Assembly: GCA_017415715.1 (NCBI GenBank)
Contig: JAFQFD010000009.1
Coordinates: 1-41,871, forward strand
DNA length: 41,871 nt
Reading direction: 5' to 3'
From: Bacteroidales bacterium
GTDB taxonomy: Bacteria; Bacteroidota; Bacteroidia; Bacteroidales; UBA932
In this document: one piece after another, positions 1 to 41,871 of the stretch
Layout of the letters: each line of letters opens with the position of its first letter
Position numbering within the stretch: the stretch's first letter is position 1
Notes under the pieces: generated by a model
The model's database searches: none
What the model saw: the letters and a program-made list of their open reading frames with translations, nothing else
What the model was told of the DNA's origin: nothing
Position numbers and translations under genes: made by a program

Positions 1-141
1 TGCCTTGACTTGGTAACATAACCCTTTGATTTACAAAGGTTAAGTTACAAAAAATCTGGGAAACATCCAAATTAGTGAACATTTCCCAGATAATTTTTCA
101 GACCTCTATGAGGACTTTTTCAGTGCCCTCGAATGAACCTG
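1..141. repeat. Left copy of 141-bp terminal inverted repeat
   Basis: Bases 1-141 are the exact reverse complement of 41731-41871, and the flanks diverge immediately inside. The repeat contains two internal palindromes: a 10-bp stem at 54-63/82-91 and an imperfect one spanning 13-48. Its inner end (near GAGGGCACTGAAAAAGT read outward) resembles the non-coding terminus of a transposable element; that is inference, since no transposase is in the window. It interrupts the leftward PL8-like gene, whose reading frame stops at 120-122 inside the repeat. Confidence 0.9.
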
Positions 142-1028
142 ATCCTCATCTCTCCGAGAGAGTTGTTGAACTCATCATCGCTCAAAAGAGGAGCACCGGT
201 AACAGAGCCGTCAGGCAATCTTCTGATTCCGTATTTCTCAAAATGCTTATCTACACGGCCCAGCAGCGTGCCTGCTGTATACTCCTTGCCTGGATTACCT
301 GTCTTTGCCCATTCATCAAGTCTGGCCTCAACCTTTCTGAGCATTTCCGACTGTTCTGCATTCACCGGATTGACAGCCCACATCGGATACTGTTCCCACT
401 CCCAGAGACGGCACCACTGCCACATATCCCTGGTCAGATTGTAATTATTTTCAGGAATCTGCTTGTCCGGAGTGATCTGGTTATGAAGCCTGTTCTTTGA
501 GAATGTTACCCTATCAATGTATATTGTTCCGGAAGCGGCTGATTCAGGCACCTTTATGATCATGCCGGCAGCATCGGTCACTCTTTCTTTGAGTTTTGTG
601 TCTCCATAATGACCTGACGGGGTCAGCATGTCGACATACTTCATCCATATTGCACGCCACCCCTCGAAGTCTGCATTGAAATCGAAGTGGCAGATCTCGC
701 TCATGTTCCAGTCAAGAATAGTGAAGCGGATCGGCTCGTCCATCGGAGTGGGGTTATATACCCACATCATTATTCCGGCTTCATTCACCTTCAGGGACGC
801 CTCGATATCTGCAAAGTTATTAAAGACCAGCTCGGCAGGACCCTCCCATGTGAATTTTATCGATTTCGATCCGTCCTTGAACTTTTCGGCCGAACTCGAC
901 ACCGTAGCGTTTCCGTTTGCTGAGATGAATGACGGAACACCGTCTTCAAAAGTATATTGCGCATTAATCGCAGCATAAGAGTCATATGCCGCCACCAATG
1001 CCGCAATCATCAACAGAATTTTCTTCAT
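120..1028 (-). pseudogene. Truncated N-terminal part of a PL8-type polysaccharide lyase
   Basis: The 302-residue product begins with a signal peptide (about residues 1-19) followed by a beta-sandwich domain like the N-terminal domain of chondroitin ABC lyases (FEDGVPSF, then a G-S-S-like SKSIKFTW strand, then YIDRVTF), and the start of the linker to the alpha/alpha catalytic toroid (DGSVTGAPL near residue 275). It is clearly related to the full 978-residue lyase at 2450-5386, which has FEDGVSPAEA and DGTITGKPI at matching places. The catalytic half is missing: the frame runs into the terminal repeat and ends there, so a family member of about 900-1000 residues has been cut to under a third. 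It is divergent from the GH88 operon, with both starts sharing the 1029-1139 interval. It was either disrupted by an insertion or simply cut by the end of the contig. Confidence 0.75.
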
Positions 1029-1070
1029 TGGTACCAGTGCTAATGATTAGTAGGCAAATATATATATAAA

Positions 1071-1101
1071 TTTGAAAATTTCACTCAAACTCCTATCTTT
1101 G
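1071..1101 (+). promoter_or_regulatory. Bacteroidetes-type promoter of the GH88-PL8-sulfatase operon
   Basis: TTTG at 1071-1074, a 19-base spacer, and TATCTTTG at 1094-1101 match the Bacteroidetes sigma-ABfr consensus (TTTG, 19-21, TAnnTTTG) exactly. The predicted transcript starts near 1108, about 30 bases before the ATG at 1140. A TATATTTG box on the opposite strand (1062 down to 1055) could serve the divergent lyase fragment but lacks a clear -33 partner. Confidence 0.75.
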
Positions 1102-1139
1102 CCTTACTAAATGTCAGCCAATAAATAATTAACACTAAG

Positions 1140-2450
1140 ATGAAAAATAGAGTACTATTCGTTATTCTGATCGCATTCCTTTCAGTTCAGTGCACTCAGA
1201 AAAAGGACATCATTCAGGAAAATGTCGACTACGCCAAGGCCCAGCTTGCATATCTGATTGAGGCGGCTGAGGAGGGTGACACCCTGAGAATACCTTCAAC
1301 ATTCAAGAATGGAGCAATCGAATTCGTCCCTACAGATGACTGGGTGAGCGGTTTCTTTGCAGGAACATTGTGGTATATGTATGAGCTTACAGGTGACGAG
1401 TATTACGCCCAGCATGCGCAGAAGCACACCGAGATACTTCATGACATTCAGTTCCTCGAGTGGCATCATGACGTTGGATTCATGGTATACGACAGCTATG
1501 GCAACGGTCGCAGGCTCAAGAATATCGAGGCGTATGACACTGTTCTCGTAAATACAGCCAAATCACTCTCTACCCGTTTCCGCCCTGCTGCAGGCATCCT
1601 TCAGTCATGGAACACTGACAACCCTGCACACTGGCAGTCACACAGAGGTTGGGACTGCCCTGTGATCATCGACAACATGATGAACCTTGAGCTACTCTTC
1701 AAGGTTTCGGAGATGACAGGTGATGACACATACAGGAACATCGCCGTCAGCCACGCCGACAAGACCCTTGCAAATCATTACCGTGACGACTTCAGTACTT
1801 ATCATGTGGTTGATTATAATGATGAGACGGGCGAGGTGCTTCATCAGCACACTGCCCAAGGTATCGCAAACGGTTCGCGTTGGGCACGCGGCCAGGCGTG
1901 GTCGGTCTACGGCTTCACTGTAGCTTATCGTTTCACTCAGGACGAGAAATATCTCCAGAGAGCAAAGGATGTTGCAAATTATCTCCTTGTAACAGAGGAC
2001 AACATGCCGGAGGATCTCGTTCCTCTCTGGGACTTCGACATCGTGGAGTTTGCAAACAATCTGCCTCAGGACGAGTTCCTTTACCCTAACCTGAAAGACA
2101 AGGATCTTCCTAAGCAGTATACCGAGATCCGAGATGTGTCTTCAGCTGCGATCATCGCTTCCGCTCTTTACGAACTCCATTGGATTACCAAGGACGACTT
2201 CTACAAGGAGAAGGCTGACAAGATGATCGAAAGCCTCTCAGCTGCGCCTTACAGGGCTGAGCTCGGAACAAATGGCGGATTCATCCTCAAGCATTCGGTA
2301 GGAAGCCTTCCGCACTCGCTCCTCAACATTGAGGCAGGACGTCCTCACGACCACAACATCGATGTTCCTCTCAACTACGCAGACTACTACTTCCTTGAGG
2401 CCCTCATAAGAAAGGGACGCGTAGAAAAGGGTGAAAATCCTATACAATAA
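1140..2450 (+). CDS. GH88 unsaturated glucuronyl hydrolase, lipoprotein
   Basis: This 436-residue protein has the alpha6/alpha6-barrel signature of GH88, enzymes that hydrate the 4,5-unsaturated uronic acid at the end of disaccharides made by polysaccharide lyases and so release the sugar partner plus a keto-uronate. The N-terminus is a lipoprotein signal (LSVQC, Cys18), placing it in the periplasm or at the outer membrane. The family catalytic acid pair is probably Asp111 (in HHDVGF) and Asp178 (in IIDNMMNLELL), with typical GH88 blocks WARGQAWSVYGF and DVSSAAIIASALYEL. Length is normal for the family. It is the first gene of the operon behind the 1071-1101 promoter, and its stop overlaps the next start by one base (TAATG), so translation is likely coupled. 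The partner lyase of PL8 type suggests chondroitin or hyaluronan disaccharides as substrate. Confidence 0.93.
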   Translation: MKNRVLFVILIAFLSVQCTQKKDIIQENVDYAKAQLAYLIEAAEEGDTLRIPSTFKNGAIEFVPTDDWVSGFFAGTLWYMYELTGDEYYAQHAQKHTEILHDIQFLEWHHDVGFMVYDSYGNGRRLKNIEAYDTVLVNTAKSLSTRFRPAAGILQSWNTDNPAHWQSHRGWDCPVIIDNMMNLELLFKVSEMTGDDTYRNIAVSHADKTLANHYRDDFSTYHVVDYNDETGEVLHQHTAQGIANGSRWARGQAWSVYGFTVAYRFTQDEKYLQRAKDVANYLLVTEDNMPEDLVPLWDFDIVEFANNLPQDEFLYPNLKDKDLPKQYTEIRDVSSAAIIASALYELHWITKDDFYKEKADKMIESLSAAPYRAELGTNGGFILKHSVGSLPHSLLNIEAGRPHDHNIDVPLNYADYYFLEALIRKGRVEKGENPIQ

Positions 2451-5386
2451 TGAACAGACCTGTTTTGCTCATCATTTTGTCGCTTGCTGCCTCCTTGCTT
2501 TTCAGCCTGGAGGCACAAGTCGTAGATTACGGCATCGCCAACGGCGTCCTTTCCTTTGAGGATGGCGTCTCGCCTGCCGAGGCTTCAAAGTGTTCCCGCC
2601 TCACTGTTTCCAATGAGCATTCCAAGCTCGGAACCAGTTCCTTGAAGTGGGACTGGAAAAAGAAGGGATCGTACATTTCCATCAAAGGCGACATTCCGTA
2701 TCTCCCGGAAAATCCCAACCCGAAAGAGACCTCGATAGCCTCTTTCGTCTTCTGGATGTACTCCCCGGCAGTCCTTGACGGGACAGTCAGATTCTCTTTC
2801 CTCAAGGACGGAAGGGAATGCTGCCATTTCGACTACTGCCTCGGATTCCAGGGATGGAGAGGTTCATGGGTCGGATTTGACAGAGACATGCAGGGAAAGC
2901 CGGAAATCGGCATGGATGAGGTCAGGATATATGCTCCCGAGACCATCAGGAAAGGTACATTGTATCTTGACGGACTCATCACATCTTCATTCCAGGATGT
3001 ACGATACCACACACCGGACTTCCACGCCCCTTACGTGAACGAAAAGACAGACATCCACTGGCTCATTCTGAATAACAGCTGGAAGCTCAGCCTGGATGTC
3101 CCTCAAAAGGAGTCATTGACAGCTGAGGAAATCGGCGACATGAAGACGGTCAGGGACAGGTTTGTCCAGATCGTCACTGAGAAGGTGAAGCCTTATTCAC
3201 TTGAGGAGGCCAGGGAAATGTATGAAAGCTACCAGCTGTCATACAACCCGGACGGAACCATCACCGGCAAGCCTATCTACTTCATCAGATACGGAGAAAC
3301 ATATCTCAACCAGGGAATTCCGGACGCGAAGCAGGCGTTTGCCAAAGCCGGCCAACTTCTCAAGGACCTTAACGACAGGATGCTCAGACTCGCTGTCTCG
3401 GTAATGAAAAGCAGCGACGCAGATGAAAGGAAAGAACTGAGCATGATGTATGTCAACCTTACCAGGCACCTTCTTGACCAGGGCTTCGCAGCCGGCAGCG
3501 GACAAGGCACCCTCCACCATCTCGGATACAGCATGAGAAACTTCTACACCGGTCCGGTCATCTTGCAGGACATCCTCAGGGAGGCCGGCCTCGACAACGA
3601 GGTGCAGCAGGCCATGGAATGGTTCTCCGGAGTTGGAGAGATAAAGGTTGCTCCAGCAGTGCTTGGAATGGATATCGATGCCTTCAACACCTCCCTCATG
3701 GGACGCGTGGCATCTCTTCTCATGCTTGATGACACACCATACAAGTATGCCTACATGCAGGCGTTGGCAAGGTGGGTCGACAATGGATTGAAGCACACTG
3801 AAGGCCTCAGGCCTTGCTTCAAGACCGACGGAACCGTAGTGCACCACAGAAAGGCATATCCGGCATATGCTACCGGAGGATTCACCGGTGCGGTGAATGC
3901 GGTATGGATGCTGGCGAAGACATCATTCGCGATATCACAGGAAAGCCATCAGAATCTCAAGGATGCGCTCCTGGCGATGAGATTCTATTGCTATGACGAT
4001 ATCTTCCCTCTCGCGATGTCGGGCAGGCATCCCGATGGAAAGGGTGCACTGATTCCATCACACTTCTCACGCCTGGCTAAGGCTGGAAGTCCTGACGGCG
4101 GGACAGAAATCGATGCAGAACTGGCCGCTGCTTTCCGTAGACTTGCACCGAAATCCAAAGCATTTGCCACAATCGACCCGGAATCCACTCCTCAAGGTAC
4201 AGAGTATTATGGATTCAGCTGCTCGATGTCTCATAGATATGGTGATGACCTGGTGACAATCGCCGGTCACAGCAGATACCTTTGGGCTGCCGAAATCTAT
4301 CAGCAGGCCAACCATTACGGACGCTATCTGACCCACGGAAGCATGGACATCGGAGGATTCTCAATGCTTGGATGGGACTGGTGCCATATTCCTGGCACCA
4401 CCGCAGCTGTCCTGCCGATGGATCAGATGAAGGCGACAGTCCTGAATGTAGATGAATTTTCAGGCTATGAAGAAATGCTCATATCAGATGAATGGTTTGC
4501 AGGCGGAGTGACCCACAAGGGACAGAACGGCGCATACGCAATGAAGCTTCATGAGCATGACAAATACAACGGCAGCCTTCGCGCGAAAAAGTCATTCTTT
4601 GTCGTTGAGAACAGGATAGTATGTCTTGGATCCGACATAGAAAACAGCCTCGAAGGCGCTCCGGTCCACACCACCCTCTTCCAGAAGTCTCTGGACAATT
4701 CTGAGGAAGACATCCAATTCATCTCAGAAGCAGGCGTCATAAAAGACCACGACGGAGTCACCTACATTGTCAGGGATGCCAAGATTCACTTCAGGTCGGG
4801 TCTGCAGCATTCTCTGCACGAAGAGTCGGACATGCCTACAGAGGGCCTGTTCGAGCTCGCATACATCGACCATGGTGACATTGTCAAGGACGGCAGATAT
4901 GAATATGCAGTGATTCTGCCTGGCGGAACATCAGACGCAGCTGCTTCTTACGAGATCGTCAGACATGACAGCAAGGTGCATTCGGTGAAGGACATACCGA
5001 CAGGTATCGTCTCTGCAGCGATATTTGAAGAAGGTTCTGTAGACCAGCACATCGTCTACAGCTCACCTGCCATGCTGATGTATTCTGCAGAAGGCGATGT
5101 AATGACACTCAGCGTTGCCAATCCGGACCTTGCATTGTATGAAGGAGAGTCTGACGAGAAGTTTGACGCAGAAGGGAAGCGCCTCGAAAGAAGTGTTTAC
5201 AGCAGATACTGGATTGACAATCCATGCGCACCTACAACGATAAAAGTAACCGTCAAAGGACTTTGGGATATTTCAGACGACAACGGTTCCGATGTGGTCT
5301 GCATCCACATAAACGGCAATACTTCCCTGACATTCAAGTCAAAAGAGGCAAGGACGGAAGAAATCACATTGAAGAAGACAAAATAA
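2450..5386 (+). CDS. PL8 chondroitin/hyaluronan lyase
   Basis: The 978-residue protein has a signal peptide (about 1-22), an N-terminal beta-sandwich (about 30-185), an alpha/alpha-toroid catalytic domain and C-terminal beta-sandwich domains, as in chondroitin sulfate ABC lyase. The catalytic residues of that family (His, Tyr, Arg, Glu) are recognisable as His466 and Tyr473 in VHHRKAYPAY, Arg526 in MSGRHPDG, and Glu615 in LWAAEIYQQANHYGRYLTHG; the His-Tyr spacing of seven matches the Proteus enzyme. The reaction is beta-elimination of galactosaminoglycan or hyaluronan chains, leaving unsaturated disaccharides for the GH88 enzyme just upstream. Both junctions are TAATG one-base overlaps, with GH88 before and the sulfatase after. 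No frameshift is visible. Exact substrate within PL8 cannot be told by eye. Confidence 0.92.
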   Translation: MNRPVLLIILSLAASLLFSLEAQVVDYGIANGVLSFEDGVSPAEASKCSRLTVSNEHSKLGTSSLKWDWKKKGSYISIKGDIPYLPENPNPKETSIASFVFWMYSPAVLDGTVRFSFLKDGRECCHFDYCLGFQGWRGSWVGFDRDMQGKPEIGMDEVRIYAPETIRKGTLYLDGLITSSFQDVRYHTPDFHAPYVNEKTDIHWLILNNSWKLSLDVPQKESLTAEEIGDMKTVRDRFVQIVTEKVKPYSLEEAREMYESYQLSYNPDGTITGKPIYFIRYGETYLNQGIPDAKQAFAKAGQLLKDLNDRMLRLAVSVMKSSDADERKELSMMYVNLTRHLLDQGFAAGSGQGTLHHLGYSMRNFYTGPVILQDILREAGLDNEVQQAMEWFSGVGEIKVAPAVLGMDIDAFNTSLMGRVASLLMLDDTPYKYAYMQALARWVDNGLKHTEGLRPCFKTDGTVVHHRKAYPAYATGGFTGAVNAVWMLAKTSFAISQESHQNLKDALLAMRFYCYDDIFPLAMSGRHPDGKGALIPSHFSRLAKAGSPDGGTEIDAELAAAFRRLAPKSKAFATIDPESTPQGTEYYGFSCSMSHRYGDDLVTIAGHSRYLWAAEIYQQANHYGRYLTHGSMDIGGFSMLGWDWCHIPGTTAAVLPMDQMKATVLNVDEFSGYEEMLISDEWFAGGVTHKGQNGAYAMKLHEHDKYNGSLRAKKSFFVVENRIVCLGSDIENSLEGAPVHTTLFQKSLDNSEEDIQFISEAGVIKDHDGVTYIVRDAKIHFRSGLQHSLHEESDMPTEGLFELAYIDHGDIVKDGRYEYAVILPGGTSDAAASYEIVRHDSKVHSVKDIPTGIVSAAIFEEGSVDQHIVYSSPAMLMYSAEGDVMTLSVANPDLALYEGESDEKFDAEGKRLERSVYSRYWIDNPCAPTTIKVTVKGLWDISDDNGSDVVCIHINGNTSLTFKSKEARTEEITLKKTK

Positions 5387-6912
5387 TGGACAAGTTCAAC
5401 AAAATACTTATTCCGGTTTCTACATTGGCAATGTTAGGCTGCACAGATGCAAAGGATGACAGGCCTAACATAATATATGTATATCCGGACCAGTTCAGAA
5501 ATCAGGCTCTGGCATTCTGGAACGAGCCGGAGTACGCTGAGCATGTGGCTTGGAAGGCAGACCCTGTCAAGACTCCAAGACTTGACGGATTTGCTGATGA
5601 GTCTGTTGTTTTCTCCAGAGCAATGAGCAACTGTCCCCTCAGCAGTCCTTACAGAGGGATCTTCCTTACAGGCATGTATCCGGAACGAAACGGAATCACC
5701 TTGAACTGCATGGCAGAAAGGCCTGAGAGCAGTTTGAGGGAAGATGCAGTATGCATCAGCGACGTACTCAGCGAACAGGGGTACAGCTGCGGATACATTG
5801 GAAAACTTCATGCAGACCACCCTACGCCAAACGACCCGGCAAATCCTGGTCACTATGTGAGCGACAGGAGGCCGGAATGGGACGCTTACACTCCCGCCGA
5901 AAGACGTCATGGCTTCTCATATTGGTATTCTTATGGTACTTTTGACGAGCATAAGAATCCCCATTATTGGGACACAGATGGTGTCAGGCATGATCCGAAG
6001 GAATGGTCTGTAGGTCATGAGACTGACAAGGCCATCGAATTCCTTCGCAATGAAAACGGTCAGAGGAAGAAGGATGCTCCATTCTTCCTGACCATCGCAT
6101 ATAATCCGCCTCACAGTCCATACGAGAGCCTTGATGACTGCATGGCCGAGGACTACTCGCTTTATGAGGACATGGGATATTCCGAGCTCTATGTCCGTGA
6201 GAATGCCGACACAACATTGAGGAAGGCACCGGCTGCAAGGTATTACTTTGCGAACGTGACAGGTGTCGACAGGGAGTTCGGACGCCTTCTCGACGCACTC
6301 GAGGAGTTGGGATTAGATGACAACACGATTGTGGTCTTCACTTCAGACCATGGAGAGACCATGTGCAGCCAGGGTACAGAGGATCCTAAAAACTCAATTT
6401 ATACCGAATCCTTCAATGTGCCTTTCATTATCAGATATCCTGAAAAGATCCGTCCGAGAGTAGACTCGACCTTGTTCAGCTCGGTGGACATCATGCCTAC
6501 GCTGCTTTCGATGGCCGGACTTAAGGATGAAATTCCTTCGACAGTTGAAGGACGCGACCTCTCCCCTGTGATTCTGGAAAATGGGGAAGACTGCAACATA
6601 CCTGAATCTGCCCTGTACATCAGGAATCTGAACGGTCCGAAAGACGAAGACGGCATGGTCAGAGGTTTCTTCCCTGTTGCTCGAGGAATCAAGACAGACA
6701 GATATACTTTCGAAGTCTCCGTGAAAAGGGACAGAACACTTGACAATGTCCTGATCTTCGACGACCGGAAGGATCCGTATCAGCTCTCACCTGTTTCCTA
6801 CACGGAGAATCCGGAGTTGTTTGAGAGCCTTCTTGCTCAGCTTGAGGCCAAGCTCGAAGAGGCAAACGATATCTGGTATAGGGAAGAAATAATCAAGAAT
6901 CTGAAATTCTGA
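5386..6912 (+). CDS. Ser-type sulfatase (S1 family), lipoprotein
   Basis: The ATG at 5386 overlaps the stop of the lyase (TAATG), giving 508 residues that begin with a lipoprotein signal (LAMLGC, Cys19); a longer upstream reading frame exists but would run inside the lyase gene. The formylglycine site is Ser86 in LSSPYRGIFLTG, that is S-x-P-Y-R followed by the usual LTG, so it is a serine-type sulfatase needing a radical-SAM maturase, which is encoded at 11789-13012. Metal and sulfate ligands are visible as PDQ near residue 35 and TSDHGE near residue 324. Tyr replaces the usual Ser or Ala in the C/S-x-P-S/A-R motif. Its place between a PL8 lyase and a beta-helix lipoprotein suggests removal of sulfate from chondroitin-type saccharides in the periplasm; the position specificity (4-O, 6-O or 2-O) is not readable. 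Confidence 0.92.
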   Translation: MDKFNKILIPVSTLAMLGCTDAKDDRPNIIYVYPDQFRNQALAFWNEPEYAEHVAWKADPVKTPRLDGFADESVVFSRAMSNCPLSSPYRGIFLTGMYPERNGITLNCMAERPESSLREDAVCISDVLSEQGYSCGYIGKLHADHPTPNDPANPGHYVSDRRPEWDAYTPAERRHGFSYWYSYGTFDEHKNPHYWDTDGVRHDPKEWSVGHETDKAIEFLRNENGQRKKDAPFFLTIAYNPPHSPYESLDDCMAEDYSLYEDMGYSELYVRENADTTLRKAPAARYYFANVTGVDREFGRLLDALEELGLDDNTIVVFTSDHGETMCSQGTEDPKNSIYTESFNVPFIIRYPEKIRPRVDSTLFSSVDIMPTLLSMAGLKDEIPSTVEGRDLSPVILENGEDCNIPESALYIRNLNGPKDEDGMVRGFFPVARGIKTDRYTFEVSVKRDRTLDNVLIFDDRKDPYQLSPVSYTENPELFESLLAQLEAKLEEANDIWYREEIIKNLKF

Positions 6913-6925
6913 TAAAACCAATCAT

Positions 6926-9472
6926 ATGAAAAGAATCACATTAATTACATCACTGATCATCCTTGCATTCAGCACGGCTGTTTCCTGCGTGAACAAAGAA
7001 GAGTGGGAAGACCGTCTGGATAATCTGGATGAAAGGGTTGCCACTCTGGAGAAGACTGTTGGCGAAATCAACGACAACGCGTTGGCCATCAGTAAGTTTG
7101 CCAGAGAGGAGATCCTCATTGTCAGGTACACTGAACTTGAACACGGCTACGAGCTGGAATTGAGTGACGGTACAAAGGTCACGATTACAGACGGCGCGTC
7201 AGCTCCAGGAATCGTTCCGATTGTCAGCATTGACAAGGACGGCAACTGGATCATGTCAATCGACGGCGGCGAGACGTTCACCCCGATCAAAGGGTCTGTC
7301 AATGCATTCAAGGAATCAGGACAGACGCCTCAATTCAAGATTGACGCAGACGGCTACTGGCTTGTAAGCATTGACGGCGGCAAGACATTCAACCAGATCC
7401 TCGGTGCGAATGGAAAGCCAATAAGCGCTACCGACGCTTCCGTAACAGCTGGTAAAGCCAAGTACTTCAGCGACATCACCTTCGACAAGGAGAACGGAAC
7501 ATTCACAATGACCCTTGTCAGCGGAGAGGTTCTGTCAGTTCCTGTTGTAGAATCATTCTACATCAAGGTTGCAGGGTATGCCGAAAAGGCTGTCATTCTG
7601 CTTGACCAGACACTCAAGTACAAGGTCGAGATGAATGAGGTCAAGGACGCATTCTTCAAGGTCCCTGAAGGCTGGAAAGCAGTTCTCACAGACAGCGAAC
7701 TTCAGGTTACCGCACCATCATCGGGTACTCCTGGCGAATACACTGTAAATCTCGTTCTCACATCTGTTGACGGATTCATTCTCAATGAAGTGTTTGTCTT
7801 CACGCTCAGCAATGAATCATACGATGCATCAAGCTGCAAAGCATTCAATGACTGGAAGACAGGAAATTCCGAAAACGTTCTCCTTGACTTCTCATATGCA
7901 GGTTACATGCGTGGTGAAGTTGCTCCAGTGGAAGCAGAAGCACTCGGTTATAAGGTCTACAATGTAATGGATTACGGTGCCGTGCCTAATGACGGCATTT
8001 CAGACCGTGCTGCATTTCTTGCTTGCGTAGAGGCGGCGACGGGCACGAAATTCTCAGAAAGCAACAAGGTCCTTACCCTCGGTCACAAGGAAAAGGCTAA
8101 CGCGATCGTATTCTTCCCGGAAGGAGAATTCATTCTTCACACATCAGATGACAACTATACTGCTGACGGCGTAACCTATAGCCGCACCATTCAGATCCGT
8201 GCCGGAAACTTCGTACTTCGCGGTGCAGGTCGTGACAAGACTACCCTTGTGATGAAGGATCCAAACCTTCCTACTGACGCAGCGGTGCTCTACAGCTCGC
8301 CGTTGATGCTTGACTTCAAGCATAACAGCAGCTTCACCCCTGATGGTTCTCCGGACGTTGTAAAGAATGCAAAGAAAGGGACTTTCTCGGTTGAACTCTC
8401 ATCTGTCACCGGTCTTAAAGTGGATTCCTGGGTAGTGCTAAGCGTTCAGAACAATGACCCTGCTTATGTTGCAGAAGAGCTCAAGGATGGAAACGTGGTT
8501 CCAGGTGAACTTGGAGAAAATCACGACATCAACAAAAACGGAGTGAAGGTATATGAATACCACCAGATCAAGTCGATCGAGGGCAACGTGGTGACATTCT
8601 ACGAACCTATCCACCATGAGGTTGACATAAACTACACAAACTTCTCGGGCAACAACTGCTATAACTGGAAGGTCATGAACTACCCTCATTATGAAAATGT
8701 CGGTATTGAGGACCTTACTTTCAAGGGCGACTGTAAAAGCGGCTTCAAGCACCATGCAAGCTGGGAAGATGACGGAGCCTTCAAGCCTCTGGGAATGACT
8801 CGTCTGACTAATTCATGGTTGCGTCGTGTACGTTTCACAAGCGTCAGCGAAGCCTGCTCAGTCACAAACTGTGCGAACGTTTCTGTGTATGATGTAATCA
8901 TCGATGGAAAACGTGGACATTCTTCGATCAGGTCACAGGTCTCGACCAGAGTTTTCATCGGTGCAACGATCGACCGCTCGAACGGATACCTTGTCGACAA
9001 TGCATCTGCTTTTGTTGAAGGTGCTGGACAGTATCACGCCGTAGGAGTTTCAAAGCCTGCAATCGGAACAGTTCTCTGGAGAAACGTATGGGGATCGGAC
9101 GCATGCTTCGAATCACATGCCACTCAGCCACGCGCAACGCTTATCGACTGCTGCATCGGCGGTTGGATGAAATACAGACAGGGAGGTGACGCGAACCAGG
9201 TACCGAACCACCTCGCAGACCTTACCATATGGAATTTCTGCTCGACTACTCCTGCTGACGGCGTCTTCAACTGGTGGGATCACAATAGCCAGTGGTGGAA
9301 GTTCCTTCCTCCTGTCGTAGTGGGTTTCCATGGTCAGACAACAACATTTGATGAGAGCCAGATGTTGCTCAACAGCAGCAACGGCATTCCTGTCAATCCG
9401 GAGTCACTCTACGAAGCACAGATTAAAGAAAGGCTTGGAGCAGTTCCAGCTTGGTTAGTTTCACTGAAATAA
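6926..9472 (+). CDS. DUF4988 lipoprotein with pectate-lyase-3-like beta-helix; candidate lyase
   Basis: The 848-residue protein has a lipoprotein signal (AVSC, Cys21), a short coiled coil (about 24-58), then DUF4988-type repeats (GNWIMSIDGGETF, GYWLVSIDGGKTF) to about residue 190, a beta-sandwich stretch, and from about 343 a right-handed beta-helix that opens with the pectate-lyase-3 signature YNVMDYGAVPNDGISD. The C-terminus (HLADLTIWNF, NWWDHNSQWW, PVVVGFHG) looks like the DUF4955 region. DUF4988 plus a beta-helix is, as I recall, the plan of the PL29 glycosaminoglycan lyase family founded on a Bacteroides thetaiotaomicron protein; that assignment is from memory and needs a search. The gene follows the sulfatase by 13 bases and precedes a second DUF4988 gene by 14 bases, so it is part of the same transcript. 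It probably sits on the cell surface. Confidence 0.75.
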   Translation: MKRITLITSLIILAFSTAVSCVNKEEWEDRLDNLDERVATLEKTVGEINDNALAISKFAREEILIVRYTELEHGYELELSDGTKVTITDGASAPGIVPIVSIDKDGNWIMSIDGGETFTPIKGSVNAFKESGQTPQFKIDADGYWLVSIDGGKTFNQILGANGKPISATDASVTAGKAKYFSDITFDKENGTFTMTLVSGEVLSVPVVESFYIKVAGYAEKAVILLDQTLKYKVEMNEVKDAFFKVPEGWKAVLTDSELQVTAPSSGTPGEYTVNLVLTSVDGFILNEVFVFTLSNESYDASSCKAFNDWKTGNSENVLLDFSYAGYMRGEVAPVEAEALGYKVYNVMDYGAVPNDGISDRAAFLACVEAATGTKFSESNKVLTLGHKEKANAIVFFPEGEFILHTSDDNYTADGVTYSRTIQIRAGNFVLRGAGRDKTTLVMKDPNLPTDAAVLYSSPLMLDFKHNSSFTPDGSPDVVKNAKKGTFSVELSSVTGLKVDSWVVLSVQNNDPAYVAEELKDGNVVPGELGENHDINKNGVKVYEYHQIKSIEGNVVTFYEPIHHEVDINYTNFSGNNCYNWKVMNYPHYENVGIEDLTFKGDCKSGFKHHASWEDDGAFKPLGMTRLTNSWLRRVRFTSVSEACSVTNCANVSVYDVIIDGKRGHSSIRSQVSTRVFIGATIDRSNGYLVDNASAFVEGAGQYHAVGVSKPAIGTVLWRNVWGSDACFESHATQPRATLIDCCIGGWMKYRQGGDANQVPNHLADLTIWNFCSTTPADGVFNWWDHNSQWWKFLPPVVVGFHGQTTTFDESQMLLNSSNGIPVNPESLYEAQIKERLGAVPAWLVSLK

Positions 9473-9486
9473 AAATAAATAGATAT

Positions 9487-11733
9487 ATGAACAAGTTATT
9501 CAGATTTTTCGCAGTCGCTGCATTCACCATGGGTGTGTCTGTAGCATGTACAGACATGAGCGATATCGAAGACAGACTCGACTCACTCGAAGGAAGAGTC
9601 ACTGCTCTTGAGACTCAGATTGTCGGCCTTAACAGCAATATTGAAGCACTGCAGCAGCTCGTTGCCGGCGGTACAATCAATTCAGCAACAGTCAAAGACG
9701 GCGTTTGGACAATCGTATTGTCAAACGGTGAGACATTGACCCTTACACAGGGAAGCGTCGGAGTCGGAAACGCCCCTGTCATGTCGGTAGACGCCGAGGG
9801 ATACTGGATGGTTGACTACGGCAATGGTGCAACTCACATCCTTATCGACGGAAACAAGGTAAAGGCTGTCGGAACTGACGGCATCACTCCTGTTTTCGGT
9901 GTTGATGCAGAAGGCTACTGGACAGTAAGCTACGATGGCGGCAAGACCTTCACTCAGGTGCTTGGCGAAGACGGCAAGCCTGTCAGCGCTCTTCCTGAAG
10001 GCGAGGTGCAGGATCCTTATTTCGAGGATGTGAAGCTTGTCGACGGCAATCTTGAAATCATTCTCAGAAGCGGCGAGAAGATCACCGTCCCTGTGATTGC
10101 CGATTTTCTCTGCGCAATCGAGGGTGCCGGCCTTCAGTTGTTCGAGCCGGGCGAGGCAAAGCCATTCAACGTTACCATAAAGGGCGTAAAGAGCACCATG
10201 ATCACTACACCGGCAGGCTGGAATGCCTCTCTTTCTGAGGCTGTTGACGGAAAGGCTGTTCTTACAGTGACAGCACCGGGTGCTACAAAGTCGACAATCG
10301 CTGACAGCGGTTCTGATGTCACAATCCTCGCATTCTCGGCACAGAATTACGCTGCGATTTCAAAGATCCAGGTTCAGCTCACCGATGCACCTGTTGTAAT
10401 CAACCCTGTCGCAAACGTATCGGCTGGTGAGGCAACGGAGACAACACTTACATACAATGTAGCCACAGCTGATGCGACTTCATGGAAATACATCCACCAG
10501 CTGGAGACAGAGGCGGCTCCAGACGCTGCCAAGATAGCTGCTGAGGGAGCGGAAGGAACAGGTTCAAGCCTTACAATCGAGGGACTTGAGTTTGGAACAG
10601 CATACGTTCTTTATGTCCTCCCTGTCAACGGAACAATCCAGGGTAAGGTAGCTTCAGCAAAGAACACTACTGTTGAGGTTGTAGAAGTGATCACTGACCT
10701 TTATCAGGCATACCTTGACGGTAAGGAAATCGAGATTGCAGGTAAGAAATACAGCCTTGCTGTAAACGGCGAGCCTGTTCTTAAGACTGCGGCAAGCAAG
10801 ACTGACGCTACATTCAAGAACACGTTCCACCAAAAGCAATCTGCTGTGGTATTCCTTGAGGCCGAGGGCGAGAACACATTCGCTTTGACATCAGTAGCCG
10901 AGATCAAGGGTGACATTACCCTTGTCAGCCGTTACACAGACAAGCCTGTGACAGTCGAGTGGACTTCAAACATCAAACTCATGAACGGTTCATTCACGCT
11001 GGACAATGTCGTTCTGGACGGCAACGGAATCACAGTAGGTTACTTCATGAACAACGCCAACTCAACTGCTGATTTCGACGGTGTGTACTTCAATAAGGTT
11101 ACAGTAAAGAACATCATCAAGCCTGTACTTTACGCAAATGTCGCAACATTCGGATTCAAGGAATTCGTTGTTACCAATTCATCATTCCATGTTGCTGCTG
11201 GTGCTCAGGCTAAATTCCAGCTCTTCAACTTCTACAAGTCATCAGTTCTTCATACTTACAAGAAGATCACCTTCGAGAACAACATCGTTTACTGTGACGA
11301 CCTTGCTCACCAGGTTCAGCTCTTCAACTATGACCAGAACGTTGCTCAGGCGGGTTCTCCATGGGAGGTAGAGGTAAGCATCTGCAACAATACCATCTAC
11401 AACGCTCCAAGTGCAAACGGATACTTCAAGTTCTTCCAGGTGAAGTCACTCAAGATGAACAAGAACATCTTCTGGGCAGATCCAAGCATCAATGTCACCA
11501 CATACTGCATGATCATCTACAGCGAAGCACAGGATCAGACAGTATTCGACACTACAGACAACATTGCTTATGGCAATGCAGGCTCTTGGACAATTGCGCA
11601 TAGCAACTCCAAGTTCATTCCTGAGGTGAACAAGATCGCTAAGCTTGAGGCTTCTCCTCTTGCAACTGCTGATGTCGCAACAGGTACATTCACTGCAACT
11701 GCTGACTATGCATCTTATGGTGCTCAGAGATAA
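9487..11733 (+). CDS. DUF4988 / DUF4957 / DUF5123 surface lipoprotein
   Basis: The ATG at 9487 is chosen because it starts the signal MNKLFRFFAVAAFTMGVSVAC (Cys21 lipidated); the frame open further upstream overlaps the previous gene. The 748 residues comprise a coiled coil (about 25-60), DUF4988 repeats (GYWMVDYGNG, GYWTVSYDGGKTF) to about 200, a beta-sandwich and an Fn3-like domain (about 305-400), then a parallel beta-helix of DUF4957/DUF5123 type from ITDLYQAYLDGKEIEIAGKK to the end, closing with the family-like tail YASYGAQR. No catalytic motif is visible. Being last in a glycosaminoglycan operon without SusD, it may bind polysaccharide at the surface; that is inference. Its C-terminal half is related to that of the 13260 protein. 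A strong terminator follows. Confidence 0.8.
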   Translation: MNKLFRFFAVAAFTMGVSVACTDMSDIEDRLDSLEGRVTALETQIVGLNSNIEALQQLVAGGTINSATVKDGVWTIVLSNGETLTLTQGSVGVGNAPVMSVDAEGYWMVDYGNGATHILIDGNKVKAVGTDGITPVFGVDAEGYWTVSYDGGKTFTQVLGEDGKPVSALPEGEVQDPYFEDVKLVDGNLEIILRSGEKITVPVIADFLCAIEGAGLQLFEPGEAKPFNVTIKGVKSTMITTPAGWNASLSEAVDGKAVLTVTAPGATKSTIADSGSDVTILAFSAQNYAAISKIQVQLTDAPVVINPVANVSAGEATETTLTYNVATADATSWKYIHQLETEAAPDAAKIAAEGAEGTGSSLTIEGLEFGTAYVLYVLPVNGTIQGKVASAKNTTVEVVEVITDLYQAYLDGKEIEIAGKKYSLAVNGEPVLKTAASKTDATFKNTFHQKQSAVVFLEAEGENTFALTSVAEIKGDITLVSRYTDKPVTVEWTSNIKLMNGSFTLDNVVLDGNGITVGYFMNNANSTADFDGVYFNKVTVKNIIKPVLYANVATFGFKEFVVTNSSFHVAAGAQAKFQLFNFYKSSVLHTYKKITFENNIVYCDDLAHQVQLFNYDQNVAQAGSPWEVEVSICNNTIYNAPSANGYFKFFQVKSLKMNKNIFWADPSINVTTYCMIIYSEAQDQTVFDTTDNIAYGNAGSWTIAHSNSKFIPEVNKIAKLEASPLATADVATGTFTATADYASYGAQR

Positions 11734-11752
11734 GCAGTCGATCTAATACAGC

Positions 11753-11787
11753 AAAGACTCGGTTCATGTCATTTGAACCGAGTCTTT
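11753..11787 (+). terminator. Rho-independent terminator of the lyase operon
   Basis: A perfect 14-bp stem (11753-11766 with 11774-11787), seven-base loop, and a run of T at 11785-11790 lie 20 bases after the last operon gene. The run of A on the other side is only three bases, so it acts mainly rightward, although it also separates the convergent sulfatase-maturase gene. Confidence 0.9.
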
Positions 11788-11788
11788 T

Positions 11789-13012
11789 TTATTTGAACAA
11801 CTTCATCACGTTTGCCGGAGGACGCTGGGACATCAACTCATTCTTCATGTAATCCATGTAAGGCGCAACGTGCTTGAAATACTGATGATAGCCCTTGCAG
11901 AGGTAATTGAGGTTCGGCTCTCCGTCCACGGTTTGCGCAAAACGGTCCTTCGGACATCCGCCGTTGCATGCAAACAGATAGTCGCATTTTCGACATTGCC
12001 CTGGCAGACTTCCTTGCTTGAGACGCGCGAACTCCTGTTGCTTCTCGCCATACATCATCTCCAGAAGCGTGTTCTGTCTGATGTTTCCAAGCTTATATTC
12101 AGGGAAGACAAAGTGGTCGCACGAGTAGACATCTCCGTTGAACTCCATGACTCCTGCGTGCCCGCAGCTACGTGCCATAGTGCACAGGCCAGGATCCACT
12201 CCGACCCAGTTGGCAAGAGTAGCATCGAAGATCTGTATGAAATATTGTCCCACATCATTGCGCACCCACTCGTCAAAGATAGTGCAAAGGAAATTACCCC
12301 AATCCTCGGGAGTTATCGAGAATTGTGCAAGCCGGCAATCTTTCTGATCCGGAGTGGCAAGATATCGTCCGTCCTCGTGTGTCGCAAATCGCTCAACTAT
12401 CGGGGTGAACTGTATGTATCTGCAACCTATCGACTTGAAGAAACGATAGAATTCCTGCGGATGCTTGACATTCAGGTCATTGACAACAGCCATTGCGTTC
12501 CACATCACGCCGTGCTTGTTCAGGAGGTTGATTCCGCGCATCACCTGATCAAATGATGGCTGTCCGAGACGGTTCTGCCTGTATGCATTGTGAACCTCCT
12601 TCGGACCGTCGATGGACACTCCCACCAGCCAGTTGTTTTCCTTGAAAAACCTGCACCACTCGTCGGTGAGCATTGTTCCATTGGTCTGGAATGCATTGTC
12701 TATCATCCTGCCTCGGGCATATTTCTTCTGCAGCTGCAGGGCCTTCTGATAGAAACTAAGCGGACGCATCATGGTCTCGCCACCATGCCAGAGGAAAAGG
12801 ACATTGGGAGTTGTCTGCGATTCGATATACTGTTTTACGAAATGCTCCAGAAGAGAGTCGGACATCAGAGTTTTGGGACCCTCATTGTACATGTGTGACT
12901 TCTCGAGGTAATAACAATACTCGCATGCCAGGTTACACATAGCCCCGGCCGGCTTGAGCATGACATACAGAGGCTCTTCAAAAGGTGAAAACATTGGTCC
13001 CATTGATAACAT
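11789..13012 (-). CDS. chuR: Anaerobic sulfatase-maturating enzyme (radical SAM/SPASM)
   Basis: This enzyme oxidises the active-site Ser or Cys of sulfatases to formylglycine without oxygen. The 407-residue product has the radical-SAM motif CNLACEYC (Cys26, Cys30, Cys33), the HGGET block, SIDGP, and two SPASM cluster-binding regions (CTMARSCGHAGVMEFNGDVY; CRKCDYLFACNGGCPKDRF; a final LCKGY). It follows the Bacteroides thetaiotaomicron enzyme almost block for block, including PLYVM and QKKYARGR. The frame is open to a TTG at 13033, but a TATATTTG box covers exactly that codon, so an ATG inside (13012 or 13003) is the real start. It faces the operon carrying the Ser-type sulfatase at 5386, its likely client, though it may serve every sulfatase in the cell. 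Confidence 0.95.
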   Translation of the reverse strand: MLSMGPMFSPFEEPLYVMLKPAGAMCNLACEYCYYLEKSHMYNEGPKTLMSDSLLEHFVKQYIESQTTPNVLFLWHGGETMMRPLSFYQKALQLQKKYARGRMIDNAFQTNGTMLTDEWCRFFKENNWLVGVSIDGPKEVHNAYRQNRLGQPSFDQVMRGINLLNKHGVMWNAMAVVNDLNVKHPQEFYRFFKSIGCRYIQFTPIVERFATHEDGRYLATPDQKDCRLAQFSITPEDWGNFLCTIFDEWVRNDVGQYFIQIFDATLANWVGVDPGLCTMARSCGHAGVMEFNGDVYSCDHFVFPEYKLGNIRQNTLLEMMYGEKQQEFARLKQGSLPGQCRKCDYLFACNGGCPKDRFAQTVDGEPNLNYLCKGYHQYFKHVAPYMDYMKNELMSQRPPANVMKLFK

Positions 13013-13030
13013 GACTATAAAGCAAAGGTA

Positions 13031-13038
13031 CAAATATA
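13031..13038 (-). promoter_or_regulatory. Possible -7 box for the sulfatase-maturase gene
   Basis: On the minus strand this reads TATATTTG, the TAnnTTTG core of Bacteroidetes promoters. No convincing TTTG lies 19-21 bases upstream, so it is a partial match. It overlaps the first in-frame TTG of the gene, which argues for starting at the ATG at 13012 or later. Confidence 0.45.
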
Positions 13039-13041
13039 TTT

Positions 13042-13072
13042 TTTGTCAATCCGATTAGTTTTAATACATTTG
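13042..13072 (+). promoter_or_regulatory. Promoter of the small ORF / fimbrillin-like lipoprotein pair
   Basis: TTTG at 13042-13045, a 19-base spacer and TACATTTG at 13065-13072 match the Bacteroidetes consensus exactly. The start of transcription would be near 13079, giving a 34-base leader before the small ORF at 13113. It lies back to back with the maturase promoter. Confidence 0.75.
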
Positions 13073-13112
13073 TGAGATTCAACCCGCATAATACATTTAA
13101 AATAAATACACT

Positions 13113-13250
13113 ATGACTAAACACATTACGACAACAGAAGCCATCGTATACGAGTCACCCGTCTGCGATATCGTAGACATCAACACGGAGGGCGTGCTCT
13201 GCAGCAGCTTTGAAACACCAGAGGAATATGATACACCATATCAGTGGTAA
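13113..13250 (+). CDS. 45-residue peptide, upstream of fimbrillin-like gene
   Basis: An ATG 40 bases after a consensus promoter opens a 45-residue frame that ends one base before an AGGAGG ribosome-binding site for the next gene. The peptide has no signal sequence or membrane segment. It is acidic, with two Cys and the core SPVCDIVDINTEGVLCSS, ending in EYDTPYQW. Peptides with a similar EGVLC-S core occur, as I recall, next to surface lipoprotein genes in Bacteroidales; their role is unknown to me. Tight coupling to the lipoprotein gene and the promoter position support real translation. Confidence 0.7.
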   Translation: MTKHITTTEAIVYESPVCDIVDINTEGVLCSSFETPEEYDTPYQW

Positions 13251-13256
13251 AGGAGG
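13251..13256 (+). promoter_or_regulatory. Strong Shine-Dalgarno AGGAGG deciding the start of the lipoprotein gene
   Basis: AGGAGG directly follows the stop of the 45-codon ORF. It is three bases from the ATG at 13260 but nine bases from the ATG at 13266, so translation may begin at the second ATG, shortening the product by two residues. Such a full Shine-Dalgarno sequence is unusual beside the A-rich leaders of the other genes here. Confidence 0.6.
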
Positions 13257-13259
13257 AAA

Positions 13260-15131
13260 ATGAAGATGAAAGCGATTAAATATTCACTGATTGCCATAGC
13301 AGCTATGGTGGCAGTATCTTGCGCGAAGGAGATTACACCTGAAGCAGGTCAGACTCCAGAAACAAATCCGAATCTCGTTGAAATCACATTGACAGCGACT
13401 GGAGAGTCGGACGAAGAGACAAAGGCAGTATTCTCTGGCTATCCTAAGATAGCATGGGAAGGAAATGAGGAGATCAGCCTTCTCGGCACAAATACAGGAA
13501 ACCAGAAGCTGACTACAACAACAAAAGGCCATCAGGCTACATTCACCGGTTACGCTGACATCACTGACGAAGTTTACTATGCAGTTTATCCATACGACTC
13601 AAACGTATCTCTTACTGCTGAAGGAAAACTTTCCAATGTGACCGTACCAGCTGTTCAGACGGCAACTGCAGGTAGCTTTGACCCTAAGGCATACATTGCC
13701 GTAGCCAAGTCAACCGATAAGGAGAGTCTTTATTTCAAGGCTGTCGGAGCATTCGTGAAGTTCAAGCTTGAGGATGCAGAGAACGTGAAGTCTGTGACCA
13801 TGGTTTCCAACAGCGGCGCTAACATGGCTTGCTCAGCAACTATCGTCATGAATGAGAACGGTGGTGTTTCACATGGTTCTCCGTATGTCGACGGTACAGC
13901 GAGCAGCAGCGTCAAGATGGTAGGTGACTTCCAGACGGATAAGGCATACTTCATGGTAGTTCGTCCGCAGCCATATACAGGCGGTGTGACATTCTACATC
14001 GAATACAAGGACGGAACAGTTCTTTCGCGTACAGGAGCAAGCGCTCTCTTCGAGTCTGGCATGGCACGTAATTACATCCGTAACCTAAACACCCTCCAGA
14101 AAAAGGACTTCAACCCTGTTACAGACCTTTATACTCTCTTTAACATGGGATATGACATTCAGATTGCAGGGAAAATGTATAATAAGGAAACTCTCAAACT
14201 GCAGCCGGTTCTTATCAACGCAGAGAGCATAAGCCTGGAAATTACCGATAATGGTTTGTACTTTATTGATCCTTCAGTCACAGGAGCATCTATTAACAGA
14301 AGTAATGGTTTTAGTAACCTATACGTAATCGGAAATAACCCTGCTGTGAAATCATCTATTAAGCTTGCAGCAACAGTAAGATGTGGACAAAACAGCAATG
14401 TCTGTCTGAAGAATTTAACAATAGCTCAGTTTGACAATAATATGTTTGTTCACAATAACAACAACGCAATTGTCAATAGGATTGCATTTGATGCATGTGA
14501 TATTATCTTACCTGCTAATAAAAGTTTAGTGTTTAACGAAGATACAAGATCTGTCAATGAACTGGCATTGCATAATTGTGATATAGAAGTAACATCTAAT
14601 ACTCAAAGTGTTATTACAGGACGCGAGAATTACAATACAGTAGATATATTCAATAATATCTTCTATGCAGAGACTGACATGACTACATTCAAGTTGTTTA
14701 GACAAGATCAAGTAACAGCAGCAACACCAAAGCCAGCCTCGATAGCTGATCTGTCAGTTGTCAATAATACATTCATCAATGTATATCCTGAAAAGAATAA
14801 TAATTTTGGATATGTGTACGCGTATGAGGTAACGAATTCCTTCACATACAAGAACAACTTATTCGAGTTGAAGAACTTTACAGAGAATTCGGGAACATAT
14901 AGAAATTTCCTTTTTGCTTCAAACGGAGTATATCCTACAACTAAAACATTTGCTCAAGGTTATATGTACGCTGATCCAAATGCTTCAGGTTGCTGTATAA
15001 AGGCATGGGGAGGTGCGGATAATCCTGGAACAACATACGGAACAGCTGTATCTGCATTCACCAATATGGATTATAGCACTCCTGAGTTTACTAAAACTAG
15101 TGCTAGAACATCTAACGGTGCAACACGATAG
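13260..15131 (+). CDS. Fimbrillin-like lipoprotein with DUF5123-type beta-helix C-terminus
   Basis: The 623-residue protein starts with a lipoprotein signal (VAVSC, Cys21), then a fimbrillin/Mfa-like domain (about 35-280; ETKAVFSGYPKIAWEGNEEI, YYAVYPYDS, FKAVGAFVKFKL), then a beta-helix domain from VTDLYTLFNMGYDIQIAGKM to the end, closing with SNGATR. The second half matches the C-terminal half of the 9487 protein in layout (VTDLY...IQIAGKMY against ITDLY...IEIAGKKY; GATR against GAQR). From about base 14,150 the DNA becomes markedly richer in A and T (many aat, ata and tta codons) than the front half. Asn-rich runs such as HNNNNA occur there. It probably sits on the cell surface; the proximity to the glycosaminoglycan operon suggests, but does not show, polysaccharide binding. 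Confidence 0.8.
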   Translation: MKMKAIKYSLIAIAAMVAVSCAKEITPEAGQTPETNPNLVEITLTATGESDEETKAVFSGYPKIAWEGNEEISLLGTNTGNQKLTTTTKGHQATFTGYADITDEVYYAVYPYDSNVSLTAEGKLSNVTVPAVQTATAGSFDPKAYIAVAKSTDKESLYFKAVGAFVKFKLEDAENVKSVTMVSNSGANMACSATIVMNENGGVSHGSPYVDGTASSSVKMVGDFQTDKAYFMVVRPQPYTGGVTFYIEYKDGTVLSRTGASALFESGMARNYIRNLNTLQKKDFNPVTDLYTLFNMGYDIQIAGKMYNKETLKLQPVLINAESISLEITDNGLYFIDPSVTGASINRSNGFSNLYVIGNNPAVKSSIKLAATVRCGQNSNVCLKNLTIAQFDNNMFVHNNNNAIVNRIAFDACDIILPANKSLVFNEDTRSVNELALHNCDIEVTSNTQSVITGRENYNTVDIFNNIFYAETDMTTFKLFRQDQVTAATPKPASIADLSVVNNTFINVYPEKNNNFGYVYAYEVTNSFTYKNNLFELKNFTENSGTYRNFLFASNGVYPTTKTFAQGYMYADPNASGCCIKAWGGADNPGTTYGTAVSAFTNMDYSTPEFTKTSARTSNGATR

Positions 15132-15196
15132 ACCTGATCGAATATAAAAAAAAAGAAAAAAATCTAAAAAAGAGAAAAACTTCGTATAAGAAAAAG

Positions 15197-15237
15197 AAAA
15201 AAACTGCATTGAGCCGTTGTGTTCATGCAGTTTTTTT
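15197..15237 (+). terminator. Rho-independent terminator after the fimbrillin-like gene
   Basis: A 13-bp stem (15197-15209 with 15225-15237: A-run, ACTGCAT, mirrored by ATGCAGT and T-run) with a 15-base loop lies 65 bases after the stop. The bases between the stop and the stem (15132-15200) are an A-rich low-complexity tract. Confidence 0.8.
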
Positions 15238-15265
15238 CGCATTTTTGCGGGGAGACTAAGGGGGG

Positions 15266-15313
15266 ATGAACGTTTTTTATCAGCAGGCATTGTGCCTTTT
15301 TATTAACGTTCAT
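15266..15313. repeat. Nested palindrome upstream of the Rpn-like gene
   Basis: ATGAACGTT at 15266-15274 pairs with AACGTTCAT at 15305-15313, and between them AGGCA-TTG-TGCCT forms a smaller hairpin at 15285-15297 followed by a T-run. The whole unit ends 16 bases before the ATG of the nuclease gene. It could be a terminator, an operator or a target site of the nuclease; nothing in the sequence decides between these. Confidence 0.6.
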
Positions 15314-15329
15314 TTTAAATTTTAGTTTC

Positions 15330-16442
15330 ATGAGTAACACTCAAAAGACAAAAAAGTCTCCACAAGGGAAAATGGTGGAGATCGACGGTATCCTTTACAT
15401 GTTCATTGATGGCAAATTGTACAGATATGCCAACCTGACCTTGGATAAAGGATTCAAGATCACATTGGGGCGTCCAGGCAGCGAGGAAGTGCTGAAGCAC
15501 ATGTTGAACAGATTGCTCGGTCTGCGGATCAAATGGCTGGAATACCGTAACACGGAACATCCGGGCATGACCGAAGATGACAGGTCATCACGCTTCGACG
15601 TATATTGCGAGGATGAGGACGGAAATGGATTCCAGGTGGAAATGCAGAACTGGAGCCAGAAGCATTTCCACAAGAGAGCAGTCTACTATTCTTCACTGGT
15701 CTTGCAGGATCAGGCCGCCAGAGCAAGGAGAGAGCAGAAGCAGAGGACGGGAAACAAGAAAAACTGGGACTACAACTACAAGCCTTTATATGTGGTCAGT
15801 TTCCTGAACTTCAGGAACTGGATCTCTGAAAAGGAAGTGACCAGGATCAACCAATACATATCAATATATAGATATACGGATATCGAGACAAAGGAAGAGC
15901 TGGGTGACGGAACAAATCTCATATTCATAGACCTGCACAGTTTCTGCAAGAGACCTCACCAGTGCACGAACATGCAAGACTGGTGGATGTACAGCCTCAA
16001 GAATATGTTCAACCTGACAGAGTGTCCTTCGCAAGTATTGGGCACCGAAGTTGAAGACCTGTTCACTCAGTCGGAGTTAGCAAGAATGACACTTGAACAA
16101 CGTCTAAAAATAGAGGAAAGCATCATGACAGAGAATGACATTCGCAACAGTATTGCCGAACAGCTTGAAGAAGGCAGGGCAAAAGCTCTGGCAGAAGGCA
16201 AAGCGGAAGGTAGAGCGGAAGGACTGGAGATAGGAAGAGTAGAAGGAAGAGAAGAAGGACTGGAAATAGGTAGAGAAGAAGGAAGAGAGATTGGTAGAGC
16301 GGAAGGACTGGAAACAGGCAGAGCAGAAGGAGAGTTGGCCAAGGCCAGGGAAATAGCGACAAAATTACTTGAAAAAGGACTTTCAAGAGCAGAGATCGCT
16401 GCAATCGTCGGAATCGAGGAATCGGAACTGTTTCTTCTATAA
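15330..16442 (+). CDS. Rpn-family PD-(D/E)XK nuclease / putative transposase
   Basis: The 370-residue protein matches the Rpn / PDDEXK_2 family, DNA nucleases linked to recombination and often annotated as transposases. The active-site pattern is visible as Asp90 in SSRFDVYCEDEDG and Glu104-Met-Gln106 in FQVEMQ, the E-x-Q variant typical of the family, followed by FHKRAVYYSSLVLQ and YVVSFLNF. The C-terminal third (about 275-340) is a charged tandem repeat of EGR-x-EG-x-E-I-G units, encoded by near-repeating purine-rich DNA at about 16180-16340 that could change length by slippage. The last 30 residues (ARE...ISRAEIAAIVGIEESEL-like) form a short helical tail. It has its own leader with a nested palindrome. 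Its stop overlaps the stop of the convergent pseudogene. Confidence 0.9.
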   Translation: MSNTQKTKKSPQGKMVEIDGILYMFIDGKLYRYANLTLDKGFKITLGRPGSEEVLKHMLNRLLGLRIKWLEYRNTEHPGMTEDDRSSRFDVYCEDEDGNGFQVEMQNWSQKHFHKRAVYYSSLVLQDQAARARREQKQRTGNKKNWDYNYKPLYVVSFLNFRNWISEKEVTRINQYISIYRYTDIETKEELGDGTNLIFIDLHSFCKRPHQCTNMQDWWMYSLKNMFNLTECPSQVLGTEVEDLFTQSELARMTLEQRLKIEESIMTENDIRNSIAEQLEEGRAKALAEGKAEGRAEGLEIGRVEGREEGLEIGREEGREIGRAEGLETGRAEGELAKAREIATKLLEKGLSRAEIAAIVGIEESELFLL

Positions 16443-17214
16443 TCGGAAAATGACGACGTTCCCCGGCTCTACATCAATAGAAGAGTAATCATCGTACTCT
16501 TCCTTATCGGGTAGGATACGGTACACCTGCGAGTAGAACGAAATATCAAGGACAGATTGATCTGTGCAGTCCCTGTTCTGGACTGCAAGATAGATATGTC
16601 CTTGATTTTCAATCAATGATACTATTGCACCTTCTCCGCTCATTTCCAATGATTTCATTTTCTTGTGAGGCATATGGTCAAGCCTGTCCGTATGGGACGG
16701 AGTCGATTCTCCCGTATGCCATACTCCCAAGACCTTGCATCCTGAGAACACGGATGAATATGCCTTTATTTCCGAGTTGACCTGACGCACCAATTCGTAT
16801 GCAGGCAATTTCTCGCAGGTCACCGGATCGACCAGGCCTGTGAAGTTGAAATACTGTATAGCCTGTGCCCCATAAAGGAGATTGCTGAAGACCTGCAGAC
16901 GGATATGACCGAGGGTCGGTTCAGGATAAATCGTGTCGGGCCAAGGATCGCTGATGATGTGGGCTTTAGCAAGAGCAAATCCCTTTTCTGGCTGCGGCAT
17001 CCATTGATGCGACGGCGCTTTCCTTTGCCCGATAGAGCCCCAGATGCATGTCAAAGCCGCAATCACGGGCCAGAGAATACAACGTGTCGGCTTTATCTGC
17101 CGGGATTCCTCCCCATGATATGATTGGAATGCCCTGCCCTTTGCCAGACTGCTTTGCCGAACAGCTGCAAAATATGAGAGCGACAAGGAATATGGTTAAA
17201 TAACGGACCTTCAT
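16437..17214 (-). pseudogene. Decayed glycosidase-like lipoprotein with large internal deletion
   Basis: Two minus-strand frames belong to one broken gene. The first (17214 down to about 16985) encodes a lipoprotein signal (IFCSCSAK) and the first strand and helix of a TIM barrel (ISWGGIPADKADTLYSLARD, GFDMHLGLY). The second, in another frame from about 16985 to 16437, encodes what looks like the end of the barrel (PTLGHIRLQVFSNLLYGAQA, IQYFNFTG) and a beta-sandwich tail (GHIYLAVQNRD, EPGNVVIFRL). The bulk of the barrel, perhaps 200 residues, is missing at the junction and the frame is shifted, so this is not a simple frameshift. The full gene probably resembled a beta-galactosidase or GH42-like hydrolase. 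It cannot make a folded product. Confidence 0.75.
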
Positions 17215-17278
17215 AAATCAGATATTGTTGCAAAGATAGACTTTTTCTGTTTTTTGTTACATTTTGTCATACTGCCGA

Positions 17279-17310
17279 TTTGGAATGATGATGAGAATCT
17301 TGTATTTTTG
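17279..17310 (+). promoter_or_regulatory. Promoter of the kdu/EIIC operon
   Basis: TTTG at 17279-17282, a 20-base spacer and TATTTTTG at 17303-17310 match the Bacteroidetes consensus. Transcription would start near 17317, giving about 33 bases of leader before the ATG at 17350. No operator palindrome is obvious. Confidence 0.7.
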
Positions 17311-17349
17311 TGAGATAAGTAACAGACACAAAACATAAAGAATAACACT

Positions 17350-18144
17350 ATGGTAAATTTCTCTCTTGAAGGCAAAGTTGCTCTGGTAACAGGAGCTGCC
17401 TATGGTATCGGATTCGCTATGGCTCAGGCTCTTGCCGAGGCTGGCGCAAAAATCGCTTTCAACTGCCGTTCACAGGCAAACATGGACAAGGCTCTCGAGG
17501 AGTATGCGAAACTCGGAATAGAAGCCAAAGGATACATCTGCGACTGCACTGACGAGGAAGGCGTGAAGGCCATGGTTGCCGACATCGCAGCCACTCTCGG
17601 ACCTGTAGACATCCTCGTGAACAATGCCGGCATCATCAAGCGCATCCCTATGCACGAGATGGCTGCTGAGGAGTTCCGTCAGGTTGTGGACATCGACCTT
17701 GTTGCTCCTTATATCTGCGCAAAGGCCGTTCTTCCGGGAATGATGGAGAAGAAGGCAGGAAAGATCATCAACGTATGTTCTATGATGTCTGAGCTCGGCC
17801 GCGAGACCGTTTCTGCATATGCATCAGCAAAGGGTGGTCTCAAGATGCTCACAAGAAACATCGCATCAGAGTACGGAGCATACAACATCCAGTGCAACGG
17901 TATCGGACCGGGCTATATCGCCACTCCGCAGACCGCTCCGCTCCGCGAGCGTCAGGCAGACGGCAGCCGCCATCCGTTCGACTCTTTCATCGTGGCGAAG
18001 ACTCCTGCAGAGCGCTGGGGCAACCCGGAGGACCTCATGGGACCTGTAGTATTCCTCGCATCGAATGCTTCGGACTTCGTGAACGGACACGTCCTCTATG
18101 TAGACGGAGGTATCCTCGCTTACATCGGAAAGCAGCCTAAGTAA
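17350..18144 (+). CDS. kduD: KduD-like short-chain dehydrogenase (2-dehydro-3-deoxy-D-gluconate 5-dehydrogenase / gluconate 5-dehydrogenase)
   Basis: The 264-residue protein is a classical SDR: TGAAYGIG cofactor loop (15-22), NNAG (91-94), and the catalytic Ser144, Tyr157 and Lys161 (NVCSMM, YASAK). Family members related to this one reduce 2,5-diketo-3-deoxygluconate (DKII) to 2-keto-3-deoxygluconate, or act on 5-ketogluconate. No signal peptide is present, so it is cytoplasmic. It leads an operon with DUF4861, an EIIC transporter and kduI, which favours the KduD role over gluconate metabolism. Its stop overlaps the next ATG by one base (TAATG). The next pathway enzymes, KDG kinase and aldolase, are not in the window. 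Confidence 0.85.
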   Translation: MVNFSLEGKVALVTGAAYGIGFAMAQALAEAGAKIAFNCRSQANMDKALEEYAKLGIEAKGYICDCTDEEGVKAMVADIAATLGPVDILVNNAGIIKRIPMHEMAAEEFRQVVDIDLVAPYICAKAVLPGMMEKKAGKIINVCSMMSELGRETVSAYASAKGGLKMLTRNIASEYGAYNIQCNGIGPGYIATPQTAPLRERQADGSRHPFDSFIVAKTPAERWGNPEDLMGPVVFLASNASDFVNGHVLYVDGGILAYIGKQPK

Positions 18145-19352
18145 TGATGAGATTCCTATACATGCTTGGAATAACAGCGGCAGTCTGCATTCTTGCAGGC
18201 TGCTCTGCTGCGTCTTTTGAGGTAGTTGTCAGCAATCCTGCAGACTGCGACAGGCAACCGGAGCTGGCCGAGGTCGCTTTGACCGAGGTATGCGCGGCGC
18301 TGGAGCTTGCGGAGGGAGAAGGATTCGTCATCAGGAACGAGGGAAAGGAAGTCCCTTACCAGATCACATATGACGAAAAAGTTGTCTTTCCTGTGACACT
18401 CCAGGCGGGTGAAAAGCAGGCTTATGCTTTCAGAAAAGGCATACCTTCGGCAGTACAGACAATCGCCTGCGGAAAGCATTATCCTGATAAGGACAACGAT
18501 ATCGCATGGGAAAATGACAAGGTCGGATTCCGCATGTATGGCCATAAGCTTGACGTGGCAGCCGGATATGACCTCTTTGCCAAAAGAGGCACCGATCTTC
18601 CTGTCCTTGAAGGTTTTTACAAGAACGAAGTCTCTACAGCACCGACCTGGAACAGATATAACGAACTGCTCGAGACAGACAAGGAAGCGGCATTCCGCTA
18701 TAAGATGGACACAATATCATACCATGTGGACAAAGGATTCGGAATGGACTGCTATGCTGTGGGACCGACCCTCGGAGCCGGCGTGGCCGCACTTGTGGAA
18801 GATGGAAAGATCATATATCCATACTGCTACGACACATTTGAAATCCTCGATAACGGACCGCTCAGATTCACACTCAAGACAACATTCAGGCCGATGAATA
18901 TCGGAGAGGAAAGTGTCGTAGAGACCAGGATCATCACTCTGGATGCCGGTTCACGCATGAACCACACCAGCGTCTCTTATGCCGGCCTTAGCCATGCGAA
19001 GGAGATCGTGGCAGGCATCGTGCTTCGTGACAATGGCATGGAGAGTATTGCAGAGGCGGAAAAAGGATACATATCCTACCCTGCGCCGACACAGAACGCA
19101 GACACCACACAGGTTGTCGACAACGGCATCCTGTATGTGGGACACGCCTACCCTGCGCCTCTGAAGGAGGCAAAAGAGGCTGAAGGACATGTGCTCGCAT
19201 GCAGCGAGTATGTTCCCGGAACACCGTTCGAATACTATTGGGGATTCGGATGGGACCATGCGGACATTCGCTCTTCAGAGGAATGGAACGCATTCCTCGA
19301 GGTGTTCGCCGCACAGGTCAGAAACCCTCTATTGATAGAAATGAAACATTAA
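18144..19352 (+). CDS. DUF4861 family lipoprotein
   Basis: The 402-residue protein starts with a lipoprotein signal (ILAGC, Cys20) and has the DUF4861 layout: an N-terminal beta-rich part (EGFVIRNEGKEVPYQITYD, VTLQAGEKQAYAF), the block WENDKVGFRMYG, then SYHVDKGFGMDCYAVGPTLG and a C-terminal YYWGFGWDHADI. This is a secreted beta-rich family seen near uronate-degradation genes; its biochemical function is not known to me. Two conserved-looking aromatic and acidic clusters (DKGFGMDCY and WGFGWDHAD) could line a sugar site, which is inference. An alternative start three bases later (ATGATG) gives the same signal peptide. It is co-transcribed with kduD upstream and the EIIC gene seven bases downstream, so an extracytoplasmic step in handling keto-uronates is plausible. 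Confidence 0.8.
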   Translation: MMRFLYMLGITAAVCILAGCSAASFEVVVSNPADCDRQPELAEVALTEVCAALELAEGEGFVIRNEGKEVPYQITYDEKVVFPVTLQAGEKQAYAFRKGIPSAVQTIACGKHYPDKDNDIAWENDKVGFRMYGHKLDVAAGYDLFAKRGTDLPVLEGFYKNEVSTAPTWNRYNELLETDKEAAFRYKMDTISYHVDKGFGMDCYAVGPTLGAGVAALVEDGKIIYPYCYDTFEILDNGPLRFTLKTTFRPMNIGEESVVETRIITLDAGSRMNHTSVSYAGLSHAKEIVAGIVLRDNGMESIAEAEKGYISYPAPTQNADTTQVVDNGILYVGHAYPAPLKEAKEAEGHVLACSEYVPGTPFEYYWGFGWDHADIRSSEEWNAFLEVFAAQVRNPLLIEMKH

Positions 19353-19359
19353 ACTTATT

Positions 19360-20778
19360 ATGGAACAAGTATTCAGTTATATCATCGGACTTGGCGCTGC
19401 CGTGATGATGCCTATTATCTTCACGATTCTGGGCGTGTGCATCGGCATCAAGTTCAGCAAGGCCCTCAAGAGCGGCCTTCTGGTGGGAGTCGGATTCGTC
19501 GGACTTTCCGTCATCACGTCACTGCTCACCAGCACTCTCGGACCGGCTCTCAGCAAGGTCGTTGAGATATATGGTCTTCAGCTCAAGGTCTTCGACATGG
19601 GATGGCCTGCAGCGGCATCAGTCGCATACAACACCTCAGTTGGAGCACTCATCATCCCTGTATGTCTGGGCGTCAACCTGCTGATGCTTCTCACAAAGAC
19701 CACCAGGACCGTGAACATCGACCTCTGGAACTACTGGCATTTCGCCTTCATCGGAGCTGTGGTATACTTCGCCGCAGATAACATCTGGTGGGGATTCTTC
19801 GCAGCGATCATCTGCTACATCATCACTCTGATCCTTGCGGACTACACTGCTGACAGATTCCAGAAGTTCTATGATGGAATGGAGGGAATATCCATTCCGC
19901 AGCCTTTCTGCCAGGGATTCGTGCCATTTGCCGAGCTCATCAACAAGGGACTTGACAAGATTCCGGGCATGGACAAGCTCGAGATAGACTCAGAGGGAAT
20001 GAAGAAGAAGTTCGGCCTCCTCGGAGAGCCTCTCTTCCTCGGTATACTCGTGGGAATCATCATCGGAGCCCTCTCGTGCGAGAGCTGGAAGGAAGTTGTG
20101 GACAAGATTCCTTATATTCTTGGAGTAGGTATCAAGATGGGAGCAGTGATGGAGCTCATCCCTCGCATCACTTCCCTCTTCATTGAAGGTCTGAAGCCGA
20201 TTTCGGAAGCTACACGCGACCTTATCAACAGGAAGTTCAAAGGCGCCAAGGGCCTCAGCATCGGCATGAGCCCTGCACTTGTGATCGGACATCCGACCAC
20301 TTTGGTAGTGTCCCTCCTTCTTATCCCTGTGACTCTCATCCTCGCTGTAGTGCTTCCGGGCAACGAGTTCCTTCCGCTCGCATCGCTTGCAGGAATGTTC
20401 TACATCTTCCCTCTCATACTTCCTATCACAAAGGGAAATGTCGTGAAATCGTTCATCATCGGACTTGTAGTGATCCTCATCGGCCTGTATTTCGTGACAG
20501 ACCTTGCTCCTTATTTCACTCTTGCCGCCCATGACGTATATGCGGCTACAGGAGATGCTGCGGTAGCTATTCCTGAGGGATTCGACGGCGGCTCGCTCGA
20601 CTTCGCGTCAAGCCCGCTCGCATGGGTGATCTTCCACCTTTCATATTCACTCAAGTGGATCGGCGTGACAGTCCTCGTGCTCATCACCATGTTCCTGATG
20701 TTCCTCAACCGCAGAGCCATCATCAAGTATCAGAAGGCGGCTGCAGAGGCAGAAAACACAGAAAATAATCAACAGTAA
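19360..20778 (+). CDS. Orphan PTS EIIC, galactitol (GatC) family; candidate uronate transporter
   Basis: The 472-residue protein is an integral membrane protein with roughly 10-12 hydrophobic segments and matches the EIIC-GAT family (GatC of E. coli is about 450 residues): [66 protein letters not shown] and [16 protein letters not shown]. No EIIA, EIIB, HPr or Enzyme I gene lies in the window, and Bacteroidetes generally lack a PTS, so phosphorylation-coupled transport is unlikely. Sitting between DUF4861 and a secreted KduI and downstream of kduD, it may carry a keto-deoxy-uronate across the inner membrane. That function is inference. The C-terminus ([14 protein letters not shown]) is a short hydrophilic tail with no fused IIB domain. 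Confidence 0.88.
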
Positions 20779-20782
20779 TATT

Positions 20783-21724
20783 ATGAAGAAGTTTGTTTTA
20801 TTCACATTAATGAGTCTTATGACAATGGCAGCAAACGCACAGCTGAACTACACCGTTCAGACAGCATGTCATCCTGATGACGTAAAGCATTATGACACAG
20901 AGCGTCTCCGTGGCGCATTCCTTATGGAGAAGGTAATGTCTCCTGACGAGATCAATCTCACTTACACTCTTTATGACCGCCTCATCTACGGCGGCGTGAT
21001 GCCTGTGAACCAGACACTCGTTCTCGAGACTTTCGACGAGCTCAAGGCTGAGCACTTCCTCGACAGACGTGAGCTTGGCGTGATCAATGTCGGTGGCGAC
21101 GGAGTCGTGACAGTTGACGGCAAGGAGTATCCTATGTCATTCAAGGAAGGCCTCTATGTAGGCTGCGGCAAGAAGGAAGTCACTTTCAGAAGCGTTGACC
21201 CTGCAAACCCTGCAAAGTTCTACATCAACTCTACCCCTGCATACAAGGAGTATGTGACTCAGCTCATCACAACTGACAAGAACGCAGACCCTAAGAAGTA
21301 TGCGATCGCACAGTCTGACCACTACGGAAAGATGGAGGACAGCAACGACCGCATCGTGAACCAGCTGATCGTAAGCTCTGTTCTCGGCAAGAAGAAGGGC
21401 GGCGGAACAAACCAGCTCCAGATGGGTCTGACCGAGCTCCTTCCTGGCTCTGTATGGAACACAATGCCGGCTCACACCCACACACGCCGCATGGAGGCAT
21501 ACTTCTACTTCAACGTGACTCCGGGCAACGCGATCTGCCACCTCATGGGCGAGCCTAAGCAGCAGCGCCTCGTATGGATGCAGAACGAGCAGGCCATCAC
21601 CTCACCTGAGTGGTCGATCCACGCAGCAGCAGGAACCAGCAACTACATGTTCATCTGGGGAATGGGAGGAGAGAACCTCAACTACGGTGACAAGGACGAA
21701 ATCCCATACACAGAAATGAGATAA
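20783..21724 (+). CDS. kduI: KduI, 5-keto-4-deoxyuronate isomerase with signal peptide
   Basis: The 313-residue protein is a cupin isomerase that converts 5-keto-4-deoxyuronate (DKI) to 2,5-diketo-3-deoxygluconate (DKII). The zinc ligands are His231, His233, Glu238 and His280 ([23 protein letters not shown]); their spacing of 2, 7 and 49 equals that of E. coli KduI (196, 198, 203, 245). The protein is 35 residues longer than the 278-residue E. coli enzyme, all at the N-terminus, where [20 protein letters not shown] is a clean signal peptide with an ANA-Q cleavage site and no lipobox. It should therefore be periplasmic, whereas the classical enzyme is cytoplasmic. The only plausible start is this ATG, four bases after the EIIC stop. 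A terminator follows at 21764. Confidence 0.93.
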
Positions 21725-21763
21725 TGACAACGTCCTCCCGGCATGACCGGGACACATGATACG

Positions 21764-21798
21764 AATGAGCCGACTCTTTTTAGGAGAGCCGGCTCATT
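21764..21798 (+). terminator. Rho-independent terminator of the kdu operon
   Basis: A 14-bp stem with one G-T pair (21764-21777 with 21785-21798), a seven-base loop and a T-rich tail lie 40 bases after kduI. The mirrored arms read AATGAGCC... and ...GGCTCATT. Confidence 0.85.
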
Positions 21799-21879
21799 TC
21801 TTTCTATAACCACGCCACCAGAAGCCACTTGACCAGACATACCACCTGACACTCACACGCAGCATACCCACCACCGCTG

Positions 21880-22276
21880 CCAAGCCCTTCTCAGCGCTCC
21901 CACATCCGCTTCGCTGCACTATCTGCCGAAAATTCCTACAATTTTCCACCGCGAAGCCTATCCCAGGACCCTCTCGTCCGCTTCGCTGCACGGAAATCCC
22001 CGAGACCTCGTATTTTTCACTCGCGAAGCCCTTCTCAGCGCCGTCTCGTCCGCTTCGCTGCACAAAACATAGTTACATCCACTCATTTCATGCAGCGAGG
22101 CGCATCACAGGGGCTTTTGGTCGGCTTCGCTGCACAGGAATCCCCGAGACCTCGTATTTTTCACTCGCGAAGCCTATCTCAGCGCCGTCTCGTACGCTTC
22201 GCTGCACAAAACATAGCAAGAGCCACTCATTTCATGCAGCGAGGCGTATCTGGAGGCGCTTTCATCTGCTTCGCCA
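21880..22276. repeat. Six-copy palindromic tandem array with 71-bp period
   Basis: Six related cores of 40-43 bases start at about 21880, 21950, 22022, 22093, 22166 and 22237. Each begins with GCGAAGCC or CAGCGAGGCG and ends with CGCTTCGCTGCAC (the last is degenerate), so each can fold as a hairpin on GCGAAGC/GCTTCGC. The cores are separated by 29-30-base A/T-richer segments. Segments 2 and 4 are almost identical (CCCCGAGACCTCGTATTTTT), as are 3 and 5 (AAAACATAG and CACTCATTTCATG), so the true unit is a two-core block of about 144 bp that was duplicated. No gene is present. Confidence 0.85.
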
Positions 22277-22512
22277 CGGGGGTGGGGCGGGCTGACTCGG
22301 CACATGGGTGCCATGCTTGACGAGTATTTGGAGGCGTCCGGCAGAAAATCGGCCAGTTTTATGATGGACGGTGTCGATTTCGGTGAGTTTTGGGTGGTTT
22401 CGGGTACCGTCCGACATATTTTGGGCGATTTTGTTGATGGACGGTGTATGGAGTTAATGGTATTGTACTGCCGGAGCTGTGGGGCACGTTATGGAACAGG
22501 TCACGCGACATG
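22277..22512. other. Gene-free spacer with short repeats
   Basis: No convincing gene is seen here. TGATGGACGGTGT occurs twice (22362-22374 and 22435-22447) with the inverted piece ACCGTCC between them at 22406-22412, so alternative hairpins are possible. AAAATCGGCC occurs both near 22346 and at the start of the terminator at 22515. Open frames on both strands are short and lack a family signature. Confidence 0.5.
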
Positions 22513-22555
22513 AAAAATCGGCCGGGGGATCCAAAGCAAGATTCCACCCGGCCGA
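22513..22555 (-). terminator. Terminator of the TonB-receptor operon
   Basis: On the minus strand a GC-rich 9-bp stem (22555-22547 with 22526-22518, TCGGCCGGG and its mirror) is followed by a run of five T (22517-22513). It lies about 20 bases after the last gene of the leftward operon. Confidence 0.8.
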
Positions 22556-22575
22556 GTTCAGTATCTGTATATCTG

Positions 22576-24135
22576 TTATTTGTTCTTTACGCAGCGGATT
22601 GATGCTCCTGAGAGGAAGTTGCCGTATGCGACAGACAACTTCTCGTTGGATGCATTGTAGAGAGGCATGAAGTAGTGGTACTGCACGTTTGTCATTACTC
22701 CGTCAGCATCTGTCTTTACCTGATGCAGAGATGAACCGATAACGTATGACATCACGCCATATATGTCGTTATAGTTGGTCACCATGTAGGTGCCGTTTCC
22801 TGTAACGCTGGTCTTGTTTCTTGCACTTGCGAACTGCCATGGCCAGCCTGCTTCTGCGAGAACTGCGAGGCTTGCACCTTTGATTGTAGCGTCATAGTAA
22901 GGAGCAGATGTATTGACCAGAGCGCTGTTTGAGCTGTGACCTACGAGGCCTGTCATCTCAGTGACTGTAGGGATGTGCCAGCCTGCCGGGCAGATACCCT
23001 GGCAGCCTTCGAATGTACCCGCATTGTCTGCTGTGATCTCCTCAACGCCAAATGCTGTAGCTGCATCGTAGAGGAGTCCGAGAGTCTCGGCGAGAGCCGG
23101 ATCAGCAACCTTGTCGACATTTGCCGCAGGATACCAGATGCCTGCATCCTCTGCAGGGTCGCTTGACACTGTGCGGTCGCGCGGGATGAAGCGGAGGTTC
23201 TCAGCCATCCAGGTGTTGCCGTCTGCAAGAACCACTGTCTTGTACTTCACTCCATCATACATGAAATATCCGTCATGCTCAGTGAACTCTACAGGAAGTT
23301 CTTCTGTAGTTCCCTCTCCCTCGAACTCGAACTCGATCTCGCCCTCGTCTGTCCAGTTCTCGATCTCGCCTGATGCGCTTACGATCATGTCATCAGCAAC
23401 GATGCGCGCATTGATGGTGTACTGTCCTCCTGACTTGAGAGTCATCTCTGCGAGAGGCTGGGTCACCTTCTTGCCGTTTGAGAGGGCAACCACGAGCTGA
23501 AGCTTTGCTGTGCCTGGCACAATGATGGCCTTCCATACTTTTCCGGCTGTAGCCTCGTATGCCTTTACATCAGCAGCTTCTGCCGCTGCAGTGACTGTCA
23601 TAGCCTCAAGGTCAAGCGCTGCAGAAGCTGCAGAACCGGCGAGTACGACGCTCTCGACAGTAGCGCCAGACTGGTTGTCGACATTCACCACAAGCTTTGT
23701 CATCATATGCTTGAAGACCATTGTGATGGCATTAAGAGTAGGGAGCACGCCCTTCTTTGACGCTGCCATGAAGTCTGCCTGAGCGATGCCTTCTGTCTGG
23801 TCGAGGACAGCAGCATAAGCTGTAGGAACACCTTCTGCTGAATATGGATAGTATGCATATACATCAGCCTCTGAATATGCGTCAGCATACCAGGTGAGTT
23901 CGCCTGCGAACACAGTGCCGTCGAAGGTGAGGCACTCGTTCGCTGCGTATGCTTCAGTGTCGTTTACCTTTGTCATTGTGAGACCGATCCGGTCACCTGA
24001 TTCGAAGTTCACTTCAGTAGCCTTGGTGATTACAGGCTCTACCTGAACCTTTCCCGGAACCATATCAGGCTCTACGGTGTGCTGGCAGGCTGCAAGAGCA
24101 AGCGCTGCGAGCGCGAGTGTGAGATAACGTTTCAT
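22576..24135 (-). CDS. Fimbrillin-like / FISUMP lipoprotein
   Basis: The ATG at 24135 starts a lipoprotein signal (LALAAC, Cys17) and gives 519 residues; the frame open further upstream runs through the REP-like spacer and is not used. The first part (about 20-275) is fimbrillin/Mfa-like (EADVYAYYPYS, FKHMMTKLVVNV, SGGQYTINARI). After an acidic linker (EIEFEFEGEGTTEE) comes a FISUMP domain (about 310-519): TVVLADGNTWMAENLRF, CPAGWHIPTVTEM and the closing SGASIRCVKN. FISUMP domains are common on surface proteins of Bacteroidetes and Fibrobacteres and their ligand is unknown to me. It is last in the operon with a TonB-dependent receptor, DUF4876 and DUF6850 proteins, and probably an exposed accessory. 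Confidence 0.85.
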   Translation of the reverse strand: MKRYLTLALAALALAACQHTVEPDMVPGKVQVEPVITKATEVNFESGDRIGLTMTKVNDTEAYAANECLTFDGTVFAGELTWYADAYSEADVYAYYPYSAEGVPTAYAAVLDQTEGIAQADFMAASKKGVLPTLNAITMVFKHMMTKLVVNVDNQSGATVESVVLAGSAASAALDLEAMTVTAAAEAADVKAYEATAGKVWKAIIVPGTAKLQLVVALSNGKKVTQPLAEMTLKSGGQYTINARIVADDMIVSASGEIENWTDEGEIEFEFEGEGTTEELPVEFTEHDGYFMYDGVKYKTVVLADGNTWMAENLRFIPRDRTVSSDPAEDAGIWYPAANVDKVADPALAETLGLLYDAATAFGVEEITADNAGTFEGCQGICPAGWHIPTVTEMTGLVGHSSNSALVNTSAPYYDATIKGASLAVLAEAGWPWQFASARNKTSVTGNGTYMVTNYNDIYGVMSYVIGSSLHQVKTDADGVMTNVQYHYFMPLYNASNEKLSVAYGNFLSGASIRCVKNK

Positions 24136-24156
24136 AATATTTTGTTTTAAAAATTT

Positions 24157-24196
24157 ATCATTCAGATCCCCGATCAGGTCGGGGATGACGGGGTCA
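24157..24196. repeat. REP-like palindrome between DUF6850 and FISUMP genes
   Basis: An ATCATTCAGATC start, a hairpin (ATCCCCGA at 24166-24173 with TCGGGGAT at 24179-24186) and a GATGACGGGGTCA end. The terminal TCA is the reverse complement of the TGA stop of the DUF6850 gene. It is the same type of element as at 26914-26963, with a different hairpin. Confidence 0.75.
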
Positions 24197-25693
24197 GAAA
24201 TTATATCCAAGTTTAAGGGTGGCGTCGTAACGGCTGGCCGGAGTGGCAAGTCCTACGCCATGAAGCATGCTTCCTGCAGCCTCGACATAGAGTCCTTTCC
24301 AGAAATTGTACCTCAATGACAGACCGGCGCCGAGGCGCTGCGCTGTCGTGTATGCCATCTGGAGGTCATACCAGTCCTGCAGTCTGTATGGGGATGTCTG
24401 CACTCCGGATGCATCGGTCAGCGTCTTGTCCTCTTCGGTCACCGAGCCGGATCCATAGCCGACATGAGCTCCGAGGTCGAAGGCTCCGATATGGAACAAG
24501 GCCTTCAGGCCTGCGTTCCATGTGAGCAGAGACTGCGTATATATATAAGGATACATCTGAGAAGACATCTTTTCCTTCAGGACCACATCAGCATAGGCCA
24601 GCACCTCAACCTTTTCTGAAACGAATTCATATTCAGGAGACAGGGTCCATGTGTTCTCACTGGCAATATTGTTGGATCCGTGCTGAATGACGGTCGCGAC
24701 TCCGTTCGAAGTCACCTTCTCGAGGACATTCTCGTCCAGTTCTCTGCCCTTCCATCCGAAGCCGAGTCTTGCATAGTGCTGCGCCTTCTCTCCTGCATGT
24801 CTATATCCTATCCTTGCGTTGACAGCGTCACCCGGGAAGAGGAACCATATGTATTCCTTCTCACCTATGACACCTGACGTATGAAGATATTCCGCCTCCG
24901 CGAAAAGTCCCTTGTACTGCATCTGGAGGGAGGCTCCGTTGCTGAAGGCCTTCATCGGAAAGCCGTTCATACCATACTCCTGCAGGTGCAGGCCACTGCC
25001 GGTCCAAGGTGCGTACACGCCATACATCATGCCCTTGTCAAGGAATGCGTAATATGATGATTCAGAAGTACCCACCTGGTCTGCCTTTATGGTCTCGCCG
25101 GTCTTTCTGAAGATATAGTTAACACCTGCGGCAAAGTCTCCTGCATGGTACATGAGGCCCGGAGAGACGGTCATGTCAAGCCACCAGTTATCGTGCCTGA
25201 GGTCTTTCCTCTTGGCCATGTTCGCCGCCTCGAAGTCCATCATCGCGCCGATACGCCAGCCTGGCGTCAGATCATATGATATGCCTCCGTCGAAAGCATA
25301 TGTCTGCAAAGTCTTGCGTCCAGGAGTGAACTCCAGCACATCCACAGGGTAGAATCCCGGATGTATGGACATTGATCCGCACATGTCATAACCCTCGGTC
25401 TGGACGAATGAGAACGAACCCTTCAGAGTCATCTTCTCCAGATGGCGGATGCTGGCGGTCACCGCACCCGCGCTCCAGCCCTGACGGGCCTGCGACGGGT
25501 CGCGGAACTCCCCGCCCTCATATCCGGTGAACAGCTCGGCATATGAACGCGAAACTGTGTCCTGACGCACTCCGGTGATGTTTTGAGAGTCATTCCACAG
25601 GTTGCCTCTCAGCACCCTTTTGTATGTCTGGGCCGAGACAGCCATGCTGCAAAGGAGCAGGCAGAAAGCGCATATGTATCTTGACTTACTCAT
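24194..25693 (-). CDS. DUF6850 family outer-membrane beta-barrel protein
   Basis: The ATG at 25693 starts a signal peptide (MSKSRYICAFCLLLCSMAVSAQ, cleaved after VSA) and overlaps the end of the DUF4876 gene by eight bases; 499 residues follow. The sequence is a run of alternating hydrophobic strands with aromatic girdles (GISYDLTPGWRIGAMMDFEA, FAAGVNYIFRKTG, HYARLGFGWKGRELD) and ends in an outer-membrane sorting signal, YDATLKLGYNF, with a C-terminal Phe. This is the DUF6850 barrel that accompanies DUF4876 lipoproteins and a TonB-dependent receptor in Bacteroidetes. What it transports or anchors is unknown to me. Confidence 0.85.
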   Translation of the reverse strand: MSKSRYICAFCLLLCSMAVSAQTYKRVLRGNLWNDSQNITGVRQDTVSRSYAELFTGYEGGEFRDPSQARQGWSAGAVTASIRHLEKMTLKGSFSFVQTEGYDMCGSMSIHPGFYPVDVLEFTPGRKTLQTYAFDGGISYDLTPGWRIGAMMDFEAANMAKRKDLRHDNWWLDMTVSPGLMYHAGDFAAGVNYIFRKTGETIKADQVGTSESSYYAFLDKGMMYGVYAPWTGSGLHLQEYGMNGFPMKAFSNGASLQMQYKGLFAEAEYLHTSGVIGEKEYIWFLFPGDAVNARIGYRHAGEKAQHYARLGFGWKGRELDENVLEKVTSNGVATVIQHGSNNIASENTWTLSPEYEFVSEKVEVLAYADVVLKEKMSSQMYPYIYTQSLLTWNAGLKALFHIGAFDLGAHVGYGSGSVTEEDKTLTDASGVQTSPYRLQDWYDLQMAYTTAQRLGAGLSLRYNFWKGLYVEAAGSMLHGVGLATPASRYDATLKLGYNF

Positions 25694-26909
25694 GCAGCGA
25701 CTGTTTTTCGGTTTCATAAAAATCGTTGGACGAATTGTTGGTGTCTGCCAGGATCTCATATCCCGAAATGGCGGTAGCCTCTTCATCTATATGTCTCATA
25801 AGGCTTCTGCCCAAGAAGACATCGGTCTGAGTCACAAAACCCGCATCGGCGAGAGGACCGAGTCGTTTCTCGTTGTTTGTCGAACTGCCGTCGAACACCT
25901 CCACAGCATCCATAACCCATTCATACGGTACCTTTACAACCCTGTCCACATAACTGCCAGGCACAGCGATCACATTCTCCTCCACCGCAACGAAATCCTG
26001 GATGGACATTCCCTGAGCCTTGAACAGAGTCAAAGTCGGAGAGTTGATGGAGAGAGTATATGCATTGGCTTTTCCCGTCTTGATGACCACATCGATTATC
26101 CTGCTGTCCGATATCTGATCTCCTGGAGCCGGATGATACTTCGGATTAGGGAAGTATGTGACATTGTAGCATACAAAGTAGTCAGGCTTGTTGAGATTGA
26201 CAGAAAGCGGATATTGCAGAGAGTGGTCGATGGCGCCTCTTACACATACCACGGCGTCCTGACCCGGCTGAAGCGGAAAGTCGTCGCCGTCGCCTGGGAA
26301 CTGCCATATGCACTGGATCACAGGCATATAGTCAGGGAATACATTCTCCCCTGTCGCCGGATCCTTGGTCACGAAATAGTTTGGACCTGTGGCATTGTTA
26401 GGCGAAAGAGTTCCGAAGCAGAGGCTGTCCAGATACTGCACCTCATAGTGGTTGTTGTGCAGGATGAAATACTGGTCCGCCTGGTAGTCTCCCTCCTGCG
26501 GAAGCTTCTTGCAGCCGCCGCAATAGAGTTCCTTTATGACTATCGAGCCCGGCTTCGAATATGACATCTGGAGACTGAACGCCAGGTCTTCTCCGGAAAT
26601 CACGACCTTGTCTGCAGCACCGTTAAAGATGCCCAGGTCCGACCTTCCGCTTACATTGATTCTGTAAAGTCCGTTCGGAAGCGTGAAGGTCGCAGTGCCG
26701 TCCGAAGTTGTGACCTGCGAATATCTGCTGCCGGTGTTCATGTCTTCCACGACGGCGTTCAGGCCCGCCTTATCGACATCGGCCAGCTCCTCGGGGTAAA
26801 CAGCGGTGAGTGTAAGGACATTCACCCCACCCTCGTAAGGGTTGGTGTCCTTGACATCGGCGCAGGAGGCGAGCAGCAGGGCTGCCAGTATGTATATTAC
26901 TTTCTTCAT
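25686..26909 (-). CDS. DUF4876 family lipoprotein
   Basis: The start at 26909 gives MKKVIYILAALLLASC with Cys16 as the lipidation site; an ATG nine bases earlier lies within the preceding REP-like element. The 407-residue product has an N-terminal carboxypeptidase-regulatory-like or prealbumin-like beta-sandwich (about 30-115; ADVDKAGLNAVVEDMNTG, GLYRINVSG), then the DUF4876 core (SKPGSIVIKELYCGGC, YFILHNNHYEVQYLDSLCFG, DYMPVIQCIWQFPG). An ELYCGGCKK motif holds two close Cys that could bind metal or form a disulfide; this is an observation only. It is placed between the TonB-dependent receptor and its DUF6850 partner, which suggests a surface-exposed ligand-capture or accessory subunit. Confidence 0.85.
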   Translation of the reverse strand: MKKVIYILAALLLASCADVKDTNPYEGGVNVLTLTAVYPEELADVDKAGLNAVVEDMNTGSRYSQVTTSDGTATFTLPNGLYRINVSGRSDLGIFNGAADKVVISGEDLAFSLQMSYSKPGSIVIKELYCGGCKKLPQEGDYQADQYFILHNNHYEVQYLDSLCFGTLSPNNATGPNYFVTKDPATGENVFPDYMPVIQCIWQFPGDGDDFPLQPGQDAVVCVRGAIDHSLQYPLSVNLNKPDYFVCYNVTYFPNPKYHPAPGDQISDSRIIDVVIKTGKANAYTLSINSPTLTLFKAQGMSIQDFVAVEENVIAVPGSYVDRVVKVPYEWVMDAVEVFDGSSTNNEKRLGPLADAGFVTQTDVFLGRSLMRHIDEEATAISGYEILADTNNSSNDFYETEKQSLHE

Positions 26910-26913
26910 TTCT

Positions 26914-26963
26914 ATCATTCAGATCTCTCGACTCACTTCGTTCGCTCGAGATGACAGGGGTCA
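26914..26963. repeat. REP-like palindrome between TonB-receptor and DUF4876 genes
   Basis: Starts ATCATTCAGATC, ends GATGACAGGGGTCA, with a hairpin between (ATCTCTCGA at 26923-26931 against TCGAGAT at 26946-26952). The terminal TCA is the TGA stop of the receptor gene on the minus strand. Flanks are shared with the element at 24157-24196. Confidence 0.75.
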
Positions 26964-29795
26964 AAACTTCAATCTACAGGTCAAGCCATAGTAGAAGGCC
27001 GGGGTGAAGATTGTTCCCATACCTGTTGCCATCGACTTGACATATGGTCTTGAGTTGGTAAAGTTATTGGCGAAGAACGACAGGGACACATGATCTCCTA
27101 TCTCCTTCGTTATGCTCAGGTTGGCCGACATATATGCACCGTAGCCGTCCTGGGCGAATATATACGCATTCGGTGACACGAGTATCAGGTTGGCGAATGC
27201 AGGGTCGGCAGCCTCAGCATCCGTGAACGGATGCACGTTGCCGTCAAGGTCCATATAGGACACAGGACGGATCGCCGTATATGAATTTCCGTCATATATG
27301 TTGCCACCTGTGGCTTTGTTGTCCGACTCGTTTATAGTATAGGCATAATCCGCTCCATTATATTGGGAAATGTTGCGGCTGCGGCGCAGGAGAGACATCT
27401 CCAGGCGACAGGTGATGATCAGGCGGGCCTGCGGGATGTGCGTTATGGCCGTAAGGTTGGCGTCCAGGTTATGTGTCACCTTTCCGTTCGCCACGGAACT
27501 GCTGCTTCCTCCGTTCGCATACAGTCCCACATACTGGTAAGAACGGTTCGGAAGGTATGTATGCGACCATCCTTTCTGGTAGTATGCAGCAATCTGCTCG
27601 TTCAGATATTTTGTATAAGTATATGCCGCATCAAAGCGGAATGTTGTGCGTACAGGTTTGATTTCAGGGAATTCGACTACCAGCTCGGCACCCGCCCTTG
27701 TGACATCGGCTCCATTGTTCTGCATGGTCGACTTCGCAAATGTCTGATCCGTCACCTTGACATCCATAGGAGTCCAATATTCCTCCTGAGCGCCTCGGAT
27801 ATAAAGCATTCCGGTCTGCTCGTCCACGATTATCTGCGGATCTGACGGCATGGTGAAGTCGGCCGGTTTCTGAAGGATGTCATATGAATATGGCTCGTAC
27901 ACATCCAGGAAATTGTACGGACCCTTGGTGAGGTTGCAGAATCCCACCAGGGAAATCTTCCAGTCCGCGAACGCGGCATCGATGGCAAACTCCGAGTTGC
28001 TGTTGCGCTGCCACCTGAGTTCCGGATTATACACGACCGTATATGGCTGAGTATAATAGATATAGCTTGTCTGCGAGCCGTGCGAGAATCCGTATGTCTG
28101 GATGTCGCGGTACTCCTGCTTAGGGTAGAGGATGTAATATGACGGAAGTTTCTCTGTAATTCCCCATCCGCCTCTGATGGCGAGTTCCTCGGTCAACTGC
28201 CACCTGGCGTTGAAGCGAGGCGAGAATGTTGTCTTATTATTATATAATGAGTTCTTTATGAACACATTCTCCATACGAAGGCCCGCTGTGATCTCAAGCT
28301 TTGTACGCGCTATCGGCAGGGTCAGATGCTCCTCCGCATATACGGAAAGGTTGTGCATGAACGGATATTCTGTATACGGCCTCGGCCTGTAGCCGTTCGC
28401 GGCAAGGGACGGATCCTCATAGTATTCGCCCTGTCCGACATTGCCGTTGGCCTTCCACTGCACTCCGGCCTTGAGGAAGCTCTTGACATCGTCCCAGCGC
28501 TTGTGCCAGTTGTACTTGAGCGAAGCGGCGAAGTCCAGCTCCTTCGAGTCTGTGACCTGGTCAGAGAAGTAGGTCAGAGGAAGGCGTTCCGCAAGGAAGT
28601 AGCCGGCCTGCTCTGCGTGCACTGCAGGCTGGTTTGAGGCATATGACTCATATTTATGATATCGGAAGAGATTGTCATTGAAGTTTACCGATGCGTCAAA
28701 CTTCAGGTTTGTCACCCAGGACCTGTTGAGCATCCATGTGAGGGATGTATTGCCTCTGAAGACATTGTCACGCTCCTTCTGGAACTCTCCAGTGAACGCA
28801 TCCGGGTCGTCCTTGGTGTCCATTCCACCGATGTTGCCGGTGAATCCGGCCTCGAAGCGGAAGACCTTTGCGAACGTATTGGTATAGCCCAGGGTGATGC
28901 CCGTCCTGGTATATGACTGATATGGAGATATGAGCTTCTTCACGGCCCTCGCCCACTCGGCGCTGAGGTTCAGGACTCCGTTGTCCTCCTGAAGGTCTAT
29001 GCCCTTGGATACTGATGCCTGGTATGTGCGTGGATTTACTGAGAAGGTCACATTGACCGGTGTGCGGCCTTTGCGGGTGTTGATCTTGACCATTCCGGAA
29101 TTAAGGTCTCCATACTCGGCAGAAGGCACTCCGGTGATCACCTCTATGGACTCGATGTTCTCCACCGCCACGCTGCGCGTGTCCGTTCCGCCCATCTCGC
29201 CGAACGATGCGTTGTTGCCAAGCCTTACTCCATCGACCTCCACAGCCGTTCCGAAGGCGGCATTTCCTGTTTTGGAACCTCCCTCTCTAAGCGAGAAGGC
29301 ATTCTCGGCAGTAAGGTCCGGATTAACCGTCTTTCCGCCAGGAAGAAGGGCGGCGATGTCTGTAGTATTTGACAGCTGGAGATGGTTCAAGGCATCACGA
29401 CCGAGGTTATGGGACGTTCCAAGACCATCCTTGGCCTTCTGCGCAGTGACCACGACCTCGTCCAGAGCGAGAGAATTCTCATAAAGCTGATATTTCAATC
29501 CTTCGACATCTCCGGTTACTTTGAGCTCTGCAGTCAAACTTACATATCCGAGGCATGAGACCTCAATGGTCCAGCCACCTTTCTCTACATTTGCAAAAGA
29601 AAAGGCTCCATCGATGTCTGTCGTTGTCCAGAGATAGTCCGATCCGATCCTTACGACTGCTCCGATGACAGGCGCCTGCGTCTCAGCCTCCAGGACGACT
29701 CCCTCTACGGAGTATCCCCGGGGAGCCTCTGCTGCGGCCAGATCGGTCAGAATCGCCATCGTCGCGAATAGAATTATGAACAGTCTTTTGAGCAT
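26961..29795 (-). CDS. TonB-dependent receptor with carboxypeptidase-regulatory-like domain
   Basis: The 944-residue protein has a signal peptide (about 1-22), a carboxypeptidase-regulatory-like domain (about 28-110; VEGVVLEAETQAPVIGAVVR, CLGYVSLTAEL), a TonB box/plug start LDEVVVTAQK, plug domain motifs (VEVDGVRLGNNASF, ESIEVITGVPSAEYGDLNSG), and a 22-strand-type barrel ending TCRLKF. It takes a ligand across the outer membrane using energy from TonB-ExbBD. It is not of the SusC type by neighbours, since no SusD gene is adjacent; its operon partners are DUF4876, DUF6850 and a FISUMP lipoprotein. The ligand is not readable. It is preceded by a TATATTTG box on the minus strand at 29820-29813. 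Confidence 0.95.
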   Translation of the reverse strand: MLKRLFIILFATMAILTDLAAAEAPRGYSVEGVVLEAETQAPVIGAVVRIGSDYLWTTTDIDGAFSFANVEKGGWTIEVSCLGYVSLTAELKVTGDVEGLKYQLYENSLALDEVVVTAQKAKDGLGTSHNLGRDALNHLQLSNTTDIAALLPGGKTVNPDLTAENAFSLREGGSKTGNAAFGTAVEVDGVRLGNNASFGEMGGTDTRSVAVENIESIEVITGVPSAEYGDLNSGMVKINTRKGRTPVNVTFSVNPRTYQASVSKGIDLQEDNGVLNLSAEWARAVKKLISPYQSYTRTGITLGYTNTFAKVFRFEAGFTGNIGGMDTKDDPDAFTGEFQKERDNVFRGNTSLTWMLNRSWVTNLKFDASVNFNDNLFRYHKYESYASNQPAVHAEQAGYFLAERLPLTYFSDQVTDSKELDFAASLKYNWHKRWDDVKSFLKAGVQWKANGNVGQGEYYEDPSLAANGYRPRPYTEYPFMHNLSVYAEEHLTLPIARTKLEITAGLRMENVFIKNSLYNNKTTFSPRFNARWQLTEELAIRGGWGITEKLPSYYILYPKQEYRDIQTYGFSHGSQTSYIYYTQPYTVVYNPELRWQRNSNSEFAIDAAFADWKISLVGFCNLTKGPYNFLDVYEPYSYDILQKPADFTMPSDPQIIVDEQTGMLYIRGAQEEYWTPMDVKVTDQTFAKSTMQNNGADVTRAGAELVVEFPEIKPVRTTFRFDAAYTYTKYLNEQIAAYYQKGWSHTYLPNRSYQYVGLYANGGSSSSVANGKVTHNLDANLTAITHIPQARLIITCRLEMSLLRRSRNISQYNGADYAYTINESDNKATGGNIYDGNSYTAIRPVSYMDLDGNVHPFTDAEAADPAFANLILVSPNAYIFAQDGYGAYMSANLSITKEIGDHVSLSFFANNFTNSRPYVKSMATGMGTIFTPAFYYGLTCRLKF

Positions 29796-29812
29796 TTTTT
29801 CGAATCTACATG

Positions 29813-29820
29813 CAAATATA
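29813..29820 (-). promoter_or_regulatory. Possible -7 box of the TonB-receptor operon
   Basis: Minus-strand TATATTTG sits 18 bases before the ATG, in the right place for a Bacteroidetes promoter, but the expected TTTG 19 bases further upstream reads GAAA, so the match is partial. Confidence 0.45.
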
Positions 29821-29882
29821 CGAATTAATGCACTATAATTTTCATACCTATTTATGGGTATTTACTTGCCGAAAATCTTCAT

Positions 29883-29915
29883 TTTTGAGAGAATTTTAAA
29901 ATTTTTCTCAAAAAA
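29883..29915. repeat. A/T-rich palindrome upstream of tRNA-Gly
   Basis: An imperfect palindrome (TTTTTGAGA and AATTTT mirrored by AATTTTT and CTCAAAAA) lies between the divergent receptor operon and the tRNA gene and abuts the -33 TTTG of the tRNA promoter. It could be an AT-rich upstream element or an attenuator; undecided. Confidence 0.45.
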
Positions 29916-29916
29916 G

Positions 29917-29947
29917 TTTGGAAGTTTAAAAAACATTCGTACCTTTG
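29917..29947 (+). promoter_or_regulatory. Promoter of tRNA-Gly
   Basis: TTTG at 29917-29920, a 19-base spacer and TACCTTTG at 29940-29947 match the Bacteroidetes consensus exactly. Transcription would begin near 29954, 14 bases before the tRNA. Confidence 0.8.
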
Positions 29948-29967
29948 CAATCCCAAACGGGAAAAAC

Positions 29968-30043
29968 GCGGAAATAGCTCAGTTGGTAGAGCACAACCTT
30001 GCCAAGGTTGGGGTCGCGAGTTCGAGCCTCGTTTTCCGCTCCA
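29968..30043 (+). tRNA. tRNA-Gly (anticodon GCC)
   Basis: Cloverleaf read by eye: acceptor GCGGAAA paired with TTTCCGC, D arm GCTCAGTTGGTAGAGC, anticodon stem CAACC/GGTTG around the loop TTGCCAA with anticodon GCC, and T arm GCGAGTTCGAGCCTCGT. Discriminator T is followed by an encoded CCA at 30041-30043. A consensus promoter precedes and a hairpin follows. Confidence 0.97.
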
Positions 30044-30047
30044 AAAC

Positions 30048-30072
30048 AGGTCATCTTCGGATGACCTTTGTT
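30048..30072 (+). terminator. Terminator of tRNA-Gly
   Basis: An 8-bp stem AGGTCATC (30048-30055) with a TTCG tetraloop and GATGACCT (30060-30067), followed by TTGTT, starts five bases after the tRNA. Confidence 0.75.
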
Positions 30073-30120
30073 ATGAGAAATAACCAGACGTGGTACAATT
30101 ATATGCAGGTCGTCCTTTAC

Positions 30121-30154
30121 ACAGGTCGGCTTTTTTCTTTATATGCCGACCTGT
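30121..30154 (-). terminator. Hairpin terminator after alkaline phosphatase
   Basis: A perfect 10-bp stem (ACAGGTCGGC at 30121-30130 with GCCGACCTGT at 30145-30154) and 14-base loop lie six bases downstream of the phosphatase stop on the minus strand. It lacks a strong T-run on the minus side, so termination there may be partial; it could also stop read-through from the tRNA. Confidence 0.55.
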
Positions 30155-30159
30155 CTTTC

Positions 30160-31338
30160 TTATTTCATGAGCTGCTCGATCTTCTTCGGAATGTCGGTGT
30201 TCTTCATGACGCCTGCGAAGGCTTCCGCACCTTCTCCGTACGCAAATATCGGCACCACAACGCCGGAATGGCCTCTTGTGCTGTATGACATGGTCACCGG
30301 TGACGAGCCTCCGACCTCGTATCCTGTGTAGTTGAGCCATGTTCCACCTGTTTCATGATCTGCAGTCACCACCAGCAGTGTCTCAGGATGCTGGTCCACA
30401 TATGCTACAAGCTGACGGAGAAGAGCGTCGAACTCCTTCATCTCTGCAATCATCCCTTCTGAATCATTGTTATGACCGTATCCGTCGATCAGGGCGCTCT
30501 CGATCATGAGGAAGTAGCCATTGTCATTGTCGCGCGAAAGGGTTTCCAACGCCTTGGCTGACGCTTTCTGCAGATATACGGTCGGTTCTGAAAGATCCGA
30601 CGCTCCAGCATCCTCGGATGCGGACGCAAGGCGGGCCGCCAGGCACACTTCGTGTCCTGCCGCAGCTCCGGCTTCCTTCCTGCCGGATTCCTGACGATGC
30701 ACGTCAGCCATAGGAAGTATGCCTATGAACTTGTCTGATGGTGTATTAAGAACTGCAGACCAGTTGAGGTATACATCATATCCCTTGTCTATAAGCGTCG
30801 CTGTGAGGTCCAGAGAGTCCGGACGGCTGATAAAGTGGTCCAGGCCGGATCCTATGGCCACATCCACACCGCTTACAGTGAACTGCTCTGCTATCTCATA
30901 AGTCATCCCGCGGCTGGTCACACCTGCATAAAAGGCAGCCGGAGTGGCTTCTGTCAGCGTAGTGTTGACCACTATGCCGGTCTTCTTGCCCATGGCCTGA
31001 GCCTTGTGCAGGATGGTAGTCAGCCTGTTTCCTTCCGGATCCAATCCGCAATAGCCGTTCCTTGTGCGGACACCTGCGGCAAGAGCCGTTCCGCCTGCAG
31101 GAGAATCGGTCACATAATTATTCGCCGAGCATGTCTCATTCAGACCGATTACCGGAGCCTGTTCGAAACCCGTAACCGAGTCTTCTGCCAGGAGCAGAGA
31201 GGTCACGGCTCCGAAGCCCATTCCGTCACCGATCAGATATATCACATTCTTTACCTGAGGTTCATCTTTTGCTGAACTGCATGATGTCACTGCAAGAACT
31301 GCCAATAATGCAATTGCGACAGAAGCTTTCTTTTTCAT
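30160..31338 (-). CDS. Alkaline phosphatase (PhoA superfamily), lipoprotein
   Basis: The 392-residue protein has a lipoprotein signal (AVTSC, Cys20) and the alkaline phosphatase core: metal ligand Asp38 in IGDGMG, the phosphorylated Ser79 in VTDSPAGGTALAAG, a downstream ESALIDGYGHNND block and the TADHETGG metal-binding motif. It hydrolyses phosphate monoesters in the periplasm or at the outer membrane. Compared with E. coli PhoA, the Ser is followed by Pro-Ala-Gly-Gly-Thr rather than Ala-Ala-Ser-Ala-Thr, the pattern usual in Bacteroidetes enzymes. It diverges from the SGNH esterase gene over an 80-base gap in which I see no Pho box. Confidence 0.93.
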   Translation of the reverse strand: MKKKASVAIALLAVLAVTSCSSAKDEPQVKNVIYLIGDGMGFGAVTSLLLAEDSVTGFEQAPVIGLNETCSANNYVTDSPAGGTALAAGVRTRNGYCGLDPEGNRLTTILHKAQAMGKKTGIVVNTTLTEATPAAFYAGVTSRGMTYEIAEQFTVSGVDVAIGSGLDHFISRPDSLDLTATLIDKGYDVYLNWSAVLNTPSDKFIGILPMADVHRQESGRKEAGAAAGHEVCLAARLASASEDAGASDLSEPTVYLQKASAKALETLSRDNDNGYFLMIESALIDGYGHNNDSEGMIAEMKEFDALLRQLVAYVDQHPETLLVVTADHETGGTWLNYTGYEVGGSSPVTMSYSTRGHSGVVVPIFAYGEGAEAFAGVMKNTDIPKKIEQLMK

Positions 31339-31406
31339 ATTGCGGAGTTAAGTTTATGTGACCGCAATTTATAAAAAAATCACATTTACCAACTCATAAA
31401 TTTCGT

Positions 31407-31414
31407 TATATTTG
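31407..31414 (+). promoter_or_regulatory. TATATTTG box immediately before the SGNH esterase gene
   Basis: TAnnTTTG match six bases before the ATG at 31420. If it is a real -7 box, transcription would start at about the ATG, implying a leaderless message; it also covers an in-frame GTG at 31414, which therefore should not be the start. No exact TTTG lies 19-21 bases upstream. Confidence 0.4.
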
Positions 31415-31419
31415 TGGTC

Positions 31420-33153
31420 ATGACACGTATTTTCTTCTCATTCATCCTGGCCGCCCTTATGCTGGCGGCTCCGTCTGCGGCTTCTGCGCAGACACAGTGG
31501 CACGACCCCGAAGATGCCGGATTCCATGTGATTCAAGGACAGAAATACCAGGGAGAAGCCAGAGAGGGCTTCTATCACCGTTTCCCTGCAAGGGCAAAGG
31601 GCAGCATACGCGACGCCGTCTGGAAACTTTCAAGACAGACCGCCGGCGAGAGCATAGTGTTCACGACCGATGCCAAGAGCATAACCGTACGCTATACCGT
31701 ACCCCTAAGACACGCCATGCCGCATATGCCGGCCACAGGCGTGACCGGAGTCGACCTGTACACTACAGACAGGAACGGAGACGAAGTCTGGCTCGGAGCA
31801 AAGTATTCGTTCAAGGATACGATTACATTCACATATTCACCTATAGAAATAGAAAAGAAGCCGAAGGCGCACAGGTATACTCTTTTCCTGCCCTTGTATA
31901 ATGAGGTGTCATGGATGGAGATCGGCGTCGAGGAGGGAGCGAAGTTCCGCTTCGAACCCGTGCTTCCGGGCAAGCCGATCGTGGCATATGGAACATCCAT
32001 CTGCCAGGGCGCATGCGCATCACGCCCAGGCATGGCATGGTCCAACATCCTCCAGCGCCGCCTCGGTCATGAATTCGTAAACCTCGGATTCTCAGGCAAT
32101 GCTTTTCTGGACAAGGAAGTCATTGACATCATCGCCGACATAGACGCAGAGGCATATATAATCGATGCCATGCCGAACTCATGCTCCATGGAGACGGAGA
32201 TGCTCAGAGACACTCTCACCAAGGCTGTCAGGCAGCTCCGTTCGAGACGTCCTGACACTCCGATCATCCTTGCCGACCACATCGGATATCCTCATTCAAA
32301 GGCATTCAAGATCCGCGCAGAGAGGGAAACACGTGCCTGGGAGGTCCAGAAGGCCGTTTTTGACGAATTGAAGGCAGAGGGAGACGACCTCCTTTACCAT
32401 CTTCCATACGATGTCATAGCACTTCCGCAGGACGGCACCGTTGAAGGCGTCCATGCTTCGGACTATGGCATGATGGCCTATGCGACTGCATACGAAAAGA
32501 TACTCCGAGAAGTCCTGGACGAGCCGGTCGGACACGTCAGCACAACCATTCCGGTCACACAGCAGCGCGATCCATACAACTGGATGGACAGACATGCGCA
32601 TATCATCAACGAAAGCCATGGAAAGCACTACACAAGAGTGCTCATCGGTGATTCGATCATGCATTTCTGGGGAGATGCCGATGATGCTCCGGCAAAGAAC
32701 GGACAGGAAGTCTGGGACGAGTTTGACGGAACGTCCCTCAACATGGGATGCGGATATGACAGGGTCGAGAATGTCCTCTGGAGGGTATATCACGGCCAGC
32801 TGGACGGACTTACCGCAGACCGCATTTTCCTTGCGATCGGAACCAACAACCTTGCATCCGATACTCCTGAGAAAATCATCGAAGGACTCCGCTATGTGAT
32901 CGAAGCGATAAAGATCCGCCGTCCGGAAGCTGCGCTGACGCTCATGGGAATTCTCCCTAGACGCGGCATGGAAGCGCACATCAAGAGCTTCAACAGGCAG
33001 CTGCGCTCACTGGCAAAGGACATGAAAATAAATTTTGCCGATCCCGGAAGAAGGCTTCTTCACAAGAACGGCAAAATCGATGAATCTTTATTTACTGACG
33101 GTCTGCATCCAAACGTGGACGGCTACCGTCTCATTTCTGATGACTTCAGATAG
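31420..33153 (+). CDS. Tandem SGNH/GDSL esterase
   Basis: The 577-residue secreted protein has a signal peptide (1-23, cleaved after ASA), an N-terminal beta-sandwich of the GxDLY type (about 30-180, GVTGVDLYTTD), and two SGNH hydrolase domains. The first (about 185-365) has Ser193 in YGTSICQG, GFSGNAF and His345 in VEGVHASDYG, where the usual Asp three before His is Glu342. The second (about 400-577) has Ser412 in LIGDSIMHFWG, Gly/Asn blocks NMGCGYDR and IGTNN, and Asp560/His563 in TDGLHPN, a complete triad. Such proteins usually remove acetyl groups from glycans. The ATG at 31420 is chosen over the GTG at 31414, which overlaps a promoter-like box. It converges on pheS with a three-base gap. 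Confidence 0.88.
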   Translation: MTRIFFSFILAALMLAAPSAASAQTQWHDPEDAGFHVIQGQKYQGEAREGFYHRFPARAKGSIRDAVWKLSRQTAGESIVFTTDAKSITVRYTVPLRHAMPHMPATGVTGVDLYTTDRNGDEVWLGAKYSFKDTITFTYSPIEIEKKPKAHRYTLFLPLYNEVSWMEIGVEEGAKFRFEPVLPGKPIVAYGTSICQGACASRPGMAWSNILQRRLGHEFVNLGFSGNAFLDKEVIDIIADIDAEAYIIDAMPNSCSMETEMLRDTLTKAVRQLRSRRPDTPIILADHIGYPHSKAFKIRAERETRAWEVQKAVFDELKAEGDDLLYHLPYDVIALPQDGTVEGVHASDYGMMAYATAYEKILREVLDEPVGHVSTTIPVTQQRDPYNWMDRHAHIINESHGKHYTRVLIGDSIMHFWGDADDAPAKNGQEVWDEFDGTSLNMGCGYDRVENVLWRVYHGQLDGLTADRIFLAIGTNNLASDTPEKIIEGLRYVIEAIKIRRPEAALTLMGILPRRGMEAHIKSFNRQLRSLAKDMKINFADPGRRLLHKNGKIDESLFTDGLHPNVDGYRLISDDFR

Positions 33154-33156
33154 TCT

Positions 33157-34182
33157 TTAGAGAGATGTCTCGAACTCCTTGAGGAAGCGGAGGTCGTTTT
33201 CGAAGTAGTTGCGGAGGTCGCGCACCTGCCATTTGAGCATTGCGATGCGCTCCACGCCCATACCGAAAGCGAATCCGCTGTACTTCTTGCTGTCGATGCC
33301 CGACGCCTCAAGGACGTTAGGGTCTACCATTCCGCAGCCCATGATCTCGAGCCAGCCTGTACCCTTGCAGACATTACATCCCTTTCCGCCGCAGATGTTG
33401 CAACTGACGTCGATCTCGGCAGACGGCTCTGTGAACGGGAAGTATGACGGACGCATGCGGATCTGAGTCTGTGCGCCGAACATTTCGCGGGCGAAGAGGA
33501 GGATAGCCTGCTTCATGTCTGCGAATGTCACGTTTTCGTCTATGTAAAGTCCCTCAACCTGATGGAAGATGCAGTGTGCGCGTGCCGAGATGGCCTCGTT
33601 ACGGAACACACGGCCAGGACATACGATGCGGATCGGAAGCGGCATCTTCTCCATCGCGCGCACCTGCACTGAAGATGTGTGAGTGCGGAGGAGGACAGGA
33701 TTGTCGCTGTCACTGATGAAGAACGTGTCCTGCATCTCACGTGCAGGGTGCTCAGGCGGGAAGTTCAACGCCTCGAACACATGCCAGTCATCCTCGATCT
33801 CCGGACCTTCTGCCACGTCATATCCGAACTTGCGGAAGATGCTTACGATCTCTTCGCGTGCTATTGACACCGGGTGGCGTGAGCCGAGGGCGACAGGGTC
33901 GCCAGGCATTGTATAGTCAAATGAAGGAGCTCCGCCGGTCTGCGCCTCGACAGCCGCCTCCTTGAGTTCTTCGATCTTTGCCGCTGCAGTGTTCTTGAGG
34001 ATGTTGAGCTTCTGTCCGAACTCTCTCTTGAGCTCAGGAGCCACTGTCCTGAACTCCTCGAAGAGGGCTGTGATCGAACCCTTCTTTCCAAGAAGACGGA
34101 CACGAGCCTCTTCAACTTCCTGCTCGGTCTTGCAGGTCAGGCCTGCAATTTCGGCCATGAGGGCCTCAATTTTCTCTTTCAT
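33157..34182 (-). CDS. pheS: Phenylalanine--tRNA ligase alpha subunit
   Basis: The 341-residue protein has an N-terminal coiled coil that binds tRNA (about 1-85), then class II synthetase motifs: GSRHPVSIAREEIVSIFRKF, GPEIEDDWHVFEALNFPPEH, PGRVFRNEAISARAHCIFHQ (motif 2) and GFAFGMGVERIAMLKW (motif 3). A CNICGGKGCNVCKGTG insert is a zinc-finger-like element found in many PheS proteins, including those of Bacteroidetes. The beta subunit gene pheT is not in the window, as is common in this phylum. It is a housekeeping gene and marks the return to conserved chromosome. Confidence 0.97.
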   Translation of the reverse strand: MKEKIEALMAEIAGLTCKTEQEVEEARVRLLGKKGSITALFEEFRTVAPELKREFGQKLNILKNTAAAKIEELKEAAVEAQTGGAPSFDYTMPGDPVALGSRHPVSIAREEIVSIFRKFGYDVAEGPEIEDDWHVFEALNFPPEHPAREMQDTFFISDSDNPVLLRTHTSSVQVRAMEKMPLPIRIVCPGRVFRNEAISARAHCIFHQVEGLYIDENVTFADMKQAILLFAREMFGAQTQIRMRPSYFPFTEPSAEIDVSCNICGGKGCNVCKGTGWLEIMGCGMVDPNVLEASGIDSKKYSGFAFGMGVERIAMLKWQVRDLRNYFENDLRFLKEFETSL

Positions 34183-34242
34183 ATCGTTTATGTTTTATTT
34201 CTTTCTATCGGTGGTGTAACTTGGTGACGGTTTAAATCCTCA

Positions 34243-34416
34243 AATTGGTGGTGGAATGTGGATTTGGAACCGTTTTTAATGTTAAATCCACGAAAAGCAT
34301 GGTGTTTTGTGGATTTAACAACATTCCGGTAGAGTTTGTCCACGGGAACTGGGCCTGTGGTGGACATAAGCATTGTTTTGTCTGGTTTGTCCACGGGAAC
34401 TGGTGTTCCGGTGGAC
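34243..34416. repeat. Palindromes and 19-bp direct repeat upstream of pheS
   Basis: The interval between pheS and the nitroreductase gene holds GTTAAATCCAC (34281-34291) mirrored by GTGGATTTAAC (34309-34319), and a 19-base direct repeat, GTTTGTCCACGGGAACTGG, at 34334-34352 and 34385-34403. Each direct repeat is followed by GTGGACA, so each can fold on TGTCCAC. This may be a leader or a small repetitive element; no gene is evident. Confidence 0.65.
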
Positions 34417-34451
34417 AGGCATGTCAAATGTCCGCAGAGGCAGCTTCCGGA

Positions 34452-34931
34452 CTATTCCTCTACAGGGTATCCTATTGCTATGGCGCAGTATGGGCGGAGG
34501 CCATCCTTGATGCCAAGGAGGTTGCGGACGTAGTCCTCTGCCTTTGCTCCTTCAGGCTCTGCCTTGAGGCATGGGCGTCCGTTTATGTGCACCCAGCAGC
34601 TCACCAGGTCCATCGCTGTCACTGCAAGCTGGATGAATGTCGCCGATATTGCGCAATTGTCGACCCAGAGGTCGGTCTTTGTGTCGTCTCCGAGAACTAC
34701 GATGGCGGCCTGCGCTCCGCTGAGGAGTGCCGAGCCATAGTCTCTCATCTGGGAAAGGGCATCAAGTGTGTCCCTGTCCTCGATTATCATGAATGCGGAA
34801 CTCTTGCTGTTCCTTGATGAAGGAGCGGTCTGAGCGACCTTGACGATTGCGTCAAGCACCTCCTTCTCTACAGGCCTGTCAGCATACTTCCTGACACTGT
34901 GCCTCTTCTCTATAACATCTAAAAAATCCAT
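34452..34931 (-). CDS. Nitroreductase family protein
   Basis: The 159-residue protein is a short nitroreductase-like flavoprotein: the FMN-binding start RHSVRKYADRPVEKEVL, APSSRNSKS, and the C-terminal GLRPYCAIAIGYPVEE. It probably binds FMN and uses NAD(P)H; substrates vary widely in the family. It is about 159 residues where 170-200 is more usual, but both ends of the domain are present. It has no close neighbours on the same transcript; pheS lies 269 bases downstream behind the palindromic interval. Confidence 0.9.
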   Translation of the reverse strand: MDFLDVIEKRHSVRKYADRPVEKEVLDAIVKVAQTAPSSRNSKSSAFMIIEDRDTLDALSQMRDYGSALLSGAQAAIVVLGDDTKTDLWVDNCAISATFIQLAVTAMDLVSCWVHINGRPCLKAEPEGAKAEDYVRNLLGIKDGLRPYCAIAIGYPVEE

Positions 34932-34971
34932 AATCTATTCCTTTGTTGCTTGAAGGACGGGGGTAAAAAAT

Positions 34972-35109
34972 AAAACCGTGGCCGCCCATGGCCTCGTGAA
35001 TGGTCGCGATGGCCGTTAGAGAATGTCCGGTGGACATTCGTGCCTGAGCAGTAGGGCTTTAGCCCGCCGGTTGGGGCCCGCCGCGAAGCGGTGGGAGGGA
35101 TTTAGTTTT
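34972..35109. repeat. BIME-like intergenic element, long copy
   Basis: Two conserved blocks, 34972-35003 (starting AAAACCGTGGCCGCCCATGG) and 35074-35109 (starting GGGCCCGCCGCGAAGCGG), flank 70 bases containing GAATGTCC-GGT-GGACATTC and GGGCT-TTA-GCCC-like hairpins. Both blocks recur in inverse orientation and almost fused at 39442-39508. It fills the gap between the nitroreductase and the small secreted protein gene. Confidence 0.8.
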
Positions 35110-35530
35110 ATTTTTTATCCCCGCCCTGGGCCTTGGCCTTGCGTTTCGCCCTCGCCTTCTGGGCTTTCGCCGCTCCCTGCTTCAGGTATGCGGCCCACTG
35201 CTCTTCTGTAAATATCCTCTTGTATGTCGCGTCGATCTGGTCAAGCCACTTGTCGCGCACATCCTGATACATCGATGTATTGCCCACCTTGGCATTCCTG
35301 AGATGCTCATATTCCGCCATCATCGCAGGGAAGTCATGCTTGAGGGTGGAGTCCACATAGAACACCTGCCAGTCCTCGAGGTCAAGCACCCTCTGGAGCC
35401 TGTCGGCCTCCATTTCGGCCTGCTCGTATATGTCCGGCTGCTCCTGCTGCTGGGCGTTTGCCGTGCCATTGAACGCCAATATTGCAAAAAGCGAGGTCAA
35501 TGCGGCCATAAGGCATATATTCGATTTCAT
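35108..35530 (-). CDS. Small secreted protein of unknown function
   Basis: The 140-residue product has a signal peptide (cleavage near TANA-QQQ, residue 26) and a helical mature part of about 115 residues with Trp-rich motifs LEDWQVFYVDSTLKHDFPAM and FTEEQWAAYLKQG, ending in a very basic tail (KAQKARAKRKAKAQ). The TEEQW-type helical hairpin recalls Spy/CpxP or LTXXQ-like periplasmic proteins but I cannot assign it. Its promoter region faces the C69 peptidase gene, with a TATCTTTG box on the minus strand at 35564-35557. Confidence 0.75.
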   Translation of the reverse strand: MKSNICLMAALTSLFAILAFNGTANAQQQEQPDIYEQAEMEADRLQRVLDLEDWQVFYVDSTLKHDFPAMMAEYEHLRNAKVGNTSMYQDVRDKWLDQIDATYKRIFTEEQWAAYLKQGAAKAQKARAKRKAKAQGGDKK

Positions 35531-35548
35531 AACTAGCGAAAATTTTTA

Positions 35549-35564
35549 TAGTTTTGCAAAGATA
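35549..35564. promoter_or_regulatory. Divergent -7 boxes of the small secreted protein and C69 peptidase genes
   Basis: TAGTTTTG on the plus strand (35549-35556) and TATCTTTG on the minus strand (35564-35557) are exactly adjacent, each a TAnnTTTG match. For the plus box TTTC lies 20 bases upstream; no clear -33 is seen for the minus box. Their contact suggests the two promoters compete for polymerase. Confidence 0.5.
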
Positions 35565-35604
35565 AACAAGTTACAAAATTAGTTAATTATAATAAAAGTA
35601 CAAA

Positions 35605-37365
35605 ATGAGACGACTTACAAAAGCCATCCTGTTTGCTTTAGCGGCCTTCGGCGTGAGCCAGATGGACAGCCATGCCTGCACAAATGTCCTTGTAACAAAG
35701 GGAGCCAGCACCGACGGCTCCAACATGATTTCATATGCAGCCGACTCGCATCAGCTCTTCGGAGAACTCTATTATGAGCCTGCAGGAGTATGGAGCGAAG
35801 GCGACATGCGCCGCATCGACGAATGGGACACAGGAAAGTTCCTCGGATACATTCCGCAGGTTGCCAGGACATACCAGAGGGTCGGCAACATGAACGAGCA
35901 CCAGCTCATCATAGCCGAGACCACATACGGCGGACGTCCTGAACTTGAGGACCCTAAGGGAATCATGGATTATGGCTCACTCATTTATGTAGCTCTCGAG
36001 AGGGCGAAGACAGCACGCGAGGCCATCGCGGTGATTGCAGACCTCGCAAACACATATGGATACTACTCAAGCGGAGAGTCCTTCTCTATCGCAGATACTG
36101 AAGAAGTATGGGTCATGGACCTTATCGGAAAGGGACCGGACAACAAGGGCATCGTGTGGGTTGCCAGAAGGGTTCCCGACGGATACATCTGCTCGCACGC
36201 CAACCAGGCGCGCATCAGCACCTTCCCTCTTGACGATCCGGAGAACTGCATGTACGCCCCTGACGTGATCACATTCGCACGCGAGAAGGGATACTTCAGC
36301 GGCGCTGACAAGGACTTCAGCTTCTGCGACGCATACGCACCGCTCGACTTCAGCGGAATGCGCGGCTGCGAGGCTCGCGCATGGGCTGCGTTCAACATCC
36401 TCTGCGACGGCAAGTTCACCTTCGAGGATGAGAACGGCAACGTCGTGACTAAAGATGCATACGACTATATCGACTACGCGATGGGATGGGACAAGAGCAA
36501 GAGGTTCCCTCTCTTCGTGAAGCCTTCACGCAAGATCAGCGTAAAGGATGTGGCCGATGTAATGCGTGACCATTACGAGGGCACCCCTATGGATATGACA
36601 ACTGATATAGGAGCAGGCGGAAACGCCCTCCCATACCGCTGGAGGCCGATGGGCTTCGAGCACGATGGCAAGGAGTATGTCAACGAGAGGGCTATCGCCA
36701 CTCAGCAGACAGGCTTCTGGTTCGTGGGACAGTCACGCGGATGGCTTCCTGACGAGATCGGAGGCATCAACTGGTTCGGATGTGACGATGCCGCCACATC
36801 ATACCTCACCCCTATCTATACATCTACCCGCGAGGTTCCCGAAAGCTTCCGCGTAGGAAACGGCAACATGATCACATACTCCCCTACATCTGCATTCTGG
36901 ATGACAAACCGCGTTGCAAACGCATGCTACAAGGCATACAACATAATGTTCCCTACTGTTGATGCTGTCATCGATGCATGGGAGGCGGAGATGGTCGAGG
37001 CGGTTGCCAAAGCTGACGAGGAGGCGCTTGCGCTCTACGAGGCAGCCGACAAGGCACCGCGCAAGAAGATCCGCCGCAACGACAAGTGCCGCAAAGTGGT
37101 GGACCCATACACAGGTGTACGCGAATATCTTACAAAGTTCTCTGTCGACAATGCACAGAGGATATTCAACAAGTGGGTAGAGCTTGAGCAGCTTCTTCTG
37201 GTGAAGTATATCGACGGCAATGTGAAGGCTCAGAATGAGGACGGAAGCTTCGTCACAAACGAGCATACAGACTGCATTCCGGCAAAGATCACTCAGCCAG
37301 GCTACACCGACAAGTGGAAAGAGGCTGTAGCAAAGGACCATGGATCAGTAATAGAAGTTAAATAA
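35605..37365 (+). CDS. C69 family dipeptidase (PepD-like), secreted
   Basis: The 586-residue protein is an N-terminal nucleophile peptidase of the C69 family. Its signal peptide ends SHA, so cleavage exposes Cys25 (CTNVLVTKGAS) as the N-terminal nucleophile of the mature enzyme. Family blocks follow: NMISYAADSHQLFGELYYEP, AETTYGGRPEL, GESFSIADTEEVWVMDLIGK, and ARRVPDGYICSHANQARI. It releases dipeptides or dipeptide-cleaved amino acids in the periplasm. It is followed after eight bases by the polyferredoxin gene, so the two are probably co-transcribed, although no functional link is known to me. Confidence 0.93.
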   Translation: MRRLTKAILFALAAFGVSQMDSHACTNVLVTKGASTDGSNMISYAADSHQLFGELYYEPAGVWSEGDMRRIDEWDTGKFLGYIPQVARTYQRVGNMNEHQLIIAETTYGGRPELEDPKGIMDYGSLIYVALERAKTAREAIAVIADLANTYGYYSSGESFSIADTEEVWVMDLIGKGPDNKGIVWVARRVPDGYICSHANQARISTFPLDDPENCMYAPDVITFAREKGYFSGADKDFSFCDAYAPLDFSGMRGCEARAWAAFNILCDGKFTFEDENGNVVTKDAYDYIDYAMGWDKSKRFPLFVKPSRKISVKDVADVMRDHYEGTPMDMTTDIGAGGNALPYRWRPMGFEHDGKEYVNERAIATQQTGFWFVGQSRGWLPDEIGGINWFGCDDAATSYLTPIYTSTREVPESFRVGNGNMITYSPTSAFWMTNRVANACYKAYNIMFPTVDAVIDAWEAEMVEAVAKADEEALALYEAADKAPRKKIRRNDKCRKVVDPYTGVREYLTKFSVDNAQRIFNKWVELEQLLLVKYIDGNVKAQNEDGSFVTNEHTDCIPAKITQPGYTDKWKEAVAKDHGSVIEVK

Positions 37366-37373
37366 TCATAGTC

Positions 37374-39395
37374 ATGTCTAGAAAGTCGACAATCATCACA
37401 AACTGGCCCAAGTACCTCCTCCAGTGGGGAGTGCTTATCGCCCTTGTAGTGTTCATCACAGGCCTCATTCCTTCTGAAGAGGCTGTAGACCCTGAGGCAT
37501 ACTGCCCTATGGGCGGCCTCCAGGCGCTTGCGACATACCTGGCGAACAACAGCCTGCCTTGCAGCATGTCTTCGCTCCAGGTGATGATGGGCATCGCCCT
37601 GCTGGCTGCCGTAGTGCTGTTCAGCAAGCTGTTCTGCGCATATATCTGCCCGCTGGGCACAGTGCAGGACCTCATCAGCAAGGCTCGCAACGCAATGCAC
37701 ATCAAGTCGATAAAGGTCCGCAACGGATCCATCCTCGACAAGGTGCTCCGCATCGTGAAATATGCTCTGCTTTTCTGGATTTTCTACATGACAGTGGAGG
37801 CCAGCGAACTCTTCTGCAAGAACATAGATCCATACTATGCGATCGCGACTGGATTCAAGGGCGAAATCACCCTCTGGATGTCTATCGTATCGATCTGTCT
37901 GGTGGTTCTTGGAAGCTTCCTCATAGACATGTTCTGGTGCCGCTATCTCTGTCCGCTCGGAGCGATCTCCAACACTTTGAAGTTCTGGCTGTGGATCGGC
38001 GTGCTCTTCGGAGCATACTATGTCGCTGACGTTCTCGGAGCAAACATTCCTTGGGCCGTGCTTCTCGGAGGATTCTGCATCGCAGGATACCTGCTCGAGA
38101 TCCTTCATGCAAGGCCTAAGCTGCAGGTGCTCAAACTGCAGAAGAACATGGCGACCTGCAACAACTGCGGTCTCTGCGCGAAGAAGTGTCCATATCATGT
38201 CGACATCAAGTCGTTCCGCAACGGAACCGTCGACTCTGTCGACTGTACTCTCTGCGGCGAGTGTGTGGCAGTCTGCAACACAGGAGCGCTGCAGGTGGGC
38301 ATCGGAAGCGGCAAGAGGATGAAGGGCGGATTCTGGAATCTGGTTCCGGCAATCCTGACCGTCGTTCTCGTGGCGTTCGGAATGTGGGCCGGCGGCAGGT
38401 TCGAGCTGCCTACAATTGACATGAAGTGGGGCATCGAGGTCATGGGACCTGACAGCACCATGGTGAAGGCTGTGGACGAGAGCACACTGGAGACCGTTTC
38501 TGTGGAGGGACTCCGTTCTGTGAAGTGCTACGGCAGTTCTATGGCTTTCAAGGCAAAACTTGAGAAGATCCAGGGCGTTCATGGAGTGAAGGTATTTGTA
38601 AAGAGGCATACAGCCGACATTCTCTATAATCCTGCTGTTACAAATCCTGACAAGATCCAGGAGGCTATATATGTTCCGTCGAAGTTCAGGATCCAGACTC
38701 CGGACCCTGCAGAGTGCGACTCGCTCAAGGTGGTGACCATCCGCACCGAGGGAATGTATGACAAGCTCGACATCAACTATCTCGGCATGCAGTTCAGACT
38801 CACTGGCAAGAAGCTTTATGGCATCGAGACCGAGTTCGCATGTCCACTCATAGTACGCGTCTATATGGATCCGTCAGAGGATGTGGACGAGGACTGGTTC
38901 GAGGAGATGGTTGAGATGGAGACTCTCGAGATGCCTGTTCATGGCGGAGGCACCAAGGTCATCGAAGTGGACTATGAGTTCGTTGAGATGGAGGATGAGG
39001 TGGCATATATTTCTACCGCAGATTTCATCAGGAAGATGTTCTCGCCTTTCAGAGTGCAGTGGAAGAGCCGCATCGAGGCGGCTGAAGGCAAGCAGCAGTA
39101 TGTATATGAGATCGTGGACAAGAACTACGAGAAGCCTATCATTCTGCGCAACATGCCGTTCCTGAGCAACCATCTGTCGACCCATGAGGGTGTTATCGGA
39201 GTATATCTGGACCTCAACAAGGATCTGCAGCCAGCAATCCAGATCAGGTTTGCGGAGCCGATGACGGCAGATAAGCTCTGGGAGCTCATGACCATGGAGA
39301 CATGGACTATTACCTACAAGAAGGACGACGTGCGCCAGGAGCCGGCAAAACTCAGCTTCAAGGCTCAGGGCAGCACCTATGAATATACTGAATAA
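37374..39395 (+). CDS. Polyferredoxin membrane protein (NapH-like) with HMA-like domain
   Basis: The 673-residue protein has about six transmembrane segments in its first 340 residues, with NapH/CcoG-type Cys motifs on the loops (YCPMGG at Cys44, CAYICPLG at 88-92, WCRYLCPLG near 190), then two 4Fe-4S ferredoxin motifs (CNNCGLCAKKCP and CTLCGECVAVC). A ferredoxin-like heavy-metal-associated fold follows at about 378-440 (VEGLRSVKCYGSS, GVHGVKVFVKR, ADILYNP), in which the metal-binding Cys-x-x-Cys has become Ser-x-x-Cys, and then a 200-residue acidic tail of unknown function. Probably moves electrons across or along the inner membrane. Long frames on the opposite strand are shadows. The substrate is not readable. 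Confidence 0.88.
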   Translation: MSRKSTIITNWPKYLLQWGVLIALVVFITGLIPSEEAVDPEAYCPMGGLQALATYLANNSLPCSMSSLQVMMGIALLAAVVLFSKLFCAYICPLGTVQDLISKARNAMHIKSIKVRNGSILDKVLRIVKYALLFWIFYMTVEASELFCKNIDPYYAIATGFKGEITLWMSIVSICLVVLGSFLIDMFWCRYLCPLGAISNTLKFWLWIGVLFGAYYVADVLGANIPWAVLLGGFCIAGYLLEILHARPKLQVLKLQKNMATCNNCGLCAKKCPYHVDIKSFRNGTVDSVDCTLCGECVAVCNTGALQVGIGSGKRMKGGFWNLVPAILTVVLVAFGMWAGGRFELPTIDMKWGIEVMGPDSTMVKAVDESTLETVSVEGLRSVKCYGSSMAFKAKLEKIQGVHGVKVFVKRHTADILYNPAVTNPDKIQEAIYVPSKFRIQTPDPAECDSLKVVTIRTEGMYDKLDINYLGMQFRLTGKKLYGIETEFACPLIVRVYMDPSEDVDEDWFEEMVEMETLEMPVHGGGTKVIEVDYEFVEMEDEVAYISTADFIRKMFSPFRVQWKSRIEAAEGKQQYVYEIVDKNYEKPIILRNMPFLSNHLSTHEGVIGVYLDLNKDLQPAIQIRFAEPMTADKLWELMTMETWTITYKKDDVRQEPAKLSFKAQGSTYEYTE

Positions 39396-39419
39396 CTCAT
39401 AAGTTATTGAATTATCATA

Positions 39420-39528
39420 TGACAGTACGTGAGGTTTGAAAACTAAATCCCTCCCACCGCTTCGCGGCGGGCCCCTCCCATTCACGAGGCCATGGGCGGC
39501 CACGGTTTTCAAACCTCACGTACTGTCA
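39420..39528. repeat. 24-bp perfect inverted repeat enclosing a short BIME-like element
   Basis: Bases 39420-39443 are the exact reverse complement of 39505-39528. Between the arms lie the two conserved blocks of the 34972-35109 element, inverted and joined with only three bases between them instead of 70. The unit lies between two rightward genes, 25 bases after one stop and 22 bases before the next start. As RNA it would form a very stable hairpin and might act as a terminator or processing site. Confidence 0.9.
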
Positions 39529-39550
39529 CAGAAATAAGTAACCATTAAGT

Positions 39551-41686
39551 ATGAATATCAAGAAGTTTCTGATTTTGGTCTGTGTTTTTGCGGGTGGTAT
39601 TTCCGCGAAGGCAGATGAGGGAATGTGGATGATCAATGCCATCGATGCTGCTCTGGAAAAGAAGATGCAGGAACGAGGGCTGGAACTTTCGGCAGGCGAG
39701 ATATATAATGCCGATGCTCCCGGAGCCTGTGTTTCTGATGCCGTGGTCTCCATGGCTTTCGGATGTACGGGAAGCATCATTTCCAACGAGGGACTTCTGA
39801 TAACCAACCACCACTGCGCATACAGCGACATCCACGCCCTGAGCACCCCCGAGCACAACTATCTCGAGGAGGGTTTCTGGGCATTCCGCGCCGACGAAGA
39901 GGTAAACATAAAGGACAAGACCGTCTACTTCCTCAAAAGGGTGCTTGACGTCACCGAGGAGGTTGAGAAGGTGAAAGCCGAGTATGAGGCGGCCGGCAAG
40001 CCTGCCGGAAGCAGAAAACTGAGCTTCGTGATGGAGAGCAAATACAGGAACGAAACAGGCCTGGAGCCATGGCTCGCCATCATGTGGGGCGGATCCAAGT
40101 ATTACATGGCTCTCTATGAGGTATATAGCGATGTCCGCCTCGTGGCCGCGCCTCCGGTGTCATCCGCTGCCTTCGGCGGTGACATTGACAACTGGGAGTG
40201 GCCGCAGCACAAATGCGACTTCGCGATGTATCGTGTCTACACCGCCCCTGACGGATCTCCTGCCACATATTCAAAGGACAATGTTCCTATGAAACCGAAG
40301 GCTAAGCTGAACATATCCCTTGACGGATACAAGGAAGGAGACTTCACCATGGTCATAGGATACCCCGGCAGGACCAACCGCTACAGCAGTTCGTTCGAGG
40401 TCGACTTCAATGAATCGGTAAAGCTTCCTATAAGCAACGGCATCCGCGGCGAGCAGATGTCCATCATCAAGAAATGGATGGACACAGATCCTCAGATCCG
40501 TCTGAAATATGCTGACTACTTCTTCAGCCTCAGCAATGTGCAGGAGCTCTATAGCGGGGAGGTCGAGTGCTGCGAGAGATTTGATGTCGTAGGGAAGAAG
40601 CAGGAACTTGAGAAGGAACTGCAGGAGTGGATCATGGCTTCACCTGAGCGCGCGGAGCGTTGGGGCGACCTGCTTGCACACCTTGAAAGGAACTATAAGG
40701 CTATAGCCCCTGCAGAAGCCAATGCCGCATATTTCAGAGAAACGCTTATCCGAGGCACACGCCTGAGCACCATCATGAGGCGTGCATCAAACCCTCGAAA
40801 CCAGCAGGGAACAGGTCCGAAGATGCTTGAGGCATATGAGGAACTGGACCTGAGGGTTGAGCGGGAGCTTATGGAATACGCTCTGGAGACATATATCAAC
40901 AACATAGATCCGAAGTATTTAACTCCTTGGCAGAATGAAATCCTCAGCAAGTTCGCCGTGGACGGTGGATATGACACCAAGGCACTGTCTGACAGTCTCT
41001 GGAACACAAGTCTGTTCACGACTGAAGACGGCATACGCAGACTTGGCGAGAGGGATGTCGAGTTTACGGACATCATTGAAGACCCGCTTGCAAAGTTCAT
41101 CCTGGACATCAAGGTGACAGCCTTCAACGGCGACAAGCAGAAGGCAGAGGGAGAGATCAGCACTGTCGCTCTTGACAGGGAGTTCACTCATGCCCTCTAT
41201 CAGATGCGCCTGGACAAAGGCCAGCCGCAGTATCCTGACGCCAACTCTACAATGCGAATCACATACGGAACAGTAGGCCACCTTGAGCCGCGTGACGGCG
41301 TCATCTGCGACTGGAAGACCACTCCTGCAGGAATACTTGAGAAGTACAGCCCTGCAGACTATGACTTCCACCTCAACGACAGGCAGTATCTGCTCTATCG
41401 TTCGGCAGACTGGGGCAGATGGGGCTTTGGTCCGGACAACAGTCTGATGTATGTGAACTTCCTTACTGACAATGACATCACAGGAGGAAACTCAGGAAGT
41501 CCGGTCATGAACTCTAAAGGTGAACTGATAGGTCTCGCGTTCGACGGCAACAAGGAGTCGCTCACAAGCGACGTATACTGCACGCCTGGCTACAACAAAT
41601 GCGTATGCGTAGACATCCGTTTCATCCTTTGGACCATAGACCGCTACGCCGGTCTCACCCGCATCATCGAAGAAATCGGTCTATAA
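39551..41686 (+). CDS. dpp7: S46 family dipeptidyl-peptidase, DPP7 type
   Basis: The 711-residue protein has a signal peptide (cleavage near SAKA, residue 21) and the chymotrypsin-fold S46 triad: His88 in TNHHCAY, Asp in FGGDIDNWEWPQH (near residue 220) and Ser in TGGNSGSPV (near residue 650). Eighteen residues after the Ser is Gly (in LAFDGN), where DPP11 has Arg; Gly marks the DPP7 type, which prefers a hydrophobic residue before the cleaved bond. The length of about 710 is normal. It removes dipeptides from the N-terminus of peptides in the periplasm, feeding amino acid fermentation, and pairs logically with the C69 dipeptidase upstream. The assignment of DPP7 against DPP11 rests on one residue. 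Confidence 0.93.
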   Translation: MNIKKFLILVCVFAGGISAKADEGMWMINAIDAALEKKMQERGLELSAGEIYNADAPGACVSDAVVSMAFGCTGSIISNEGLLITNHHCAYSDIHALSTPEHNYLEEGFWAFRADEEVNIKDKTVYFLKRVLDVTEEVEKVKAEYEAAGKPAGSRKLSFVMESKYRNETGLEPWLAIMWGGSKYYMALYEVYSDVRLVAAPPVSSAAFGGDIDNWEWPQHKCDFAMYRVYTAPDGSPATYSKDNVPMKPKAKLNISLDGYKEGDFTMVIGYPGRTNRYSSSFEVDFNESVKLPISNGIRGEQMSIIKKWMDTDPQIRLKYADYFFSLSNVQELYSGEVECCERFDVVGKKQELEKELQEWIMASPERAERWGDLLAHLERNYKAIAPAEANAAYFRETLIRGTRLSTIMRRASNPRNQQGTGPKMLEAYEELDLRVERELMEYALETYINNIDPKYLTPWQNEILSKFAVDGGYDTKALSDSLWNTSLFTTEDGIRRLGERDVEFTDIIEDPLAKFILDIKVTAFNGDKQKAEGEISTVALDREFTHALYQMRLDKGQPQYPDANSTMRITYGTVGHLEPRDGVICDWKTTPAGILEKYSPADYDFHLNDRQYLLYRSADWGRWGFGPDNSLMYVNFLTDNDITGGNSGSPVMNSKGELIGLAFDGNKESLTSDVYCTPGYNKCVCVDIRFILWTIDRYAGLTRIIEEIGL

Positions 41687-41730
41687 AAATCTAAAAAAAG
41701 TGACATAATTATAAAAAAAAGAAAAAGTTG

Positions 41731-41871
41731 CAGGTTCATTCGAGGGCACTGAAAAAGTCCTCATAGAGGTCTGAAAAATTATCTGGGAAATGTTCACTAA
41801 TTTGGATGTTTCCCAGATTTTTTGTAACTTAACCTTTGTAAATCAAAGGGTTATGTTACCAAGTCAAGGCA
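41731..41871. repeat. Right copy of 141-bp terminal inverted repeat
   Basis: Exact reverse complement of bases 1-141. The 45 bases before it, after the peptidase stop, are A-rich (runs at 41711-41727) with no clear terminator. See the left copy for internal palindromes and interpretation. Confidence 0.9.

Follow-up and report, generated by a model that had tools for sequence, protein, structure and literature searches.

Gene content of the locus

The window (the whole stretch of Bacteroidales DNA analyzed here, 41,871 nucleotides) carries a row of four genes on one strand and, upstream of it, a group of polysaccharide-processing genes. The features are listed below, with the basis of each assignment in brackets.

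1140..2450, + strand: GH88 unsaturated glucuronyl hydrolase with a lipoprotein-like start, putative source of DHU (domain model, ORF, 3wiw)
2450..5386, + strand: PL8-type chondroitin/hyaluronan lyase (Lyase_N, Lyase_catalyt and Lyase_8 domains)
5224..6912, + strand: sulfatase (domain model); the listed ORF overlaps the preceding lyase ORF, and the real start is probably further in
6926..9472, + strand: relative of the BT3328-family hyaluronic acid lyase (NF058554, 964.8 bits, below the cut-off of 1100)
17279..17310, + strand: match to the Bacteroides-type promoter TTTG-N20-TANNTTTG (pattern scan)
17350..18144, + strand: DhuD-type short-chain reductase, predicted to convert DK-II to KDG (NF005488, PDB relatives)
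18144..19352, + strand: DUF4861 lipoprotein, super-sandwich fold (PF16153, NF058564, lipobox)
19360..20778, + strand: EIIC-GAT homologue, candidate PTS-free importer of DK-II (PF03611, TIGR00827, 9u82)
20783..21724, + strand: KduI isomerase with a Sec signal peptide, predicted to be exported (NF002091, N-terminus, 9kd0 ortholog)
21763..21799, + strand: intrinsic terminator-like hairpin followed by a T-rich run (fold of 21755-21808)

In the window's ORF list the four genes are tightly packed, with a 1-base overlap followed by gaps of 7 and 4 bases. The preliminary description placed them between one promoter and one terminator, and a promoter match and a terminator-like hairpin were found there. 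Generic scans performed at chance level (8 sigma-70 promoters found against 6.9 expected; 5 terminators against 5.7, the hairpin at 21763..21799 being absent from the list) and were replaced by a Bacteroides-type pattern and a fold computation. The TTTG and TANNTTTG pattern, which we take to be the Bacteroides promoter consensus, has a match beginning at exactly 17279, one of five in the window when spacers of 18-22 are allowed on both strands, and the segment 21755-21808 forms a stem-loop of -21.8 kcal/mol ahead of T-rich sequence. The four-gene set dhuD-DUF4861-EIIC-kduI is confirmed. The GH88 gene at 1140, described earlier as encoding a lipoprotein, has an uninterrupted reading frame whose start resembles that of a lipoprotein (SVQC), and its nearest solved GH88 relative is 3wiw (265 bits).

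Reductase, DUF4861 protein, and EIIC

The first gene of the row had been named KduD. Its product belongs to the SDR family and scores 476.5 bits against NF005488, above the cut-off of 369, but only 224.2 bits against the kduD equivalog model TIGR01832, below the cut-off of 338.85, and the name was dropped. The closest solved relatives are 9kd1 (447 bits) and streptococcal gbs1891 (4u8g, 429 bits), the latter presumably DhuD. We read the protein, which has no N-terminal extension, as cytoplasmic and DhuD-like, with NADH-linked reduction of DK-II as its predicted activity. All eight sampled genomes that carry EIIC have a DhuD-like reductase (in G025 as residues 93-264 only) and a KDPG aldolase.

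The product of the second gene passes both DUF4861 models (PF16153, 276.3 bits, cut-off 22.3; NF058564, 335.6 bits, cut-off 320) and has a LAGC lipobox, in agreement with its description as a lipoprotein. Its proposed place as a specific part of a compartment-split pathway is not supported by comparison across loci. By our hydropathy rule the protein is secreted in 15 of 15 EIIC loci and in 21 of 22 loci without EIIC, the remaining one showing a visible lipobox, and a DUF4861 gene precedes EIIC at only 15 of 80 named EIIC loci. A protein that is secreted in company with cytoplasmic KduI as well, and that is so seldom encoded ahead of EIIC, appears to be an accessory outside the conserved core, and a unit made of DUF4861 and EIIC was rejected on the same counts. 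PL26 and GH38 are candidate super-sandwich relatives; a sequence search for solved relatives gave chance-level matches only, and YidC and other matches to the DUF4861 model, which share only the sandwich, were set aside. A literature search on DUF4861 found no paper with that word.

The third gene encodes an EIIC homologue, as first described: it scores 276.8 bits against PF03611 (EIIC-GAT; cut-off 24.2), although it falls below the cut-off for the galactitol subfamily TIGR00827 (386.5 against 542.2 bits), and its solved relative is 9u82. Profile searches for HPr, EIIB (PF02302), and the EI N-domain each found nothing in the eight EIIC genomes, two of which are about 86% complete and six at least 95% complete, while the same searches were positive in 7, 6, and 7 of 14 control genomes, respectively. 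On these negative results this EIIC probably works without phosphorylation. DK-II is its candidate substrate.

Predicted export of KduI

The fourth gene product scores 366.7 bits against the KduI equivalog model NF002091 (cut-off 250) and holds both H-x-H-x4-E and W-[ST]-I-H, which we take to be the KduI metal ligands. The first motif is present in 76 of 76 EIIC-linked and 64 of 66 unlinked KduI sequences, and the second in 69 and 61 of them, respectively. In place of the standard cytoplasmic location, the N-terminus of the window KduI predicts a signal peptide with cleavage before Q20, at an A-Q site. Judged by a home-made hydropathy rule and by eye, not by SignalP, all 76 distinct EIIC-linked sequences carry a signal peptide with a hydrophobic stretch and an A-x-A-like site, 72 of them with A-Q at the junction. 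Among the 66 distinct unlinked sequences none has a convincing signal peptide; the rule picks out one (L174), on account of an 11-residue stretch that precedes the normal start and lacks a cleavage site. None of the 32 KduI called in EIIC-less loci has a signal peptide. The export of KduI therefore tracks EIIC linkage almost perfectly, and these predictions favor the periplasmic KduI that had been suggested for the window. Applied to the reductases, the rule also gives hits in 16 of 39, which we take for a Rossmann strand. Exposure of Q through signal peptide cleavage corresponds to the Bacteroidetes Q-rule as given in a passage of PMC5837995.

The 76 and 66 sequences remained from 88 linked and 82 unlinked rows after identical domains and rows of fewer than 240 domain residues were left out. 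Linked loci outside the 76 are either duplicates (L051, L053, L115, L119, L170, L171, and the window) or partial (L094, L107, L135, and L151, whose N-termini carry signal peptides); the one linked row without a signal peptide represents the C-terminal part of L094, where the gene is broken. Also left out were KduI matches in G011, G131 (two), G233, and G262 and the short piece G164:C246. The ketol-isomerase of PDB entry 9kd0 is 100% identical to residues 20-306 of the EIIC-linked KduI of Bacteroides xylanisolvens XB1A, a span that would be the mature form of the exported protein. A literature search by PDB codes 9KD0, 9KCZ, and 9KD1 found no relevant paper.

Linkage of EIIC and KduI across genomes

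KduI is present in 73 of 295 Bacteroidales genomes and EIIC in eight; in all eight EIIC immediately precedes kduI in the same orientation, which is the outcome of the co-occurrence check proposed at the outset. A further scan gave 80 named EIIC loci, the best 80 of at least 535 relatives, so this sample is weighted to close relatives of the window EIIC. KduI is downstream on the same strand in 74 of them (66 adjacent, 8 further on), with KdgK and KDPG aldolase in between in 5 of the 6 non-adjacent cases that could be resolved. Elsewhere, L111, L121, L126, and L153 have KduI at another place in the assembly (in L126 the two genes are present and unlinked), L168 has KduI in contig-edge pieces only, and no KduI was found in the L124 genome. 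On the KduI tree 3 changes suffice to explain the EIIC-linked label, compared with 47.5 in shuffles, which suggests one or two origins of the exported, EIIC-linked form. Because EIIC was the search key for 68 of the 76 linked sequences and the set is made up of relatives, the counts do not represent independent events. One unlinked KduI (L089) falls inside the linked clade; it has no signal peptide and shares a gene row with UxuA and D-mannonate oxidoreductase, apparently a cytoplasmic hexuronate operon.

Other genes at EIIC loci include KdgK (23 loci), KDPG aldolase (22 loci), and GH88/105 (20 loci); the first two are without signal peptides, with rare exceptions, and the GH88/105 enzymes have them. 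Two loci that duplicate sampled genomes (L115 and L119, equivalent to G025 and G258) are counted among the 80 and left out of the locus-content and secretion counts. Pectinesterases were found near EIIC as well. As the EIIC-KduI pair occurs with both glycosaminoglycan and pectin genes, the compound common to these settings would be the unsaturated uronate product. The same gene set may stand beside a pectin PUL in B. thetaiotaomicron (BT4105-BT4107). A literature search on BT4105-BT4107 returned one iron paper only.

A proposed split pathway and its alternatives

These observations can be joined in the following scheme. Lyases and GH88/GH105 enzymes would free the unsaturated uronate on the periplasmic side, its ring would open to give DHU (DKI), and exported KduI would isomerize DHU there to DK-II (3-deoxy-D-glycero-2,5-hexodiulosonate). 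The GAT-type EIIC, in cells in which no PTS phosphotransfer proteins were found, would act as a secondary carrier and move DK-II through the inner membrane. In the cytoplasm DhuD would use NADH to reduce DK-II to KDG, and KDG would pass to KdgK and KDPG aldolase. We consider this order of periplasmic KduI, DK-II import by a PTS-less EIIC, and cytoplasmic DhuD to be probable, although KduI activity in the periplasm, DK-II as the substrate, the energy coupling, and the direction of transport are inferred. With slightly more reserve, we also favor the broader proposition that a gut Bacteroidales clade has moved KduI to the periplasm and uses a PTS-stripped EIIC as a DK-II secondary carrier, so that isomerization precedes import. 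A compartment-split route had been put forward in the preliminary description; its exported KduI, PTS-less EIIC import, and cytoplasmic reductase fit the linkage seen in eight of eight genomes, and its KduD assignment and a specific DUF4861 step are not supported.

A less likely account, which still deserves some weight, is that EIIC imports DHU or another sugar, such as galacturonate or glucuronate, while exported KduI only equilibrates or detoxifies periplasmic DHU and the actual flux is carried by a cytoplasmic isomerase (KduI or DhuI) or an MFS transporter. In 27 of 66 gene-called loci an MFS gene follows kduI as its immediate neighbor, and its product could be the importer, but the EIIC-KduI linkage is also present at loci with no MFS nearby. 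A KduI without a signal peptide is also kept in 9 of 18 named isolates, and entry of DHU by some route is therefore expected there. However, 14 genomes (6 of 8 sampled EIIC genomes and 8 of 18 named isolates), whose assemblies may be incomplete, yielded no KduI other than the exported one, so that DHU brought in by EIIC would meet no cytoplasmic KduI in them. The only KduI is not strictly the only DHU isomerase, as the non-homologous DhuI lay outside the KduI search; the relevant part of PMC12838403 gives Bacteroidota as having no dhuD-dhuI cluster.

It is improbable that exported KduI instead converts free galacturonate or glucuronate to tagaturonate or fructuronate in the periplasm for import by EIIC. 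E. coli KduI is reported to convert both hexuronates (PMC3578941, in the portion available to us), and there are pectinesterases near EIIC, but the linked genes for DhuD, KdgK, and KDPG aldolase belong to the KDG route, and the sole KduI of the clade that stands beside UxuA and D-mannonate oxidoreductase (L089) has neither EIIC nor a signal peptide. Least credible and disfavored is a missed PTS chain with EIIC as an ordinary phosphorylating permease: EIIA and EIIB families beyond PF02302 lay outside the search and two of the eight genomes are the less complete ones, but HPr, the EI N-domain, and PF02302 were found in none of the eight, despite six near-complete assemblies and positive controls.

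Comparison with known systems

Under the split pathway, EIIC and DK-II would be a specific candidate carrier and substrate for a uronate import step that is otherwise unassigned. Passages on glycosaminoglycan use by Bacteroides (PMC6994673, PMC9067506) describe monosaccharides that are released in the periplasm and then imported, and propose the putative hexose transporter BT4653 for heparan sulfate sugars; those passages name no carrier for the unsaturated uronate itself. If the pathway is as proposed, it would account for how unsaturated uronates derived from pectin and from glycosaminoglycans cross the inner membrane in these bacteria, for which a fully cytoplasmic reconstruction of the Kdu/Dhu steps would then be incorrect. 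It would bear on the use of pectin and host glycosaminoglycans by gut bacteria, the candidate step being present in strains that can be cultured, among them Phocaeicola vulgatus ATCC 8482 and B. xylanisolvens XB1A. A literature search, mostly of titles and the starts of abstracts, found no periplasmic KduI, no EIIC for uronates, and no split pathway, and a term search of the main text of Ravcheev 2013 (PMC3878776) found neither kdu nor PTS.

The four-gene set resembles the Type E kduI-dhuD cluster of Bacteroidota (mSphere 2025, PMC12838403), which, in the sections consulted, likewise joins KduI and DhuD for the conversion of DHU to KDG in gut Bacteroidota. In Type E the two genes are adjacent, whereas in the window an adjacent kduI-then-dhuD pair is absent and kduI lies 2.6 kb from dhuD, in the order dhuD-DUF4861-EIIC-kduI. 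The predicted export of the window KduI also sets it apart from the KduI of EIIC-less loci. A term search of that paper's main text found a single "periplasm", which belongs to a Dickeya scheme, and no mention of "EIIC" or "signal peptide". The 9kd0 structure is of the enzyme alone.

The window EIIC is related over almost its full length to the PTS galactitol permease EIIC (9u82) of the GAT family, although it falls short of the galactitol subfamily model. That permease has EIIB, EI, and HPr as partners, none of which was found in the eight EIIC genomes (EIIB as PF02302, EI as its N-domain), and this EIIC may be a case of a PTS permease domain serving without phosphotransfer. The streptococcal hyaluronan route, as outlined in parts of PMC12838403 and PMC9067506, is similar in pairing a PTS permease for lyase products with DhuD downstream. 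There the unsaturated disaccharide is phosphorylated on import and hydrolyzed inside the cell; in the window, by contrast, hydrolysis and isomerization would both precede the PTS-free import of a monosaccharide.

The operon in the window

The four genes proposed as a uronate system lie on one strand, with spacings of -1, 7 and 4 bases:

begins 17279, +, Bacteroides-type promoter match (pattern match)
17350-18144, +, SDR reductase gene (ORF and profile match)
18144-19352, +, DUF4861 lipoprotein gene (ORF and profile match)
19360-20778, +, EIIC-GAT gene (ORF and profile match)
20783-21724, +, KduI gene (ORF and profile match)
21763-21799, +, hairpin (fold, -21.8 kcal/mol)

A generic promoter and terminator scan of the window returned sites at chance level only. 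Because the promoter match and hairpin sit at its ends, the operon given in the preliminary description nevertheless has meaningful boundaries. The window KduI starts with a clear Sec signal peptide that ends AANA↓Q. The operon is preceded by genes for GH88, PL8, a sulfatase and a relative of the BT3328-family lyase, together a glycosaminoglycan locus. Immediately 5' of the operon are a PD-(D/E)XK transposase-family gene (15330-16442, +) and an ORF without a Pfam match (16437-17186, -). A short ORF at 120-1028 (-) matches chiefly the PL8 lyase N-terminal domain. Two DUF4988 proteins lie in tandem (6926-11733); resemblance to the BT3328 lyase family extends along the whole first protein but only the N-terminal part of the second.

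Linkage of EIIC and kduI

Among 295 Bacteroidales genomes, EIIC (PF03611) occurred in 8, KduI (NF002091) in 73 and DUF4861 in 74. EIIC lay immediately 5' of a same-strand kduI in 8/8 genomes; DUF4861 joined that operon in 1/8, the window alone. A phylum-wide EIIC profile search of 395 genomes gave three matches, all Bacteroidales. Named genomes yielded at least 535 EIIC relatives, and the best 80 were analyzed, including those of Phocaeicola vulgatus ATCC 8482, Bacteroides xylanisolvens XB1A, B. faecis and B. finegoldii. In these 80 loci, KduI adjoined EIIC in 66, lay further along in 8 and was absent from the locus DNA in 6; a DhuD-type SDR (36) or DUF4861 (15) was found upstream of EIIC, and 13 loci held the complete four-gene set. 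KdgK and KDPG aldolase filled the EIIC–KduI gap in 5 of 6 gapped loci resolved by gene calls. Four of the six KduI-less loci run out 207 to 1604 bases beyond EIIC. A KduI with a signal peptide start was found elsewhere in four of these assemblies (L111, L121, L126 and L153), and KduI occurred solely as contig-edge pieces in L168; none was found in the L124 assembly. Three loci from metagenome-assembled genomes labelled Paenibacillus, Clostridiales and Lachnoclostridium (L117, L154, L167; NALB names) have an operon of the Bacteroidales type and group inside the Bacteroidales clade, and their taxon names are probably wrong.

Two operon styles were seen. Bacteroides and Phocaeicola have EIIC-KduI with opposite-facing GH88/105 and pectinesterases, often with an MFS transporter next (27/66 gene-called loci); Muribaculaceae and relatives have DhuD-(DUF4861)-EIIC-KduI with KdgK and KDPG aldolase. 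The unsaturated uronate product is what pectin and glycosaminoglycan loci have in common. A repeated neighbor of DhuD, KduI and KdgK is a GltD-like flavoprotein (15 proteins, 14 loci; Fer4_20 and Pyr_redox domains in the single protein scanned), present in L049, L091, L112, L117, L131, L146, L148, L150, L154, L161, L163 and others.

Predicted export of KduI

In the order sample, a signal peptide heads each of the eight EIIC-linked KduI; 28 unlinked KduI read alongside begin straight at the enzyme without one. By a hydropathy rule applied to non-redundant KduI, signal peptides were called in 76/76 linked and 1/66 unlinked proteins (Fisher 3e-40, the rows being related). The sole unlinked exception, L174, has 11 residues ahead of the usual start and lacks a cleavage site. 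Linked cleavage sites were A-x-A-like in 76/76 and A↓Q in 72/76; a Q exposed by cleavage is the published Bacteroidetes Q-rule (PMC5837995). On a KduI tree of 142 sequences, built by a quick method, the linked label changed three times (at least two by well-supported branches) versus a shuffle mean of 47.5. KduI location seems to follow operon context: in locus L089, a signal peptide is present on the EIIC-linked KduI and missing from a same-clade unlinked relative 4 kb off. This signal-peptide-less member of the exported clade (14161-17082, -) shares a gene row with UxuA and a D-mannonate oxidoreductase. In Bacteroides rodentium (L094), kduI of the EIIC operon is split into several pieces.

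A single KduI was found in 6/8 sampled EIIC genomes. Among 18 named isolates, nine had exported KduI plus a signal-peptide-less copy starting MKTNYEIRYA, eight had exported KduI alone and one had a broken gene. These counts concern KduI alone, the unrelated isomerase DhuI being outside them; where exported KduI is alone, KduI-made DK-II can arise only outside the inner membrane.

The same rule was applied to neighbors in EIIC loci. Signal peptides were called on GH88/105 (20/20), DUF4861 (15/15) and pectinesterases (9/10 in each of two clusters). Single calls on KdgK (1/23) and KDPG aldolase (1/22) were read as false. The reductase tripped the rule in 16/39 cases, owing to its Rossmann strand; since its alignment with the solved enzyme begins at residue 2, we read it as cytoplasmic.

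The reductase and a probably PTS-less EIIC

The reductase, earlier called KduD, proved to be something else: it scored 224.2 bits against the KduD model (cut-off 338.85) and 476.5 against NF005488 (cut-off 369). Its closest solved structures are 9kd1 and streptococcal gbs1891, a DhuD. Bacteroidota usually combine KduI with DhuD, according to a 2025 survey (PMC12838403). A DhuD-like reductase and KDPG aldolase were present in 8/8 sampled EIIC genomes. In genome G025 the match spans residues 93-264 only, inside a longer frame: at L049 (8049-9671), a secreted Pfam-less N-terminal region continues without a frame shift as the C-terminal half of DhuD, through either a genuine fusion or an assembly error. 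No further DhuD was found in that genome.

Searches of the eight EIIC genomes gave no match to HPr, to EIIB (PF02302) or to the EI N-terminal domain, against 7, 6 and 7 positives, respectively, among 14 control genomes. The seven other order-sample EIIC share 70-76% identity with that of the window, and the family is related to the galactitol EIIC 9u82. EIIC would thus work either as a secondary carrier or as a facilitator, its role in transport being inferred.

Relation to known pathways

The core of the finding is sound, with support beyond what the preliminary description could know. We think it reasonably probable that KduI isomerises DHU in the periplasm, a PTS-less EIIC imports DK-II and DhuD reduces it in the cytoplasm. 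We lean, slightly less firmly, toward a gut Bacteroidales clade having moved KduI to the periplasm and turned a PTS-less EIIC into a secondary carrier of DK-II. PDB entry 9kd0 is the mature form of the exported B. xylanisolvens KduI, and that species' cytoplasmic KduI and its DhuD differ only slightly from 9kcz and 9kd1, so someone has already noticed the two enzymes. A term search of the main text of PMC12838403 returned neither EIIC nor signal peptide, and titles, abstract starts and passages, with subscription papers mostly outside, held no description of the split pathway or its EIIC; both may be new to the literature. The split pathway would be a variant of a known pathway.
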